In this document: in pieces, positions 1 to 64,000 of the stretch | Position numbering within the stretch: position 1 is the stretch's first letter | How the letters are laid out: each line of letters starts with the position of its first letter | NCBI RefSeq assembly: GCF_003217215.1 | Contig: NZ_QJTD01000003.1 | Span: 1-64,000 of the forward strand | Reading direction: 5' to 3' | Source of the DNA: Winogradskyella epiphytica | GTDB taxonomy: Bacteria > Bacteroidota > Bacteroidia > Flavobacteriales > Flavobacteriaceae | Length of the DNA stretch: 64,000 bases | The notes under the pieces: generated by a model | Databases searched by the model: none | What the model saw: only the letters and a program-made list of their open reading frames with translations | Told to the model about the DNA's origin: nothing | Program-made: the position numbers and the translations under genes

Positions 1-99
1 TTGCTAAATCTGGACTAATATATGAGGATAGTTACAGAAGTTCTTTGGTGAGAAATTAATGCTTTTTTACTTGTTTTTTACCACAGTACTTTGTTGTGT
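1..99 (-). repeat. R0, partial and degenerate cassette repeat
   Basis: Only the right part of this repeat is in the window. It is recognised mainly by its end, GTTGTGTGTAG at 93-103, whose inverted complement TTACACACAAC occurs at 735-745 at the other end of the same cassette (10 of 11 bases). The body resembles the other repeats poorly. Confidence 0.4.
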
Positions 100-103
100 G
101 TAG

Positions 104-449
104 TGTTTTTACATTAGAATATGATTCTATTCAGAGTTTGGATTCATATGTCTGTTTTATTTCCACAATTTTAAGAAAAAATGGTTCGATGTCTAATACG
201 ATGGACATTATGTTTTTAAAAATTAACTTATATCGTAAGTCTTTTAAGGATAAACATTTGTATCAGTAATGATTTGCATAATCAAAAATAATTATACAAT
301 ATAAAGCGACACATTGCAATCGACATAGAGCCGAAAAATATTATGATTATTTTGTAAATAAACTCAATTAATCTTGTAACTGTATATTTTCCAACATATC
401 TAAATTAAGCTTACCGTAAAACTCCAAAATTACAACAAAAGAGATTTAG
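104..449. other. non-coding stretch within the left-most cassette
   Basis: AT-rich DNA downstream of the 55-residue gene. No open frame with recognisable features, no hairpin terminator and no repeat was seen. It may be a decayed gene or a long 3' region of the cassette. Confidence 0.4.
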
Positions 450-617
450 TTATATTTTTTTTGTTTTTTTCCTTAAATAACTCCAAAGATATATCAAGCT
501 TGATCCAGATATAAATCCAATTAAACTTGTTGATGTATCTTTTCCAATTATCAAAAAGTATCCACAAAATAAAATTCCCAAAATTCCAACTACAAGTATT
601 AAATCATTTGTTTTCAT
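450..617 (-). CDS. small two-segment membrane protein (cassette 10)
   Basis: A 55-residue frame starting with ATG at 617 (MKTNDLILVVGI...) and ending in TAA. It has a hydrophobic segment at about residues 6-24, a second at about 30-46, and a basic C-terminal tail rich in lysine. The topology suggests a small inner-membrane protein. No family is recognised. It is the only gene seen between repeats R0 and R1 and has the same orientation as every other cassette gene, which supports it being real despite its size. Confidence 0.6.
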   Translation of the reverse strand: MKTNDLILVVGILGILFCGYFLIIGKDTSTSLIGFISGSSLIYLWSYLRKKTKKI

Positions 618-738
618 ATTTATATATTTTAAATTATTTTCTTATTTGACGCATAGTAATAAATATTGTTACAAAATTTTGTAATTTAATTTGGATTATA
701 TAACTATTAATCAAGAATCATTTCTGTTTTTACATTAC

Positions 739-869
739 ACACAACGGTCTCGGCTATGAGTAGTTGCGTGGGTTAGCAGTTAACTTTGCAAGTACACACC
801 AAACTGAAAATCCGCGAGGATTTTCAGAAGTAGGCGAGAACAAGCAATTACTTATAGCCATTGTTGTGG
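739..869 (-). repeat. R1, attC-like repeat, 131 bp
   Basis: Begins ACACAAC and ends GTTGTGG. The outer arms pair imperfectly: ACGGTCTCGGCTATGAGTAG at the left faces CTACTTATAGCC-type sequence at the right, with unpaired bases. A central perfect hairpin has arms AAAATCC and GGATTTT around GCGA (about 807-826). A conserved flank reads AAGTAGGCGAGAAC. Confidence 0.75.
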
Positions 870-873
870 TGCG

Positions 874-1461
874 TTATTTTTCAGGTTTCAATTCAGTTAG
901 TCCGTATGGATTGCCATATTCAAAACACTTTATCAAATTAACTTCGCCACTTGATTTTATTCCTATAATGTAAAACTTTTCGTCATTAACCACATAGCTT
1001 TGAACAAAGTATCCGTGAGGTTTAGAAATTAATTCATTTGGTTGTCTATCATTAAAAAGTCCATTAAGTTTTACAATATTTATTTCCTGTTCATTAACTT
1101 TTTCTAAAGAAGTGATATTCTCAAGGCTTGCTAAATATTCAATTGCCAACAGACTTGCTCCATCCTTGTCTACAGATACTAAACGTTCAGTTTTCCAAAG
1201 ACTTTTAATTTTTTTTCCGATTTCAATCCATCCGTCAATTCCCTTCACCAATCGATCGCCAATTAAAAAAACGTTAACTATAGCGTTTATTGATGCGAGA
1301 ATAACAAATAAATCCGCTCCAGGTCCAATATTTACTTCTTTAACTTTTTCAACTGAACCAAGTCCAAGTAATTCCTCGATTTCCTTTCGGTTTTGTTCAG
1401 AAAGTCCGCCGTCACTATGAATAACGTCATCAAATTTTTCGTTTACAAATAGTATTTCCAT
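874..1461 (-). CDS. hypothetical cassette protein (cassette 9)
   Basis: 195 residues from an ATG at 1461. One hydrophobic stretch at about residues 49-70 (LFVILASINAIVNVFLIGD) is followed by an amphipathic lysine/tryptophan-rich segment and a soluble C-terminal half of mixed alpha/beta character. There is no signal peptide. The hydrophobic helix in an otherwise soluble protein is a layout seen in some effector or immunity proteins, but nothing here proves that. The family is not recognised. The stop codon lies about 5 bases beyond the end of repeat R1, as expected for an integron-type cassette. Confidence 0.75.
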   Translation of the reverse strand: MEILFVNEKFDDVIHSDGGLSEQNRKEIEELLGLGSVEKVKEVNIGPGADLFVILASINAIVNVFLIGDRLVKGIDGWIEIGKKIKSLWKTERLVSVDKDGASLLAIEYLASLENITSLEKVNEQEINIVKLNGLFNDRQPNELISKPHGYFVQSYVVNDEKFYIIGIKSSGEVNLIKCFEYGNPYGLTELKPEK

Positions 1462-1478
1462 AGGTTCGTTTTAATGCA

Positions 1479-1607
1479 CCACAACGGTTTTGTGTATGGT
1501 TAGTTGCGTGATTTATGCACTAAAGTTAGCAAATAAAAACCGAATGGAAAATCCGCGAGGATTTTCGTAAGTATGCGAAAACTAAGCAATTAATTATACA
1601 CGGTGTT
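1479..1607 (-). repeat. R2, attC-like repeat, interrupted at its GTT end
   Basis: Begins CCACAAC, carries the same central hairpin (AAAATCC GCGA GGATTTT, about 1548-1566) and ends in ACACGGTGTT. The last bases of the original repeat now lie 14.2 kb away at 15841-15844. Joining the two pieces restores GTTGTGC and the inverted match with the far end of cassette 8 (TATGCACAAC at 16398-16407). Confidence 0.75.
1598..1607. other. attL core direct repeat
   Basis: ACACGGTGTT, identical to 15831-15840. It lies over the conserved 3' end of a cassette repeat, so the element uses that repeat end as its integration target. Confidence 0.7.
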
Positions 1608-1767
1608 ATATAGATACTTCCCTCCTTTTCTTTTGTTTTCCTTGAAACCCTTTATACATAGGCTTTTATAGTTTTTACAGAATGTAATATAGTGCAACAA
1701 AATGCACTTAAATGTTTGTTTTGTTATACCACTTGTTGTACCTTAGTATTCGGTTGCTCTCTTTTGC

Positions 1768-3006
1768 ATGCCTAAAAACCAGTACTTTATGTCTTCAATA
1801 AAACTAATACTAAGAACAGATAAGATGGATAAAGCAGGTGAATCTCCTCTTTATATAAGAATTATCAAAGATCGTAAAACTAAATTCATTTCATTAAGCC
1901 TAAAATTAAAACCTAATGAATGGGATGAAGATAAGCAAAAAGTAAAAAAGAATCATAGCAACTCTACAAGACTAAATGCTTACATATCTCAAAAGGTAGC
2001 AGATGCAAAAGGCGAAATTGCAGACTTAGAAAGAAGGAATCAATCTACAACAGCTAGAAAACTAAAAGAAGCCATTAAAGGAAAGCCTCTAACTAACTTT
2101 TTTGAATACGCTGATAATCGTTGCGAAAAGCTAAAAGATACCTTAGCATATTCCACGTATAAGAACTATAAAACCTACTTAAATAAATTTGAAAAGTTTG
2201 TAGGCCATCGTGAGTTAATGTTTGAAGATATTACAGTAACAACACTTAAAGATTACGCCTCTTATTGTAGTTCTAAGTTAGGCAACAATAATACAACTAT
2301 AAATTTCTCATTGAAGATTCTTCAAATAATGTTTAAAGAAGCTCAAAGAGAAGATTTGATACCATTAGATTTATTTCCATTTAGCAAATTTAGAGTTAAA
2401 AAAGAGAAAAGTACTAAGCGCTATTTAACAGACGAACAATTAGATACTTTTATTAAATTAGAAGTTTCTAATGAACACAAAGCTCAAATCATTAAAGACA
2501 TGTTTATCTTTTCTGTATTCGCTGGTGGTTTAAGGTTTGGTGATATGATTGAGCTAAAATGGAAGAATTATGATAAAAAAAACAGCAAAATAACTAAGGT
2601 TATCAGGAAAACTAATAGGCAGCATAGCATTAGAATTGGTCAGAAAGCAGTTGATATATTAAATAAGTATACACATAAAGACCAGACGCAAGAAGATATA
2701 ATTTTTCCCTTTGCAAATATTGATGATGCATATTTTACGGATAAAGAACATAGAAATTTATTACTAAATAGAGCGATAGCATTAAGCAACATGTATTTAA
2801 GTAAAATGGGGAAAAAGCTAGAATTACCTTTTAATCTATCCTTTCATATTAGCCGGCATACATTTGCTACAAGGGCATTAAACAATGGTATGCGTATAGA
2901 ACACGTTTCTAAACTTATGGACCATTCAGATATTGGTATTACCCAAGTGTATGCAAAAATTATAAGTAGTGAATTAGATAACGCAGTAGATAAATACATC
3001 AATTAA
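1768..3006 (+). CDS. tyrosine-type site-specific integrase of the 14.2-kb element
   Basis: 412 residues with the layout of Bacteroidota phage/transposon integrases: an N-terminal arm-type DNA-binding region (about 8-100) with the IRIIKDRKTKFISL motif, a SAM-like core-binding domain (about 105-205) and a catalytic domain. The catalytic set is visible: R256 in GGLRFGDM, H360 and R363 in HISRH, H386 in DHSDIG and the nucleophile Y395 in QVYAKI. It probably integrates and excises the element at ACACGGTGTT. The start could be the ATG at 1768 or the one at 1792. The next gene follows after one base, so the two are probably co-translated. Confidence 0.93.
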   Translation: MPKNQYFMSSIKLILRTDKMDKAGESPLYIRIIKDRKTKFISLSLKLKPNEWDEDKQKVKKNHSNSTRLNAYISQKVADAKGEIADLERRNQSTTARKLKEAIKGKPLTNFFEYADNRCEKLKDTLAYSTYKNYKTYLNKFEKFVGHRELMFEDITVTTLKDYASYCSSKLGNNNTTINFSLKILQIMFKEAQREDLIPLDLFPFSKFRVKKEKSTKRYLTDEQLDTFIKLEVSNEHKAQIIKDMFIFSVFAGGLRFGDMIELKWKNYDKKNSKITKVIRKTNRQHSIRIGQKAVDILNKYTHKDQTQEDIIFPFANIDDAYFTDKEHRNLLLNRAIALSNMYLSKMGKKLELPFNLSFHISRHTFATRALNNGMRIEHVSKLMDHSDIGITQVYAKIISSELDNAVDKYIN

Positions 3007-3007
3007 T

Positions 3008-4381
3008 ATGGGTGAATATTCAAAAATAGAATTATTGTTGTTAAACAAATTCACGGAAGCTATTGATAATTTTATTCAATCAGCTATTTACTCTCAAAGG
3101 GATAAGGATAAATTAATGTATAGTTCTTGTGTTAATGATGAAGAAAAAGATGTATTTACCAAAAAGGAGATTAAGAAAATGCAAAAGAAACTCGCTAAAT
3201 GCAGTCCAGATATTGCAGAGTTTTTAAGATGCTATATAAGCCCAACCGAATTTGATTTATCAGGTGATAATTATGATCAATACAGGGTAAGATTAATTAG
3301 AAATTTTCTATCACAAGAGTTTGATGATGTTTTAGAAGTCTTAACAATGAAGTTTAAAAAGGTAGAAGATGTCGAGAATCTTGATGAATTAGAATGGGAA
3401 GAAATGATTGAAGAAGGGTATTTTGGTATTGATAATAAGTTTATGTCGCATTTTATCAAATATATGGCGATTGCAGATAGACTAACAACTTTCAAGAGTA
3501 TATTGAAAAGTGTAGAGAAAGAAAAAAAACAACAAGAAAGAGAGAAATTGACCAATCCAGTAATGACCTACACCAACTACCAAAACGATGAATCTAAAAA
3601 CGTTTTTATTGTAGAAGAATTAGAAAAACGTTTAGCAATAGAAGCAGTAGGATACAAACGTAAACTTGATGATGAATGGGAAAAATACACTTTTGACCCT
3701 ATGTATTTTGATAACTTCATATCTGGCGACTTATACAATGAGTTTTTAAAATCATTATATGAAAGAATTAAACCCTTAAACGACTTTGAAATTAATAAAT
3801 ACCTAACATTATCGGTAAATCAATTTAAAACCCATACACCAGAAAAACGAGTAGAAGCATTTAAAAGACTATATCACGATACGTATTGGTTTCCAAATTA
3901 TATGGAATACAAAGAAGAAACCTATTTATCTAAATATGCAATGCACGTTTGGAAACATTATACTAAACATTTTGAGTTATTTAAAGAAGCTACAATAAAT
4001 GCTTTAAACGATTTTAAAAATGGTATCACATCTACATCTAAAAAACCATCTAAAAAACCATCTAAAGAATTAAAGAAAGATTTCAATTCTCTTATTCCAC
4101 AAACCAACAAACAAGAATATATTTTACAGTTACTTGAAGATTTAAGTATAACGCTAAATGGCACTAGCATTTTAACACCAAGAAAGAAAGGTGCATTAAG
4201 GGGAGTGATAGAAGCATTAAGGGAAAAGATGATAATTCCGAATATTGGTTTATCAACGTTATGCAATGTTTTTGCAGATAAAATAAATTTAGAATTAAGG
4301 TCAGAATTAGATGCATCTACAACATCAGAGAATTACAAAAAGGAAGCATTACAGTACATTAAAAACAACCCAATACATTAA
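3008..4381 (+). CDS. hypothetical element protein downstream of integrase
   Basis: 457 residues, highly charged and predicted mostly helical, with no signal peptide or membrane segment. A lysine/serine/proline linker near residues 343-355 contains repeated SKKP units, encoded by a short tandem DNA repeat around 4035-4065. It separates a large N-terminal part from a C-terminal part of about 95 residues. The start codon lies one base after the integrase stop, so the two genes are probably one transcript. Proteins of similar layout often follow integrases in Bacteroidota elements, but no function is recognised. Confidence 0.8.
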   Translation: MGEYSKIELLLLNKFTEAIDNFIQSAIYSQRDKDKLMYSSCVNDEEKDVFTKKEIKKMQKKLAKCSPDIAEFLRCYISPTEFDLSGDNYDQYRVRLIRNFLSQEFDDVLEVLTMKFKKVEDVENLDELEWEEMIEEGYFGIDNKFMSHFIKYMAIADRLTTFKSILKSVEKEKKQQEREKLTNPVMTYTNYQNDESKNVFIVEELEKRLAIEAVGYKRKLDDEWEKYTFDPMYFDNFISGDLYNEFLKSLYERIKPLNDFEINKYLTLSVNQFKTHTPEKRVEAFKRLYHDTYWFPNYMEYKEETYLSKYAMHVWKHYTKHFELFKEATINALNDFKNGITSTSKKPSKKPSKELKKDFNSLIPQTNKQEYILQLLEDLSITLNGTSILTPRKKGALRGVIEALREKMIIPNIGLSTLCNVFADKINLELRSELDASTTSENYKKEALQYIKNNPIH

Positions 4382-4391
4382 AATACACCTG

Positions 4392-4421
4392 TTATAAGGG
4401 TATTATAAGGGTGACCCTATA
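4392..4421. promoter_or_regulatory. direct and inverted repeat, possible operator
   Basis: Two copies of TTATAAGGGT (4392-4401 and 4403-4412) are followed by ACCCTATA, so the second copy also forms a palindrome. It lies in the short gap before the helix-turn-helix gene and may be that protein's binding site. Confidence 0.35.
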
Positions 4422-4472
4422 GCTACCTATGTTTAGGGCAATATTGCGGTATAATTTTAAAAATATATCGTA

Positions 4473-4763
4473 ATGGAAGCAATTATTTTAAGCACCCAAC
4501 AGTACAAAGATTTAGTTAATCGTTTAGACGCTTTAAACAAGCAATTAGAGGAAAAACAAAAGAAGCCTCAAGACACTTTTTTAGACAATCAAGAATTTCT
4601 TCAGTTAATGAATATTAGCAAACGTACCGCTCAAACTTGGCGTGACGAAGGCATTGTATCATTTTCACAGATAGGCTCTAAAATCTATTATAGAATGAGT
4701 GATGTTCAAAAGCTTTTAGACAAAAACTATAAAGCTGCATTTTCTAACAAACGTAAGTATTAA
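4473..4763 (+). CDS. helix-turn-helix (excisionase/MerR-like) DNA-binding protein
   Basis: 96 residues. An N-terminal coiled-coil stretch (about 8-32) is followed by a winged-helix domain of the HTH_17 kind (about 36-86: FLDNQEFLQLMNISKRTAQTW, then a wing ending in KIYYRMSDVQKLL). Such proteins are standard in Bacteroidota integrative elements, where they act as excisionases or regulators of the replication genes. It precedes the helicase gene by about 20 bases and has a repeat-rich possible operator upstream. Confidence 0.85.
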   Translation: MEAIILSTQQYKDLVNRLDALNKQLEEKQKKPQDTFLDNQEFLQLMNISKRTAQTWRDEGIVSFSQIGSKIYYRMSDVQKLLDKNYKAAFSNKRKY

Positions 4764-4782
4764 TCCTTAAATCTGTAAAGTT

Positions 4783-6267
4783 ATGAGTAATGCTGTACCA
4801 TTAAACCCTCAATTTGAGAGTTTAGAAGAGCCTAATACAATTATTAGACATATTAATGGCTTGATAGAAACTAAAGAGGTTAAACACACTAATATCTTAT
4901 CTAAACTTTTAAACCAATTTAATAAAGTAGACTTTGAGAGAGTAGCAAACCCAAGTGTTCACGACAATTTTAAACTAACAAATAAACACTATTCAATTAT
5001 TTCAATTGATACTGTTTTAAATGTAGCTAAAAGTAATAATTGGGGTTTATGTAAAAATCATAGTTTCATTTATTTATACAATGGTTCTTATTGGAGTGAA
5101 ATTGACAAAGAAGCATTTCAAAAATTTTTAGGTAAAGCAGCTGAAAAAATGGGTGTGCCTAAATTTTCTGCGAAATATTATAAATTCAAAAAGGAATTAT
5201 ACGAACAATTTTTGGCAACCGCTTACCTGGAAGCTATACCACCATCAGCCGACAATGTTTTAATAAATTTAAAAAATGGAACATTTGAAATAAATGCAGA
5301 TGGTACTCAAATAAGACCATTTAACCCTAATGACTTTATTACATATCAATTACCTTTTGAATATAATCCAGAAGCAGAAGCACCAATATTTAAAGCATAT
5401 TTAGATGAAGTGTTACCAGATAAAGAGCGTCAAAATGTATTAGCAGAATTTTTAGGTTTTCTTTTTATAAAACACAATAGCAATAGGCTCAAAGAAGAAA
5501 AAGCATTAATTCTATATGGTGGTGGAGCAAATGGAAAATCTGTATTTTTTCAAGTTGTTAGTGCCTTACTTGGTGATGAAAACACAAGTAATTATTCTTT
5601 ACAGAGCTTAACAAATGAGAATGGCTATTTCAGAGCAAAAATTGCTAACAAATTAGTGAATTATGCATCAGAAATTAATGGCAAATTAGAAAGCTCAATT
5701 TTTAAACAATTAGTTTCAGGTGAACCTGTAGAAGCTCGATTACCTTATGGTGAACCTTTTACTTTAAAACAATATGCAAAATTAATATTCAATTGTAATG
5801 ATCTGCCAAAAGAGGTAGAACAGACAAACGCATATTTTAGGCGATTTTTAATTATTCCTTTTGATGTTACCATTCCACCAGAAAGGCAAGACAAAAACCT
5901 ACATAATAAAATTATAGAAACAGAACTATCAGGTGTCTTTAATTGGGTTTTAGAAGGCTTAAATCGTTTATTAGAACAAAAAGGCTTTTCAAAATGTACA
6001 GCAGCAGAAGAAGCAGTTGCAGATTATAAAAAACAATCGGACAGCGTTAAAATGTTTATTGATGAAAACGATTATGTTGTTTCCCCAAATGAGTATACGC
6101 TTATAAAAGAGTTGTACCCACATTACAGACAGTATTGTTATGAAGATGGTTTTAAACCAGTAAGTAAAGTCAATTTTTCTAAAAGGCTAAAAAACTATAA
6201 AATAATAGTAGAGCGTGTAACAGGTAATAAACTAGCAGCTTTTATTACAAAGGAAATTCCCTATTAA
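4783..6267 (+). CDS. P4/D5-type superfamily 3 helicase (phage/plasmid primase family)
   Basis: 494 residues. The N-terminal D5-like region (about 60-200) is followed by an SF3 helicase domain with a Walker A motif GGGANGKS at 246-253, an acidic Walker B-like YASEING, and the FNCNDLPK sensor motif. This family unwinds the origin of satellite phages, integrative plasmids and ICE-like elements. It suggests that the element can replicate after excision. The adjacent gene at 6360 appears to supply the zinc-binding primase partner. Confidence 0.9.
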   Translation: MSNAVPLNPQFESLEEPNTIIRHINGLIETKEVKHTNILSKLLNQFNKVDFERVANPSVHDNFKLTNKHYSIISIDTVLNVAKSNNWGLCKNHSFIYLYNGSYWSEIDKEAFQKFLGKAAEKMGVPKFSAKYYKFKKELYEQFLATAYLEAIPPSADNVLINLKNGTFEINADGTQIRPFNPNDFITYQLPFEYNPEAEAPIFKAYLDEVLPDKERQNVLAEFLGFLFIKHNSNRLKEEKALILYGGGANGKSVFFQVVSALLGDENTSNYSLQSLTNENGYFRAKIANKLVNYASEINGKLESSIFKQLVSGEPVEARLPYGEPFTLKQYAKLIFNCNDLPKEVEQTNAYFRRFLIIPFDVTIPPERQDKNLHNKIIETELSGVFNWVLEGLNRLLEQKGFSKCTAAEEAVADYKKQSDSVKMFIDENDYVVSPNEYTLIKELYPHYRQYCYEDGFKPVSKVNFSKRLKNYKIIVERVTGNKLAAFITKEIPY

Positions 6268-6297
6268 AAAAAAGATGTTTAAAAGCAGTAATTAAAA

Positions 6298-6341
6298 TAA
6301 CTAAAGTAACAGTAAGAGTTACTAAAGTTACTAAAGTTACC
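6298..6341. repeat. iteron-like palindrome, possible replication origin
   Basis: A near-palindrome (TAACTAAAGTAAC, 7-bp spacer, GTTACTAAAGTTA) runs into tandem copies GTTACTAAA, GTTACTAAA, GTTACC. It lies between the helicase and primase genes, where plasmid and satellite origins often lie. It could equally be an operator for the downstream gene. Confidence 0.45.
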
Positions 6342-6359
6342 CTCTAGAGAAAACTTTTT

Positions 6360-7751
6360 ATGAGCCAATATAGATACACTTTTGAAAAAGGCAGCAAAAA
6401 ACATCGTTGTCCAGCTTGTCATAAAAAACGCTTTGTAAGATATGTTGATGCAGAAACACAGCAATATTTACCTGATAATTATGGAAGATGTGATAGAGAG
6501 ATTAATTGCGGTTATCATTTAAACCCATATAAAAATGGTTATGCAAAAGATAATACAATTAAGAACGATTTTCTATATCAAATTAATATACCGTTAGAAA
6601 AGCCAAAACAAGTATTTATTCCAAAAGAAGTGTTTTACAAAACAAGAATGGCTTATCAAGAAAATGATTTTATTCAAAATTTACTGAACAATATTGCATA
6701 CCCCTTTAAAGCTGATGATGTTGAGAAAATTATTGCACAATATCATTTAGGTACTATAACAAAAGGATATTGTAAAGGTGGTACAACATTTCCTTTTATC
6801 GATATTCAAAACAATGTTAGAGCAATTCAAGTGAAAACATTCAATAAATCAAACCATACGATAAACACAAATTTTTTACACGCCATTATAGAAAAGCATT
6901 GCATTAACAATCAAAAAGAAATTCCACAATGGCTAAAAGATTATAACAACAATGACACTAAAGTATCTTGTTTATTCGGTGAGCATCTATTGTCTAAATA
7001 TCCTCACAATCCAATAGCATTAGTCGAAGCACCAAAAACAGCAATCTATAGTACATTGTATTTTGGCTTTCCTAACAACCCTAAAAATTTGCTTTGGTTA
7101 GCGGTTTATAATTTAAGTAGTTTAAATCTAAAAAAATGTAAGGCCTTAAAAGGTCGTAAAGTATTCCTCTTTCCAGATTTATCTAAAGAAAGTAAAGCAT
7201 ATAACTTGTGGTCTACTAAAGCTCAAAATATTCAATCAAAATTAGAAAACTCAACTTTCATTGTTTCAAACTTATTAGAGCAATTTGCACCTAATCAAGA
7301 CAGAGATCAAGGCAAAGATATAGCAGACTATCTAATAAAATTGAATTGGCAAGATTTCAGAGAGAAACCAATTTTAAAGCCTAAACCAAAAACTACTTTA
7401 AATCAACCGAAAGTAGAACAGAAGTTAAAACCAGATTCAATTATTAAAAAGTCTAAAGTTAAGGCTCAACCAATTGAAGCAATTAAAATAGATGACAATA
7501 TATTTAATAAAACCTGTGAAGATAAGCAAGTCTTAAATTGGGACAAGGAGATAAAAGAACTTAACGATTTTTTTGAATCTATTACATTGTCGAAAAACCC
7601 TATAAAACTTAATGATTGTACTATGATTTTAGATGTTTCTAAATTTATAAATAGTCATATGTTAACCATTAAGTCAAACAATGGTAATTTGATTTATAAA
7701 CCCTATTTATCAAGGCTTCAAGAGGTGAAATCACTATTAAGCGATTATTAG
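6360..7751 (+). CDS. zinc-ribbon/Toprim-like primase-type protein (DUF6371-like)
   Basis: 463 residues. An N-terminal zinc ribbon (C17, C20, C44, C50) resembles CHC2 primase fingers. The middle part has the features of a Toprim-like fold (VEAPKTAIYST near 222, and GRKVFLFPDLS with an acidic residue). The C-terminal third is lysine-rich and probably disordered up to residue 380. From memory this matches DUF6371-type proteins paired with P4-type helicases in Bacteroidota elements. Likely role: priming replication of the excised element. The exact domain name is from recall. Confidence 0.75.
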   Translation: MSQYRYTFEKGSKKHRCPACHKKRFVRYVDAETQQYLPDNYGRCDREINCGYHLNPYKNGYAKDNTIKNDFLYQINIPLEKPKQVFIPKEVFYKTRMAYQENDFIQNLLNNIAYPFKADDVEKIIAQYHLGTITKGYCKGGTTFPFIDIQNNVRAIQVKTFNKSNHTINTNFLHAIIEKHCINNQKEIPQWLKDYNNNDTKVSCLFGEHLLSKYPHNPIALVEAPKTAIYSTLYFGFPNNPKNLLWLAVYNLSSLNLKKCKALKGRKVFLFPDLSKESKAYNLWSTKAQNIQSKLENSTFIVSNLLEQFAPNQDRDQGKDIADYLIKLNWQDFREKPILKPKPKTTLNQPKVEQKLKPDSIIKKSKVKAQPIEAIKIDDNIFNKTCEDKQVLNWDKEIKELNDFFESITLSKNPIKLNDCTMILDVSKFINSHMLTIKSNNGNLIYKPYLSRLQEVKSLLSDY

Positions 7752-7862
7752 TTTTTACTTATATTATCAATACTAAATCATATTAATCAAAAATATAACG
7801 CAAGACATTATATAAATACAATGTAAATACTATATATTTATTGCTTCAAATCACAAGCTTTT

Positions 7863-8066
7863 ATGAACCGAATTAAAGAAGTTTTAGAAGAAAAGGGTAT
7901 TAAACAGGTCTGGTTAGCAGATAAGTTAGGTAAAAGTTTTAATACTGTAAATGGTTATGTTCAAAACAGAAACCAGCCTACACTTGAAGTCCTTTATGAT
8001 ATTGCTAAAATATTAAATGTAGATATAAAAGATTTGATTGTTTCTAATAAAGAAATCGATAACTAA
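7863..8066 (+). CDS. XRE-family regulator of the restriction-modification operon
   Basis: 67 residues, a complete Cro/C1-type helix-turn-helix (about 4-60: IKQVWLADKLGKSFNTVNGY, then LYDIAKILNVDIKDLI). Its TAA stop overlaps the ATG of the methyltransferase gene by one base (TAATG), so the two are translationally coupled. This arrangement fits a controller protein that delays or limits expression of the restriction enzyme after the element enters a new host. Confidence 0.88.
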   Translation: MNRIKEVLEEKGIKQVWLADKLGKSFNTVNGYVQNRNQPTLEVLYDIAKILNVDIKDLIVSNKEIDN

Positions 8067-10039
8067 TGCCAACAGAAAAAGAATTACTTGCAGAAATTGA
8101 AGCTCTAAAAAAGAAATTAGAGATTTCAAATAATAGAATAAAAACAGAAAAATATGGTATCACTTGGTTAGATGTTCCAGAAGCTTTTGAAGAAGAATCT
8201 GAAAACCAATTACCAATTTTAACAGAGGTAAAAGACAAAGCAATTAAAAATAATGATGGTAAACCAACCCATTTATTAATTGAAGGTGATAATTACCATT
8301 CTTTAACTTGTCTAAATTATACACACAAAAATAAAATTGACTTAATCTATATAGACCCACCTTATAACACAGGTTCTGATGGTTTTAGGTATAAAGATAA
8401 AAGAATTTTAGATAAATATCCAGATGGCACAGAAGTGCCAAAAGACCACCCATTGAGGCATAGTTACTGGTTGTCGTTTATGAATAAAAGGTTAGAATTA
8501 GCACATAATCTTTTAAAAGATGATGGTACTATGTTTATTTCCATTAATGAGGTTGAATTTGCTGGTTTAAAATTGTTATGTGATAAAATTTTTCATCCTT
8601 CTAATTACCTAACAACATTTAATATAAAGGTAAGACACGAGGATAGAATTTTGAGAGGAGATAATGATTTTCACGAAACATCTGAATACTTATTGATGTA
8701 TCGTAAATCAAATAAGTTCAAAACAATAAAGAGAGTTAAGGATAATACATCATTAAGTGCATATCAATATAAAGTAGTAGAGAAAATAGACAACCCAAAT
8801 ATTGCTAATATTGCAGGGAGAGAGGTACATATATTTAAAGCAGGCGAATATGAAATTGAAAGAGTTGAGCCTTCTACAGAAGCTCTAAAAGAATATAATA
8901 TTCGAGGTTCTTTAATTACCCAGAGTGGTTCTGCATCTGAATATTATGAACTAAACTTAAGAAGTAGAAAAGAAAGTGATGGTTTAGGTACGTTGTATAA
9001 GGTAATTGATATGGGTACTCGTGGTGATGGTTTAGGTTATCGTTATATTCGCCAACCATTTGATACAACTGGTACTAATGGTTTTTATTATCAAGGTTTA
9101 CCATTAAACAAAAAAGACACTAAACTTGTTCCTTATCCTAACTTCTATGATTTTGAAGAGATTTTTAATAATGTTGGTTATGAAGGTGGTATCAAGTTTA
9201 CAAATGGTAAAAAACCAGTTGATTTTTTAAAGTTTGTTTTTAGTATTGGTACTCATAACAAAAATTCAATAATATTAGATTTTTTTGCAGGTAGCGGCTC
9301 AACAGGTCAAGCAGTATTAGAGCAAAATAATATAGATCAAGGTAAGCGTCAGGTAATTTTATGTACTAATAATGAAGCAAATATTGCTCACGAAGTCACC
9401 CACCCAAGACTTAATAATGTAATAAATGGTTATCAACAAAAAAAAAACCAAAAAGACACTCTGTTCGAATTAACTTTAAATAAAGGGAATCTTGAAGATA
9501 ACTCATCAATATTAGAAGCTATTGATAAATACACTAATGAACCCTATAAAAGTCAATATGATGATATAAAAGTAGAAGTTAAAAAGGGAAGGTTTATAAT
9601 TAGTGGTTATACAAAAAAGCAAAACAAAATTACAGGGCTTGGTAATTCTTTAAAATATTACAAAACAGATTTTGTTGGATCTAATAATATATTATCAGCA
9701 ACAGATGAAGATAAATCTAATTTAGCACATAAAGCAGGTTATTTACTTTCAATAGCAGAAAACACTTTAGAAGAAATAGAATTAAGTAAATGTTATCAAT
9801 TATTTGGAAATGATAAAAAGGTAACAGCTATTTATTTTAAAGAAGAGTTAACCGAAATGGAAGCCTTTTTAGATAAAGTAGAGAGCATAAAAAAACCAAT
9901 AGCATTATATTTATTTAGTTGGGGCAATAGAAGTGAGTTTGAGAGTTTATTTGACCATTTAGACCATATTACTATCAAAACAATTCCTCAACCAATTTTA
10001 GAGATTTACAAAAAAATATACAATATAGTAACTGTATGA
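8066..10039 (+). CDS. mod: type III restriction-modification DNA methyltransferase (Mod)
   Basis: 657 residues, the usual size for Mod. The catalytic motif IV DPPY is at 97-100 and the AdoMet-binding motif DFFAGSGST at 405-413. The DPPY-before-FxGxG order is that of beta-class N6-adenine methyltransferases. The long region between them holds the target-recognition part and decides the sequence methylated. It protects host DNA and, bound to Res, gives target specificity for cleavage. The start overlaps the XRE stop and the end overlaps the Res start by four bases (ATGA), so the three genes form one coupled operon. Confidence 0.95.
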   Translation: MPTEKELLAEIEALKKKLEISNNRIKTEKYGITWLDVPEAFEEESENQLPILTEVKDKAIKNNDGKPTHLLIEGDNYHSLTCLNYTHKNKIDLIYIDPPYNTGSDGFRYKDKRILDKYPDGTEVPKDHPLRHSYWLSFMNKRLELAHNLLKDDGTMFISINEVEFAGLKLLCDKIFHPSNYLTTFNIKVRHEDRILRGDNDFHETSEYLLMYRKSNKFKTIKRVKDNTSLSAYQYKVVEKIDNPNIANIAGREVHIFKAGEYEIERVEPSTEALKEYNIRGSLITQSGSASEYYELNLRSRKESDGLGTLYKVIDMGTRGDGLGYRYIRQPFDTTGTNGFYYQGLPLNKKDTKLVPYPNFYDFEEIFNNVGYEGGIKFTNGKKPVDFLKFVFSIGTHNKNSIILDFFAGSGSTGQAVLEQNNIDQGKRQVILCTNNEANIAHEVTHPRLNNVINGYQQKKNQKDTLFELTLNKGNLEDNSSILEAIDKYTNEPYKSQYDDIKVEVKKGRFIISGYTKKQNKITGLGNSLKYYKTDFVGSNNILSATDEDKSNLAHKAGYLLSIAENTLEEIELSKCYQLFGNDKKVTAIYFKEELTEMEAFLDKVESIKKPIALYLFSWGNRSEFESLFDHLDHITIKTIPQPILEIYKKIYNIVTV

Positions 10040-12477
10040 GCAAATTCAGTCCTTTAGACTTTCAAAAGAAAGCAATAGATAAATTAACATCAAGTTTTAT
10101 TAGACTTTGGGAGCAAACAAAACCTCAAAGACATTTAGTGTTTAAATCCCCAACAGGTAGTGGTAAAACATTTATGGTTTCAAATTTTGTCCACGGCCTT
10201 AATGCGTTACCAAATTGGGATTATGACAAGGCTTTTATTTGGATTACTTTTTCTGATGATTTAGCAATGCAGAGTAAAGATAAGTTTCAAGAATATTTTG
10301 ATTCTAATTTAGAAAATGGATTGCTTACAGTTAATGATTTTAAACAAGGTAAGTTTTATAAGAATGATATTCTATTTATCAATTGGCAAAAATTAGTTTC
10401 TACCAGTGCTGATAATAGAGTGTTAAGGAGACCAGATGATAAAGTCTTATTAAAAGAACAGGGTTATTATTTTGAAGATTTAATTGAAAACACGCATAAA
10501 GAAGGAAGGGAAATCATACTTATTGTAGATGAAAGCCACATAAGTAGTAGAACAAATTTAGCACAAAATATAATTGATATAATAAATCCAAAAGTAATAC
10601 TAAACGTTTCTGCAACACCAAAGTATATCCCAAATAGAGATGAAGAAGATGAAGGTCTTGCAGGTTATGTAAGAGTTAATAGAAATGATGTCGTAGCCGA
10701 GGGATTAATCAAAGAAAAAATAGCAGTTCAAACAGAAGAAGATTTAATAAAATACCCTAATAAAGATTTAGACGAATTATTACTGGAGCTAGCAATTAAA
10801 AAGCAATTAGAATTAAAACAAGAATTTAAAGATTTGGGGAAAGAAATTAACCCTTTAGTATTAATTCAATTACCAAATGATGATAGTAAATTAAAAGAGT
10901 CTAATCAAAAAACAAAAGAACAAATAGTACTTGATTATCTTACTAAAAAGAAAATAGACGTAGAGCGTAAAGTTGCTTCATGGTTTGATGGTAAACAGAA
11001 AAACATGGATTTCATTACTCATAATGAAAGTGATATTGATTTTATGTTGTTCAAACAAGCAGCAGGAACAGGATGGGATTGTCCAAGAGCCCACGTTTTA
11101 GTAATGTTTAGGGAAATAAATTCAGCATCATTTTACACACAGACTATTGGTAGAATTTTAAGGATGCCAGAACCTAATGCTAAAGACGATTATAAAAACA
11201 ATCCTAATTTAAGAACAGGTTATCTATTTACTAACTACAAACGTAATGATGTAGAAATTCCAGATCAAACACTAAAAAACAAACCTTTTATTTATACTTC
11301 TACAAGAAAGGATAATATTGAAAATATAAAAGGTCTATATTCAGATTTTGTATCAAGGGTTGATTATGGTGATTTAGGTCACGCAGTAAAATTTCAAATG
11401 TCATTTTTAAGTTCCTTTAATGACTTTTTTGATGTTGAAGAAAAAGACCATCCAATTAGTATTAGAGAAAAAATCGCAGCAAAAGGAGTAGATATAAACC
11501 CAACAGTTACCAATAAATTAATTGTCGATGCAGTATTTACAGATTATGATAAAATAAATCTTGACTACGCTAAAAAAGGTCATGAAGAAGATTACGAAAT
11601 ATCAAGGAATGATGTGGAAAAAATGTTCAATTTATATTGCTATCAATTATTAACAGAGCAAACAGAAACAGAAGCAAAAGTATCTAACGTTGCTCGTTCT
11701 TGGTCACCTTTAAAATCAGCATTTAGAGTATGGTTTAAGAGCATTTTTGACCAAGATAGTAATTTGTATTATCGCATATTAATTAATGATTTAAACAAAG
11801 AGCAATCAAGTATATTTCGTCAGGCATTAACCAAAACATTAAAAACATATTACCCAATTAAAAAAGCGTTTTTAGAAAAGCGTAAGACTGAAATAGAAAA
11901 ACGAGAAGCACCTTTGTTTGAAATCAAAGAAGAATATACCTTTACAGATGATTATGCAGAATTAACCAAAGATGAAGGTACTTCAGAATTAAGTGTAGTT
12001 CAACCTTTTTATTTAAAGAAACAATACAATGGTAGAGTAAACGAATTAAAGTTTTTAAACTATTTAGAACAACATAAAGATAAAATAGATTGGTGGTTTA
12101 AAAATGGCGATTCAGGTAAAGAATACTATTGCTTAAAATATTTTAATACAGGTAAGAAAGAAGAAGCATTATTTTACCCAGATTGGATAATTAAATTCAA
12201 AGATGGTAGAATAGGCATATTTGACACAAAGAGTGGTAATACAGCACAAAATCCAGAAGGTAGAGCAGAAGGTCTAGCAAATAAATTAAAAGTTTTGAAT
12301 AAAGAAGGCGGCAATTATGTAGGTGGTTTAGTTGTTTTGGAAAATAATCAATGGTATTATTTCAATAATGAAAAGTATCTCACGGAGGATAAGGGAGATA
12401 AAGTAAGTTTTGATTATAATTATACACCAGGTAAATTAACACAACATTGGAAATTGTTTTCAAGCTTATTTAAATAA
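10036..12477 (+). CDS. res: type III restriction enzyme, helicase/nuclease subunit (Res)
   Basis: 813 residues. The superfamily 2 translocase has Walker A PTGSGKT at 39-45, motif II DESH at 165-168, and the late motif QTIGRILRMPEP. The C-terminal nuclease has a PD-(D/E)xK signature: PD at 715-716 and D730-T-K732 in FDTKSG. With Mod it forms the complex that cleaves DNA after ATP-dependent travel between unmethylated, head-to-head sites. All key motifs are present, so the system looks functional. It overlaps mod by four bases. Confidence 0.95.
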   Translation: MSKFSPLDFQKKAIDKLTSSFIRLWEQTKPQRHLVFKSPTGSGKTFMVSNFVHGLNALPNWDYDKAFIWITFSDDLAMQSKDKFQEYFDSNLENGLLTVNDFKQGKFYKNDILFINWQKLVSTSADNRVLRRPDDKVLLKEQGYYFEDLIENTHKEGREIILIVDESHISSRTNLAQNIIDIINPKVILNVSATPKYIPNRDEEDEGLAGYVRVNRNDVVAEGLIKEKIAVQTEEDLIKYPNKDLDELLLELAIKKQLELKQEFKDLGKEINPLVLIQLPNDDSKLKESNQKTKEQIVLDYLTKKKIDVERKVASWFDGKQKNMDFITHNESDIDFMLFKQAAGTGWDCPRAHVLVMFREINSASFYTQTIGRILRMPEPNAKDDYKNNPNLRTGYLFTNYKRNDVEIPDQTLKNKPFIYTSTRKDNIENIKGLYSDFVSRVDYGDLGHAVKFQMSFLSSFNDFFDVEEKDHPISIREKIAAKGVDINPTVTNKLIVDAVFTDYDKINLDYAKKGHEEDYEISRNDVEKMFNLYCYQLLTEQTETEAKVSNVARSWSPLKSAFRVWFKSIFDQDSNLYYRILINDLNKEQSSIFRQALTKTLKTYYPIKKAFLEKRKTEIEKREAPLFEIKEEYTFTDDYAELTKDEGTSELSVVQPFYLKKQYNGRVNELKFLNYLEQHKDKIDWWFKNGDSGKEYYCLKYFNTGKKEEALFYPDWIIKFKDGRIGIFDTKSGNTAQNPEGRAEGLANKLKVLNKEGGNYVGGLVVLENNQWYYFNNEKYLTEDKGDKVSFDYNYTPGKLTQHWKLFSSLFK

Positions 12478-12532
12478 ACGAAGATATATTTGGTATCTTT
12501 TTTGTATATTTAATTACAAAATTCATTATATC

Positions 12533-12748
12533 ATGAACACTAGAAAAGGAACAATAAAAAAAAATACTGATTACTCCAAAATTAGAGTAACCTCTAATGG
12601 TGCTTTTTATATGCGTAGTGAGGATATTTTTAATAATAAAACAGAATCTTTGTCCTTATTATCAAAACTTTCTAAAGCTCTTGATAGATACAAGTCAAAT
12701 CAGACTAACAGTATTGCTAAAACTAAACTGAGAGTAAAGCAGATTTAA
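12533..12748 (+). CDS. small basic protein after res
   Basis: 71 residues, basic, no membrane segment (MNTRKGTIKKNTDYSKIRV...). The stop codon directly abuts the ATG of the next gene, so the two form a pair. A TAATTAC-type AT-rich gap of 55 bases separates it from res. No family recognised. Position directly behind a restriction system suggests an accessory defence, immunity or addiction role, but this is only a guess from context. Confidence 0.65.
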   Translation: MNTRKGTIKKNTDYSKIRVTSNGAFYMRSEDIFNNKTESLSLLSKLSKALDRYKSNQTNSIAKTKLRVKQI

Positions 12749-13483
12749 ATGCCTAAATTTGACTTGCTTCTACTTCCACTCTTAGGGGGCTATGTTTTTT
12801 TAATAACATTTAAACTAACTAAGTTTTATCACCAAAGAATAGAAAGACAAAGATTGATATTTAATTCATTAATCTTGGCTTTTTTTGTATCACTATTAGG
12901 ATTATTTTTAGATGAATATGTTTTGAAAAGTGCATGCTTGATCAACATTAGAGAGTCACTTGGAAATATAATACCTATAAATTATTCCGGTTTAAATCAT
13001 TCTATTTTAATATTCTTGATTGCTTTTCCTTTTGCTAAATTTTTGAATTTTCTAATTAGTAATCGCTATATGTTAAATTATGTAGTAGATAAATGGGGGG
13101 ATGAATATGAGAAGTTATTTTGGTCTTCATTACAAAGTAAAAATGATGAAGACAAACTCTTAATGATAACAACAAAAAATAATAAAGTATATGTTGGTTA
13201 TGTTAGCAGAATTTCAGAGCCTATAGGTAATTCACATATTACAATTATTCCTAATTTTAGTGGTTATAGAGATAAAGATACTCAAGAATTTATTCTTACA
13301 ACAGATTACATATCAGTCTTACAATATTTTATAAAAAACGATCAAGAGAGACTAATTGATGATAAAATGGGGATTTTAATCCCGAAATCTGAAATAATTT
13401 TAGTTTCTAAATTTGACTATAATGTTTTTGATAGATTTAATAATTTTTTAGAAGAACCAAATCTAAGAGAACAGAAACTCTAG
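12749..13483 (+). CDS. membrane protein with cytoplasmic C-terminal domain
   Basis: 244 residues. Three hydrophobic segments are visible (about 5-22, 38-55 and 87-105), followed by a soluble domain of about 130 residues of mostly beta character (MITTKNNKVYVGYVSRIS..., then ITIIPNFSGYRD). The motif KVYVGYV in a small beta fold recalls the Sm-like sequence pattern of DUF6338-type phage and defence proteins, but this is only resemblance. It starts on the base after the preceding gene's stop. Membrane proteins beside restriction systems can be abortive-infection effectors. Untested here. Confidence 0.7.
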   Translation: MPKFDLLLLPLLGGYVFLITFKLTKFYHQRIERQRLIFNSLILAFFVSLLGLFLDEYVLKSACLINIRESLGNIIPINYSGLNHSILIFLIAFPFAKFLNFLISNRYMLNYVVDKWGDEYEKLFWSSLQSKNDEDKLLMITTKNNKVYVGYVSRISEPIGNSHITIIPNFSGYRDKDTQEFILTTDYISVLQYFIKNDQERLIDDKMGILIPKSEIILVSKFDYNVFDRFNNFLEEPNLREQKL

Positions 13484-13488
13484 TCCCC

Positions 13489-13545
13489 ACAACACAAAAC
13501 CCAGTATTTTGCGAAAAAGCAAAACCCCTCTGTCTTTTGTGTTGT
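13489..13545. repeat. inverted repeat with inner hairpin
   Basis: Outer arms ACAACACAAAACCCAG and CTGTCTTTTGTGTTGT (11 bases perfectly paired), and inner arms TTTTGC/GCAAAA. It begins 6 bases after the membrane protein's stop and may also end that transcript. Confidence 0.6.
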
Positions 13546-13563
13546 TCCCCGCCCAGCCGCCTA

Positions 13564-13711
13564 GTTGTTTTTATGTCACAATAGTTGTACCCAACGCTAT
13601 AATAGCACATTGCTTGTTTTATTTAAAAGTATCTATTTTTAGAAAATTGTACAATAAAAAAGCAAAGAGCTATTGCCAACGCTCAAACAACTATGCCGCC
13701 ATAAAAACAAC
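13564..13711. repeat. 148-bp nested inverted repeat, attC-like
   Basis: Outer arms GTTGTTTTTATG/CATAAAAACAAC, middle arms ATAGTTGT/ACAACTAT, inner arms AATAGC(A)C(A)TTGCTT... against ...AAGCAAAGAGCTATT, each separated by unpaired bases. The inner part carries CCAACGCT on both sides, as in the repeats at 20587 and 24161. Confidence 0.6.
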
Positions 13712-13722
13712 CCCAAGCTATG

Positions 13723-13800
13723 TTTACATAATGCGTAGTTATAGAACAGCCGCTTCACCCACACTAGCCCAAAGCTCTCCTATAACTGTCATTATGTAAA
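13723..13800. repeat. 78-bp inverted repeat with bulge
   Basis: Arms TTTACATAATG-CGTA-GTTATAG and CTATAAC-TGT-CATTATGTAAA pair along 18 bases around a small internal bulge, with a loop of about 35 bases. Confidence 0.65.
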
Positions 13801-13961
13801 ATATCCGCTCAGCCCACGCGCACATCCGAACAACCAACAAACAACCGTATAAATTGAAACTGTAGTACTACCAATCCCTCACGATTATAATTTCCACTTT
13901 TCCCCAACCACCCTTTTCAGCGGTAATAAAAAAATAGGTTTAGAAACTTTAGTACTACGCC

Positions 13962-14026
13962 ATAGCACATTCCTTTTTCGCCTTACCCTGGGCAAAAGCC
14001 CAAGGAGTCAAAAAAGAAAAGAGCTA
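13962..14026. repeat. 65-bp inverted repeat with tetraloop-like centre
   Basis: Outer arms ATAGCACATTCCTTTTT and AAAAAAGAAAAGAGCTAT pair imperfectly. The centre CCTT-n-GGGC-AAAA-GCCC-AAGG is a strong hairpin. Confidence 0.55.
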
Positions 14027-14041
14027 TCGGCTACAAGTCCA

Positions 14042-14101
14042 GTATGCGTAGCGTGTTTAAAAGCTGCTTTACCAAGCAACAATTTAAAACGCTACCCATA
14101 C
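14042..14101. repeat. 60-bp inverted repeat
   Basis: Arms GTATGCGTAGCGTGTTTAAA and TTTAAAACGCTACCCATAC pair with two single-base irregularities around a 21-base loop. Confidence 0.65.
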
Positions 14102-14268
14102 AACCGCTTCACCCACCCCTCAATGTAGAACTAAAACCTATTTTTTTAAGTGTTAATACCCCAAAAAGTGATTAACATTGTTACTCCTTTACAATAGAAA
14201 GATGGTTATAAAATATAAAAAAGCATGCAAATATATGTGCCTTCCTTCAGCCAACGCTAAAGCCTATC

Positions 14269-14338
14269 AAGGTCAAGCCCTACGGGTTACGGAAAAAATC
14301 TCCACCTTCCAGGTAGTATTTTTCCCGTAAACCTTGAC
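14269..14338. repeat. 70-bp inverted repeat
   Basis: Left arm AAGGTCAAG...TACGGG...ACGGAAAAA and right arm ATTTTTCCCGTAAACCTTGAC pair imperfectly, with an inner CTCCACCTTCCAGGTAG hairpin-forming loop. It is G+C rich for this genome. Confidence 0.55.
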
Positions 14339-14355
14339 AGCCTTACCCACGTCAC

Positions 14356-14442
14356 ATTCAACATAGCTGTCTTTTTTCTTTTCAAAAAAAAATAATGGTG
14401 CGAAGCATAGCGAAGCAATTTTAAATTGGATAGCTATGTCAA
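14356..14442. repeat. inverted repeat overlapping a start codon
   Basis: Arms CAACATAGCTGTC and GATAGCTATGTCAAC. The right arm contains the ATG at 14436 of the next gene, so pairing in the mRNA could hide its start. Confidence 0.45.
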
Positions 14443-14876
14443 CTTTTGAACTAAAAACACACCAAGTCGGAAGAACCTACTCAAACCCTCATTTTTTCAT
14501 CTTAAATAAAGGTCTAAATAGTGGAAAACCACTACCAGATCCTTGCCCTAACTGTTTTGTTGTAATCACAAAGACAGAAACAGATAAAAATACCCTTTTT
14601 TACTTGTCGATGATGTTGCAAATAGGCGGTTTCTACGCTCACTATTTAAAAGGAAGTGTTATTCCGTTCATATCAATAGATGATTGCAGAAACACGCTTA
14701 AAAAAGGCTTAATATCAAACAGAAACAACTCTGGTCAGATACAAAAGCTTATTAATGTTGTTGAGGTTATTACTAAAAAACAAAATGAGCTTCAAAATAC
14801 AATTAATAAAATGTCCGATTTGAAGATGGCGTATATCCGTAATTGTTTCAATCTAATGCAAAGTAAAGTTGTCTAA
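14436..14876 (+). CDS. conserved small protein (DUF6943-like)
   Basis: 146 residues. The N-terminal part contains HFFILNKGLNSGKPLPDPCPNCFVV, and the middle has GSVIPFISIDD, a pattern I recall from DUF6943 proteins of Bacteroidota mobile elements. The C-terminal 45 residues form an amphipathic helix. No catalytic site is evident and the function is unknown. The ATG lies inside a long inverted repeat. The family name is from memory and unverified. Confidence 0.7.
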   Translation: MSTFELKTHQVGRTYSNPHFFILNKGLNSGKPLPDPCPNCFVVITKTETDKNTLFYLSMMLQIGGFYAHYLKGSVIPFISIDDCRNTLKKGLISNRNNSGQIQKLINVVEVITKKQNELQNTINKMSDLKMAYIRNCFNLMQSKVV

Positions 14877-15013
14877 TGCAAAGGCATCGTAAGTGCCTAG
14901 AACATTAACAAAAAGGCATTATTTTCGTTATATTAATAGAGTTAAATAGGTTTAAAAGCAATATCAAGTCCGTACCAAATCCGAACGAGTATTAATTTTA
15001 AATATTTATAAAG

Positions 15014-15655
15014 ATGGGGAAAATAGCCCAAGGAATTTTAGGAGGCTTATCTGGTAAGGTAGGTAACATTATAGGCGGTAGCTGGAAAGGTATTGACTAT
15101 ATTAGAATTAAGCCATCAAGCGTGGCAAACCCTCGTACAGAGGGGCAAGTTAATCAACGTAATAAATTCACTATTACATTGGAGTATCTACAAGCAAATA
15201 AAGATTTTGTAAAGATCGGTTATAAGGCTTTTGCAACTAAGAAAACAGAATTTAATGCTGCTATGTCTTATGTGCTGAATAATGCTGTAGGCGGTTCTGC
15301 ACCGAACTTTACTATTGATTACTCTTTAGCTTTACTAAGTAGAGGTGGTTTATCTAGTGTTCTAAATGGTGCAACTGATTTAGCTACTCCTGGTCAAGTT
15401 GCTTTTAGTTGGGATGATAACTCAGCAGAAGGAAATGCAAATGTAACCGACAAAGCAATGGTTTTAGTTTACAATCCAAGTAAAAGGGAATCAATATCTA
15501 TCCTTGATGGTGCTGATAGAACTGTAGGCTCTCAAGTGGTAACAATACCAAATACCTATGCAGGTGATACAGTAGAGCTTTTTATGGCATTTGTAACTGA
15601 AGATGGTAAAACAGTATCGAATAGTGTGTATTTAGGCTCTGGTACGGCAGCTTAA
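15014..15655 (+). CDS. DUF6266 family protein
   Basis: 213 residues. The N-terminus GKIAQGILGGLSGKVGNIIGG, followed by WKGIDYIR and SVANPRTEGQ, is the hallmark I recall for DUF6266, a family of Bacteroidota proteins of unknown function found in mobile elements. The rest is a predicted beta-rich domain resembling immunoglobulin-like or phage structural folds. It has no signal peptide. It is the last gene of the element, with a rho-independent terminator behind it. Confidence 0.82.
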   Translation: MGKIAQGILGGLSGKVGNIIGGSWKGIDYIRIKPSSVANPRTEGQVNQRNKFTITLEYLQANKDFVKIGYKAFATKKTEFNAAMSYVLNNAVGGSAPNFTIDYSLALLSRGGLSSVLNGATDLATPGQVAFSWDDNSAEGNANVTDKAMVLVYNPSKRESISILDGADRTVGSQVVTIPNTYAGDTVELFMAFVTEDGKTVSNSVYLGSGTAA

Positions 15656-15680
15656 TAACTTTAAGTTTAAATACATATTA

Positions 15681-15715
15681 AAAACCGTTTCTATTAATTT
15701 AGAAGCGGTTTTTTT
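15681..15715 (+). terminator. rho-independent terminator after the DUF6266 gene
   Basis: Stem AAAACCGTTTCT / AGAAGCGGTTTT with an 8-base loop, followed by a T run. Confidence 0.85.
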
Positions 15716-15830
15716 ATGCTTACAAATCACTTAATTATCAGGTTTAAAATGTTAGACCTATGTTATACCTATTTTAATAATATTTATTTTAAGCCTTTAA
15801 ACACAACACATACAAAGGTATATTAATATA

Positions 15831-15840
15831 ACACGGTGTT
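15831..15840. other. attR core direct repeat
   Basis: ACACGGTGTT, second copy of the element boundary. The bases that follow (GTGCATA) are the displaced end of repeat R2 and the start of cassette 8. Confidence 0.7.
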
Positions 15841-15857
15841 GTGCATAGTTATTTATT

Positions 15858-16394
15858 TTATTCCAACATTCGGTTTATTTTTGGTCTCCAATAGTCAATA
15901 TTTTCTTCTATAGGCAAGTCAGTTTTATAGATACTATCCTCAACTGCTAATAATTCAGCATAAATTTTCGTGCCAATTTTTTCTAAATCCGAATATAATA
16001 TGTCATCTCTGTATTTAATTTTATTAATTTCTTTATTAAATTTTCTCGCAAAACTCTCGTAAAGGTCAAATCGCAATTTCTGCATTTTCATCAGTTCTTT
16101 GAAATCCGTTGTGTCTTTTATCCACGATTTATTTTGATCAAATAATGCTTTTACTTCTGCATCTTTTAAGTTGGTCGATTTTAAGTAAAGTCCGTGAAAC
16201 CACGATTCGTTTGAGTCAGAATTCAAATTAGCTTCTGCTTTAAAATCAGATGGTTTTATTTCCACGTTTTCAGACCAAAAAACCACGTGTTTTTTTAGAA
16301 AATAATATTCAATTTGAATTCTTGTATTCCAGTATATGATTCCAATTATAATAACTGAAATAATGGCTATAACGATTTTTTGGGTTTTTGTCAT
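15858..16394 (-). CDS. membrane-anchored hypothetical protein (cassette 8)
   Basis: 178 residues from the ATG at 16394 (MTKTQKIVIAIISVIIIGIIY). A single N-terminal membrane anchor (about 6-22) is followed by a helical, charged extracytoplasmic domain with no cysteine and no known motif. A TTG start at 16406 would add four residues but lies inside repeat R3, so the ATG is preferred. It is the only gene of its cassette. The stop lies 13 bases beyond the cassette end at 15845. No family recognised. Confidence 0.75.
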   Translation of the reverse strand: MTKTQKIVIAIISVIIIGIIYWNTRIQIEYYFLKKHVVFWSENVEIKPSDFKAEANLNSDSNESWFHGLYLKSTNLKDAEVKALFDQNKSWIKDTTDFKELMKMQKLRFDLYESFARKFNKEINKIKYRDDILYSDLEKIGTKIYAELLAVEDSIYKTDLPIEENIDYWRPKINRMLE

Positions 16395-16400
16395 AATTAT

Positions 16401-16531
16401 GCACAACGGTCTAGTGTATGAGTAGTAGCGGATATATAAGCACTACTTTTCGGTAAGCAATATACTCAAATAAACACAGAAACGGTTCGAGTTTGCACTC
16501 AAACCGCTATTACTTATACACATTGTTGTGT
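16401..16531 (-). repeat. R3, attC-like repeat, 131 bp
   Basis: Begins GCACAAC and ends GTTGTGT. The outer arms pair well (GTGTATGAGTAGTAGCGG against CCGCTATTACTTATACAC). The central hairpin is different from R1/R2: CGGTTCGAGT-TTGC-ACTCAAACCG (16483-16506). The structure is kept while its sequence has changed. Confidence 0.78.
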
Positions 16532-16536
16532 ACCGT

Positions 16537-17034
16537 TTATTTATTTTCTTTCAATCTAAACAACTTTGTTAACTGGTAAACGGCATAAGCTGGTAAAATC
16601 ACTCGAAAAGCATTCAAAATCCCCCATAATTTTAGTTTTGAAGGTATTTGCTCGGCAGGAATAATGTTTTCACTAAAAACAGGAACATTAATAAATGTAA
16701 TAATGTAAACTGAAATTCCATAAGTAATTAAAAATGCTATAAAAGCCTTCCAAACAATTTTTTTGTCTTGCTTTTTTTGCATAAAGCCAGATTTTTTAAT
16801 AACTAAGCCAATAAATCCGATTAGCACAATGGTTGAAGTAGGGAAGTGAAAAACTCCTGCATCAACCACGTGGTGAAATTTTCTGAAATTTTCTGCATTT
16901 TCAACGATGTCACCAACCAACCAATTGGTTACATAGGTAATTTGCTCAAATAGTTCGACTATTCCTAATCCAGTTAAAGAAATAAATGTTGCTATTAACC
17001 AGTTAAAGTCTCTTTTTGTTTTTACTGTATTCAT
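16537..17034 (-). CDS. four-segment membrane protein (cassette 7)
   Basis: 165 residues with about four hydrophobic segments (roughly 12-32, 65-82, 93-113 and 135-155). The internal FHHVVDAGVFHFPTS resembles histidine-containing motifs of small integral membrane proteins, but no family is recognised. It follows the AraC regulator in the same cassette with an 84-base gap, so it is probably the regulator's target or cotranscribed partner. The stop lies 6 bases beyond repeat R3. Confidence 0.78.
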   Translation of the reverse strand: MNTVKTKRDFNWLIATFISLTGLGIVELFEQITYVTNWLVGDIVENAENFRKFHHVVDAGVFHFPTSTIVLIGFIGLVIKKSGFMQKKQDKKIVWKAFIAFLITYGISVYIITFINVPVFSENIIPAEQIPSKLKLWGILNAFRVILPAYAVYQLTKLFRLKENK

Positions 17035-17118
17035 TTTATGCTTTTTTTTTTAAAATTCATACTGCAAAACTACAACGGTAAAACATTGTTTATAATACTA
17101 AAATCTATGTGTTAATTA

Positions 17119-18018
17119 TTAAAAGTTAGGTTTTTGTGTTTTTCTAAAATTTGTAGGAGATTGATTTGTCATCTTTTTAAAGAAATTAATAAAATTTGAT
17201 GTTGCACTAAACCCTAATAGGTCAGCTATTTCGTCTATTGTTTTTTCTGATTGTATTAGCAGTGTAGAGGCTTCAAGTATTTCATAATCATTAATAACCA
17301 TTTTAGCTGTTTTGTTTGTAGCTTTTTTTACACATTCAGACAAGTAAACCACACTTAAATTTAGTACGTTAGCGTAAAAACTTAATGAATTACGAGTGTG
17401 AGAATATTTTCTGATTAAACTTTCAAATTTGAATGCAATTTGTTGTTCTCGTGAAATAAAAGAATTCGTTAGAGTTTCGTTTACTAGAGATTTTTTAGTT
17501 TCAAGAAGAAGTATTTTTAAATAGGACTTAATAATCTCTTCATTGTCAAGTGTAAAACATTTGAACAAATCATAAATTTTACTAAACAACTCTTTGAAAA
17601 GATTTTGGTTTTCATTTAATTGATAAAATGGCGAGTAGTTTAGATTGAAAAAAGGATATTTTTTTTGTAGGTTAAAATCACTTAACGTATTGCTTATAAA
17701 TGACGAATTAAATAATATCATATATCCGTTTGATAAGTTTTCTACACTTTTAACATTAACTGAAAGAGTTTGTTGCGGTGTAAGAAATGATAAAATTGTT
17801 TTGTTGTTTGAGGAAAAAGAAACATTATCTATAATAATATCAGCGTTATATTCTTTGGAAAAATAAACTTGATAAAATTCGCATTTTCGTAAAGTTGTTT
17901 TATGAGGAATTTCATTGGTATGATCTTCAAACCTTAGTATATGAAAATCATTACTTTTTATATGTTTTTCTAAATTAATTGACTTTAATAATGAGGGAAT
18001 ATTTTGATGATTTTCCAT
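17119..18018 (-). CDS. AraC-family transcriptional regulator (cassette 7)
   Basis: 299 residues from the ATG at 18018. The C-terminal AraC domain (about 205-299) has two helix-turn-helix motifs, the second marked by TIDEIADLLGFSATSNFINFFKK and the closing SPTNFRK. The N-terminal sensing domain (about 1-190) is a predicted cupin-like beta fold with no recognised ligand. An upstream frame adds 18 residues but these are encoded by repeat R4, so the internal ATG is chosen. It forms a two-gene cassette with the downstream membrane protein, which it may control. Confidence 0.9.
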   Translation of the reverse strand: MENHQNIPSLLKSINLEKHIKSNDFHILRFEDHTNEIPHKTTLRKCEFYQVYFSKEYNADIIIDNVSFSSNNKTILSFLTPQQTLSVNVKSVENLSNGYMILFNSSFISNTLSDFNLQKKYPFFNLNYSPFYQLNENQNLFKELFSKIYDLFKCFTLDNEEIIKSYLKILLLETKKSLVNETLTNSFISREQQIAFKFESLIRKYSHTRNSLSFYANVLNLSVVYLSECVKKATNKTAKMVINDYEILEASTLLIQSEKTIDEIADLLGFSATSNFINFFKKMTNQSPTNFRKTQKPNF

Positions 18019-18031
18019 ATCTCTTAATGGT

Positions 18032-18162
18032 ACACAACGTGATTGTGTATGATTAGTGGCGTGTTTAAGCAACTAATTTAGCAAATAAAAACCGAATAGA
18101 AAATCCGCGAGGATTTTCGTAAGTAGGCGAGAACCAGCCATTAATTATACACGGTGTTACCC
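18032..18162 (-). repeat. R4, attC-like repeat, 131 bp
   Basis: Begins ACACAAC and ends GTTACCC. It is the closest relative of R2: it shares TGTGTATGATTAGTGGCGTG, the central AAAATCC-GCGA-GGATTTT hairpin and TTAATTATACACGGTGTTA. Confidence 0.78.
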
Positions 18163-18172
18163 AACGTTTTTA

Positions 18173-18706
18173 TTATTCATACAGTTCATTAATCGTAATA
18201 TTCTTTTTGTCTTTTAGATAATTGCTAACGAGTTTATTGTAGCAATTCAGATTGTCGTAAACCATACAACCAAGGTCAAAATTTTCTATTCCGTATTCTT
18301 TTATATTTTCCGATAAATTTCCTGAACCAACTAAACCACTCGAAAAATATTTCATTTCATTATTTGCTAAATCAGTTGTAAATCGGTCAGTTATTTTTTC
18401 GCAATCTAATTCGTGATATTCAGTCAATATTTTTTCAGTCCTTATCATTCCAAAATAGTCCAAAGTCAGTTGAGTTGTCAGAGTCACTAAAACAATTCCA
18501 ATTCCGAGTGCTGTTAAATTCAAAAATTTGCTTTTTATCTTTAAATTCTTTGGCAAGAAGAAAAACACAATTAATATAATCGCCAATATTGCTGGAAAGT
18601 AAAATTCTTGATAAAAGAACTCGTACATTTTACTGTAACTGAAAATTCCTAATCCAATTCCAATTAGTGTTAAAGTCAGAATTATGTTTTTCAGTTTATC
18701 GTGCAT
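18173..18706 (-). CDS. hypothetical membrane protein (cassette 6)
   Basis: 177 residues with three hydrophobic segments (about 8-24, 33-52 and 63-84), then a soluble C-terminal domain of about 90 residues containing three cysteines (near HELDCEKI, NFDLGCMVYDN and LNCYNK) that could form disulfides if outside. The ATG at 18706 sits close to the cassette's right end. No family recognised. Confidence 0.75.
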   Translation of the reverse strand: MHDKLKNIILTLTLIGIGLGIFSYSKMYEFFYQEFYFPAILAIILIVFFFLPKNLKIKSKFLNLTALGIGIVLVTLTTQLTLDYFGMIRTEKILTEYHELDCEKITDRFTTDLANNEMKYFSSGLVGSGNLSENIKEYGIENFDLGCMVYDNLNCYNKLVSNYLKDKKNITINELYE

Positions 18707-18721
18707 ATTTGGTCAAATGTT

Positions 18722-18852
18722 GGGTAACGGATTTGTATAACCGTCCGTTGCAAGATAAAGAAATTATGAATATTAATAAGCACAACATTAGCCAATTGCG
18801 AGGTTTTTCCGAAAGGAAAATCAGATGCAATGGCGGTTATACATTGTTGGCA
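18722..18852 (-). repeat. R5, attC-like repeat, 131 bp
   Basis: Begins GGGTAAC and ends GTTGGCA. Outer arms TTTGTATAACCGTCCGTTGCA and TGCAATGGCGGTTATACA pair with extra bases on one side. The central hairpin is TTTTCC-GAAA-GGAAAA (about 18805-18820), another sequence change that keeps the stem. Confidence 0.75.
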
Positions 18853-19391
18853 ACAGTTATTTTTAATTCTACGTGATTCATTAAATATTCCGAAAACCAT
18901 TTTAAATCATTCAGAACATATTTTTCATTTTCGTCGTCAAATCCGAGAATTTGATGTTTCCTTTCTTCGTTGTCTATTAAGTAAAGATTTCCCTCGTAGG
19001 TTTCTTCTCCAATTTGTTCGGCAGAGTATTCAAAATCTTTTATGCTCTTTGCGTCAAAGGTATATTCTCCAAAATCGTTTTTTATTTTAATTGCTTTGTG
19101 GTCAAGTGTTTTTAAGTTGTCATTTGATTGTTTTTTTGCTCTTATTCTTGAGTAGCTAAAAAATCCTGTTCCGAACAATAATATAATCCCAGCAATAATT
19201 TTTCCGCGAAATTCAACATCGTTTATAAACATAAATAAACAAATTCCAAGAGCAGCAACTATTGGAAGAATGACAAGTCCGATTAGTGTTCCATAATCTG
19301 CTTTTGATTTCCCAATAATTATTTTTCCGTTTTCATTTGAGTAGGAAATTCTATGTCTTTTCAATTTAGATTCTAAAATTGAAGTATTCAT
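18837..19391 (-). CDS. membrane protein with PH-like domain (cassette 5)
   Basis: 184 residues. Two hydrophobic segments (about 35-55 and 64-82) are followed by a beta-rich domain with one C-terminal helix (LKTLDHKAIKIKNDFGEYTFDAKSI...), the layout of bacterial PH-like membrane proteins. The last residues (TVANNV) and the stop are encoded by repeat R5, so the repeat supplies the gene's 3' end, as attC sites can do in integrons. Function unknown. Confidence 0.75.
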   Translation of the reverse strand: MNTSILESKLKRHRISYSNENGKIIIGKSKADYGTLIGLVILPIVAALGICLFMFINDVEFRGKIIAGIILLFGTGFFSYSRIRAKKQSNDNLKTLDHKAIKIKNDFGEYTFDAKSIKDFEYSAEQIGEETYEGNLYLIDNEERKHQILGFDDENEKYVLNDLKWFSEYLMNHVELKITVANNV

Positions 19392-19411
19392 CTGCGTTTT
19401 GGTTTAATTGT

Positions 19412-19546
19412 TGCCAACGTCGTTGTGTATGATTAGTTGCGTGGTTAGGTAGCTAATTTAGCAAACTTTTACAAGCCAGAGAAAATTCCGCAGGAATGTT
19501 CGTAAGTAAGCTTAAAACAAGCAATTAATTATACACGGTGTTAGCA
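19412..19546 (-). repeat. R6, attC-like repeat, 135 bp
   Basis: Begins TGCCAAC and ends GTTAGCA. It contains TGTGTATGATTAGTTGCGTG, a central hairpin GAAAATTCC-GCA-GGAATGTTC, and AATTAATTATACACGGTGTTA. Confidence 0.78.
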
Positions 19547-20322
19547 AATCGTTTTTTTATTAATACGATATTTTCTATTGTTTTCACGTTAACACCGTTA
19601 TAATCATCATTATTTTCCATTATAATTTTATCAACAACCATTATACTATCAGTAAGCGTTTTTATTTTCCAGACTTGTTCAGTTATTCTAAAATTGCTTT
19701 TTACGTCCATAGTTATAAATTCAAAGCTACTATTTATGTGAATTTTTGATTTTGATTCAGAGTAGCCATATTTTACATTAATTGAGTCTAATGTAATGTC
19801 ATATAAAGATTGTTCTTGAAAGTCTCTTTTATGTTTAAAATTTGGTGGTGGTAGAGGTGGTGGAATAAGATTAGGTGGTGTTTTGGGAATGCTGTCGTTT
19901 TTATAATAATCATTTAATTCATTCATAACCCAAGTACCTATTAACAATTCTTTATTCCATTTCGGATTTCTTTTCTTGAGAGTATATTCATAATCTTTCA
20001 CACCAATTAGTAAACCATCAAAAGTATTTTTATCTAATTGCTTGATAGCGAATGTTTTGTAAGCCATAACTAAAAACTGATTATTATCAAAAGTCGTGAC
20101 TCTCCAAGGTAATTTTCTGTACATTGCTTCGAAAAATGCACTAGACGAGAAAACCGAATATGTTGAGTCTTTAAATTCAATAGTTAGAGTGTCTTTTTCT
20201 TCAATTGATATAATGTCAAAAGTATTTCCTTTTAATTCACTTTCAATATTAAGATGGTCAATATTTTTTTGACAACTTAACATTGTTGAAATCATTAGAG
20301 AAATTAGTATTAACTTGCTCAT
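19525..20322 (-). CDS. hypothetical lipoprotein (cassette 4)
   Basis: 265 residues. A lipoprotein signal (MSKLILISLMISTMLSCQK, lipobox cysteine C17) anchors a beta-rich domain. A proline-rich stretch near residues 150-160 (TPPNLIPPPLPPPNFKHK) divides it into two halves, which look like lipocalin-type or DUF-type beta domains. The last codons and the stop lie inside repeat R6. No family recognised. Likely located in the periplasm or outer membrane. Confidence 0.75.
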   Translation of the reverse strand: MSKLILISLMISTMLSCQKNIDHLNIESELKGNTFDIISIEEKDTLTIEFKDSTYSVFSSSAFFEAMYRKLPWRVTTFDNNQFLVMAYKTFAIKQLDKNTFDGLLIGVKDYEYTLKKRNPKWNKELLIGTWVMNELNDYYKNDSIPKTPPNLIPPPLPPPNFKHKRDFQEQSLYDITLDSINVKYGYSESKSKIHINSSFEFITMDVKSNFRITEQVWKIKTLTDSIMVVDKIIMENNDDYNGVNVKTIENIVLIKKRFANTVYN

Positions 20323-20333
20323 TTTTAAATGTT

Positions 20334-20530
20334 TGCTAACGGTCTAGTATATGAAACGTAGCGTATAAATAAACACTAACTTTTCGGATTATACACGAGC
20401 CAAATTTTTATTTTTTCTATTTATCTTTAATTTTTTAAATATACAAAAATAAAAATTTGGTGGACTTAATAGAGAAGCAAAAACCTCTCGGAAAGCCTGT
20501 AATAGCTATGTTTTATATACATTGTTGTGC
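20334..20530 (-). repeat. R7, attC-like repeat with enlarged centre, 197 bp
   Basis: Begins TGCTAAC and ends GTTGTGC. The outer arms keep the family pattern (GGTCTAGTATATGAAACGTAGC against GCTATGTTTTATATACATTG). The centre has an extra inverted repeat, CCAAATTTTTATTTTTT/AAAAATAAAAATTTGG (about 20400-20461), making it 65 bp longer than its relatives. Confidence 0.7.
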
Positions 20531-20586
20531 ATAGTGCTTTTCACGTTTTGCTTGGTTTTCCGATGTTTGTTATTTAGTTCTAAATT

Positions 20587-20674
20587 GAGCGTTGGCAAGA
20601 CATATTCTTTTACAGTTTTGGTGGTGCGATGGCTTGAGCGACTGTAAATGTGTTTGGCTTTAAGCGTTGGCAAT
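20587..20674. repeat. second-family repeat, left border of metal module
   Basis: 88 bp beginning GAGCGTTGGCAAG and ending AAGCGTTGGCAA. Imperfect arms ACATATTCTTTTACAGT/ACTGTAAATGTGT enclose GGTGGTGCGATGGC. It matches in layout the repeat at 24161-24249. I recall similar GCCAACGC-bounded repeats being abundant in other Flavobacteriia. Confidence 0.55.
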
Positions 20675-20679
20675 TCCGA

Positions 20680-21474
20680 TTACTTGCTTAATTTCAAAAT
20701 CCGAAATGCACCTTGTATTACCACTATAAAAACGATTGTTCCAACAATTAAATCAGGTTTGTTGGAATTTAGCCAATTCACTAAAATTCCTGCAATTATT
20801 ACTCCCAAATTGATAATCACGTCATTGGAAGTAAAAATCATACTTGCTTTCATATGTGCCTCTTCTTTGCTCTTTGACTTTTGTAAAATGTAAAGACAAA
20901 TTCCGTTTGCGATAAGTGCCAAAATCGACACGATAATCATCGTTGAAAAATCGGGAAGTTTTTCGGCTCCAAAAAATCTTCTCAATACTTCCACAAATCC
21001 GATAATCGCAAGTGTTATCTGAAAATAGCCTGCAATTTTTGCAATCCGTTTTTTCTTAATCAACGTTCCACCAACCGCAAACAAACTAATTCCGTACACG
21101 AAACTGTCCGCAAGCATATCTAAACTATCGGCAACCAATCCCATTGATTTCGAGATGAGTCCTGTGGTCATTTCGATAATGAAGAAGACAAAATTTATCG
21201 CCAGTACAATCCAAAGTAGCTTTTTTTGGTTGGTGTTTTCTACAAAATCTTTTTCGTTGGTTTCTTCGGTCGAAATTTTCTTTCCGCCTAAATTTAATTC
21301 GATAATTGACTTTTCAATTTGGTCGGATTCTCCGCTGTGAAAAACAGTCAGTTTTCGGTTCGGAATATCAAAGTCCAAATTCGCAATACTTGAAATTCCG
21401 TCCAATTTCATTCGTATAAGATTTTCCTCGGAAGGACAATCCATCTTACTGATTTCAAATATCGTTTTGTTCAT
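20680..21474 (-). CDS. cation diffusion facilitator family transporter (cassette 3)
   Basis: 264 residues from the ATG at 21474, one base after the TonB receptor's stop. The short N-terminal HMA-like domain (about 1-65, KMDCPSEENLIRMKL with CPSE) is followed by six hydrophobic segments of a CDF exporter; the first contains FFIEMTTGLISKSMGLVADSLDMLADS, including the metal-site aspartates. Members export Zn, Co, Cd or similar ions by proton exchange. Longer starts at 21498 or 21486 overlap the receptor gene and seem less likely. Confidence 0.88.
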   Translation of the reverse strand: MNKTIFEISKMDCPSEENLIRMKLDGISSIANLDFDIPNRKLTVFHSGESDQIEKSIIELNLGGKKISTEETNEKDFVENTNQKKLLWIVLAINFVFFIIEMTTGLISKSMGLVADSLDMLADSFVYGISLFAVGGTLIKKKRIAKIAGYFQITLAIIGFVEVLRRFFGAEKLPDFSTMIIVSILALIANGICLYILQKSKSKEEAHMKASMIFTSNDVIINLGVIIAGILVNWLNSNKPDLIVGTIVFIVVIQGAFRILKLSK

Positions 21475-21475
21475 T

Positions 21476-23659
21476 TTAGTCGTCATCTTCGTTTCCAAAA
21501 GGTTTGATTATTACTCCAACGCTAAATATAAAACCGTCTGTTGGTGCATAAATTTCGGAAAATTCTGGATTGTCGTGTGGTGGCAAAACCAATGGCGAAA
21601 ACCTGCTTTGTCTTCTGTCCGTAAAGTTTTCAAAATTCACAAACGTTGTTCCCCATTTAAAATTTCGCATTGCCACAAAACCCATTGTTATGAAGTCGGT
21701 TGTTTCTGTTCCATTAGACAAAAATTGTTTTCCTGTGTAAAACGTTTCGTAACCGATTCGCCATTTTTCAGATTCGTACATCAAAACACTTCCTGCGTTA
21801 TGTTTTGCAGTTAGCGGTTTTTGTGGATTTCCAGCCAAATAATTCAATTTTGTGTCAATGAGTGCATAATTCAAGAACCAACGAAAATCTTTATAGGTAA
21901 ACTTGATGTTTGTTTCAGCACCTTTGCTCAAAATTTCATCTGTTGCATTCTCAAATTGGAAAAATCCATTATCAGTTGAATTTAACAGTAATGCATCATT
22001 AATCGCAGTTACATAAAACAGTTGATTAATAGAAAAACCAACGGTTTCAAATAAACGTGTTTGATAGTTGAAATCAAGATTTACACCGTAAGAACGTTCC
22101 GCATTTAGTGAAGATTTATCAATACCAAGTACATTTACAAAATTGATAAATTCCGCCTCTTCTGTAAAAATATCTGGAATTTTGTAACCTAATCCACCAC
22201 CAATTCTGCTCGAAAATCCACTATCGTTTTTGTATAGCAATGAAACTCGTGGAAGCGGAAAAAAGCCAAAATCAGTATTGTAATCTGCTCGCAATCCTGT
22301 TTCCAAAATCCAATTATCCGAAATGTCATAAATGTTATTTGCAAATGCTCCATAAGTTATGTCTGTTTGGTCGCGTTGCAAAGTTGCATTATCATTTTCA
22401 TCAAAATCAGAAGTATATAGGTTTGCTCCAAAAATCCAATCTGTTTTATTGGCTGACTTTTGATAGTTTATTTCCGTGAATGTATTGGTTTGTTTACCGT
22501 CAAATGTAAAATCGGGAATGGTCAGTTCTCTGTCGAAGAACGAGATACTATTTTTGATAGTTAATGAACTGACGGAATCTATTTGAGTTTCGTAAACCGC
22601 TTGACTGCTCAATCTTTTCGATACGTTTTCTTCGGTATATTGATGGATGCCATTTTCGCCACTTTCAATTTTTGTGATGTCGCCACCAATTCTGTCGTCA
22701 TACGTTCCGTTTAAGCCAAACCAAAATGTTGTTTTTTCCGATGGATAATAAAAGAACTTTGGGTTGAATGAAATCGAAGTTGTTTTTGGCAAGTTACTAA
22801 AGTCATCATCTTCTGGGTCATACGCTTTTTGATAATGACCTGAACCATAAAGTGAAACACCAAATTTTTCATTCCGTTTGCTGTAAAATACATTTGCTGT
22901 ACTTCCCAGAGCTTGGGTTTGTGTCAACATAATATCCAAAGCAGGTTCTTCGTCTGGTGTTTTGGAAACCATATTTATCAAACCTGCAATCGCACCACCA
23001 CCATAAAGCGTTGATGAACTTCCTTTTATTATTTCAAATTGTTTTAAGTCTAATGGCGGAATTTGTAAAATACTCAAACCGCTAGAAAAACCGCCATAAA
23101 GTGGAAATCCATCTCTCAAAAGTTGTGTATATCGTCCATCGAGACCTTGAATTCTAATGTTGGTATTTCCGCTACTTAACGAAGTTTGTTGCATCTGTAT
23201 GCCTGTACTTTCCCGAAGTACCATTGAAATATTCGTTGGGTTCATTACTGCTTTTTCGCTTAATTCCTCCGCTCCGATAAATTCTATTCTCGTCGGTATT
23301 TTTCTAACAGTTCTTGTACTTCTTGAAGATTGTATGACTACTTCGTCAAGTTCATTTCCTCCCGATTCGAGCTTGAAATCGAACGCTGTTTTTGTTCCAA
23401 CATCAATAGTAGTTTCTATGGTTTCAAAGCCTATGTAAGAAATTTTTATAATAAGGTTTCCGTTTGGGATTTCTGTGAACCTTGCAATTCCGTCAAAATC
23501 GGTTACTGCTCCTTTCTCTAATTCTTCAAAATAGACGGTCGCTCCCAATAGTGGTTCGTTAGTTTCTGCATCTCTAACAGAAATGGAAATATCACTCGTC
23601 TGTGCGAAAGATATAATTGATACGAATAAAAATAATGTGTTTAAAAATATGTTTTTCAT
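21476..23659 (-). CDS. TonB-dependent outer membrane receptor (cassette 3)
   Basis: 727 residues with a signal peptide (cleavage near SFAQT), a carboxypeptidase-like regulatory domain (about 22-105: ETNEPLLGATVYFEELEKGAVTD), a plug domain (about 118-230: VRKIPTRIEFIGAEEL and GLDGRYTQLLRDGFPL) and a 22-strand-type barrel. It imports a metal complex or siderophore across the outer membrane with TonB energy. Context with a Fur-type repressor and a CDF exporter argues for a metal such as zinc, cobalt or iron. It shares a cassette with both. Confidence 0.92.
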   Translation of the reverse strand: MKNIFLNTLFLFVSIISFAQTSDISISVRDAETNEPLLGATVYFEELEKGAVTDFDGIARFTEIPNGNLIIKISYIGFETIETTIDVGTKTAFDFKLESGGNELDEVVIQSSRSTRTVRKIPTRIEFIGAEELSEKAVMNPTNISMVLRESTGIQMQQTSLSSGNTNIRIQGLDGRYTQLLRDGFPLYGGFSSGLSILQIPPLDLKQFEIIKGSSSTLYGGGAIAGLINMVSKTPDEEPALDIMLTQTQALGSTANVFYSKRNEKFGVSLYGSGHYQKAYDPEDDDFSNLPKTTSISFNPKFFYYPSEKTTFWFGLNGTYDDRIGGDITKIESGENGIHQYTEENVSKRLSSQAVYETQIDSVSSLTIKNSISFFDRELTIPDFTFDGKQTNTFTEINYQKSANKTDWIFGANLYTSDFDENDNATLQRDQTDITYGAFANNIYDISDNWILETGLRADYNTDFGFFPLPRVSLLYKNDSGFSSRIGGGLGYKIPDIFTEEAEFINFVNVLGIDKSSLNAERSYGVNLDFNYQTRLFETVGFSINQLFYVTAINDALLLNSTDNGFFQFENATDEILSKGAETNIKFTYKDFRWFLNYALIDTKLNYLAGNPQKPLTAKHNAGSVLMYESEKWRIGYETFYTGKQFLSNGTETTDFITMGFVAMRNFKWGTTFVNFENFTDRRQSRFSPLVLPPHDNPEFSEIYAPTDGFIFSVGVIIKPFGNEDDD

Positions 23660-23726
23660 CTGCTTATTCTGGTTTAAAAGAATAATGCAAATGTATTTAG
23701 GATTTACTGCAACTCGATTGCAAAGA

Positions 23727-24137
23727 TTACTTGTTACAGTTATCGCATAGACCTTTTACGACCATATTTGCTTGTTGTAGTTTGAAGTTTTCGGGAAGTT
23801 GAATTTTGGGAATAGGAACATCAAAAAGGCAGAATGTTTTATCGCAGTTTGTGCAATAAAAATGATAGTGCAAATCCTTTGGGTCGCAGTTACAGCCTTT
23901 GGCACAAACCGCATATTTGGTCATTCCAGAACCATCTTCAATGCTGTGGATAACTTTGTTTTCCTCAAATGTTTTCAGCGTTCTGAAAATCGAACTTCTG
24001 TCAGTATATGCCAACGCGTTTTCAATATCTTTTAAAGATTGGGCTTTTTCTTGGCTCAAAAGATGTCGTAAAACCACAGTTCTGACTGCGGTGTTTTTTA
24101 CTTTTTTTATTTTTAGGATTTCTTCTTCAGTTTGCAT
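23727..24137 (-). CDS. Fur-family metal-responsive repressor (cassette 3)
   Basis: 136 residues: N-terminal winged helix (about 12-75), then a metal-binding dimerisation domain with HYHFYCTNCDK (CxxC) and the closing CDNC pair (CxxC), the structural zinc site. An extra CAKGCNCDPKD stretch just before HYHF is cysteine-rich and may be a sensing site. It probably represses the receptor and exporter genes downstream in the same cassette when its metal is abundant. Whether it is Zur, Fur or another specificity cannot be told from sequence. Confidence 0.9.
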   Translation of the reverse strand: MQTEEEILKIKKVKNTAVRTVVLRHLLSQEKAQSLKDIENALAYTDRSSIFRTLKTFEENKVIHSIEDGSGMTKYAVCAKGCNCDPKDLHYHFYCTNCDKTFCLFDVPIPKIQLPENFKLQQANMVVKGLCDNCNK

Positions 24138-24160
24138 TTTCCTAATGTATCATTTTTTTC

Positions 24161-24249
24161 GAGCGTTGGCGAAAAACAGCTCTTTTATTTTTTTAGCGTT
24201 GGTATTTCGCGTTGGCAAAAAAAATAAATGTGCTGTTTGTGCGGTTGGC
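24161..24249. repeat. second-family repeat, right border of metal module
   Basis: 89 bp beginning GAGCGTTGGCG and ending GCGGTTGGC. Imperfect arms AACAGCTCTTTTATTTTTTT and AAAAAAAATAAATGTGCTGTT enclose a loop carrying GCGTTGG twice. Same layout as 20587-20674 with a different stem sequence. Confidence 0.55.
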
Positions 24250-24294
24250 TTTTTTAGTTCAAATGTTGAATTTTAGAACGATTTTTTGCATTAT

Positions 24295-24426
24295 GCACAA
24301 CGTATTTGTGTAATGAACGTTGCGGTTTTGTATGCGAGGATTTTCCGCAGGAAAATCAGAGTTACAAAAAAGCAACGACCAATAGTTTAGACCAAAATAA
24401 GCAATGTTTTTTACACGGTGTTACCC
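24295..24426 (-). repeat. R8, attC-like repeat, 132 bp
   Basis: Begins GCACAAC and ends GTTACCC. Arms TTTGTGTAATGAACGTTGC and GCAATGTTTTTTACACGG. Central hairpin GATTTTCC-GCA-GGAAAATC. Confidence 0.75.
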
Positions 24427-24443
24427 TACGTTTCTATTTTTTA

Positions 24444-24929
24444 TTAAAATCCGTTTACTGAAAAATCAAAATATTCTTTTTTATCAACATCCACTTGGAC
24501 TTGCCAAAAGCAATTTCCACCATCATAAACATCGAAATAATGAGATTTCCATTCAATTTCTTTTTGAACATCTTTACTGCTTAAATCCTGAATGGGATTT
24601 TGAACAAAATCTTTACACAATGAATTTACATAAATTATTTTCCGATTGTTTTTGTCTAAGTAAGGGATAAATTGATAATAATAGTCATTGAAATTTATAC
24701 TAAGTTCTTTGACTCCATAATCCGTTATATTATTTTTAATTATTTCCTTTATAAATTTTTCGGTAAAATTGATTTCTGATTTATTAGGTTCCCACGTTTT
24801 TAAATTTCCATAACGGAATGATTCGTTTCCGAATTGATTTATTAAAACTGTAACATTATCTGACGTGTGTTTTTCTACGCAAGAAACTAAGATGAAAATC
24901 AATAATATTAAACTTAGACGAATGTTCAT
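24444..24929 (-). CDS. hypothetical lipoprotein (cassette 2)
   Basis: 161 residues with a lipoprotein signal (MNIRLSLILLIFILVSCVEK, lipobox C17). The mature part has a mixed fold with two cysteines (SLCKDF and GNCFWQVQ) and an aromatic C-terminus ending KKEYFDFSVNGF. No family recognised. It is the only gene of its cassette, and the stop lies 14 bases beyond repeat R8's GTT. Confidence 0.72.
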   Translation of the reverse strand: MNIRLSLILLIFILVSCVEKHTSDNVTVLINQFGNESFRYGNLKTWEPNKSEINFTEKFIKEIIKNNITDYGVKELSINFNDYYYQFIPYLDKNNRKIIYVNSLCKDFVQNPIQDLSSKDVQKEIEWKSHYFDVYDGGNCFWQVQVDVDKKEYFDFSVNGF

Positions 24930-24938
24930 TCAAATGTA

Positions 24939-25072
24939 GGGTAACGTTTATGTATATGGAAAGTTGCGGTTTTGTGTGCGAGGATTTTCCGAAGGAAAAT
25001 CAGACGTAACAAAACTAGCAACTAACTTTGGTTAAGCCAGAAACCAGCAATTTTTTATATACGGTGTTGGCA
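24939..25072 (-). repeat. R9, attC-like repeat, 134 bp
   Basis: Begins GGGTAAC and ends GTTGGCA. Arms TTTATGTATATGGAAAGTTGC and GCAATTTTTTATATACGG. Central hairpin GATTTTCC-GAA-GGAAAATC. Closely related to R8 in the middle (GTGTGCGAGGATTTTCC). Confidence 0.75.
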
Positions 25073-25082
25073 AATCGTTTTT

Positions 25083-25490
25083 TTATTTCAGATTATAATT
25101 TTTCAGTAAGCTTTTCAATTCCATTAAAGAATTCGTTTCGACGATTTGAGTGTCAATTACAAATTCAGTTTTTTCCGTAATTAGTTTTAAATCTCCAGCA
25201 AATTCTCTTATAAATTTCACTTCTTTAAGTTTTATTTTTTTCGGAAATAAAGTGTTCTTAATTAATTCTCCGTTTTTCAGAGTCAGATATTGTTTTTTGT
25301 TCTCAAAGTAGTAAATCATAAACATTGGAATTCCTGCCAAAATTTGTCCAATTCCAATTGAAGCGAGTGAAATTTCTTTCCATTTTATAATAAAAGATAA
25401 CAAAACGAAAATAATTCCGATTGTTACAAAGAATATTCCCATTCTTAAATTACTTCTTAATCTTTCTTTTGAATATCTGATTTTTGTCAT
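25083..25490 (-). CDS. membrane protein with PH-like domain (cassette 1)
   Basis: 135 residues. Two hydrophobic segments (about 17-34 and 43-61) are followed by a small beta-rich domain (QYLTLKNGELIKNTLFPKKIKLKEVKFI...) ending in a helix, the plan of bacterial PH-like membrane proteins. It resembles the cassette 5 protein in layout but not closely in sequence. It is the first cassette beyond the recombinase, so it would be the most recently inserted one if the array grows as integrons do. Confidence 0.75.
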   Translation of the reverse strand: MTKIRYSKERLRSNLRMGIFFVTIGIIFVLLSFIIKWKEISLASIGIGQILAGIPMFMIYYFENKKQYLTLKNGELIKNTLFPKKIKLKEVKFIREFAGDLKLITEKTEFVIDTQIVETNSLMELKSLLKNYNLK

Positions 25491-25502
25491 TTCTCAAATG
25501 TT

Positions 25503-25560
25503 TGCCAACGTTGTTGTATGTTTAGTGTTGTGTATATATCAACTATACATATACTTACAA
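25503..25560 (-). repeat. R10, terminal half-repeat, possible attI
   Basis: Begins TGCCAACGTTGTTGTATG, matching the left arms of other repeats, but then diverges into a short symmetric stretch (GTATATATC...ATACATATAC) and runs into the recombinase stop codon. There is no right half. Its position at the array's recombinase end fits an attI-like primary site. Confidence 0.5.
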
Positions 25561-26685
25561 ATCTAATGGATTTTTTATAAAATCAAAGCTACTTTTTGCT
25601 ACATGTGTGTAAATTTCAGTGGTTTTGGTAGAATTATGACCCAATAATAACTGAATATAACGAAGATCAGTCCCAGATTCTAATAAATGAGTAGCAAAAC
25701 TATGCCTCAATATATGCGGGGAAACTCGTTTCTTAATCCCTGCTTTCTTAGCAGCATCAGAAACTATCTTACCCACACTATTCGCGCTATATGGTCCTTT
25801 AGTTGGACTCTCAAATAAGTAATCACTTGGCTTCCACTGCTTATAATATGTGCGTAAATCATTTAAAGTGTTAACAGATAGTAAGGTGTATCTGTCCTTA
25901 TTTCCCTTAGCGTCTGTCACGTGTATAAGCATCCGTGAACTGTCTATATGAGAAAGCTTTAAATTTAATAACTCACTCCGCCTTAAACCGGCAGAATATA
26001 GTAAACTTACAATACAACGATGTTTTATATTATTAGTACATTCTATAATACGCTTAACATGCTCTTTAGATAAAACAATAGGAAGCTTTTTTTCCGGCCT
26101 AGGACGCTCAATCATATACAGCCTGTTAGGCATGCCCTTTACAATTTCATAATAAAACTTTATACTATTAATAGCAACATTAATATAAGAATTAGAACGA
26201 TTTTCTTCTATAAGGTGGGTTAAATATGCCCTAATGTCAATCTCATTCAATGAGTCAATCTCCTTATTGTAATAAAAATTAATGAAGTCTTCAAAACTAG
26301 CAATATAAGACTTTACAGTGTTATTCGAATATTTTTTTAACTCAAGCTTCTGTACATATGAATCCGGACAATACTTGTAGTTCAATCGATGCTTACGTCT
26401 TTTATACCAACCAATATTAAAATCTTCGTCAAGTTGTTTAGATCTTGTCTTTTCAAAAAAATATTTGGAATCAATCCATGCAACACCCTTAAATATACGG
26501 TAAACACTATCTAAGTGACGTTTGGTGTTAGGAATATAATACATGTTAAAGCTGTCACTCCACTGTACAGAATCAAGCTCTTTAACTAAAATTTCTAAAG
26601 CCTTATTTGTGTAAAACTGAAGACCAATGTGCCTCTTGTTGTCTATTAATAAATGCTTTAATTGGATGTGCTGACTATGTTTCAT
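25555..26685 (-). CDS. XerC/D-like tyrosine recombinase at the head of the cassette array
   Basis: 376 residues: an N-terminal extension of about 80 residues (YIPNTKRHLDSVYRIFKGVAWID), a SAM-like core-binding domain (about 105-185) and a catalytic domain (about 203-370). Catalytic residues R235, K260, H324, R327, H350 and nucleophile Y359 are all present. The spacing R235 to R327 is 92 residues, as in XerC/D, so the extra IntI segment is absent. The C-terminal KNPLDL tail is reminiscent of integrase ends such as RSPLD. It is transcribed toward the cassettes and stops at the terminal half-repeat. It probably moves the cassettes, but that is inferred from position. Confidence 0.9.
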   Translation of the reverse strand: MKHSQHIQLKHLLIDNKRHIGLQFYTNKALEILVKELDSVQWSDSFNMYYIPNTKRHLDSVYRIFKGVAWIDSKYFFEKTRSKQLDEDFNIGWYKRRKHRLNYKYCPDSYVQKLELKKYSNNTVKSYIASFEDFINFYYNKEIDSLNEIDIRAYLTHLIEENRSNSYINVAINSIKFYYEIVKGMPNRLYMIERPRPEKKLPIVLSKEHVKRIIECTNNIKHRCIVSLLYSAGLRRSELLNLKLSHIDSSRMLIHVTDAKGNKDRYTLLSVNTLNDLRTYYKQWKPSDYLFESPTKGPYSANSVGKIVSDAAKKAGIKKRVSPHILRHSFATHLLESGTDLRYIQLLLGHNSTKTTEIYTHVAKSSFDFIKNPLDL

Positions 26686-26769
26686 AATATGTTTTTTGCT
26701 TAAATTAAGCTTTATAAGTATCTTAAGAGTTTAATAAGCGAATAATAAACGTTTAACTAACAGGTAGAT

Positions 26770-27162
26770 ATGCTTACCAATAAAAAAAATAAAACTTGTA
26801 AAGCTTGTGATAAAATTTTAATAGGCAGATCAGATAAAAAATTCTGTAATGCCAATTGTAAAAGCGCTTATCACTATGGGAAATATTTAGAAGAAACACC
26901 CAAGTTTTATTATAAAGTAGATCGTCAGTTAAAAAAGAATAGACGAATCCTAAAAAGCTTTAATAAAGCAGGTAAGGCCACAGTAAGATGTCATATATTA
27001 TTAGAAATGGGATTCAATCCAAATTTCTTTACGCACTTTTGGAAAAACAAAAAGAACGATGTATACCTATTTGTATACGAATATGGATTCCTAAAGAAAG
27101 TAGAAAAAGGAACAGAAAAATACATATTGGTGAAATGGCAAGACTATATGTTTAAAAAATAA
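26770..27162 (+). CDS. zinc-ribbon protein conserved in Flavobacteriaceae
   Basis: 130 residues, very basic. An N-terminal zinc ribbon has CKACDK and CNANCKSAYHYGKY (four cysteines at about 11-34), followed by a lysine-rich helical region and a beta-type C-terminus. Similar ribbons bind nucleic acid. It is divergent from the recombinase with an 84-base gap. I recall homologues as DUF2116-like proteins spread through the family, so this is probably the first core gene right of the array, but a link to recombination cannot be excluded. Confidence 0.75.
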   Translation: MLTNKKNKTCKACDKILIGRSDKKFCNANCKSAYHYGKYLEETPKFYYKVDRQLKKNRRILKSFNKAGKATVRCHILLEMGFNPNFFTHFWKNKKNDVYLFVYEYGFLKKVEKGTEKYILVKWQDYMFKK

Positions 27163-27670
27163 AAACAATGTTACTAATAGCGAATCCATAAATTATCTAA
27201 ACAACTTTACTGTCACCCAACAAAAAAAGAACATTTATAGTTGAGTCTAAACCACTAGAGAAGTTACTTACATTTGGCTTAAATTAATGACCGTATTCAG
27301 ATAATATATCAGATGGTGTCTCGATAATGTATGGATGGTGTATGGATGGTGTATGGATGGTGTATGGATGGTGTATGGATAGTGTAGGGTTAGATAATGT
27401 AAAATAAACCATACAATAATATAAGCATCAATGGAAAGTTTCTAGAATCAAAAACACCTTAAACCGAAGAATAGGGCATAGCAACAAATAATAAACTAAG
27501 GTTTTACGTAATTATAGAAACTAAAAAAAACAATGGACTAAATACAGTCTATAATTTAGAGGTGTAACCGTTAAATAAAGTTGTATAAAACCTTAATATA
27601 TTCTACATAAATAGGTAAAAGTGAGATGTAGTAAGAGGAGAATAATAGAAAAATTCTTTAAACCCAAAAG
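27163..27670. other. gene-free stretch holding a tandem repeat
   Basis: Apart from the 11-bp tandem repeat at 27328-27382, nothing recognisable was seen on either strand. AT-rich with many stops in all frames. Confidence 0.5.
27328..27382. repeat. tandem repeat, five copies of an 11-bp unit
   Basis: TGTATGGATGG repeated five times without gaps; the last copy has A in place of the tenth base. It lies in non-coding DNA and is likely to vary in copy number between strains. Confidence 0.9.
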
Positions 27671-27823
27671 CTATTCTATCGCATTTTTAGTCACATAAAC
27701 GCGCCAACCTATTATAGCCATTTGAAGTTTAGTTGCCTTACTAAGATCTAGTTGCTTTTTAGAGTAACTTGGAAGAATGGCTTTGTTTAATTTTGCCAGA
27801 AACTTAAAAAGTGACGTCTTCAT
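27671..27823 (-). CDS. conserved 50-residue small protein
   Basis: A 50-residue frame from ATG at 27823 to TAG (MKTSLFKFLAKLNKAILPSY... IIGWRVYVTKNAIE). Basic and amphipathic, with no signal peptide. I recall near-identical small proteins across Flavobacteriaceae, always unnamed. A good flavobacterial promoter box (TATTTTTG on the minus strand, 27849-27842) lies 19 bases upstream of the start. Both points argue that it is a real gene in what would otherwise be called an empty gap. Function unknown. Confidence 0.75.
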   Translation of the reverse strand: MKTSLFKFLAKLNKAILPSYSKKQLDLSKATKLQMAIIGWRVYVTKNAIE

Positions 27824-27841
27824 AATTTTTATACTTTAAGT

Positions 27842-27849
27842 CAAAAATA
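27842..27849 (-). promoter_or_regulatory. flavobacterial -7 promoter box
   Basis: Reads TATTTTTG on the minus strand (consensus TAnnTTTG), just upstream of the 50-residue gene. Confidence 0.55.
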
Positions 27850-28348
27850 GTAAAACTTATTCTAGAACTAAGTTTTACCTTTAATTTGATCGATAGTCTT
27901 ATCGATTCGTCTAGCTTATATTATTGAAAAAACTATATCAATAATTATCTTTACAAGTGTCATCATAATTTTAGGTTTTTGAAGGTTAATAATTGAATGA
28001 GTTTTCAATATATAGGTTCAACACATTATCTTCCAAGTGTTTATGTGAAAATCGACAAAATTGAATTTAATTATATAAGTAAATAAATCTAAATTGTTTT
28101 AATAATTTGTGACCTGTCTTAAGTTACGTTATAATTTGTAACCATAATTGAGCATAAAGATTGCAAATAGATATAATTCAAGGGCCTTTTTATATTCGTC
28201 TTCTTGAACTAAGGGGGTTTTGATCTTTTAAAATGGAAATTTTGATCATTTCGTCATTTTTTTAAAATGTTATGTGGTGAAATTCATATTCTATTCAGAT
28301 TGTTTTTTGTAATTAAATCTGATTTCCCACTTAGCTATAATAAAATGA
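27850..28348. other. gene-free AT-rich stretch
   Basis: No gene, strong hairpin or repeat was seen on either strand. A short inverted repeat, ATCGATAGTCTTATCGAT (27889-27906), is the only structure noticed. Confidence 0.45.
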
Positions 28349-28356
28349 TATCTTTG
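28349..28356 (+). promoter_or_regulatory. flavobacterial -7 promoter box
   Basis: TATCTTTG, 17 bases upstream of the endonuclease gene start. Matches TAnnTTTG. Confidence 0.5.
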
Positions 28357-28373
28357 TTTAAAATAGATTTAAT

Positions 28374-30335
28374 ATGAAAAAAATTACTTTCGCATTATTG
28401 CTGTTAATTTCAGGATTTGGTTGGTCACAAGTTTTATTAATTAATGAATTAGACCCCGATTCTCCGAGTATAGATACAGCTGAGTTTATTGAATTAAAGT
28501 CAGAAACTCCAAATTTTTCAACAGATGGATACATTTTAGTCTTCTTTAATGGATCTTCAAGTGGTGGAGATTCAAGTTATATGGTAATTGACCTTGAAGG
28601 TTATAGTACAGATAATAATGGACTTTTAGTTGTAGGCGGATCTGAAGTGTCACCTTTTCCTCAGTATTTAATTCCTGATAATGTTATTCAAAATGGGGCA
28701 GATGCGGTTGGTATATATCAGGCAAGTGTAGATGATTTTCCAGAAGGTACCTTAGCAACTCAAACTAATTTAATAGACGCAATGGTTTACGGCACCAATG
28801 ATCCTGATGCTACTGGTTTATTAAATTTGTTAGGTGAAACAATTCAACATAATGACAGTGGAACCAACTCTAACCCTAAGTCAATTCAACGTTTTGTAGA
28901 CGATCAAGGGGTTGTAACTTTCTCAGCACAAACTCCAACACCAAGACGAGAGAATGATGGTTCGGGTATTCCTATTAATCCAATAACAATTACGGTAACT
29001 GAATCACAAATAAACGAAGGTGAATCTTTTGATATATTATTTACTTCGGAAGAACCAATGACTTCAAGCTTAACATTCACTATTAGTTTAGACAACTACG
29101 GCTTTAATACGTCAGATTACACTGGTGAAACCACTTTAACAATTCCAGTTGGCTTAAATTGGGCGAGCACAACAATATCAACTATTGACGATTCTTTTGA
29201 TGAAGGCGATGAGGTAGCACGTATTCATTTTGTGGACTTGGTTGAGCCTTTTGTTCCTGAAAATAATTACATAGAAGTTAGAATTGTAGATAACGATTTT
29301 ACGATTGCTGAATTCGGGACGCCTACTAATCCAACAACAGGATTTGTGGAAAGTACACAGCCCGAAGGCTATTATGATGGTTTAGATGGTTTAGCAGATA
29401 CGGCTTTAGGACAAGCACTTCAAGATCTTATTGCAGATCCATCCGTGGTTAGAGCGCAAACTTATGCAGATGTATATAGTATTTTAATGGAAGCCGATCA
29501 GAATCCGGAGAACAGTAATCAGGTATGGTTAGTATATTCGGAAGAAGGACGACCTAAGTTAGATTTACAAACCAGTTCAAATAGTACGAATAAGTGGAAT
29601 AGAGAGCATACTTTTCCAAGATCTAGAGGTGGTTTTTTCGATATTGAAGCAGATGAAATAGCAGATGGTATCGATATTTACTGGACTACTGAAGCAGATT
29701 CGTTACGTCATGGTAATTCAGATGCTCATGCACTTAGAGCAGCAGATGCTTCTGAAAATAGTTCTCGTGGCAATAAGCACTACGGAGAATATAATGGTCC
29801 AACGGGAAATTTAGGTAGTTTCAAAGGTGATGTCGCTCGAAGCGTTTTGTACATGGAAATCAGATATAATGGATTAGAAGTTGTAAATGGTTTTTCAACG
29901 ACCCAAGGTCAAATGGGAGATTTAGCTACTTTATTAGAATGGCACAGGAATGACCCACCTGATGATTTTGAAATGAATAGAAATAATATAGTTTATAACT
30001 GGCAGAAAAATAGAAATCCGTTTATCGATCAGCCACTATTGGTGGAATATATTTGGGGTAATAATGTAGGTGAGACATGGATGCAGTCAATGAGTATTGA
30101 AGACAACGAATTTCAACAACTATCTGTTTACCCTAACCCTACAAATGAAAGATTGTATTTTTCGGATTCTTCTTCTTCTAATATAGATGTAGAGGTTTAC
30201 TCAGTAGATGGAAAGTTGTTAAAGCGATTTAATTCTGTTACAGATTATATAGATTTAAATATGGAAGCAGGTTTATACTTATTACAATTAAATGTAGATG
30301 GTAGCACTCTTGTTAAAAAAGTGCTAGTAGATTAA
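28374..30335 (+). CDS. secreted endonuclease I (EndA/NucM family) with T9SS sorting domain
   Basis: 653 residues. Signal peptide (about 1-18, ending GWSQ), lamin-tail-type domain (about 20-180), a Calx-beta-like domain (about 200-310), the NucM nuclease domain (about 335-580) and a type A type IX secretion sorting domain (about 585-653: SVYPNPTNERL and closing LLQLNVDGSTLVKKVLVD). The catalytic region shows NREHTFPRS with H412 and the downstream SDAHALR. It likely degrades extracellular DNA or RNA for nutrients or biofilm turnover. It is exported whole to the cell surface or medium. A terminator follows. Confidence 0.93.
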   Translation: MKKITFALLLLISGFGWSQVLLINELDPDSPSIDTAEFIELKSETPNFSTDGYILVFFNGSSSGGDSSYMVIDLEGYSTDNNGLLVVGGSEVSPFPQYLIPDNVIQNGADAVGIYQASVDDFPEGTLATQTNLIDAMVYGTNDPDATGLLNLLGETIQHNDSGTNSNPKSIQRFVDDQGVVTFSAQTPTPRRENDGSGIPINPITITVTESQINEGESFDILFTSEEPMTSSLTFTISLDNYGFNTSDYTGETTLTIPVGLNWASTTISTIDDSFDEGDEVARIHFVDLVEPFVPENNYIEVRIVDNDFTIAEFGTPTNPTTGFVESTQPEGYYDGLDGLADTALGQALQDLIADPSVVRAQTYADVYSILMEADQNPENSNQVWLVYSEEGRPKLDLQTSSNSTNKWNREHTFPRSRGGFFDIEADEIADGIDIYWTTEADSLRHGNSDAHALRAADASENSSRGNKHYGEYNGPTGNLGSFKGDVARSVLYMEIRYNGLEVVNGFSTTQGQMGDLATLLEWHRNDPPDDFEMNRNNIVYNWQKNRNPFIDQPLLVEYIWGNNVGETWMQSMSIEDNEFQQLSVYPNPTNERLYFSDSSSSNIDVEVYSVDGKLLKRFNSVTDYIDLNMEAGLYLLQLNVDGSTLVKKVLVD

Positions 30336-30356
30336 ACATGTTCTAAAAGTTGAATA

Positions 30357-30391
30357 AAAGCCAAATGTCTTAAGACGTTTGGCTTTTTTTT
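30357..30391 (+). terminator. rho-independent terminator
   Basis: Stem AAGCCAAATGTCTT/AAGACGTTTGGCTT followed by eight T residues, 22 bases after the endonuclease stop. Confidence 0.9.
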
Positions 30392-30562
30392 GTTCTATGA
30401 AATTTCACGATAGAGGTAGTTATTAAGAAAGGTTTAGGACGATATTATAATAGTTTTAAGATTAAAACGTTATAATATAGGTAGTTTTGTTGAGGCCTTA
30501 CTGGCATTAATCAAACTGAATTAATCATATTTAAATAATATAAACCTGAAAATTTTCCAATT

Positions 30563-31786
30563 ATGAAAAATTTAAAATTAGTAATAATGGCGTTGTTCGT
30601 AACGTTAAGTTTTTCTTCGTGTAGTAACGATGACGATGGAGGTGATTCTACATCTATTGTTCTAACCGAAAATGAAACACCCGTCACAATTCAAACTTAT
30701 GTAACCACACATTTTCCATCACGTATTATAGATTTAGCTACACAAACAACAACTAATGGAGTAGTCACCTATGAGATTTTATTATCGGGAAATACTAATT
30801 TAGTTTTTAGTGATAGCTACGATGTTTTAGAGATTAGTAGTATGGATCAATTGCCTAATTCTGTAATCCCTCAGTCTATATTAGACTATGTTGCTGAGCA
30901 TTATCCGGATAATTATATTACTGAATGGGAACTAGAAGATGATTACCAAGAAGTAGAATTGGATAATGATTTAGAATTAGAGTTTACTTTAGATGGCGTA
31001 TTTATCAGAGTAGATCATGATGATGACGATGATGAAATTTTAGCTATTGCAGATATTCCATCAGCTATTACGGAATATATATCAACACATTTTTCCTCTA
31101 GCACAATTATTGGAGCTTGGATGGATAATGATGATGACGAAACGACTTATGAGATTAACTTAGATGGAGATATTGAATTAGAATTTAATAGTCAATTTGA
31201 AATTATTAGTATAGAAAGTGATTCTCAATTGCCAGATTCTGTAATTCCACAAACAATTTTAGATTATGTGGCGGAATATTATCCAGATAACTATATCACG
31301 GAATGGGAGCTTGAAGATAACTATCAAGAAGTTGAATTAGATAACGATATAGAATTAGAATTTACATTAGATGGTGAGTTTATTAGGGTAGATTCCGATG
31401 ATGATGAGGATGATGACGATGTTTTAGCCCTAGATGAAATTCCTTCAGCTATTACGGATTATATTTCAACTCATTTTCCTTCAAATTCGGTAATTGCGGC
31501 TTGGCTTGATAATGAGGATGACGGTGTGGAGTACGAAATAAAATTAAGTGGAGATATTGATTTAAAATTTGATAGTCAATTTCAGGTGCTTAAAATAGAA
31601 AGCGACACGCAGCTGCCAGATTCAGTGATTCCTGAAGCAATTTTAGCTTATGTGTCAGAAAATTATCCAAGTAATTATATTACAGAATGGGAATTAGATT
31701 CTAATGAGCAAAAAGTAGAATTGGATAATGATATCGAATTAACGTTTACTCTGGATGGTGTATTTGTTAGTGTAGATAACGATTAA
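30563..31786 (+). CDS. lipoprotein with tandem PepSY-like repeats
   Basis: 407 residues. Lipoprotein signal (lipobox FSSC, about residue 20) and an Asp-rich linker, then three tandem units of about 125 residues. Each unit has two PepSY-like halves: IPSAITEYISTHFPS...YEINLDGDIELEF and SVIPQTILDYVAEYYPDNYITEWELE...LEFTLDG. Asp-rich strings (DDDDDE, DDDEDDDD) join the units and could bind calcium. PepSY-like domains act as inhibitors or binding modules outside the cytoplasm. The high identity between units at DNA level suggests recent duplication. Confidence 0.85.
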   Translation: MKNLKLVIMALFVTLSFSSCSNDDDGGDSTSIVLTENETPVTIQTYVTTHFPSRIIDLATQTTTNGVVTYEILLSGNTNLVFSDSYDVLEISSMDQLPNSVIPQSILDYVAEHYPDNYITEWELEDDYQEVELDNDLELEFTLDGVFIRVDHDDDDDEILAIADIPSAITEYISTHFSSSTIIGAWMDNDDDETTYEINLDGDIELEFNSQFEIISIESDSQLPDSVIPQTILDYVAEYYPDNYITEWELEDNYQEVELDNDIELEFTLDGEFIRVDSDDDEDDDDVLALDEIPSAITDYISTHFPSNSVIAAWLDNEDDGVEYEIKLSGDIDLKFDSQFQVLKIESDTQLPDSVIPEAILAYVSENYPSNYITEWELDSNEQKVELDNDIELTFTLDGVFVSVDND

Positions 31787-31807
31787 ATAAATTTTTATTA
31801 AATAATT

Positions 31808-31849
31808 AAAAGTCATGACATCTTAAAATACTTGTCATGACTTTTTTTT
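31808..31849 (+). terminator. rho-independent terminator
   Basis: Stem AAAAGTCATGACA / TGTCATGACTTTT with a T run, directly after the PepSY-like gene. Confidence 0.9.
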
Positions 31850-31927
31850 GTTAATTATTTTTCAAATTTTTGATAGATTTCTTTTCTCTAAGAATGAAAT
31901 GTTATCTTCGCTTCATAAAAAAAGTAG

Positions 31928-32878
31928 ATGAGTGTAATTCTAGTTTTAGCTGGTTTGGCGTTGTTGGTAGTTGGCGGTGATTTTTTAGTAAGAGCCTCAG
32001 TTGGCCTATCTTTTAAACTGAAATTATCGAAACTAGTCATTGGAATGACGGTTGTTTCTTTTGCGACATCAGCACCTGAATTGCTAGTGAGTTTACATGC
32101 TGCTTTAGACGGAGTTTCTGATATAGCTCTAGGTAATGTGATTGGCTCCAATGTCGCTAATATTGGATTGGTTTTAGGGATCACCGCGATAATATCACCG
32201 CTAGGTGTGGATAAGGACTTTTATAAGCTGAATTGGCCTATGATGATGATCCTGTCATTCGCATTATATTACTTTTTAAAAAATGACAATGTACTAACAG
32301 CACTGGAAGGTGGAATCATGTTGGCGGCATTAATTATTTTCTTAGTTATTCTGATTAGAAGTTCTAGAAAATCAAATAAAGCAAATTTAGAGGACGTAGA
32401 TGATTCACTTGCTGTGGTTTCAAACTTTAAAATAGCTGTGTGGCTATTAATAGGTGCGGCCGGATTGTATTTTGGATCAGATTGGCTAGTGCAAGGAGCT
32501 AAGCAACTAGCTTTAGCTATAGGTATTAGTGATTACGCTATTTCTGTAACAGTTATTGCAATAGGTACTAGTGTGCCGGAATTAGCAGCCTCTGTAATCG
32601 CAGCACTGAAAAAGGAAAAAGCTTTGTCTTTAGGAAACCTTATTGGTTCTAACATTTTTAATATTGCCGCTGTTCTTGGTTTAACGTCAATTATTAAGCC
32701 TATAGTGGTGAATCCAGCTACACCAGAAATATTATCTACAAATATCTTTTGGATGATTGGTTTCGCTGCGATTTTAATACCAATGATTATAATACCAAAA
32801 CGTTTTGAAATTGGTAGATTAAAAGGAATGATTCTTTTCGGTGCTTACTTACTCTTCATATTTATAGCTTTAAAGTAG
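31928..32878 (+). CDS. calcium/sodium antiporter (CaCA family, YrbG-like)
   Basis: 316 residues, about ten membrane segments in two homologous halves. The family's alpha repeats are clear: TSAPELLVSLHAALDGVSDIALGNVIGSN (first half) and GTSVPELAASVIAAL followed by LGNLIGSNIFNIAAVLG (second half), each with the ion-binding glutamate in the PEL motif. It exchanges calcium for sodium at the inner membrane. It stands alone between a terminator and a gene-free gap. Confidence 0.93.
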   Translation: MSVILVLAGLALLVVGGDFLVRASVGLSFKLKLSKLVIGMTVVSFATSAPELLVSLHAALDGVSDIALGNVIGSNVANIGLVLGITAIISPLGVDKDFYKLNWPMMMILSFALYYFLKNDNVLTALEGGIMLAALIIFLVILIRSSRKSNKANLEDVDDSLAVVSNFKIAVWLLIGAAGLYFGSDWLVQGAKQLALAIGISDYAISVTVIAIGTSVPELAASVIAALKKEKALSLGNLIGSNIFNIAAVLGLTSIIKPIVVNPATPEILSTNIFWMIGFAAILIPMIIIPKRFEIGRLKGMILFGAYLLFIFIALK

Positions 32879-33318
32879 ACCATTACATTTACGTATTTAT
32901 AGCTTCGGAATCGATAGAATCGATTTATATAAATCTACCATGCAATTTCAAAAACCCTTTAGGTTTTATGAGTCTTTTAAGTCATTAATCTCTCAAAATA
33001 GGAGGGTCGCTTAAATTAATTTTGTGACCGAATTATACTTGCAGTAAATACAACATCAGATTAAACTTCTATTAAATTCTCTTAAAGCTTCTATTTTATA
33101 TTTCCCGATTTGAATAGCTTATTGACTTTAAAATAGCTTTAGTTAGTAATCAATTAATCCAAAATAATCATATTTAAATTATAAATTTTAAAAATGAGCT
33201 AAGGTTGTAATTTATTTTTAGCATGGTATTTTGTAGGGTGTATATTGTGAAAATGTAATTTTATGATGTGTTGACCCTATTTTTTTACAGGGTTACGTCG
33301 GGGTTTTTAATTTTTTTG
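32879..33318. other. gene-free leader region before glnN
   Basis: AT-rich. A small palindrome, AATCGATAGAATCGATT (32909-32925), was noticed. No gene or terminator. The glnN promoter box closes it. Confidence 0.5.
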
Positions 33319-33326
33319 TACTTTTG
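33319..33326 (+). promoter_or_regulatory. flavobacterial -7 promoter box of glnN
   Basis: TACTTTTG. The upstream in-frame TTG at 33324 lies inside this box, so translation must start at the ATG at 33345. Confidence 0.6.
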
Positions 33327-33344
33327 ACCCAAAATACATACGAT

Positions 33345-35531
33345 ATGGCACAACTTAGATTTCATGCAATTAAAACATCTTTAAAAAGAAAACCTTTAAA
33401 GATTAAAGAAGGGAAACGTCGTTCCGAAATATTTGGAGCTAATGTTTTTAACGAAGCAGCTATGCGACAATATCTAACTAAGACGGCTTTTAAAAGTGTC
33501 TTAGAGGCGATCGAAAAGGGAACCAAAATAGATCGTCATGTGGCTGATCATATTTCTACAGGTATGAAAGAATGGGCTATTTCAAAAGGAGCAACTCATT
33601 ATACACACTGGTTTCAGCCTTTAACAGGAGCAACAGCAGAAAAGCATGATGCTTTCTTCGAAACTATAGGAGATGGATTAGCTATTGAGAAATTTGGAGG
33701 AGACCAATTAGTGCAACAAGAACCTGATGCTTCAAGTTTTCCAAATGGAGGTATTAGAAATACTTTTGAGGCAAGAGGATATACAGCTTGGGATCCAACA
33801 TCTCCAGCATTTATATATGATAAAACTTTGTGTATTCCTACGGTGTTTGTAGCCTATACAGGTGAAGCTTTAGATTTTAAAACGCCGCTTTTAAGAGCAT
33901 TGCAGGCTGTAGATACGGCTTCAGTTGCTGTATGTAAGTATTTTGATAAAAACGTAAAAAGAGTAACGGCTTCTTTAGGTTGGGAGCAAGAGTATTTTTT
34001 AATAGATAGTGACTTAGCAAGTTCACGACCTGATATTTCTCTTACAGGAAGAACCCTTTTAGGGCATACAGCTGCAAAAGGTCAGCAATTAGACGATCAT
34101 TATTTCGGAACGATACCAGCTAGAGCTATGGCGTACATGCGTGATCTTGAGCACCACTGTATGTTATTAGGTATTCCTGCAAAAACAAGACATAATGAAG
34201 TCGCTCCAAATCAGTTTGAATTAGCGCCAATTTTTGAGGAAGCTAATTTAGCAGTGGATCACAATTCTTTGCTGATGGACATTATGCAGAAAATTGGAAA
34301 GCGCCATAATTTTACAGTGCTCATGCATGAAAAACCTTTTAAAGGGGTTAATGGGTCTGGTAAGCATAACAACTGGAGTTTAAGCACAGATACTGGTGTT
34401 AATTTATTAGCACCAGGAAAAACGCCAATGAGTAACCTTCAATTTTTGACGTTTTTTATTAATACTATAAAAGCGGTTCAAGATCATGAAGAATTATTGA
34501 GAGCTGCTATAGCTTCTGCAAGTAATGACCATCGTTTAGGGGCTAATGAAGCGCCGCCAGCAATTATGTCTGTATTTATTGGTGATCAATTAACTAAAGT
34601 GTTAGAGGAGCTTGAATCGGTAACTAATGGAAAATTATCTCCAGAAGAAAAAACAGATTTAAAACTTAATGTCGTTGGAAAAATTCCAGAAATATTAAGA
34701 GATAATACAGATAGAAATAGAACTTCGTCTTTTGCCTTTACAGGTAATAAATTCGAGTTTAGAGCTGTTGGTTCAACCGCGAACTGTGCTAAACCAATGA
34801 CAGTATTAAATACGATTGTTGCCAACCAATTAATGGAATTTAAAAAGGAGGTAGATGCTTTAATTAAAAGTAAGACTATGAAGAAGGATGATGCTATCTT
34901 TAATGTCTTAAGAGAGTATATTAAGAAGTCTAAAAACATACTTTTCGAGGGCAACGGTTATAGTGAAGAATGGGAAGTTGAAGCTAAAAAACGTGGATTA
35001 AGTAATAATAAGACCACTCCTGAAGCACTTAAAGTGAAGATGACTAAAGCTAATATCGAACTTTTTGAAAAGTTAGGTGTTATGAATAAGGTTGAATCAG
35101 AATCTCGATACGAAATTGAAATGGAAGAATATATTCTACATATTCAAATTGAAAGTCGAGTTTTAGGTGATATTGCTAGAAACCATATAGTGCCAGTTGC
35201 AGTGAGATATCAAAATATATTGATTGATAATGTTACCGGTTTAAAGAGTATTTATGGCGATCGATTTAAAGATTTTGCTAAAGAGCAATTAGCCTTAATA
35301 GAGCAAATTTCTGGTCATATTGAAGCGATCAATTCCTCTGTTACCGATATGATTGAAGCCCGTAAACAGTTTAATAAAGAAACTGACATAGAAAAGAAGG
35401 CCGATGGTTATTGTAACAAAGTGAAACCTCTTTTTGAAGATATCAGATATCATTGTGATAAATTAGAATTGATGGTTGACGATGAAATATGGCCAATGAC
35501 GAAGTATAGAGAGCTTTTATTTACAAAATAA
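33345..35531 (+). CDS. glnN: glutamine synthetase type III
   Basis: 728 residues from the ATG at 33345, the usual length of GSIII. Family motifs are present: the N-terminal KIKEGKRRSEIFGANVF, the ATP/glutamate-site region GSGKHNNWSLST, and NDHRLGANEAPPAIMSVFIG. It makes glutamine from glutamate, ammonia and ATP in the cytoplasm as a large double-ring enzyme. It appears to be transcribed alone from the promoter at 33319. An upstream in-frame TTG would add seven residues but falls within that promoter. Confidence 0.96.
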   Translation: MAQLRFHAIKTSLKRKPLKIKEGKRRSEIFGANVFNEAAMRQYLTKTAFKSVLEAIEKGTKIDRHVADHISTGMKEWAISKGATHYTHWFQPLTGATAEKHDAFFETIGDGLAIEKFGGDQLVQQEPDASSFPNGGIRNTFEARGYTAWDPTSPAFIYDKTLCIPTVFVAYTGEALDFKTPLLRALQAVDTASVAVCKYFDKNVKRVTASLGWEQEYFLIDSDLASSRPDISLTGRTLLGHTAAKGQQLDDHYFGTIPARAMAYMRDLEHHCMLLGIPAKTRHNEVAPNQFELAPIFEEANLAVDHNSLLMDIMQKIGKRHNFTVLMHEKPFKGVNGSGKHNNWSLSTDTGVNLLAPGKTPMSNLQFLTFFINTIKAVQDHEELLRAAIASASNDHRLGANEAPPAIMSVFIGDQLTKVLEELESVTNGKLSPEEKTDLKLNVVGKIPEILRDNTDRNRTSSFAFTGNKFEFRAVGSTANCAKPMTVLNTIVANQLMEFKKEVDALIKSKTMKKDDAIFNVLREYIKKSKNILFEGNGYSEEWEVEAKKRGLSNNKTTPEALKVKMTKANIELFEKLGVMNKVESESRYEIEMEEYILHIQIESRVLGDIARNHIVPVAVRYQNILIDNVTGLKSIYGDRFKDFAKEQLALIEQISGHIEAINSSVTDMIEARKQFNKETDIEKKADGYCNKVKPLFEDIRYHCDKLELMVDDEIWPMTKYRELLFTK

Positions 35532-35712
35532 TAAATTTATACTACTTTTTATTTTAGAAACTAGAGTAGTTTTATTGATGAAACTACGTATAAATACGTA
35601 TATGAAACGACACTGATTTTTAAATCCGTGTCGTTTGTCGATAGCAACAAACGGATTGTCGAAAAGGTAGATGAATACTGATAAATATCATGTTTACAAA
35701 GGGTTAATTTCC

Positions 35713-35720
35713 TATATTTG
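35713..35720 (+). promoter_or_regulatory. flavobacterial -7 promoter box
   Basis: TATATTTG, 27 bases upstream of the 42-residue peptide gene. Supports that gene being expressed. Confidence 0.55.
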
Positions 35721-35747
35721 AAGTGCTATTAATCAATATTTGTAAAA

Positions 35748-35876
35748 ATGAAAAAGTTACTACTAAGTGTAGCTATTCTCATTGGAGCAACTCTAATTCT
35801 GTCACAGGATAATTCTGACAACTTGGACAAAGTAATGAATGAAGATGTTGCAATTGTTCAATCGAGGCTACCGTAA
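35748..35876 (+). CDS. small secreted peptide, 42 residues
   Basis: ATG at 35748 to TAA: MKKLLLSVAILIGATLILSQ, then an acidic tail of 22 residues ending VQSRLP. The first 20 residues look like a signal peptide, so the mature peptide would be about 22 residues and periplasmic. Promoter box upstream and a strong terminator downstream make a complete one-gene transcript. No family recognised. An alternative reading is a leader or a decayed fragment of a longer secreted protein. Confidence 0.55.
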   Translation: MKKLLLSVAILIGATLILSQDNSDNLDKVMNEDVAIVQSRLP

Positions 35877-35926
35877 AATCTTAATGAAATAAGATCGTAA
35901 ATTAGGTATTTTTTTACCATTAAAAT

Positions 35927-35966
35927 AAAGGATAAAATCGAAATTCGGTTTTGTCCTTTTTTTTTT
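35927..35966 (+). terminator. rho-independent terminator
   Basis: Stem AAAGGATAAAATCG / CGGTTTTGTCCTTT followed by a long T run. Confidence 0.88.
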
Positions 35967-36058
35967 TGTAAAATTTTATTTGAGTTTCACTTTATAAAAT
36001 ATTTTCTATATTGCTCATCTTTATTTTATTATAGCATACCGCCCACAAATTGAATCAT

Positions 36059-36730
36059 ATGAATTTTAATTTAAAATTTGCTGTATTGTGTTTTGTTCTA
36101 AATTTAATGGCATTAACTACAGCATTTGCTCAAAAACAGACAGACAAAAGTGAAAAACAAATTAACAACCGATTTGCTTTTTTAGATTCTAGAGGATTGC
36201 ATGCTATAGATTTAGCTGTTGGAAGTGCTACTTTAATAGATAGCGACTATTCAAATTCTGAATTAGACCTCTCTTTTAGATTAGGTTATAAATATCATAT
36301 CACTAGTCATTTAAATATAAATCTAACTTATAATAAATATAATGTGGTTATTAAAGATTTATATAATGAGGGCTATATGTCTTTCGATGTAAATTTAGAA
36401 TACCTCATTACACCCTTCAATAAATTTTCCCCATATATTTTTGTAGGCGGTGGGTATAATGCTTCTAACTACTATAATACTACTGCAACTAAGGCGCAAG
36501 CTGGGCTTGGTATTGAGTACATGGTCGCATACCAAGTGGGTTTAAAGTTGTTCGGTGAATATAATTATATGTTTACGGATGAACTTGATGGACTTATACA
36601 AGGAAGTTCAGATGATAGTCTTTTAAGAATTGGACTTGGCCTCAATATTTACTTTGGTGGTCAAAAGAAAAAGGAAGCCATTCGTAAAAAAATGAAAACA
36701 GTCATTAATTCCAACCTAATCTATCCATAA
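36059..36730 (+). CDS. outer membrane beta-barrel protein
   Basis: 223 residues from ATG at 36059 (a TTG at 36050 would add three). Signal peptide (about 1-25, ending TAFAQ), then about eight amphipathic strands (LGYKYHITSHLNINLTYNKY, FSPYIFVGGGYNAS, GLKLFGEYNYMFTDEL) as in OmpA/OmpX-type or porin-like barrels. A basic tail, KKKEAIRKKMKTVI, follows the last strand. Role unknown. It may lie in the outer membrane as a small structural or adhesion protein. Confidence 0.78.
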   Translation: MNFNLKFAVLCFVLNLMALTTAFAQKQTDKSEKQINNRFAFLDSRGLHAIDLAVGSATLIDSDYSNSELDLSFRLGYKYHITSHLNINLTYNKYNVVIKDLYNEGYMSFDVNLEYLITPFNKFSPYIFVGGGYNASNYYNTTATKAQAGLGIEYMVAYQVGLKLFGEYNYMFTDELDGLIQGSSDDSLLRIGLGLNIYFGGQKKKEAIRKKMKTVINSNLIYP

Positions 36731-36746
36731 AATTAAACGCAATTCT

Positions 36747-36754
36747 TACTTTTG
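36747..36754 (+). promoter_or_regulatory. flavobacterial -7 promoter box of purM-like gene
   Basis: TACTTTTG, 26 bases before the start codon at 36781. Confidence 0.55.
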
Positions 36755-36780
36755 CAATTCCAATACTAATAAACAACGCC

Positions 36781-37959
36781 ATGAGTAATTCAGTTAGTAA
36801 GAGATATGCACAAAGAGGAGTTTCAGCTTCTAAGGAGGATGTCCATAATGCAATAAAAAATATAGACAAAGGATTATTTCCTAAAGCATTTTGTAAAATA
36901 GTTCCAGACTATTTAACGAATGATGATGACTACTGCTTAATTATGCATGCTGATGGTGCAGGGACTAAATCGGCATTAGCTTATATGTATTGGAAAGAAA
37001 CTGGAGATCTTTCAGTTTGGAAAGGCATCGCACAGGATGCATTAATCATGAATATTGATGATTTGCTATGTGTGGGTGCTACATATAATATTATGCTGTC
37101 TTCTACAATAGGGCGTAATAAAAATTTAATTCCAGGTGAAGTTATTTCAGCCATCATTAATGGAACTGAAGAATTAATCGAAGACCTTAAATCTTTTGGT
37201 GTTACTATTCATTCAACAGGAGGCGAAACAGCAGATGTTGGTGACTTAGTCAGAACTATCATTGTAGATTCTACAGTAACAGCACGTATGAAGCGTTCCG
37301 ACGTAATAGATAATGCTAATATCTCTGAAGGTGATGTTATTGTCGGATTAGAATCTTTTGGACAAGCTTCTTATGAAACTGAATATAATGGTGGAATGGG
37401 AAGTAATGGATTAACATCGGCTAGACATGATGTGTTTTCTAAATACTTAGCTGAAAAATATCCTGAAAGCTACGATGCAGCAGTTCCGGAAGACTTAGTG
37501 TATTCGGGACAAACCAAATTGACAGACGCCGTAGAAAACTCTCCAATTGATGCTGGGAAGTTAGTGTTATCACCAACACGTACATACGCACCAATCATAA
37601 AAGCGATACTAAATAAGTTTGATAGCGATACTATTCACGGTATGATTCATTGCAGTGGTGGAGCTCAAACAAAAATTCTACATTTTATTGATAATCTTCA
37701 TATTATTAAAGATAATATGTTCGCTGTTCCACCGTTATTTAAACTCATTCAAGAGCAGTCTAAAACAGATTGGAAGGAAATGTACCAAGTATTTAACTGT
37801 GGTCATAGAATGGAGTTATATGTAAAACCAGAAGTTGCAGAGGCAGTAATAGAGATTTCTAAATCCTTTAATGTAGATGCGAAAATTATTGGTAGAGTGG
37901 AGGCTTCAGATAAGAAGGAGCTTACCATAGTTAGTGAATACGGCAGATTTACGTATTAA
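36781..37959 (+). CDS. purM: phosphoribosylformylglycinamidine cyclo-ligase (AIR synthase)
   Basis: 392 residues, longer than the E. coli enzyme (about 345) as usual in Bacteroidota. It shows YAQRGVSASKEDVHNAI, the glycine-rich ADGAGTKS loop, ALIMNIDDLLCVGA and STGGETADVGDL, all PurM-family nucleotide-binding motifs. It closes formylglycinamidine ribonucleotide to aminoimidazole ribonucleotide in purine synthesis. The DUF3078 gene follows after ten bases and may share the transcript. Confidence 0.88.
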   Translation: MSNSVSKRYAQRGVSASKEDVHNAIKNIDKGLFPKAFCKIVPDYLTNDDDYCLIMHADGAGTKSALAYMYWKETGDLSVWKGIAQDALIMNIDDLLCVGATYNIMLSSTIGRNKNLIPGEVISAIINGTEELIEDLKSFGVTIHSTGGETADVGDLVRTIIVDSTVTARMKRSDVIDNANISEGDVIVGLESFGQASYETEYNGGMGSNGLTSARHDVFSKYLAEKYPESYDAAVPEDLVYSGQTKLTDAVENSPIDAGKLVLSPTRTYAPIIKAILNKFDSDTIHGMIHCSGGAQTKILHFIDNLHIIKDNMFAVPPLFKLIQEQSKTDWKEMYQVFNCGHRMELYVKPEVAEAVIEISKSFNVDAKIIGRVEASDKKELTIVSEYGRFTY

Positions 37960-37969
37960 TATTTGTAAA

Positions 37970-38974
37970 ATGAAGAATTATTCTTGGTTTATTTTTAGCA
38001 TATTTTTAGTATGCTCAAGTATTGCATTTGCACAACCTGACTCTTTATATTTTCAAAAGAAAAAAAAGGAACCCCTAGAATTAGGCTGGGTTACCAAAAA
38101 AGAAGTTGGTTTGTTTTTAAACCAAGTTTCTTTTACCAATTGGAATGCTGGTGGTACCAATTCAATATCAGGGCTTATATCAGGTAAAGCTTCTGCTCGT
38201 TACAAGCAAGAGAAATGGTTTTGGAATTCAAATTTTAACCTACGATACGGTTTAAACAAGCAGGAAGATAAGGATATTAGAAAAACAGACGATGTTATTG
38301 AAGTAATATCGAATTTCGGTTTAGAAAAAGATCCTACAAGTAACTGGTTCTATTCAGCACGATTTAGTTTTAATACCCAATTTGCCAATGGATACAACTA
38401 TCCCAACAGAGATGACGCCATTTCTAAATTCTTAGCGCCTGGTTATATGTTTTTCGGTTTAGGTATGGAATACGGTCGACATATTGAACGCATGTCTATT
38501 TACGCTTCTCCTTTCACCTTTAAAACCACCTTTGTTTTAGATACAGAGTTGGCAAACCGTGGGTCTTTTGGTGTGGCCCCGGCCATTTACGATTTGGAAG
38601 GAAATATGTTGCGAGAAGGTAGAAAAATTAGGCAAGAATTAGGGATTCTTTTTACTAATGAATACGAAGAGCAACTTTTTGAAAATATAAAAGTGAATAG
38701 TCTGCTACGCTTGTATACGGACTATATCAATGATTTTGGTAACATTGATATAGAATGGGAACTTCATTTAGATATGAAAGTCAATAAGTACGTAAAAGCA
38801 ACTTTGGGTTCGCATCTTAGATATGACGATGATATAAAAACGGAGTCTAAAAAGAATGAAGTGACTAATGAAGAAATCACAATTGTAGGTCCAAAACTAC
38901 AATGGAAGCAAATTCTAGGTATTGGTGTTGTTGTAGATTTAGATAATATTATCAAGTCAAACGGAGCTTCTTAG
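37970..38974 (+). CDS. DUF3078 family outer-membrane-type protein
   Basis: 334 residues from the ATG at 37970; a longer upstream frame would overlap purM and place the signal peptide internally. Signal peptide (about 1-22, ending SIAFAQ). Motif VSFTNWNAGGTNSISG and repeated aromatic strands mark DUF3078, predicted beta-barrel proteins of Bacteroidota. No substrate known. Ten bases behind purM with no hairpin between, so cotranscription is possible. Confidence 0.85.
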   Translation: MKNYSWFIFSIFLVCSSIAFAQPDSLYFQKKKKEPLELGWVTKKEVGLFLNQVSFTNWNAGGTNSISGLISGKASARYKQEKWFWNSNFNLRYGLNKQEDKDIRKTDDVIEVISNFGLEKDPTSNWFYSARFSFNTQFANGYNYPNRDDAISKFLAPGYMFFGLGMEYGRHIERMSIYASPFTFKTTFVLDTELANRGSFGVAPAIYDLEGNMLREGRKIRQELGILFTNEYEEQLFENIKVNSLLRLYTDYINDFGNIDIEWELHLDMKVNKYVKATLGSHLRYDDDIKTESKKNEVTNEEITIVGPKLQWKQILGIGVVVDLDNIIKSNGAS

Positions 38975-39106
38975 GTCCTTTACAGCACTCCGTTCAAACC
39001 TTTCACAACCAAAACTTCATCCTAGGGCTAGAAGAGGATTCAGCTACAGGAAAATATTTTGATAAAATACCGAATAGACTATTTTATTAAAATCCATAAT
39101 TTATCG

Positions 39107-39114
39107 TATTTTTG
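39107..39114 (+). promoter_or_regulatory. flavobacterial -7 promoter box of prfA
   Basis: TATTTTTG, 21 bases before the prfA start. Confidence 0.55.
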
Positions 39115-39135
39115 AACCTCAATTTTTGAAGATAG

Positions 39136-40212
39136 ATGTTAGAGAAAATACAGATTATAAAACAACGATTTGATGAGGTGAACGACCTTATCATTCAGCC
39201 AGATATTATATCAGATCAGCAGCGTTATACCAAGCTGATGAAAGAATACAAAGACCTGAAGCTAATTGTAGACAAAGGCGAAGAGTACAAAGAAGCATTA
39301 GACAATAAGTCTGAAGCAGAAGAAATCTTAGCTGATGGTTCTGATGCCGAAATGGTGGAGATGGCTAAAATGCAACTCGATGAGGCTAAGGAGTCTATTG
39401 AAAAGCTAGAAGGAGAGATTCGCTTTATGCTTATTCCAAAAGATCCAGATGATGCTAAAAACGTAGTTGTTGAAATTCGTGCCGGAACGGGTGGCGATGA
39501 AGCGAGTATTTTTGCTGGAGATTTATATCGAATGTATTCTAAATACTGTAGCGATAAAGGCTGGAAAGTTGATGTGGTAAGTACTAGTGAAGGCACTTCA
39601 GGTGGATTCAAAGAAATTATTTTCGAAGTTTCTGGTGAAGATGTTTACGGTACTTTAAAGTTCGAAGCTGGCGTGCACCGTGTACAACGTGTACCACAGA
39701 CAGAAACGCAAGGGCGTGTACATACAAGTGCCGCAACAGTTATGGTTTTACCAGAAGCAGAGGAGTTTGACGTAGAATTAGATATGACCGAAGTGCGTAT
39801 CGAGCGTACAACATCTACAGGTCCTGGTGGTCAGTCGGTAAACACGACGTACTCGGCAATTAAACTACATCACGAACCTACAGGTATGATTGTTAGTTGT
39901 CAAGATCAAAAATCATCACATAAAAACTTAGAAAAAGCGTTAAAAGTATTACGTTCTCGTTTATATGAAATTGAGTTGGCTAAGAAACAAGCGGCCGATT
40001 CAGCAAAACGTAAAAGTATGGTGAGTTCTGGTGATAGAAGTGCCAAGATTAGAACTTATAACTATTCGCAAGGACGTGTAACGGATCATAGAATTGGGTT
40101 AACACTTTACGATCTATCGAATATTATCGATGGTGATATTCAAAAAATAATTGACGAATTAATGTTAGCTGAAAACACGGAGTTGTTGAAGGCTAATGAT
40201 GATGTGATTTAA
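39136..40212 (+). CDS. prfA: peptide chain release factor 1
   Basis: 358 residues, normal RF1 length. The hydrolysis motif GGQ is at 231-233 ([10 protein letters not shown]). The anticodon-like recognition region precedes it ([24 protein letters not shown] is domain 2/3 sequence typical of RF1). It ends translation at UAA and UAG by releasing the peptide from tRNA in the ribosome. A terminator separates it from pyrF. Confidence 0.97.
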
Positions 40213-40216
40213 ATTG

Positions 40217-40241
40217 AAGCCTCTTTTTTGAGGCTTTTTTT
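40217..40241 (+). terminator. rho-independent terminator between prfA and pyrF
   Basis: Stem AAGCCTC / GAGGCTT around a six-T loop, followed by T residues. It lies only five bases before the pyrF start. Confidence 0.85.
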
Positions 40242-40246
40242 ATACT

Positions 40247-41062
40247 ATGACTACAGACCAACTAATCACGCAAATCCGCAAAAAACAATCCTTCCTCTGT
40301 ATAGGTTTGGATGTAGATTTAAATAAAATTCCAAAGCATTTATTAAAAGAAGAGGATCCTATTTTCGCTTTTAATAAAGCTATTATTGATGCTACACATC
40401 ATCTTTGTGTAGCCTATAAACCTAATACAGCATTTTACGAAGCTTATGGAATCAAAGGCTGGCAAGCACTAGAGAAAACAATCAATTATCTCAATGATAA
40501 TCATCCTGAAATTTATACCATTGCCGATGCAAAACGTGGTGATATAGGGAATACAAGCACCATGTATGCTAAAGCTTTTTTTGAAGATTTAGGCTTTGAT
40601 AGTGTCACTGTTGCACCTTATATGGGAAAAGATTCAGTGGAACCTTTTTTAGCATTTAAAGATAAACACACCATTCTATTAGCATTAACCTCAAATCAAG
40701 GTGCATTCGATTTTCAAACGAAAACGGTTGATGGTGTCCAACTGTATAAACAAGTTTTGGAAACCTCTAAATCTTGGGTGAATGCTGAAAACCTTATGTA
40801 TGTTGTCGGTGCCACCAAAGCGGAGTTTCTAGCGGATATTAGAAAAATTATTCCAAATAGCTTTTTGTTAGTGCCTGGCGTTGGGGCACAAGGAGGCAAT
40901 CTTCAAGAGGTTTGTAAATACGGAATGAATGATTCAGTAGGATTATTAATTAATTCTTCTCGCGGAATTATATATGCTTCCCAAGAAGAGAATTTTGCAC
41001 AAGCTGCTGCCGATAAATCTGAAGAATTACAACAGCAAATGGCTGCTGTTTTAGCGATATAG
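40247..41062 (+). CDS. pyrF: orotidine 5'-phosphate decarboxylase
   Basis: 271 residues, the longer group of PyrF found in Bacteroidota. The catalytic array is visible: D94, K96 and D99 in DAKRGDIG. The phosphate-binding loop GVGAQGG lies near residue 208, and the substrate motif [15 protein letters not shown] near 55. It makes UMP from OMP in pyrimidine synthesis. There is almost no room between the prfA terminator and its ATG, so it depends on read-through or a promoter within prfA. Confidence 0.96.
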
Positions 41063-41159
41063 TTTTACTTAAAAATACATCAGAAGTCAGATTCTGCGTT
41101 AGAAAATGAAATTAACAGCATTCTCGGCATAGTCAAAGCATTTAAGTTGAAATTTAATC

Positions 41160-41936
41160 ATGATCTATAAAGACCAACTCCATAGAGAATTACATCTAAA
41201 ATCAACACCAAGACGAATAGTGTCATTGGTACCTTCTCAAACGGAATTATTAGTCGATTTAGGGCTCGAAGCATATATTGTTGGGGTTACTAAGTTCTGT
41301 GTGCACCCAAAGCACCTTAGAATGTCTAAAGCCGTAGTTGGAGGAACCAAGCAAATCAATATAGATAAGATTAAAGCACTGAGGCCTGAGATTATATTTT
41401 GTAATAAGGAAGAAAACACCAAGGAGATGATTGAGCAGCTAGAATCCATAGCTCCAACTCATATTAGTGATATTTATAATCTCAAAGATTGTTATGATCT
41501 TATAAATAGGTATGGTGAACTGTTTAATATTGAAACTAAAGCTTCTGCATTAATAGCTGATATTGAATTAGGGCGAGAAACATTTAAAATTCAGCATACA
41601 TCTAATTTGAAAGTGGCTTATTTTATTTGGAAAAAACCTTGGATGGTGGCCGCGTCTGATAACTTTATCGACGTGATGATAGAGGAGGCTGGTTTTCAAA
41701 ATGTGTTTAAAGCTGAAAAGCGATACCCTGAAATAGAGTTGGATCATCCGAAATTAAAAGAAGCGGATTGTATCTTTCTGTCTAGCGAACCTTTCCCATT
41801 TAAAGAAGAACATATTTCAGAATTAAAAGAGCAGTTTCCTGATAAGATATTTCGAATCGTAGATGGTGAAATGTTCTCGTGGTATGGTAGCAGGTTGTTA
41901 AAATCGTACCGTTATTTCGAGACGCTTCATAACTAA
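41160..41936 (+). CDS. helical-backbone metal receptor (BtuF/FepB-like substrate-binding protein)
   Basis: 258 residues. Typical type III periplasmic-binding-protein motifs: RIVSLVPSQTELLVDLGLEAYIVGVT at the N-terminus, the long connecting helix (about 120-150) and closing GEMFSWYGSRLL. It lacks any signal peptide, although family members normally bind cobalamin or siderophores outside the membrane. Either the true start and leader are missing or it works in the cytoplasm. No ABC transporter genes are adjacent. Confidence 0.85.
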   Translation: MIYKDQLHRELHLKSTPRRIVSLVPSQTELLVDLGLEAYIVGVTKFCVHPKHLRMSKAVVGGTKQINIDKIKALRPEIIFCNKEENTKEMIEQLESIAPTHISDIYNLKDCYDLINRYGELFNIETKASALIADIELGRETFKIQHTSNLKVAYFIWKKPWMVAASDNFIDVMIEEAGFQNVFKAEKRYPEIELDHPKLKEADCIFLSSEPFPFKEEHISELKEQFPDKIFRIVDGEMFSWYGSRLLKSYRYFETLHN

Positions 41937-42108
41937 ACACAAAAAAGTCGATACAAATTTATACCGACTTCTAACTAACTGTTCAATCCTAAACTAAGAT
42001 ACTAACTAACTCAATCTTTGTGGTACAAAGATGATAACTTATGTTAATTTGAATCTTACCAGAGTGTTACTAAAGGGTCAAATAAACTTTAACAAAAGGG
42101 CTTTGTGT

Positions 42109-42306
42109 TTATTGCGCCTGAACATCTGAACTTCTTACTACAAATTCTAATTTGTTAAGTTTATTTAAAATTTTTGTGGCTTTATATTCTGAAAAATCAC
42201 TTAAAGCATGGTCGGTCTGTCTTAGATTGTACGCATCCTCAATGAGTTGCGTGTATTTTTTTCTAAGCCTTTTTCTTTTATTGAGAAGTTTGTTTATGTG
42301 TGCCAC
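42109..42306 (-). CDS. small helical protein (DUF6435/Lacal_2735-like)
   Basis: 65 residues with a GTG start. Basic N-terminus and two helices (KKYTQLIEDAYNLRQTDHALSDFSEYKATKILNKLNKLE). The pattern EAY-L...D...SD...A..IL..L recalls the Lacal_2735 (DUF6435) family of Flavobacteriaceae, function unknown. No ATG is available in frame nearby, which makes the start less certain. Confidence 0.6.
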   Translation of the reverse strand: MAHINKLLNKRKRLRKKYTQLIEDAYNLRQTDHALSDFSEYKATKILNKLNKLEFVVRSSDVQAQ

Positions 42307-42387
42307 GTCCTGAAAGTTTAAAATTACCCACAGAAAGTTAGTGATTTATATTTTAAAAAGTCTAAAAAAAATCTAAAAAATAAAAAT

Positions 42388-43095
42388 CTAATCTTGAAGC
42401 GCGAACACCCTTTTTAGTAAATCAGTACTTCTTGATGAGATCTTAGTTCTAATTTCTTTCTCTTCAACAGCAATCATCGTATAAACACCTTTTAAGGCTT
42501 CACCAGTAACATAGTCCGTTAAATCAGGATTCACATTTGTAGTTAAAGGAATATTATTATATCTCGTGATAAGATTTGTCCAAATTTGGTCAGCGCCAAC
42601 CTTGCTAAATGAATTATCAATAACGGGCTTAAACTTTGCGTAAAGCTCAGCTTGTGTTTTAGAGGTTAAATATAAAGTTGCGGCATCGTCTTCGCCTAAA
42701 AGAATATTCTTAGCATCGTTAAATGTAATTTCTTTGACCGCATTCACAAAAATAGGAGTGGCTTCTTTTACAGCATCTTCAGCGGCTCTGTTAAGCGCCT
42801 TTAATCCTTCGTCAGCTAAACTACTTAATCCAATTTTACGTAAAGCGTTATCTACCTTTTGTAATTCTTCAGGTAACATAATTTTTACCAATTCATTCTT
42901 GTAAAAACCATCTTCTTGAGTCAGTTTGGTCACTTGCTTATCAATTCCAAAATCCAAAGCTTGTCTTAAACCCGAAGCTATATCAGCATTGCTAAGAACA
43001 CCTCCTGATTGAGGTAATGAATCAACAACTTGTTGTAATTCAGCACAAGCTGTTAAATTAAATAGTATAAGTAAAGCGAAAATTCTTTTAATCAT
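42388..43095 (-). CDS. DUF4197 lipoprotein
   Basis: 235 residues. Lipoprotein signal MIKRIFALLILFNLTACAEL (lipobox C17). The mature part is helical with SGLRQALDFGIDKQVTKLT, FYKNELVKIMLPEEL and LGEDDAATLYLTSKTQAEL, the conserved blocks of DUF4197. Function unknown; found widely in Gram-negative bacteria as a periplasmic lipoprotein. Alone on its transcript, with the mutase gene divergent. Confidence 0.9.
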   Translation of the reverse strand: MIKRIFALLILFNLTACAELQQVVDSLPQSGGVLSNADIASGLRQALDFGIDKQVTKLTQEDGFYKNELVKIMLPEELQKVDNALRKIGLSSLADEGLKALNRAAEDAVKEATPIFVNAVKEITFNDAKNILLGEDDAATLYLTSKTQAELYAKFKPVIDNSFSKVGADQIWTNLITRYNNIPLTTNVNPDLTDYVTGEALKGVYTMIAVEEKEIRTKISSRSTDLLKRVFALQD

Positions 43096-43330
43096 AATTC
43101 GATGTTTTTAATTTGAGCAAATATAATTTAATAAAAGTAATAGCTATTCAAAAGTTATGCCGTTTATATTATTGAAATCATACAATTCATTTTGAGCGAA
43201 ATACATAAAAATCCAATCTCCAGTAATGGCAATTATAGACTTAGCAACAATCATAATTAGCGCGAGTTTTTCGTCTTTTCTACAAGTTTATATATTTAGA
43301 GATTCATACTTTAAGTTTTTGAATATTCCT

Positions 43331-43338
43331 TAAATTTG
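43331..43338 (+). promoter_or_regulatory. flavobacterial -7 promoter box of icmF
   Basis: TAAATTTG, 27 bases before the mutase start. Matches TAnnTTTG. Confidence 0.45.
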
Positions 43339-43365
43339 CTCCTCAAATAAGTTAGATTTTTACGA

Positions 43366-46300
43366 ATGGAACAAGTTAAGCCTTATAAGCCAAAATATAA
43401 AGTACGTATAGTAACTGCAGCATCTCTTTTTGATGGACATGATGCTGCGATTAATATTATGCGTCGTATTATTCAATCAACAGGAGTAGAAGTGATTCAT
43501 TTAGGTCACGATAGAAGTGTTGAAGAAGTTGTGAATACTGCGATTCAAGAAGATGCCAATGCTATTGCCTTAACCTCTTACCAAGGTGGACATAATGAGT
43601 ATTTTAAATATATGTACGATTTGCTGAATGAAAAAGGAGCAGGACATATCAAAATATTCGGAGGTGGAGGAGGAGTGATTCTTCCTGAAGAAATTAAGGA
43701 ATTAATGGATTATGGGATAACCAGAATCTATTCTCCTGATGACGGAAGAGCACTTGGGTTACAAGGAATGATAAATGACTTGGTTCAACAATCAGATTAT
43801 GCTATTGGTGATCAACTTGATGTTGATGTAAATGAGCTTGCTAAGAAAAATCCAAAGGCTATCGCAAGAGTGATTTCTTCGGCTGAAAACTTCCCTGAAG
43901 TGGCTAAAGATGCTTTGGATACCATTCATGAAAAAAATAAATCTTCAAAAACGCCAGTTCTTGGAATTACAGGAACAGGTGGTGCTGGTAAATCATCCTT
44001 AGTAGATGAATTAGTGAGACGATTTTTAATCGATTTTCCAGAAAAAACTGTTGGTTTAATTTCTGTAGATCCTTCAAAACGAAAAACAGGTGGTGCACTT
44101 TTAGGTGACCGTATTCGTATGAATGCTATCAACTCACCGAGAGTTTATATGCGTAGTTTGGCAACGCGTCAATCTAACTTAGCATTATCTAAATATGTTA
44201 ATGAAGCGATTGAAGTTTTAAAAGCGGCAGAATACGATTTAATTATTCTTGAAACTTCAGGAATTGGACAATCAGATACGGAAATTATTGAGCATTCAGA
44301 TACGTCACTTTATGTGATGACTCCTGAATTTGGAGCTGCTACACAATTGGAGAAAATCGATATGCTTGATTTTGCCGATTTAGTGGCGATCAACAAGTTT
44401 GATAAACGTGGCGCTTTAGATGCTTTAAGAGATGTGAAAAAGCAATACATGCGAAATCATAACTTATGGCATGAAGACCCAGATACAATGCCAGTTTTTG
44501 GAACTATCGCCTCGCAATTTAACGATCCAGGAATGAATACGCTTTACAAAGCTATCATGGATAAAATTGTGGAAAGAACAGATACTGATTTAAAATCGAC
44601 CTTTGAAATTTCAAAGGAAATGAGTGAGAAGATCTTTGTTATTCCACCTTCAAGAACACGATATTTGTCGGAAATCGCAGAGAGTAACAGAGCTTATGAT
44701 AAAAAGGCGAATGAGCAAGTTGAAGTGGCGCAGAAATTATATGGAATCTTTAAAACCATATGTTCGGTTGCTGCCGTTTCAGGCGAATCTGAAAATTCAC
44801 TTTTAAATAAATTCGGAGTCGATCAAGAAGAAATTCTAAGTTCGGTGAAGGAAGATAAACAAGATTTTATCAAACTTCTTATTGCTGAGTTCGACCGTGT
44901 AAAATTAGACTTAGATCCTTATAATTGGGAAGTTATTACAGGTTGGGATGAAAAAGTAAATCGATATAAAGACCCAATTTATTCGTTCAAAGTAAGAGAT
45001 AAAGAGATTAAAATTGAAACACATACCAAATCCTTATCGCAAACCGATATTCCTAAAGTAGCACTTCCAAAGTACCAAGCTTGGGGAGATATTTTAAGAT
45101 GGTGTTTGCAAGAAAACGTACCAGGAGAATTCCCTTATACTTCAGGATTATATCCTTTTAAAAGAACAGGTGAAGATCCAGCGCGTATGTTTGCCGGAGA
45201 AGGTGGTCCAGAACGTACAAACAAGCGTTTCCACTATGTGAGTATGGGATTACCAGCAAAACGTCTATCAACAGCTTTTGATAGTGTAACGCTTTATGGA
45301 AATGATCCAGATTTACGTCCAGATATTTATGGGAAAATCGGAAACGCAGGGGTTTCTATTTGCTGTTTAGATGATGCTAAGAAATTGTATTCTGGTTTCA
45401 ACTTAGCTGATGTGATGACTTCGGTCAGTATGACGATTAATGGTCCTGCGCCAATGTTATTAGGTTTCTTTATGAATGCCGCTATCGATCAGCAATGTGA
45501 GATTTATATTAAAGAAAACGGTCTTGAAAAAGAAGTTGAAAAGAAAATAGCTGCTATTTATAAAGGTAAAGAACGTCCAAAATACAACGGACAATTACCA
45601 GAAGGAAATGATGGTTTAGGTTTAATGTTGTTAGGTGTTACTGGAGATCAAGTATTACCTGCTGATGTTTATGAAGATATTAAAACTAAAACAATTGCTC
45701 AGGTTAGAGGAACCGTTCAAGCTGATATTTTAAAAGAAGATCAAGCGCAAAACACCTGTATTTTCTCTACGGAATTTGCCTTGCGATTAATGGGAGACGT
45801 ACAGGAGTATTTCATTGAAAACAATGTTCGTAACTTCTATTCAGTTTCTATTTCAGGTTACCATATTGCAGAAGCTGGTGCGAATCCAATTACTCAATTG
45901 GCATTAACACTATCTAACGGATTTACTTATGTAGAATATTACTTAAGTAGAGGAATGGATATCAATAAATTCGGACCGAATTTATCATTCTTCTTTTCAA
46001 ATGGTATCGATCCTGAATATGCTGTTATTGGTCGTGTGGCTCGTAAGATATGGGCAAAAGCTCTAAAGCATAAATACGGCGCAAATGCAAGAGCGCAAAT
46101 GTTGAAATATCATATTCAAACGTCTGGTCGTAGTTTACATGCACAGGAGATTGATTTTAATGATATCAGAACAACGCTTCAGGCTTTATATGCCATCTAT
46201 GATAACTGTAATTCTTTACATACAAATGCCTATGATGAAGCGATTACAACGCCAACTGAAGAGTCTGTTCGTAGAGCAATGGCGATTCAGTTAATCATCA

Positions 46301-46800
46301 ATAAAGAATTAGGTTTAGCTAAAAATGAAAACCCAATTCAAGGGTCTTTCATTATTGAAGAATTAACCGATTTGGTCGAAGAAGCTGTTTTATTAGAATT
46401 TGATAGAATTACTGAAAGAGGTGGCGTTCTTGGTGCTATGGAAACTATGTACCAACGCTCTAAAATTCAAGAAGAGAGTTTGTATTATGAAACTTTAAAG
46501 CATAATGGTGAATTCCCAATTATTGGTGTAAATACATTCCTAAGTAGTAAGGGGTCGCCAACGGTTCAACCTGCGGAAGTCATCAGAGCTACTGAAGAAG
46601 AAAAACAATATCAGATTAAGACTTTAGAGAATTTACATAAAGATAATGATACCGAAGACTTGTTGAAAGACTTACAAAACAGAGCTATTAATAATGAAAA
46701 TATTTTTGAAGCTTTAATGGAAGTTTGTAAAGTGTGTTCATTAGGTCAGATTACTTCTGCTTTATTCGAAGTAGGAGGACAGTATCGTCGAAATATGTAA
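43366..46800 (+). CDS. icmF: fused acyl-CoA mutase (IcmF: B12-binding, G-protein and mutase domains)
   Basis: 1144 residues in the IcmF order: N-terminal B12-binding domain (about 13-150, H25 in DGHDAAIN as the cobalt ligand), a MeaB-type GTPase chaperone (about 195-430, P-loop GTGGAGKS 203-210, and NKFD near 342), and the C-terminal TIM-barrel substrate domain (about 530-1130). It rearranges isobutyryl-CoA or a related acyl-CoA using adenosylcobalamin, with its own reactivation G-protein. It is distinct from methylmalonyl-CoA mutase, which is two-subunit or unfused. A BtuF-like gene lies nearby. Confidence 0.93.
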
Positions 46801-46895
46801 GCAGAGAACCACTTTTCGACCTTCTCGAAATGTGTGTGAATCGCTTATGCTGAGCGTAGACAAAGTTTATTATCAATGCAGTTTAGATAAAAAAG

Positions 46896-46922
46896 AGCCT
46901 TTCTATACGGAAAGGCTTTTTT
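46896..46922 (+). terminator. rho-independent terminator
   Basis: Stem AGCCTTTC / GAAAGGCT with loop TATACG and a T run, downstream of icmF. Confidence 0.88.
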
Positions 46923-46995
46923 AATAATATTGAAATATTTTGCATCTTTTCATGTCATTCATCGTCTATTAGATGAACCTTAAAATTTAATTAAT

Positions 46996-47100
46996 ATGAA
47001 AAATATAAATCAATGCGAATGTAATTGCGAATCATGTCAGGATGGACGTTGTAAGGATTGTACTTGCAGCAATTGTACTTGTTCAAATTGCAATTGTTAA
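46996..47100 (+). CDS. cysteine-rich mini-protein, metallothionein-like
   Basis: 34 residues from ATG at 46996, with 11 cysteines arranged as CxC and CxxC pairs (CECNCESC, CKDCTCSNCTCSNCNC). No other hydrophobic or structural residues. Such density fits a metal-binding peptide. The sigma factor gene starts 59 bases downstream and itself ends in a cysteine-rich tail (CCGF and CKVC), suggesting a shared metal- or redox-related role. Too short for automatic gene callers. Function is inferred from composition only. Confidence 0.7.
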   Translation: MKNINQCECNCESCQDGRCKDCTCSNCTCSNCNC

Positions 47101-47159
47101 ATAATAAGCAGTTCGGGTCATCACTTTGTTGCTCGAACTGTTTTTTATATCTTTAATTT

Positions 47160-47699
47160 ATGACTACTTCAAAAGTTTGGACCTTGTACGCCAACGATCT
47201 TCGTCGCTTTATTATAAGTAAAGTAAAAGATGAAATCATTGCAGAAGATATACTTCAGGATACCTTCATTAAGGTGCATACAAAATTACATACACTTAAA
47301 GACGAATCGAAATTAAAGGCATGGCTATTTTCTATAGCTCGATATACACTTTTGGATTATTTTAAAACAAGTAATCCTCTTATTCCAGTTGAAGATTTAG
47401 AGCTAGAGTCAGAACCCAACATTAAAGAGCATACAGAGCATGACTGTCTTAGAAGCATTATTAAAAACTTACGTAAAAAATATAGAACACCTTTGTTTTT
47501 AGCCGACATAAAAGGTTTAAAGCAACAGGAAGTGGCGGATCAATTAGACCTACCTTTAGCTACAGTAAAGTCGCAGATTCAACGGGCTAGAAAACAGATT
47601 ACTGAAGGTTTTATGGATTGCTGTGGGTTCAAAATGAATGATGATGGTCATTTAGTCGGGGAAATACAAGACAAAGCCGACTGTAAAGTATGTCATTAA
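47160..47699 (+). CDS. sigZ: RNA polymerase sigma factor SigZ (ECF type)
   Basis: 179 residues. Sigma region 2 (about 10-75: ISKVKDEIIAEDILQDTFIKVHTKLHTL and WLFSIARYTLLDYF) and region 4 (about 98-150: RSIIKNLRKKYRTPLFLADIKGLKQQEVADQL, the helix-turn-helix). The tail of 28 residues has five cysteines (MDCCGF, then DCKVCH), a feature of the SigZ group. No anti-sigma gene is adjacent. A metal- or redox-sensing role for the tail is plausible, given the Cys-rich peptide gene just upstream. Confidence 0.9.
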   Translation: MTTSKVWTLYANDLRRFIISKVKDEIIAEDILQDTFIKVHTKLHTLKDESKLKAWLFSIARYTLLDYFKTSNPLIPVEDLELESEPNIKEHTEHDCLRSIIKNLRKKYRTPLFLADIKGLKQQEVADQLDLPLATVKSQIQRARKQITEGFMDCCGFKMNDDGHLVGEIQDKADCKVCH

Positions 47700-47758
47700 T
47701 AGTATATTTACAGAATATTAGCTAAATCATTAATCAAGCTACTATCTTAAACTAATCA

Positions 47759-48373
47759 ATGTCTTTCAAAAAATTACACCCTTTATTAAAAGAATCATTA
47801 GAAAATGCAGATTACGAAACCTCTAATGCATTTCAGAAAAAAGTATTACCAACTCTAAAAGGCGGAGCAGATGCCTATCTTATTGCGCCTAAAGGAAGTG
47901 GTAAAACTACTGCGCTTATAATTGCTACCATTCAAAAATTAAAGGCTCAAGCGTTTGAAGACTCTCCAAGAGCTATCGTAGTCGCTAAGGATAAGCAAGA
48001 GGTCTTAGCCTTAAAAGATGAGTTCGAACGATTCACTAAGAATACAGATTTAAGAGTTTATGCACTTTATGACGAATATGATATCGAAAAACAAAAAGTT
48101 GAGGTTTACTACGGTCAAGACATAGTCATTGCAACACCTGCAAGGTTGAGCAAGCTGTATTTCTTAAATGGTATCCATATGGGAGAGGTTAAATTGTTTG
48201 CTATTGACGATGCCGACTTTTTAGGTAGAGGCAATGCCTATAATCTAATTTTACGCTTATCGGAAAGTATAGAGAAAAGTCAATTTGTAATTATTGCTGA
48301 AGAGATGAATTCAAAAATCTCGAATTATCAAAACTCATTTATGAGTAATGCACATATTTTAAAGCAGAAATAA
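47759..48373 (+). CDS. single-domain DEAD-box-like helicase protein
   Basis: 204 residues: the first RecA-like domain only. Motifs Q (FQKKVLP), I (APKGSGKTT), Ia, Ib (TPAR) and II (DDAD in place of DEAD) are visible, but the second domain with motifs IV-VI is missing. The frame ends cleanly, and no helicase C-terminal remnant lies downstream, where a minus-strand gene begins. Short forms like this occur in other Flavobacteria as I recall, so it may bind ATP and RNA without unwinding activity, as a regulator or partner. Confidence 0.8.
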   Translation: MSFKKLHPLLKESLENADYETSNAFQKKVLPTLKGGADAYLIAPKGSGKTTALIIATIQKLKAQAFEDSPRAIVVAKDKQEVLALKDEFERFTKNTDLRVYALYDEYDIEKQKVEVYYGQDIVIATPARLSKLYFLNGIHMGEVKLFAIDDADFLGRGNAYNLILRLSESIEKSQFVIIAEEMNSKISNYQNSFMSNAHILKQK

Positions 48374-48378
48374 GCTTT

Positions 48379-48774
48379 TTATAAAGTCATCATCCAATGG
48401 CGCTGTAGTTTTCTAAACTTGCGCAATTCGCCACGAAGAATAGGTAAATAATCTCTACCGTTACTGTTCGATCGTTCTAAACGTTTACAATTATTGTACA
48501 AACGTGAAATTAATCGGTCTAAGCTTTCTAAATGCTTGTATTTTTTATCTGAACAACTTTCGCGTTCTACATTTATAATTTTAGGTGTAAGACTTGTAGA
48601 TTGCTGAACAATATCTCCTGAAAAATAGATATGATTATCTTCAGTGCCATCTTCATTTAATCTAGACAAATCTTGATTGAGATAGCTTGAAATGCTTTGA
48701 GAAAGCGCAACAATATCCATGGCCTTTTTATAAATAGGCAAATCAGATAAATGTGATGGTAAATTGTAACTCAT
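48379..48774 (-). CDS. conserved hypothetical helical protein
   Basis: 131 residues, four predicted helices and no membrane segment or signal. The start LSDLPIYKKAMDIVALSQSISSYL and the layout resemble small four-helix-bundle proteins (23S rRNA intervening-sequence-type), but the match is weak. Convergent with the DEAD-like gene, five bases between their stop codons. Function unknown. Confidence 0.7.
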   Translation of the reverse strand: MSYNLPSHLSDLPIYKKAMDIVALSQSISSYLNQDLSRLNEDGTEDNHIYFSGDIVQQSTSLTPKIINVERESCSDKKYKHLESLDRLISRLYNNCKRLERSNSNGRDYLPILRGELRKFRKLQRHWMMTL

Positions 48775-48848
48775 AACTTTTCAATAGCAAGGAACACGAA
48801 ATTAAGGACTAATATTGAAAGTTGACTTTAATTATTAAAGTAGAATTG

Positions 48849-48856
48849 TATATTTG
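48849..48856 (+). promoter_or_regulatory. flavobacterial -7 promoter box of the Lrp gene
   Basis: TATATTTG, 37 bases before the start at 48894. A TTGAC element lies about 24 bases further upstream. Confidence 0.5.
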
Positions 48857-48893
48857 CTTTAATAAATGTGTATTTAGTGTTAATTTTCTTTAA

Positions 48894-49337
48894 ATGAGTA
48901 TAGATAGTTTAAATTGGAAGATTTTAAAATGTTTACAAGAGAATGCACGCATGTCAAATGCCGAAATTGGTAGACGTGTGGGGATCACCTCACCAGCGGT
49001 TTCTGAACGTATAAAACGAATGGAAGATGCTGAAATTATTCAAGGATATACCACTTTTGTTTCCCCCTTTGAAGCTGGTTATCAGTTAAAAGCGTTGATA
49101 ACGTTAAGAGCTTTTATGGGCATGCTAAAACCATTTTTAGAAAAGGTAAAGACCTATGATGAGGTTGTAAATTGTTACCGAATTACTGGAAATGAAAATA
49201 TAGTCATGGAAGTGGTTTTAAAAAATCAAAAGCATTTAGAGACCTTCATTGATCAGTTGATTAGTTATGGTGAAACTAAAACACAAATTGTACTGTCTCA
49301 TGTGATAAAGTATAAAGAGATAAAACCTATAAATTAG
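48894..49337 (+). CDS. Lrp/AsnC-family transcriptional regulator
   Basis: 147 residues. N-terminal helix-turn-helix (about 4-50: WKILKCLQENARMSNAEIGRRVGITSPAVSERIKRME) and a C-terminal RAM domain (about 65-140: ALITLRAFMGMLKPFLEKV, VVNCYRITGNENIVMEV). Such regulators respond to amino acids as octamers and often control transport or metabolism genes. The convergent neighbour encodes YpdA. The target is unknown. Confidence 0.93.
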   Translation: MSIDSLNWKILKCLQENARMSNAEIGRRVGITSPAVSERIKRMEDAEIIQGYTTFVSPFEAGYQLKALITLRAFMGMLKPFLEKVKTYDEVVNCYRITGNENIVMEVVLKNQKHLETFIDQLISYGETKTQIVLSHVIKYKEIKPIN

Positions 49338-49349
49338 AGGTAATCCACC

Positions 49350-50342
49350 TTATGATTTAGCCCCTATTGGTGCTTTGTTTACAATATGATCAACAATTAA
49401 TTTCGCATGAATTCTAGAGTTTTCTATAAACCATTTGTGTGTTTCCATTCCGCCACAAATTACGCCAGCCAAATAAAGACCTTCAATATTCGACTCCATA
49501 GTTTCTGAATTATATTTCGGGATATGTTTTTCGTCTTTTGAAAATTCAATTCCCGCCGCTTTTAAAAATTTAAAATTCGGTTGATAACCCGTTAAGGCAA
49601 TCACATAATCGTTAGCTAAAGTTTTTTCACCATCTGGCGTATCGATTATAATGTCATGAGGCGTAATGGTTTTTATTTGAGAATTGAAATAAGCTTTTAT
49701 ACTACCTTCCTCAATTCGATTCAAAATATCTGGCTTTACCCAATATTTGACACGTTCACCAATAGCATCGCCTCTAATAATCATAGTTACTCTGCCTCCT
49801 TTTCTATAAATTTCTAAGGCGGCATCAACAGAGGAGTTACTAGCGCCAACCACAGCAATATCTTGTAAGGTAAATGGATGCGCTTCTTTATAATAATGAA
49901 AAACTTTTGGAAGCTCTTCACCTGGAACATTCAGTGGATTAGGAATATCGTAAAATCCTGTTGCGATAATGACTTTTTTAGTTTTGTAATTGGCCTTATC
50001 GGAGGTCACACTAAAACCAAAATCCGTTTTATCAATATTTAAAACAGCTTCATATAAGTTAATATTGAGATTATTAGACGTGGTAACTCGCCTGTAATAT
50101 TCTAAAGCCTCGTTTCGTGTTGGTTTTGGATTGTTACTGATAAAGGGAATACCGTCAATTTCTAACTTTTCAGATGTTGAAAAAAAAGTCATATTCAACG
50201 GATAGTTAAATAATGAATTAGTTAAAGCTCCTTTTTCGAGTACTAAATAGCTGAGGTTTTGTTTTTTACACTCTAAGGCGCATGCAATACCTATAGGTCC
50301 TGCGCCAATAATTAATACGTCCAAATCTTCTTTTTTCAACAT
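49350..50342 (-). CDS. ypdA: YpdA-family bacillithiol disulfide reductase-type flavoprotein
   Basis: 330 residues. FAD-binding GxGxxG motif at 13-18 (IIGAGPIGIA) and NADPH-binding VGASNSSVDAALEIY at about 160. FAD-site closing ALTGYQPNF and GLYLAGVICGG. It is a single-cysteine-type thioredoxin-reductase-like enzyme, as known for YpdA, which reduces bacillithiol disulfide with NADPH. Bacteroidota of this group make bacillithiol, consistent with that role. Confidence 0.9.
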   Translation of the reverse strand: MLKKEDLDVLIIGAGPIGIACALECKKQNLSYLVLEKGALTNSLFNYPLNMTFFSTSEKLEIDGIPFISNNPKPTRNEALEYYRRVTTSNNLNINLYEAVLNIDKTDFGFSVTSDKANYKTKKVIIATGFYDIPNPLNVPGEELPKVFHYYKEAHPFTLQDIAVVGASNSSVDAALEIYRKGGRVTMIIRGDAIGERVKYWVKPDILNRIEEGSIKAYFNSQIKTITPHDIIIDTPDGEKTLANDYVIALTGYQPNFKFLKAAGIEFSKDEKHIPKYNSETMESNIEGLYLAGVICGGMETHKWFIENSRIHAKLIVDHIVNKAPIGAKS

Positions 50343-50421
50343 AAATTTAAAATTACACTTATTGATTGCATTTATAAAATTTAGTCTATTAAATATCTCT
50401 TAAATCTTAATCTTTATGTTG

Positions 50422-50429
50422 TATTTTTG
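50422..50429 (+). promoter_or_regulatory. flavobacterial -7 promoter box
   Basis: TATTTTTG, 19 bases before the DUF1684 gene. Confidence 0.55.
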
Positions 50430-50448
50430 AAATTTAAATAGAAAAATT

Positions 50449-51048
50449 ATGCGAAATTTAGTACTCTTATTTACGGTTGTGTTTTTAGCAAGTTGTGGTC
50501 AGAAAAAAGTGATAGACTCGAATCTGACGCCATTTCAGAAAAAAATAAATTCAGAATTTAAGGATGCTTCTACTTCGCCTTTAAAAGCAAAAGACTTAAA
50601 AAACTTTGAAGGATTAGATTTCTTTCCATACGATTCCACTTTTGTGGTTACAGCAAATTTAAAGCGAACTCCAGGTACAGAATGGTTTGATATGAAAACA
50701 ACAACAGATCGTTTGTCTAAAGAGCGTGTTTTTGGAGTTTTAAGCTTTGAGTTACATGGAAAAACCTATAATTTGAATGTGTATCAAGGTCAAGAAACCA
50801 TGCAAACAGAAGGCTATGAGAATTATTTATTCCTACCGTTCTTAGATAATACAAATGGTTCTTCAACCTATGCAGGTGGACGTTATATCGATTTAAGCAT
50901 TCCAAACGGAAACACGATGACAATTGATTTTAATTCGGCTTACAATCCCTATTGCGCTTACGATGAGAAATACTCTTGTCCAATTGTGCCAAGTGAAAAC
51001 TATATAGACCTTGATGTAGAAGCAGGCGTAAAAGCATTTGTAAAATAG
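50449..51048 (+). CDS. DUF1684 lipoprotein
   Basis: 199 residues. Lipoprotein signal MRNLVLLFTVVFLASCGQ (lipobox C16). The beta-rich mature domain shows the DUF1684 signature: KRTPGTEWFDMKTTTDR, LFLPFLDNTNG, GGRYIDLSI and DFNSAYNPYCAYDEKYSCP. The family is of unknown function. Likely located in the periplasm, anchored to a membrane. It has its own promoter and is convergent with crcB. Confidence 0.92.
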   Translation: MRNLVLLFTVVFLASCGQKKVIDSNLTPFQKKINSEFKDASTSPLKAKDLKNFEGLDFFPYDSTFVVTANLKRTPGTEWFDMKTTTDRLSKERVFGVLSFELHGKTYNLNVYQGQETMQTEGYENYLFLPFLDNTNGSSTYAGGRYIDLSIPNGNTMTIDFNSAYNPYCAYDEKYSCPIVPSENYIDLDVEAGVKAFVK

Positions 51049-51065
51049 TTGGAGTAGAGGTGCGC

Positions 51066-51431
51066 TTATTTGGCTAAATAAAGCCCTAAAAACACAGCTA
51101 AGAATCCTATAACAAAACTAGCAATAGTATAAATCGCAAAACTTGTAAAGTCGCCTGACTTTAAGAATACATGATTTTCATAAGCAAAGGTAGAAAAGGT
51201 TGTAAAACCGCCACAAAACCCTGTGGCCAATAAGAGGGTCTGACTTTGAGAGAGTGTTTCATTTTTCGCTGCTAAACCGAGAATAATACCAATAAGTAAA
51301 CTACCAATAATGTTTGCTGCAAAAGTTCCATAAGGAATTCCGTTTTCAAAATTATTGAGCCACTTTCCAATAATGAAGCGCAATACACTTCCAAAACCAC
51401 CACCTAGGAATACTAAAATTATGTGCTTCAA
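51066..51431 (-). CDS. crcB: fluoride efflux channel CrcB/Fluc
   Basis: 121 residues, four membrane helices. The family signature GFCGGFTTFSTF near 73-84 is intact, as is the GGxGSVLRF start (about 10-18). It works as a dual-topology dimer that lets fluoride leave the cell. A single gene is enough for that form. No fluoride riboswitch was recognised upstream. Confidence 0.94.
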   Translation of the reverse strand: MKHIILVFLGGGFGSVLRFIIGKWLNNFENGIPYGTFAANIIGSLLIGIILGLAAKNETLSQSQTLLLATGFCGGFTTFSTFAYENHVFLKSGDFTSFAIYTIASFVIGFLAVFLGLYLAK

Positions 51432-51456
51432 ACGACTTTAGTTTTTAAGTATTCAA

Positions 51457-52479
51457 CTATTCTTCTACTGCTATATAAAGTTCTGTTCTCCAATCGGCAG
51501 GATTAGGATAATTTTCAGGCATTGTTAGATAGGTTTCTATCATTGGCCCAGATTCCTTAATCTTAAGATTATTGTCTGCAATATATTTCTTAGTCGCACC
51601 CCAAGCTTCTTTCAAATTGGAATAATCACCTTTTAAAAGAGTCTTTACCGTTCTGAAAGATTCTAACTGTCCTGTTAAGACTTCAGGCTCTTCAGAAATA
51701 ATTCTCGAGTTGGTTGGAATACATGAAGAGAAAATAATAGCATCATTCGCTTCATCCCACTTGTGATAAATTACAAATGGTGTTCCTGCCATACTGATAT
51801 TATGTGTAACGGCATAAGCACCCACTTTAGAAATGTGAGTTTGCATATTCTCTTTGAAATTATTGAACTTTGAAGAGGTGGTATTGTATAGATAATAACC
51901 ACCACTGTGTTGTGTAACACCTTCAACTTTGATGCTATAAACTTTCATTTCAGCTTGAACAACACTATCTAACAACGTTAAACCTCTTTCAAACCTAGGT
52001 CCAATTTGTTTTTCCATTCCACCCATAAATGCTGAAAACATCTTAAAGCCAAATGGTAAATTATCTCCAGAAATGGTCCATGTTACGTTGGTAGTGCCAT
52101 CATCGTTGGATTTAAAACTCCAATTAACATCAGAAATTGGATAATCTGCAAATTGCATTTCTTGTGTTATGGATGAATTCGGTTGAGTTTCAGTCGTAGT
52201 CATTCTACCAGTACCATCATCGTCTTTCCACTCATAAAAACTTTCAATGCCTTTTGTCTTTTCTGGAAGTGTAATTACCGTTTTAGGATTTTCTTCAACC
52301 CAAGGCGACCAGGATTCCCAATTTTTGAAATCAATAACATTGTTATATACCACAGACTGAGGTGCGTTAATGTTTTGAGTTCGGCTTACTTCGAATGAAT
52401 TTGGTTGTACGGCAATATAAATGGATACTCCAATGACTAAGATTAAGAGTAATAATAAGACATATTTAAATGCTTTCAT
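51457..52479 (-). CDS. SRPBCC and GyrI-like domain protein
   Basis: 340 residues from the ATG at 52479 (MKAFKYVLLLLLILVIGVS); longer frames upstream have no signal logic. One N-terminal membrane helix, an SRPBCC/polyketide-cyclase-like ligand-binding domain (about 25-175: NINAPQSVVYNNVIDFKNWESWSPW), then a GyrI-like/SOUL-type small-molecule-binding domain (about 180-340, ending ETYLTMPENYPNPADWRTELYIAV). Anchored outside the cytoplasm or facing it. Ligand unknown. Divergent from the M49 peptidase gene. Confidence 0.85.
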   Translation of the reverse strand: MKAFKYVLLLLLILVIGVSIYIAVQPNSFEVSRTQNINAPQSVVYNNVIDFKNWESWSPWVEENPKTVITLPEKTKGIESFYEWKDDDGTGRMTTTETQPNSSITQEMQFADYPISDVNWSFKSNDDGTTNVTWTISGDNLPFGFKMFSAFMGGMEKQIGPRFERGLTLLDSVVQAEMKVYSIKVEGVTQHSGGYYLYNTTSSKFNNFKENMQTHISKVGAYAVTHNISMAGTPFVIYHKWDEANDAIIFSSCIPTNSRIISEEPEVLTGQLESFRTVKTLLKGDYSNLKEAWGATKKYIADNNLKIKESGPMIETYLTMPENYPNPADWRTELYIAVEE

Positions 52480-52571
52480 TATAGGGATTTTGTTTTGTAG
52501 TTGATCAAAGATAGTGATTTTATGATATGTGATATATATATTACATTTGTGTACAACTAAAATATAACAGA

Positions 52572-54611
52572 ATGAATTTAAAATCACTATTTAAAATTTG
52601 TCTTTTGGCCCTATTAATTGTGGCTTGTAAGAATGACGTAAAAGAAAAGCCTGTAGCAAAAGCGGAAACGGAGAAAACTACAGAATTTGATTATACGGTT
52701 GAGCAATTTGCCGATATTAAAGTTTTACGTTATCAAATTCCAGGATGGGACAAGCTTACTTTAAAGGAGCAAAAATTGGTTTATTACCTTACTCAAGCAG
52801 GATTAGAAGGTAGAGATATCATCTGGGATCAAAATTACAGACATAACCTTACGATTAGAAAAGCATTAGAAAATGTGTACCAAAATTATGAAGGTGATAA
52901 ATCATCTGATGATTGGAACAATTTTGAAACTTATTTAAAAAGAGTTTGGTTTAGTAATGGTATTCACCACCATTATTCAAGTGATAAGTTAAAGCCTGAG
53001 TTCTCTTCAGACTACTTGAAACAATTGTTAGCGGATACAAATACAACTTTAGAAGGTGAAGCTTTTGAGGTGATTTTTAATGATAAAGATCTTAAAAAAG
53101 TAGATCAGTCTAACGGAATTGATAATGTGGCTCAAAGTGCTGTAAACTTTTATGGACCTGGTGTTACTAATAAAGACGTCGTAGATTTCTACGCTAAAAA
53201 GAAATCTCCAGATGCTAAAAAGCCTTTGTCATTCGGTCTAAATTCTAAACTAGTTAAAGAGAATGGTGAGGTAAAAGAATTGGTGTATAAGTCAGGTGGA
53301 CTTTATGGTGAAGCTATCGATAAAGTAGTGGAGTGGCTTGAAAAAGCTCAAGGTGTTGCAGAAAATCAAGCACAAGGTGATGCTATTGGTTTATTAATTA
53401 AATATTACAAGTCTGGTGATCTTCAAACTTGGGATGATTATAATGTAGCATGGACGGCTGCAACAGAGGGTAATATTGACTATATCAATAGTTTTATTGA
53501 AGTTTATCAAGATCCATTAGGTTATAAAGGGACTTATGAAAGTATTGTTCAGATTAAAGATTTCGACATGTCTGAAAAAATGGCTGTTCTTTCTGAAAAT
53601 GCACAATGGTTTGAAGATAATTCAACATTGATGGATGAACATAAAAAGAAAAATGTTGTAGGTGTGACTTACAAAGTTGTAAACGTTGCAGGTGAAGCTG
53701 GAGATGCGTCGCCAAGTACACCAATTGGTGTGAACCTTCCAAATGCGAACTGGATTCGTGCTGCCGTAGGTAGTAAGTCTGTTTCTTTAGGAAACATTAT
53801 TGAAGCGTATAATAATGCAGGAAGCTCTGGCAGATTGAAAGAGTTTGTTCACGATGAAGAAGAATTAGAATTAGAGAAAGAATACGGTCAAGTCGCTGAT
53901 AAACTTCATACGGCACTTCACGAAGTTATTGGTCATGCCTCAGGACAATTAAACCCTGGAGTTGGTGAAACGAAAGAAACACTTAAAAATTATGCATCTA
54001 CTTTAGAAGAAGGGCGTGCAGATTTAGTTGGACTTTATTATTTATACACTCCAAAACTTCAAGAACTAGGTTTAGTGGATGATTGGAAAAAAGTGGGAAT
54101 GGCTGCTTACGATGGTTATATCCGTAATGGATTAATGACTCAATTAATTCGTCTTAACCTTGGAGATGATGTAGTACAAGCACATATGCGTAACCGTCAG
54201 TGGGTTTCTTCTTGGGTTTATGAAAAAGGAAAAGCTGACAATGTCATTGAGAAAGTGACTCGTGATGGAAAAACGTACTTCAACATTAACGACTACGAAA
54301 AATTACATGATTTATTCGGACAGTTATTAAGAGAAACTCAAAGAATTAAGAGTGAAGGTGATTACGATGCCGTTGAGAAATTAGTAGAAACTTACGGTGT
54401 AAAAGTAGATCAAGATCTTCATGCAGAAATATTAGAGCGTAACAAACAGTTTACATCTGCGCCTTATAGCGGATTTGTAAACCCTGTTTTAGTTCCTGAA
54501 ACTAATGATGCTGGGGAGATTACTTCTATCAAAGTAACTCAACCGAAAGGATTTGCTGACCAGATGTTAAACTACAGTAAGGCGTATAACAACCTTCCTG
54601 AGGTTAACTAA
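52572..54611 (+). CDS. dipeptidyl-peptidase III-type metallopeptidase (M49 family)
   Basis: 679 residues. Lipoprotein signal (about 1-18, C18). The zinc site HEVIGH (450-455, HExxGH) and the second ligand motif EEGRAD (479-484) define family M49. It should remove dipeptides from the N-terminus of short peptides, here at the periplasmic or outer-surface side. Homologues in Bacteroidota are often misnamed dihydrofolate reductase in databases, which the motifs contradict. A terminator follows. Confidence 0.93.
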   Translation: MNLKSLFKICLLALLIVACKNDVKEKPVAKAETEKTTEFDYTVEQFADIKVLRYQIPGWDKLTLKEQKLVYYLTQAGLEGRDIIWDQNYRHNLTIRKALENVYQNYEGDKSSDDWNNFETYLKRVWFSNGIHHHYSSDKLKPEFSSDYLKQLLADTNTTLEGEAFEVIFNDKDLKKVDQSNGIDNVAQSAVNFYGPGVTNKDVVDFYAKKKSPDAKKPLSFGLNSKLVKENGEVKELVYKSGGLYGEAIDKVVEWLEKAQGVAENQAQGDAIGLLIKYYKSGDLQTWDDYNVAWTAATEGNIDYINSFIEVYQDPLGYKGTYESIVQIKDFDMSEKMAVLSENAQWFEDNSTLMDEHKKKNVVGVTYKVVNVAGEAGDASPSTPIGVNLPNANWIRAAVGSKSVSLGNIIEAYNNAGSSGRLKEFVHDEEELELEKEYGQVADKLHTALHEVIGHASGQLNPGVGETKETLKNYASTLEEGRADLVGLYYLYTPKLQELGLVDDWKKVGMAAYDGYIRNGLMTQLIRLNLGDDVVQAHMRNRQWVSSWVYEKGKADNVIEKVTRDGKTYFNINDYEKLHDLFGQLLRETQRIKSEGDYDAVEKLVETYGVKVDQDLHAEILERNKQFTSAPYSGFVNPVLVPETNDAGEITSIKVTQPKGFADQMLNYSKAYNNLPEVN

Positions 54612-54632
54612 TTCAGTTGTAATATTAAATTG

Positions 54633-54666
54633 AAAAGCACTTACAGAAACGTAAGTGCTTTTTTTT
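54633..54666 (+). terminator. rho-independent terminator
   Basis: Perfect stem AAAAGCACTTAC / GTAAGTGCTTTT with loop AGAAAC and a T run, after the M49 gene. Confidence 0.93.
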
Positions 54667-54687
54667 GTTTTAATCGTGGTAAGAGGT

Positions 54688-55185
54688 TTAGATGTTTTTC
54701 TCCTCGATGTCCACTTCTGGTCTAATAAATTCAGACTTATATTTTTCTAAAAACTGCTTTTGTCTTGCGATCATGTCTTGAGTGATTTTGTCAATATCCA
54801 TAAAGTCTTTACCGAAATCACTTCCAAAGAAATCATCATTGAAGAATCGCTGACTAAATAAAGAATCTTGAGCGAAGATATCTTCAAATCCATGATTTTC
54901 AAATCTCGAATAGTTGGAAAAGAATCGAGATTTAAAAGATTCTATTAAACTGTCTTTATCTAAGGTTGAAGGATAGTCGAATTTTTCACGTGAGGACCAA
55001 GAATAAATACTGTCGTATCTAATCAAATTGCCATACTCATCGTATTCCTTATCTACTTTCCAAGTGCCCTTAGGTTGTTCCGTAATCTGTGTGTCTTTTT
55101 CTTTTGTGATTTTTGTCCCATTATCCTGTCCGTGACAATTCACACTAAATACGGCTGCTAAAGCTATTAAAAGATATTTTTTCAT
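54688..55185 (-). CDS. exported hypothetical protein
   Basis: 165 residues. Signal peptide (about 1-19, ending VNCHGQ). The mature part is charged and rich in Ser, Asp and Phe (KDSLIESFKSRFFSNYSRF, FNDDFFGSDFGKDFMDID), with no cysteines. No family recognised. It is upstream of nothing on its strand and next to the Hsp20 gene, so a stress link is possible but unsupported. Confidence 0.75.
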   Translation of the reverse strand: MKKYLLIALAAVFSVNCHGQDNGTKITKEKDTQITEQPKGTWKVDKEYDEYGNLIRYDSIYSWSSREKFDYPSTLDKDSLIESFKSRFFSNYSRFENHGFEDIFAQDSLFSQRFFNDDFFGSDFGKDFMDIDKITQDMIARQKQFLEKYKSEFIRPEVDIEEKNI

Positions 55186-55313
55186 AATTATAAATTTTAA
55201 AATTAGACCTCAGATTTATTGATACCATAAGAATGTGAGCGTAATGTTGTAAAGGAACAGAGGAGACTAAATGGTCTCCTTCTGTATACTTTAAACTAAT
55301 AAATTAAGGTGTA

Positions 55314-55790
55314 TTATGAAATTTCAATACTTCTCACAGGCTTTTGTTTTACCTCTTCCTTTTTAGGTAAATGAATATTTAAAATACCATTTTCATATTT
55401 AGCATTGATATGGTCTTCATTTATACTTTCTGGTAAAGTGAATACTCGTTTGAATGAAGAATATCCAAATTCTCTACGCGTATAATTCTCTTCTGTGTGT
55501 TCTTTCTCTTCCTTGACTTCTGTAGAAATCGATAATGTATCATTGTCAAGGTCAATTTTGAAATCTGATTTATTTAAGCCAGGAACAGCCATTTCAACTT
55601 CAAATGCGTCCTCTGTTTCTTTTATATTTACTTTAGGAGAAGACATTCCCGTATTAAAATTAGAAGTAAATACCGATGGTAATTCTCTGTTAAACATCTC
55701 ATCTATCCAACTAGACCATGTAGGGAAGCTTATATTTGAATTAGTGTTCGACAAACCTCCACTTTTTGGAACATTTACTAAATTGCTCAT
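55314..55790 (-). CDS. small heat-shock protein Hsp20 (alpha-crystallin family)
   Basis: 158 residues. The alpha-crystallin domain (about 50-150) contains KVNIKETEDAFEVEMAVPGLNKSDFKI and closes with the A-x-x-x-N-G-I-L motif (KYENGILNIHLPKKEE). The flexible N-terminal arm precedes it. These proteins hold unfolding proteins in large oligomers during heat or other stress. No CIRCE-type operator was seen in the upstream region. Confidence 0.95.
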   Translation of the reverse strand: MSNLVNVPKSGGLSNTNSNISFPTWSSWIDEMFNRELPSVFTSNFNTGMSSPKVNIKETEDAFEVEMAVPGLNKSDFKIDLDNDTLSISTEVKEEKEHTEENYTRREFGYSSFKRVFTLPESINEDHINAKYENGILNIHLPKKEEVKQKPVRSIEIS

Positions 55791-56031
55791 AAGTATAAAT
55801 TTTTAAATTAAACATTATTTCAAATCTGAAATCGTTATGTGATTTCGCTTATATAATGGCAAAATAAATGCCAATTATAATATTTGTGGTTTGTAGGCTT
55901 TATTTACTTGATTTCTTTTTGCTGTATGACAAAATTTCAGTATAATTATTTAAAATTTCGTTAAAACATTGACATGTTGTCATTTCACATAGACGAAATG
56001 CGCTGATTGTATAATTTTAATTCATGGGTTT

Positions 56032-56922
56032 ATGACTATTGCAGAATTAATAAGTAAGGTGTTTTTACCATTATCTCTTGCTATAATTATGCTAGGAATG
56101 GGAATGACACTAGTTCCCTCTGATTTTACGAGAATTTTTAAGTATCCTAAAGCTATTCTTATTGGTCTTACCAATCAGCTTATCTTATTGCCATTAATAG
56201 GGTTTTCATTAGCCGTAATATTTAATTTAAGTCCATTAATGGCTGTTGGATTAATGATATTAGCTACCTGTCCAGGAGGTCCAACAAGTAATTTAATTAC
56301 TCAGGTTTGTAAAGGAAATATTGCCTTATCCGTGTCATTAACGGCTTTAGCAAGTGTATTAAGTATTGTTTCAATTCCTTTCTTACTATCTATTGCTTTA
56401 AATTACTTTGGTATTGAAACAGATATGGCTATTAAGTTGCCTGTAGGAGATACAATTCTTCAAATCATGGTTATAACGGTTATTCCGATATCAATAGGCA
56501 TGCTTATACGTAGATTTAAAACAGAATTTGCTTTAGGTCTCGAGAAAACCATGCGAATCGCTTCAACCATTATCTTTATTTTAGTCTTTATTTTGGTGTT
56601 TGCGGCAAACTTAGATAGCATTGCAAAGGCGATGAAGGAGGTCGGTGTGGTTACCTTACTTTTAAATATACTTACTATGTTCGTCGGGTTTTTATCGGCA
56701 CGATTATTTAAATTAGACCTTAAGAGTTCTATTTCAATTACTGTTGAAAGTGGGATTCAAAATGGCACTTTAGCCATAGTCATCGCGTATTCTATATTAG
56801 AAAACGTAGAAATTGGAATTCCCACTTTAGCCTATTCTATTTGGATGTTTATAACTGGTGGCATATTAATGTGGCTGATGAGCAGGAGAACTTTTGCAGA
56901 ACTTAAAGAGAACGATTTGTAA
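56032..56922 (+). CDS. bile acid:sodium symporter family (BASS) transporter
   Basis: 296 residues, about nine or ten membrane segments. Family blocks: LPLSLAIIMLGMGMTL, a MILATCPGGPTSNLITQVCKGNIALSVSLTALAS loop, which holds sodium-site residues, and VESGIQNGTLAIVIA. It probably imports an organic acid with sodium. Substrate unknown. It stands alone in the local layout. Confidence 0.92.
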   Translation: MTIAELISKVFLPLSLAIIMLGMGMTLVPSDFTRIFKYPKAILIGLTNQLILLPLIGFSLAVIFNLSPLMAVGLMILATCPGGPTSNLITQVCKGNIALSVSLTALASVLSIVSIPFLLSIALNYFGIETDMAIKLPVGDTILQIMVITVIPISIGMLIRRFKTEFALGLEKTMRIASTIIFILVFILVFAANLDSIAKAMKEVGVVTLLLNILTMFVGFLSARLFKLDLKSSISITVESGIQNGTLAIVIAYSILENVEIGIPTLAYSIWMFITGGILMWLMSRRTFAELKENDL

Positions 56923-57105
56923 TTAAGTTAGTAGCATGATTGCATTATTTTTCTAAAACTATGTCTGAATTTAATTGACTTACCAACTATATAGGATTAA
57001 GACTATCTACAAAGGTTTATATACCAACTACCCATTAATTCTTTTTTAATCGTTTGATATTCAATATCTTTATAAGATTATTAACCTATTAAATATTTAT
57101 ATTTT

Positions 57106-57615
57106 ATGAAAACCACAACAATTTTTAAACCTCTTTCATTTGCATTAATTATATTTTCTTTCGTTGCTTTATTTTCATGTGACAGTGATGATGATGGCGG
57201 TCCAGATAATCCTTCAAACGATATTGTTGGCATATGGGATGTGACTTCTTTAAATTTTAGTGCTAACGCAGATGGTATGCCTCTGACAGGAGAGGTCATA
57301 AACCTCGATGAAATTAATGCTAAGCTTAATTTTAAAGCAAATGGAGAATTAACATCTAGTTCCGATAGTGGTTATCAATTAGAGCTAACTGCAGCAGGGC
57401 AATCTTTCGTAATTCCTGTCGACCCATTCACAGGGGCAGGAACTTGGGTAAAAACCGGAAGTACTTTAACAATAACTGATGAAGAAGGTACATCTGTATT
57501 TCAAATTGAATCTTTGACGAGTTCCAAATTAGTTCTAAAAGGAAATGAAGCTCCTGGAGGTAATGGAGAAGGCGAGTATACTGATGTCGATTATACTATG
57601 GTACTTAATAGATAG
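57106..57615 (+). CDS. lipocalin-like lipoprotein
   Basis: 169 residues. Lipoprotein signal (about 1-24, lipobox FSC) followed by an Asp-rich linker (DSDDDGG). The mature domain starts IVGIWDVTSLNF (the lipocalin-type GxW) and runs through beta strands with GTWVKTGSTLTITDEEG and SKLVLKGN. It matches the lipocalin-like family of Bacteroidota surface lipoproteins. Ligand unknown. Confidence 0.85.
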   Translation: MKTTTIFKPLSFALIIFSFVALFSCDSDDDGGPDNPSNDIVGIWDVTSLNFSANADGMPLTGEVINLDEINAKLNFKANGELTSSSDSGYQLELTAAGQSFVIPVDPFTGAGTWVKTGSTLTITDEEGTSVFQIESLTSSKLVLKGNEAPGGNGEGEYTDVDYTMVLNR

Positions 57616-57640
57616 GCTCTTAAGTATCTATTAATTTACA

Positions 57641-57683
57641 AAAACAAGGACTTCTAACCTAACAGGTGGGAAGTCCTTGTTTT
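57641..57683. terminator. bidirectional-type terminator
   Basis: Perfect stem AAAACAAGGACTTC / GAAGTCCTTGTTTT between convergent genes. T-rich on both strands' exits. Confidence 0.8.
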
Positions 57684-57753
57684 ATAAAAAGAACAAAACA
57701 TTTAGGCTATCTGTTTGGACATTGTAGAGAGCATCGACTCAGAGTTCACTTGT

Positions 57754-58659
57754 TTAACCGAGTAGATTTTGCAAGGCTGGTTTTAAATTCACGAAATCAA
57801 AACTGAATCCCTCTTCTTCTGCTTTTTTTGAACAAACCCTTTGTGAATCAAATAATAATATATGCATTTCTCCTAAAACTAATTTCATAACAAACTTAGG
57901 AATGTTAGGTAGTATAAGTGGCCGATCTAAAATATGAGCAGCAGCTTTTGTTAATTCTTCATTACTTACTGGATTAGGAGCAACCCCATTATAAACGCCT
58001 TCAAAGTTATTTTGGACCGCATACACAAATAAGGAGGCAAGATCTTCTATATGAATCCAACTTTGCCATTGTTTACCACTTCCAAAAGCAGCCCCAACTC
58101 CATATTTTATAGGTTTGATTATTTGCGGTAAGGCGCCACCATCCTCAGCTAATACCAATCCAATTCTAATTTTAGCCACACGAACTCCCAATGCTTCAAA
58201 ATTATCTACAGCAGCTTCCCATTCCGATACTACTTTTCCTAGAAAAGAATCTGAAACGCCATTATTTGTTTCATCATAGTAATTCGTTAAACTACTTGGA
58301 TAAACACCAATAGCACTTGCGGAAACGACTTGTTCAATTTTGTAATTATGTGTCTTAATGGTGTCTTGAAGTAGTTGAGCAGTTTTAGTTCTACTTTCAA
58401 TAATTACTTTTTTATAATCGTCTGTCCAACGTTTAGAAATAGAAGCCCCAACCATATTGATAATCCCAGAAACACCATCTAGACATTTATGGTCAATCTC
58501 ATTATTATTTGGATTCCAGTAGAAACCCTTGTAATTAGGTTCTGTGCTAAGTTTAGACTTTGATGTTGTAAGGTAATGAACATTTATACCTTGTCTATGA
58601 CATTGTTTAACGATTTCTTTTCCAATTAATCCTGTAGCACCTGTTATTAAAACTGTCAT
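57754..58659 (-). CDS. TIGR01777-family NAD-dependent epimerase
   Basis: 301 residues. Rossmann nucleotide motif TGATGLIG at the N-terminus (residues 6-13), YxxxK-like region replaced by the family's ASAIGVYPSS, and the C-terminal DUF1731-like block (PKFVMKLVLGEMHILLFDSQRV), which together define TIGR01777 (SDR39U1-like) proteins. Exact reaction unknown. Related proteins occur in nearly all Bacteroidota. Transcribed leftward. Confidence 0.92.
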   Translation of the reverse strand: MTVLITGATGLIGKEIVKQCHRQGINVHYLTTSKSKLSTEPNYKGFYWNPNNNEIDHKCLDGVSGIINMVGASISKRWTDDYKKVIIESRTKTAQLLQDTIKTHNYKIEQVVSASAIGVYPSSLTNYYDETNNGVSDSFLGKVVSEWEAAVDNFEALGVRVAKIRIGLVLAEDGGALPQIIKPIKYGVGAAFGSGKQWQSWIHIEDLASLFVYAVQNNFEGVYNGVAPNPVSNEELTKAAAHILDRPLILPNIPKFVMKLVLGEMHILLFDSQRVCSKKAEEEGFSFDFVNLKPALQNLLG

Positions 58660-58770
58660 TTCTTACTTTTAAGTCAAAGATACAATAGGTAATACTAGTG
58701 GGAATGGACTTTAGTTTGGATTTAACGTTTAGGTCTAAGAGGTATGTGGTGATAGGTGTTTATTTCTAAC

Positions 58771-59484
58771 TTATTCATTCAGAAAAGGTTTAGTGGCTCT
58801 TAGCATTTCTCGTTTGCCAGGAGGACCTGGGAGACGTTCTACTAAAAAGCCAACAGCTTGCATAGCGCGCCTTACACTGCCTTTGGCCGAATAGGTAACT
58901 AAAATGCCATTCTCCTTCAACGCGTTAAGCATAAGTTTGAAAATTTCTTCAGTCCACAATTCAGGTTGAACACGAGCACCAAAAGCATCAAAGTAAACGA
59001 TATTAAATTCGTTATGGTAATCTAGATCTTTAAAAAACTTCTGTTGCTTTTCTAAGTGGAAGTCAGATGAAATCGCATGTGTGGTTTCCCACGATGTTTT
59101 ATGAAGTTCTTCAAAAATGGCTTTGCGGTGTTTTGCAATTAAATCGACATAATTAAGTTGTTCAATTTCATCTAATAAAACGGGATAGGCTTCTACTCCT
59201 GTGTAGTGAATTGGTAGTGCTCTCTTTTCTGCTTCAATAAAGGTTAAGAAGGCGTTCAAACCTGTGCCGAAACCTATTTCCAAAATATTAATGCTGTTAT
59301 TTTTGTCTATTTGTTCGTTACTATTGCCTGAGGGCATAGTCTCGGAATAATGAAATAAACCGTGTTTTATAAAAACATGGATAGCCTCTTGAACGGCGCC
59401 ATGAATAGAATGATATTGCTCATTCCATTCTTCAATTTGTATGGTTTTTGAACCATCTGAAGTTGTGATTATTTTTCGTTTCAA
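58771..59484 (-). CDS. mnmD: tRNA (5-methylaminomethyl-2-thiouridine)(34)-methyltransferase
   Basis: 237 residues. DUF752/MnmD domain with AdoMet motif ILEIGFGTGLNAFL (about 70-83) and the substrate-side motif YFDAFGARVQPELWT (about 165-179). It is the free-standing MnmD form, without the MnmC oxidase domain found in E. coli. It carries out the last methylation at the wobble uridine of certain tRNAs. The start codon lies two bases after the upstream cytochrome-like gene's stop, so the genes are cotranscribed. Confidence 0.93.
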   Translation of the reverse strand: MKRKIITTSDGSKTIQIEEWNEQYHSIHGAVQEAIHVFIKHGLFHYSETMPSGNSNEQIDKNNSINILEIGFGTGLNAFLTFIEAEKRALPIHYTGVEAYPVLLDEIEQLNYVDLIAKHRKAIFEELHKTSWETTHAISSDFHLEKQQKFFKDLDYHNEFNIVYFDAFGARVQPELWTEEIFKLMLNALKENGILVTYSAKGSVRRAMQAVGFLVERLPGPPGKREMLRATKPFLNE

Positions 59485-59486
59485 TT

Positions 59487-59954
59487 TTACTGAATCAGTA
59501 GTTTTTTAATTCTTGGAATAGGTCCTGTACATTCCGTTTTATGGCAATTCAAACAATTATTTATTGCTTCGTTATAACGGTCTTTTAAATTTTTATTGGA
59601 AAGTGTATCTACAACGGCTTCTTGAGATGCAATGAAGACATTGACGAAACTCTTCCAATTTTGAGATCTAGATTTTCCATCGGTCATCTCTGCTGAATGA
59701 AGTTTCAACAAATCCAAAGACATTGAATTCGGCACCTCTCCATCCATAATTTTTGCTTTTAACTGCTGGTTGTAGGCGTACATTAGATTCATGAAATCTG
59801 CCATTTCTGAAGGTTGATACATGTCGTATTTCACCATTGGCTTAACAGGTTCCTGAGTTAGTTTTCCTTCATCTTTACAGCATAAGAACATGAAAAAGGA
59901 CAGGCAGACAATATATAGGTGATTATTCTTCAAGTAAAACACCGTCAGCTTCAA
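59487..59954 (-). CDS. cytochrome c-like lipoprotein
   Basis: 155 residues at most. The heme-binding motif CLNCH (CxxCH) lies near the C-terminus (about 136-140) after four predicted helices, the arrangement of cytochrome c'-like proteins. The N-terminal hydrophobic stretch ends FLCCKD, fitting a lipoprotein. The start is uncertain: TTG at 59954 or 59933, both overlapping the end of the DUF4920 gene, which suggests coupling. Probable periplasmic electron carrier or gas-binding protein. Confidence 0.75.
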   Translation of the reverse strand: MKLTVFYLKNNHLYIVCLSFFMFLCCKDEGKLTQEPVKPMVKYDMYQPSEMADFMNLMYAYNQQLKAKIMDGEVPNSMSLDLLKLHSAEMTDGKSRSQNWKSFVNVFIASQEAVVDTLSNKNLKDRYNEAINNCLNCHKTECTGPIPRIKKLLIQ

Positions 59955-60426
59955 AGCGATATTCTAATTTAGGTTCTGTAATTGCTGCGATTTCTTCAGT
60001 AGGTTTTCCTGCATCCTCCGCATAATGCTTTAATTCTTCAACTGAAGTTTCTGTTATATAGGCTTTTCCATTAAGGACTACATGGCCTTCAGCATTTAAA
60101 GGCATGAAAAAACCGTAGTCTTTAAATGTCACCATTACCTCATTTGCACCGTCTACATCAACTTTCATCCAGCATCCTTTTTTAGAACAAACTTCTTTGA
60201 TTTCGCCTTTTATTTTAGAAGTTAAAGTATCGCCAACTTTCATGTTTTTGTACTTCTCCATAATGGTTTCAGCAGAAAACACATCCGAATCATTAATTTC
60301 ATCTCCAAAGGAAGCATATGCTATTTCTTTAGTGGTCTCTTGAATATTTTCTTCTGTGGATTCCGTATTGTTTTTACAAGAGAATGCAGCCAAGCAAATA
60401 GCTATAAGTAGTACAGATTTTTTCAT
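59923..60426 (-). CDS. DUF4920 lipoprotein
   Basis: 167 residues from the ATG at 60426 (MKKSVLLIAICLAAFSCKN, lipobox C17). The longer frame adds 16 residues with no signal logic. The mature domain shows KIKGEIKEVCSKKGCWMKVDV, then MVTFKDYGFFMPLNAEG, the DUF4920 signature with its conserved cysteine pair. These proteins are proposed to bind metal, but that is not established. First gene of a three-gene run with the cytochrome-like gene and mnmD. Confidence 0.9.
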   Translation of the reverse strand: MKKSVLLIAICLAAFSCKNNTESTEENIQETTKEIAYASFGDEINDSDVFSAETIMEKYKNMKVGDTLTSKIKGEIKEVCSKKGCWMKVDVDGANEVMVTFKDYGFFMPLNAEGHVVLNGKAYITETSVEELKHYAEDAGKPTEEIAAITEPKLEYRFEADGVLLEE

Positions 60427-60514
60427 TGTGAGTATATTGTGAATTGAATAATATTGAATTGCTAATTTAATCAATTTAATGGAATATTACTTTTTTTTAA
60501 CCGTAGTGATTGTG

Positions 60515-60522
60515 TATTTTTG
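60515..60522 (+). promoter_or_regulatory. flavobacterial -7 promoter box of ilvE
   Basis: TATTTTTG, 20 bases before the start codon. Confidence 0.55.
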
Positions 60523-60542
60523 CGCTTTAATTAAGAATTTTT

Positions 60543-61610
60543 ATGGCTATTAATACAGAGAACGTTAGTGTTGAAATATCAAAGACTTCTAAAATAGATA
60601 GTGTTGATTTTAGTAATTTAAATTTTGGACGAGAATTTACAGACCATATGTTTGTCTGTGATTTCGTAGATGGAGAATGGCAAACACCTAAGGTGATGCC
60701 TTATCAAGCTATGTCCTACGAACCTTCTGCAAGAGTATTCCATTATGGACAGGCTGTCTTCGAAGGAATGAAAGCGTATAAGGATGATAATGGAAAAGTT
60801 TTTCTATTTAGACCTAAACAAAACTTTGACAGAATAAACAAATCGGCTCAGCGTTTAGCTATGCCTGCTTTTCCTGAGAACTACTTTTTTGAAGGATTAG
60901 AAACGTTGTTAAAATTAGATAACGAATGGATTAAGCCAGGAATGGGTAATTCACTTTATTTACGTCCATTTATTATTGCTACAGAACCAGCGATTTCTGC
61001 TTCGCCTGCAAATACATATAGATTTATGATTATTTGTTCGCCAGCAAAGGCGTATTACAATGCTCCAGTTAGGGTATTAGTAGCAGAGGAATATAGCCGT
61101 TCTGCAGATGGTGGTGTTGGTTTTGCTAAAGCTGCTGGAAACTACGCCGCGCAATTTTATCCTACAAGTTTAGCTCAAGAGAAAGGCTTTCAGCAAGTGA
61201 TTTGGACCGATGCTAGTACACATACTTATTTAGAGGAAGCGGGGACGATGAACGTATTCTTCAGAATAAATGATACCTTAATTACGGCACCAACTAGTGA
61301 CAGAATCTTAGATGGTGTTACCAGAAAGAGTATTGTTCAATTAGCGGAAGATTTAGGTATTAAATGTGAAGTGAGAAAAATCAAAGTTGATGAGATAAAA
61401 ACCGCAGCCAAAGACGGAAGTTTAAAAGAAATATTTGGTGCTGGAACTGCAGCGGTAATTAGTCCTATTTCTGCATTTGAACATAAAAATGAATTATTTG
61501 ATATTCCTGTATCTGAAGACTCATATGCGAAACTATTCAAACAAACCTTATTAAATATCCAGCATAATGTATCTGAAGATAAGCATGGTTGGAGATATGA
61601 AGTGAAATAA
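60543..61610 (+). CDS. ilvE: branched-chain amino acid aminotransferase
   Basis: 355 residues, class IV PLP fold. Motifs: FHYGQAVFEGMKAYK (N-terminal domain), GGVGFAKAAGNYAA (contains the PLP-binding lysine region), EAGTMNVFF and the closing IFGAGTAAVISPI. The longer type typical of Bacteroidota. It moves amino groups between glutamate and the keto acids of leucine, isoleucine and valine. Ends at a bidirectional terminator. Confidence 0.95.
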   Translation: MAINTENVSVEISKTSKIDSVDFSNLNFGREFTDHMFVCDFVDGEWQTPKVMPYQAMSYEPSARVFHYGQAVFEGMKAYKDDNGKVFLFRPKQNFDRINKSAQRLAMPAFPENYFFEGLETLLKLDNEWIKPGMGNSLYLRPFIIATEPAISASPANTYRFMIICSPAKAYYNAPVRVLVAEEYSRSADGGVGFAKAAGNYAAQFYPTSLAQEKGFQQVIWTDASTHTYLEEAGTMNVFFRINDTLITAPTSDRILDGVTRKSIVQLAEDLGIKCEVRKIKVDEIKTAAKDGSLKEIFGAGTAAVISPISAFEHKNELFDIPVSEDSYAKLFKQTLLNIQHNVSEDKHGWRYEVK

Positions 61611-61632
61611 GCTTTTATCACAGGTTATAAAT

Positions 61633-61662
61633 AAAAAAAGCAGCTATTTAGCTGCTTTTTTT
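61633..61662. terminator. bidirectional terminator
   Basis: Perfect stem AAAAAAAGCAGCTA / TAGCTGCTTTTTTT between convergent ilvE and the MazG-like gene. Confidence 0.93.
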
Positions 61663-61664
61663 AT

Positions 61665-62051
61665 TTATCGTTCTAAGATTTCCTTAATATGAGGTTGAAA
61701 GTAGTTAGGGCCTTTTAATACTTTGCCGTCTTCTCTATATATAGGTTCTCCGTCTTCACCTAATTTACTCATATTGCTTCTTTGTATTTCTTCAAAGACT
61801 TCTTCGATTTTATGTTGCATACCATGTTCTATAATCGTACCGCATAAAATATAAAGCATATCACCTAAAGCATCGGCTACTTCTACTAAATCGTTATTAT
61901 TAGCGGCTTCTAAATACTCTTCATTTTCTTCGCGCATCAGTTTATAGCGTAGCATGTTTTTTTCATGGCCCAAATCGGCTTTCGGAGTCTCTCGATGTCC
62001 AATTTTAAATGCGGTGTGAAACGCTTTAACAGCATTAATTTTGTCTTGCAT
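61665..62051 (-). CDS. MazG-like nucleoside triphosphate pyrophosphohydrolase
   Basis: 128 residues, all-alpha. EENEEYLEAA and VEVADALGDMLYILCG hold the metal-binding ExxE-x-ExxD pattern of the MazG/dUTPase-2-like superfamily. It is longer than single MazG domains by a short C-terminal tail (PIYREDGKVLKGPNYFQP). Probably removes pyrophosphate from a nucleotide to clean the pool. Substrate not known. Confidence 0.88.
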   Translation of the reverse strand: MQDKINAVKAFHTAFKIGHRETPKADLGHEKNMLRYKLMREENEEYLEAANNNDLVEVADALGDMLYILCGTIIEHGMQHKIEEVFEEIQRSNMSKLGEDGEPIYREDGKVLKGPNYFQPHIKEILER

Positions 62052-62079
62052 AGTTGTGGTTTATTAGTTGCTTAATCCT

Positions 62080-62087
62080 TACTTTTG
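62080..62087 (+). promoter_or_regulatory. flavobacterial -7 promoter box
   Basis: TTACTTTTG contains TACTTTTG, 15 bases before the ATG at 62103. The TTG inside it at 62085 is therefore not the likely start. Confidence 0.5.
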
Positions 62088-62102
62088 CATAAAAATAAGA
62101 AG

Positions 62103-62288
62103 ATGTTTAGTACTGGTCAATTGATTTTTGGAATATTATTTTTTGTAGCCTTTGCCATTATCATTGGTTACCAATATCGTAAAGATCTTCGTCTTCATAA
62201 ACGTTACTATAAGGGAACTATTTGGGTTTTAATTGCTTTTATAGGTTTTATAGGTATGATCGCTGCTATTAAATACATTTTTATGTAG
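62103..62288 (+). CDS. small two-segment membrane protein
   Basis: 61 residues from ATG at 62103 (MFSTGQLIFGILFFVAFAIIIGY). Two membrane helices (about 6-23 and 42-60) joined by a basic loop (QYRKDLRLHKRYYKG). Homologues are widely present in Flavobacteriaceae as far as I recall. Function unknown. The frame could begin earlier at a TTG (62085), which lies in the promoter box. Confidence 0.7.
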   Translation: MFSTGQLIFGILFFVAFAIIIGYQYRKDLRLHKRYYKGTIWVLIAFIGFIGMIAAIKYIFM

Positions 62289-62381
62289 TCGATCTTTTTG
62301 CATCAAATTCTTTTAAAACTTCTAAAAGCCTGAGTTAGGAAGGTTTCAATAATTATTGACAAAAAAAATAAAATATCAAAC

Positions 62382-62416
62382 AAAAAAAGCAGCCTTTTAT
62401 AGGACTGCTTTTTTTT
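62382..62416. terminator. bidirectional terminator
   Basis: Stem AAAAAAAGCAG...CTGCTTTTTTTT around CCTTTTATAGGA, between convergent genes at 62288 and 62434. Confidence 0.88.
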
Positions 62417-62433
62417 ATTTAAGTTAGTTTGTA

Positions 62434-63087
62434 TTAAGCTTTAGTTGCTTTAACAACCACTTTTAATTCAATATCATCGTTGATGAATTTGTCACCTAAA
62501 TCACTAAAGAACGATTTAGAACCATATTTTACATTCCATTTAGAACGATCAATAGTGAAGGTTTCACTTGTTAAAGTGATGGTCTCACCTTTGTTATCAA
62601 CTGTTACCGGAAATGTAACATTGTTTGTAGCATCTTTAAGGGTTAAGTTTCCAGAAAGCATAGTTTGACCATCTTTTGTAGAAATACCAGTCATTTCAAA
62701 ATTTGAAGTTGAGAATTTTTCAACTTCGAAAAAATCTGCACTCTTAAGATGTCCAGTCAATTTTGCATGGCTCTCATCGTCAGCAGGAATATCTAAAACT
62801 TCGATACTATTCATATCAATAATAAATTTACCTGCAGCTAATTCGCCATCAGTAGCTTGTAATTTTCCTTCTTGAATAGCAATAGTTCCAAAGTGTTCAC
62901 CAGTTGGTTTGAATCCTTTCCACTCAATAGTTGAATTTTCAGTATCTACTTTGTAGTTAACTGCAGTTGCTTCAGCTTTCGCAGCTTCAGCAGCTTTAGT
63001 TGTTTCAGCTTCTTTAGCTTTGTCTCCACAGCTAGTGAATGTAATTAAGGCTACTAGAACAAAAGATTTTAATAATAGTGTTTTCAT
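62434..63087 (-). CDS. YceI family lipoprotein
   Basis: 217 residues. Lipoprotein signal MKTLLLKSFVLVALITFTSCGD (lipobox near C20) and an Ala/Lys/Glu-rich linker. The YceI beta-barrel (about 45-215) shows VDTENSTIEWKGFKPTGEHFG, KLTGHLKSADFFEVEKFS and FTIDRSKWNVKYG. YceI barrels bind polyisoprenoids or other lipids. Likely located in the periplasm. No operon partner. Confidence 0.94.
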   Translation of the reverse strand: MKTLLLKSFVLVALITFTSCGDKAKEAETTKAAEAAKAEATAVNYKVDTENSTIEWKGFKPTGEHFGTIAIQEGKLQATDGELAAGKFIIDMNSIEVLDIPADDESHAKLTGHLKSADFFEVEKFSTSNFEMTGISTKDGQTMLSGNLTLKDATNNVTFPVTVDNKGETITLTSETFTIDRSKWNVKYGSKSFFSDLGDKFINDDIELKVVVKATKA

Positions 63088-63190
63088 GTTTTTATTTTAT
63101 TTGTTTGAGGATGCAAATATAAATAAATGGAAGAACAAACAATCAAAATAAATTGTTAATGACATTTTGACATTTTTAGAATAATGGCAG

Positions 63191-63198
63191 TACTTTTG
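63191..63198 (+). promoter_or_regulatory. flavobacterial -7 promoter box of grpE-dnaJ
   Basis: TACTTTTG with a TTTTG element 21 bases upstream, matching the bipartite flavobacterial promoter. 38 bases before grpE. Confidence 0.6.
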
Positions 63199-63236
63199 CC
63201 CATTCTAAATCGAAGATTTTAAAAAAAGAACTCAAA

Positions 63237-63788
63237 ATGAGTAAGAAAGATAAAAATAAGAAGGTAGAAGATCCACAAGTTGAGGATCAGGCTACAGTTA
63301 CGGCAGAGTCAGAAGAACAACAAGAAGAAACTAAAACTGCTGAAGAGCAGCTTCAAGACCAATTAGTTGCTGAAAAAGAAAAGTTCATGCGCCTATTTGC
63401 GGAGTTTGAAAATTATAAAAAGCGAACGACTAAAGAGCGTATTGAACTGTTTAAGACAGCAAGTCAGGATGTAATGTTAGCCATGTTGCCAATTTTAGAT
63501 GATTTTGAACGTGCATTAGCACATATCGAGGAGACGGAAGAAACAGGAGAATTAAGAAAAGGTGTTTTGTTAATTCAAAGTAAGTTAATCCGAACTTTAG
63601 AACAAAAAGGATTAGCTAAGATTGAGGTTAGACAAGGAGATGTGTTTAATGCAGATAATCATGAAGCGGTAACTCAAATTCCTGCACCAAGTGACGACTT
63701 GAAAGGAAAAATCATTGACGTTGTAGAACAGGGCTATAAATTAGGAGATAAGGTGATTCGTTTCCCAAAAGTAGTAGTAGGGCAATAA
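63237..63788 (+). CDS. grpE: nucleotide exchange factor GrpE
   Basis: 183 residues. Charged, disordered N-terminus (about 1-35), long coiled-coil helix (KFMRLFAEFENYKKRTTKER at about 51-70), then the C-terminal beta domain with PDNHEAV-type motif NADNHEAVTQIP and closing GYKLGDKVIRFPKVVVG. It releases ADP from DnaK in the chaperone cycle. dnaJ follows after 66 bases on the same strand. Confidence 0.96.
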   Translation: MSKKDKNKKVEDPQVEDQATVTAESEEQQEETKTAEEQLQDQLVAEKEKFMRLFAEFENYKKRTTKERIELFKTASQDVMLAMLPILDDFERALAHIEETEETGELRKGVLLIQSKLIRTLEQKGLAKIEVRQGDVFNADNHEAVTQIPAPSDDLKGKIIDVVEQGYKLGDKVIRFPKVVVGQ

Positions 63789-63854
63789 ATATAGATAACA
63801 GGAATGTTAAATCAAGAGTTTTCACTTTAGTGAAGATGAAGAATAAATTATTTG

Positions 63855-64000
63855 ATGAAAGAAGATTATTACGACATATTAGGAATAAGTAAAGGAGCAT
63901 CCGAATCCGAAATAAAGAAAGCCTATCGTAAGATGGCATTGAAGTATCATCCTGATAAAAATCCAGATGATAAGGAAGCTGAAGATAAATTTAAAAAAGC
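63855..64000 (+). CDS. dnaJ: chaperone DnaJ, N-terminal part (cut by window end)
   Basis: The first 48 codons from ATG at 63855 encode [19 protein letters not shown] and a complete start of the J domain with HPDKNPDD, the HPD triplet that stimulates DnaK's ATPase. The rest lies beyond the window. Position behind grpE makes DnaJ, rather than a J-domain relative, very likely. Confidence 0.92.

Follow-up and report, generated by a model that had tools for sequence, protein, structure and literature searches.

A probable integron-like cassette system in Bacteroidota whose recombinase lacks the IntI-specific domain

The closest described systems to the locus considered here are the class 1 and chromosomal integrons that depend on IntI integrases. 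In those integrons, as in the present system, a cassette array of single orientation starts at the recombinase gene, and the recombination sites combine R and L boxes with an asymmetric spacer, complementarity between a cassette's own ends with the GTT triplet, and a folding bias toward the bottom strand. According to the available text of one study, extrahelical bases and an unpaired spacer are features of all attC sites, the first extrahelical base is decisive for strand choice, and in sites without extrahelical bases the spacer suffices to keep the bottom-strand preference (PMC2727003). The accessible part of a second source ties the I2 helix of the integrase both to the extrahelical bases and to the block of the second strand cut (PMC4792948). 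Reversed integrons, in which the integrase is transcribed toward the insertion site as it is here, are described for Treponema; the available portion of that report treats the gene as intI, whereas the protein discussed below lacks the IntI insert and carries an N-terminal domain (PMC3607928). IntegronFinder, to judge from the accessible part of its description, identifies integron integrases by an IntI-specific domain profile on top of a general recombinase profile (PMC9668308), so that a recombinase without that domain should escape being counted as an integron integrase. A 2022 survey, in the part available, lists, outside Chlorobi and Ignavibacteriae, a single complete integron for Bacteroidetes proper, that of Salinibacter (PMC9024848). 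Our search of the literature, which covered titles and the beginnings of abstracts and left bioRxiv and most subscription papers outside its scope, returned neither an integron whose integrase is devoid of the additional domain nor such arrays in Flavobacteriaceae.

We analysed a stretch of 64,000 nucleotides of the Winogradskyella epiphytica genome (positions 1 to 64,000 of contig NZ_QJTD01000003.1), hereafter termed the window. The ORF listing of this 64-kb window includes a tyrosine recombinase of 376 aa beside a cassette array, with the following features:

25555-26685, minus strand: array recombinase, a tyrosine recombinase without the IntI insert, 376 aa
26458-26685, minus strand: N-terminal domain, residues 1-76 (AF2 pLDDT 90.3; weak XPB/HARP fold likeness)
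26137-26355, minus strand: core-binding (SAM-like) domain, residues 111-183, Pfam PF13495
25594-26073, minus strand: catalytic domain, residues 205-364, Pfam PF00589

The gene of the first cassette begins at 25490, and the 3' end of the recombinase gene adjoins the array, as a preliminary description of this DNA had said. The same description had reported a complete catalytic set, and all six residues (R235, K260, H324, R327, H350 and Y359) are indeed present at those positions. Among named homologues, those of Bizionia come nearest (78% identical), and a second copy in the W. epiphytica genome (L087, 85% identical) has its own array on the 3' side. Homologues were divided into a long type (ORFs of 340 aa or more, together with L016, L132 and L136) and a short type (272-300 aa); the reading frame of L016 is interrupted, L132 and L136 comprise 305 aa, and all three, which lack a full N-terminal domain, are counted among the 77 long-type loci discussed below. 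The six catalytic residues are all retained in 58/58 long-type proteins, and each of them in 21 to 23 of the 23 short-type proteins.

The window protein departs from IntI in the spacing of its catalytic arginines (R235-R327), which is 92 residues against 134 in IntI1 and 133-135 in 12 IntI proteins including IntI1; the earlier figures of 92 and roughly 130, and the missing IntI region deduced from them, are borne out. Spacings are likewise short in the long type (92-97, n=58), the short type (91-98, n=23) and housekeeping Xer (97-102, n=13), and the range in archaeal XerA-like proteins (90-93, n=10) is similar to the value in the window. A spacing of 92 rather than 133-135 indicates that the IntI-specific insert is absent and that no miscount is involved. 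With the integron-integrase model TIGR02249, the best stretch of the protein ends at model position 179 and scores 198.1 bits against a cut-off of 265; a genome search with the same model finds the gene covering positions 7-179 and 242-313, with 180-241 unmatched. Spacing and gap both locate the absence in the additional domain specific to IntI (the I2 / patch III region).

Among the 12 NCBIfam models matched, the window recombinase passes only the XerA-type NF040815 (233.7 vs 220 bits), a model named 'site-specific tyrosine recombinase/integron integrase', and misses the housekeeping cut-offs for XerD (197.7 vs 329.6 bits) and XerC (186.8 vs 335.15 bits). A quick tree of 126 rows, picked by hand after their surroundings had been searched and with the short fragment L028 left out, places 12 IntI on one side of a branch without any long- or short-type recombinase (SH-aLRT 100), and splits off 13 housekeeping Xer with nine other rows (SH-aLRT 99), the window recombinase lying outside. 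The long and short types are grouped with four other rows at SH-aLRT 89, a branch that is not starred. Phylogeny, proposed as a check in the preliminary description, keeps the protein out of housekeeping Xer, and the label 'XerC/D-like' used there is imprecise for a protein that passes only a XerA-type model. We place it as a tyrosine recombinase on the XerA/IntI side of this tree. Its best matches in sequence and in fold are of XerA type (5hxy, 4a8e; NF040815), with the IntI structure 2a3v close behind; linkage to a cassette array and the extra N-terminal domain set it apart from that type. The site model R1 (see below), which may miss distant site types, found no site beside the archaeal homologues searched. 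To judge from sequence comparison, the system would work like an integron but its recombinase is not a member of the IntI family: the additional domain is absent, the sites mostly have no extrahelical bases, and the protein lies outside the IntI clade. An AU test did not reject a joint clade of IntI with the long and short types (p 0.393), so common descent of all cassette-moving recombinases is possible, as is a single integron lineage in part of which I2 was lost or never present.

The covariance model R1, based on seven window sites picked out by eye, detects nine attC-like sites in the window, all in a single orientation, seven of them within 16398-25074 and two near the window start. Read from the recombinase outward, sites (all R1) and cassettes are:

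25083-25490, minus strand: cassette 1 gene, without assigned function (STM3941 family below cut-off)
24936-25074, plus strand: attC-like site S1 (the cassette bottom strand is the plus strand)
24444-24929, minus strand: cassette 2 gene, without assigned function
24292-24428, plus strand: attC-like site S2
20680-24137, minus strand: cassette 3, three ORFs, boundaries from end-pairing analysis
20331-20533, plus strand: attC-like site S6, with a long loop
19525-20322, minus strand: cassette 4 gene, without assigned function
19409-19548, plus strand: attC-like site S3
18837-19391, minus strand: cassette 5 gene, without assigned function
18719-18854, plus strand: attC-like site S4
18173-18706, minus strand: cassette 6 gene, without assigned function (FEKKY domain below cut-off)
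18029-18164, plus strand: attC-like site S5
16537-18072, minus strand: cassette 7, two ORFs, one an AraC-type regulator (Pfam)
16398-16532, plus strand: attC-like site S7
15858-16406, minus strand: cassette 8 gene, without assigned function
1476-1613, plus strand: attC-like site, presumably belonging to cassette 8, its R'' end apparently split by a 14.2-kb element
736-871, plus strand: attC-like site further along the array

From reading alone, we take the ORFs of cassette 3 to encode a cation-efflux protein, a TonB-type receptor and a Fur-like regulator, and the second ORF of cassette 7 to encode a membrane protein. PADLOC, run on eight window proteins, gave one marginal match (LmuC, E 0.0096) and nothing convincing, and Rfam had no match within 15500-28000 at E <=1. 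The apparent 14.2-kb element (1598-15840), with a phage-type integrase at 1768-3006, interrupts an attC-like site in its R'' end, is bounded by 10-bp direct repeats ACACGGTGTT (1598-1607 and 15831-15840), and may have used the cassette site as its target; its ORFs, again by reading only, presumably include a modification-restriction pair. What might pass for a final site, near 15640-15870, more plausibly marks the far end of this inserted element.

The cassette boundaries carry a distinctive signature. In 8/8 consecutive window cassettes, the R'' end is complementary to the beginning of its own cassette over 9-10 nt, whereas complementarity between R'' and the neighbouring R' extends over just 3-6 nt (seven comparisons; permutation P 5e-5). 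Family-wide, at least 4 nt beyond GTT are shared by 147/178 own pairs, against 17/273 same-site pairs and 72/1163 other pairs, 15 sites without readable flanks being excluded from the own-end count. Such own-end complementarity is the look expected of cassettes that would circularise through paired GTT crossovers. The W. epiphytica genome holds at least 124 site matches at E <=0.01 among the 150 scored of 3539 candidates, many of them on small contigs, and in nine stretches of it the longest ORF lies on the expected strand in 44 of the 56 cassettes between consecutive sites. Related cassettes recur at several places of this genome, a recurrence that falls short of strain-level proof of movement.

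Site folding was compared among sites spanning 100 to 250 bases. In 205/240 long-type and 24/28 short-type sites the bottom strand folds more stably than the top strand; the commonest central spacers have 4-6 nt on one side and 1-3 nt on the other, and the L stem is free of bulges in 6/7 window sites. The best gapless 16-mer duplex reaches at least 15 pairs in 169/240 long-type and 24/28 short-type sites and in 0/38 sites at canonical IntI loci, and two or more small bulges are present in 2/240, 0/28 and 29/38 sites, respectively (one bulge in 46/240 long-type sites, fewer than two in 9/38 IntI-locus sites), a contrast that is partly pre-sorted because the models R1 and R2, the latter built from R1 hits in family loci, derive from mostly bulge-free sites and R3 from bulged ones. 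R3 found three low-score site matches in the 11 family sources given to it, and R2 marked 11 places at E <=1 among 13 IntI sources, of which four belong to a genome carrying the long/short-type family as well. Stems mostly without extrahelical bases thus differ from those of IntI integrons, and the missing bulges and the missing I2 insert would fit each other. As for precedents, attC sites, one of them active with IntI1, have been reported in Polaribacter phage P12002L according to the available part of the source (PMC9892861); R2 has no match in that phage at E <=1, and the report has no bearing on the present sites.

From own-end complementarity together with strand-biased folding, we infer that the sites would be recombined as single strands. 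The locus is probably an integron-like cassette system of Bacteroidota with a non-IntI integrase that acts on folded bottom strands at GTT. A competing account holds that the recombinase moves cassettes by double-strand exchange of the Xer type on dif-like sites, their hairpin potential being incidental. Xer-type recombinases act on double-stranded sites, and part of the stem is well conserved in the W. epiphytica genome, where a 13-mer from it has 47 matches with at most one mismatch against 4 for a reversed control. The window protein also lacks the I2 helix; IntI uses this helix against the second strand cut, as stated in the available part of the source (PMC4792948). However, cassette ends vary from one cassette to the next yet stay mutually complementary, and a double-strand site needs neither such pairing nor a bottom strand favoured in the large majority of long-type sites. 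For these reasons we regard double-strand exchange as improbable, though it is the strongest of the competing accounts.

The reading of folded bottom-strand sites served by the adjacent gene gains from the distribution of the family. Profile A3, made from 13 relatives with the N-terminal domain, has matches in 115/395 sampled genomes of the phylum at E <=1e-62, which suggests that Bacteroidota harbour an extensive pool of mobile cassettes that has gone unrecognised. Across 296 genomes of the order, A3 marks 93 places at E <=1e-70, two of them in the W. epiphytica genome; beyond these, fragments and proteins of 298-316 aa form a graded tail merging into housekeeping Xer. Loci L105-L144 are the A3 places ranked 3 to 42 in the order, L165-L184 (11 short, 9 long) were drawn from the remaining places in the order and L206-L225 from the phylum list, the last two sets having been hand-picked before their surroundings were searched. 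When R1 was applied to the 40 loci L105-L144 and to 20 housekeeping-Xer loci, all 129 hits fell in family loci; the control loci had sites in 0/20 with R1 and in 0/20 with R2.

Sites lie on the 3' side in 60/77 long-type loci (the window locus excluded) and in 55/56 of those whose 3' sequence extends to 2 kb or more; among the 17 without sites, 16 have less than 1.4 kb of 3' sequence and L015 has 3.9 kb. The preliminary description had proposed a survey of whether homologues always sit beside arrays, and 55/56 against 0/20 controls answers it: the association of gene and array is systematic. Neither homologues mostly remote from such repeats nor a place inside housekeeping Xer, the outcomes named there as counting against the idea, was observed. 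The association is also polar. Fully 243/244 long-type sites are on the 3' side and are oriented so that cassette genes read away from the recombinase, in keeping with the earlier comparison to the reversed integrons of Treponema denticola as the available text describes them (PMC3607928). The long-type gene reads toward its array, in which it differs from IntI integrons, whereas short-type sites lie 5' of the gene in 36/37 cases, 32 of these showing the divergent arrangement known from ordinary integrons. Where a short-type locus offers 2 kb or more of 5' sequence, sites are present in 12/20 cases and absent in 8/20, and misses are expected there since the site model was built from long-type sites. 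R1 found no site in the more distant relatives among L023-L086, nor at L069; this homologue is close but partly masked, has 1.7 kb of 3' sequence and stands outside the tally. Also outside the tally, R2 gave no site at L023, two 5'-side sites at L043 (E 5e-5 and 0.08) and one 3'-side site at L048 (E 0.039). In one single-contig genome (G281), three family recombinases (L105, L132 and L136) each have sites on their 3' side.

This near-perfect and polar linkage weighs on a second alternative, in which a recombinase encoded elsewhere, IntI or housekeeping XerCD, moves the cassettes in trans and the adjacent gene is a passenger. Canonical IntI exceeds the cut-off in 105/395 phylum genomes, one of them labelled as the same class, and some genomes carry both kinds of recombinase, e.g. 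G300 (L233). Against a trans-acting enzyme, IntI over the cut-off is found in none of 196 genomes of the order, that of W. epiphytica included, and no site lies beside the 20 housekeeping Xer genes; we consider this account very unlikely. Slightly less credible still is the idea that the array is a relic on which the recombinase is now inactive, for which the break made in the window array by the apparent 14.2-kb element could be cited, but which sits poorly with the catalytic residues kept throughout the long type, the abundant site matches and dispersed related cassettes of the W. epiphytica genome, and the own-end complementarity of every consecutive window cassette. As a separate observation, R2 detects four sites near the IntI of G300.

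If the adjacent recombinase does act on folded bottom strands, insertion would take place at a site at its own 3' end, for which the window offers one candidate:

25491-25554, minus strand: candidate attI, including the junction to cassette 1; GTT crossover triplet at 25507-25509

The dyad at this candidate is weak (score 6, shuffle P 0.13). Among the 24 closest homologues inspected (L007-L015, L087, L105-L117 and the window, picked after the sequences had been seen), 14 have a dyad of 22-26 nt, at most 41 nt after the stop codon and followed 4-6 nt later by GTT. In the loci concerned (L009-L011, L013-L015, L105-L110, L113 and L114), the sequence differs between species and the pairing is kept. 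Dyads scoring at least 9 follow the stop codon in 18 of the 77 long-type loci, compared with 0/70, 1/67, 8/76 (just upstream of the gene) and 1/76 in control windows. In the mechanism that we propose, the adjacent recombinase would bind a cassette site through its folded bottom strand, a hairpin consisting of an R-box duplex, an asymmetric unpaired spacer and a largely unbroken 16-bp L stem, would cut 5' of the GTT triplet in R', and would join the cassette to the site at the 3' end of its own gene. Because joining would occur 3' of the gene, new cassettes would enter next to it and read away from it, co-directionally with the recombinase. With no I2 insert and sites mostly without extrahelical bases, the strand would have to be chosen by other means, the likely cues being the asymmetric spacer and a G.T-for-A.C strand bias of the stem. 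A natural system without the I2 helix and extrahelical bases would make the basis of strand choice and of polarity directly testable.

The N-terminal extension noted in the preliminary description exists, and at about 105 residues it is longer than the 80 given there, comprising a domain of about 75 residues predicted to fold independently and a linker. The predicted order of secondary structure is strand-strand-helix-strand-strand-helix-strand. Pfam has no match for residues 1-105 of the window recombinase, and none of eight N-terminal pieces reaches a Pfam gathering score, the best being DUF5710 (E 2e-4) and the window piece having none. Foldseek returned nothing significant (best E 0.068). 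Fold comparison (VIA) gave XPB damage-recognition domains Z 6.5, 6.1 and 6.0 and the HARP domain of SMARCAL1 Z 4.1; even the best value, 6.5, is of a size at which likeness by chance is frequent, and eIF1-like folds score similarly to XPB. The likeness to XPB and HARP is therefore a weak one of fold, without a significant sequence match, and HARP was dropped as a specific assignment, other folds being equal or better in Z. As a lead only, the domain may be a structure-specific DNA-binding module. Two further roles considered for it have been weakened: as a substitute for I2, by short homologues that lack both and have sites mostly free of bulges, and as a determinant of polarity, by L132 and L136, whose arrays lie on the 3' side although the domain is missing. 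In the 455-aa recombinase of L207, the domain is apparently present twice, a doubling that would support its being a separate module.

It is enticing to speculate that this family represents a second solution to the integron reaction. In its full form, the proposal is that a Bacteroidota family recombines folded single-stranded sites without I2 or extrahelical bases and occurs with two opposite gene polarities, the long type combining an XPB/HARP-like N-terminal domain, 3'-side arrays and an insertion site that is perhaps a hairpin conserved in structure and not in sequence; we hold this composite picture to be evenly balanced between right and wrong.

The surroundings of the recombinase gene show some additional features. 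Between it and a divergent small gene (26770-27162), repeated stretches of the type CGTTTATTATTCG lie within 26686-26770 and, by eye, are also found in relatives. The small gene has no Pfam match and, from reading only, we take its product to be zinc-ribbon-like; the CGTTTATTATTCG-type repeats are possibly an operator for this putative divergent regulator. Upstream of the recombinase region, 27312-27399 is a tandem repeat with an 11-bp period (GATGGTGTATG).
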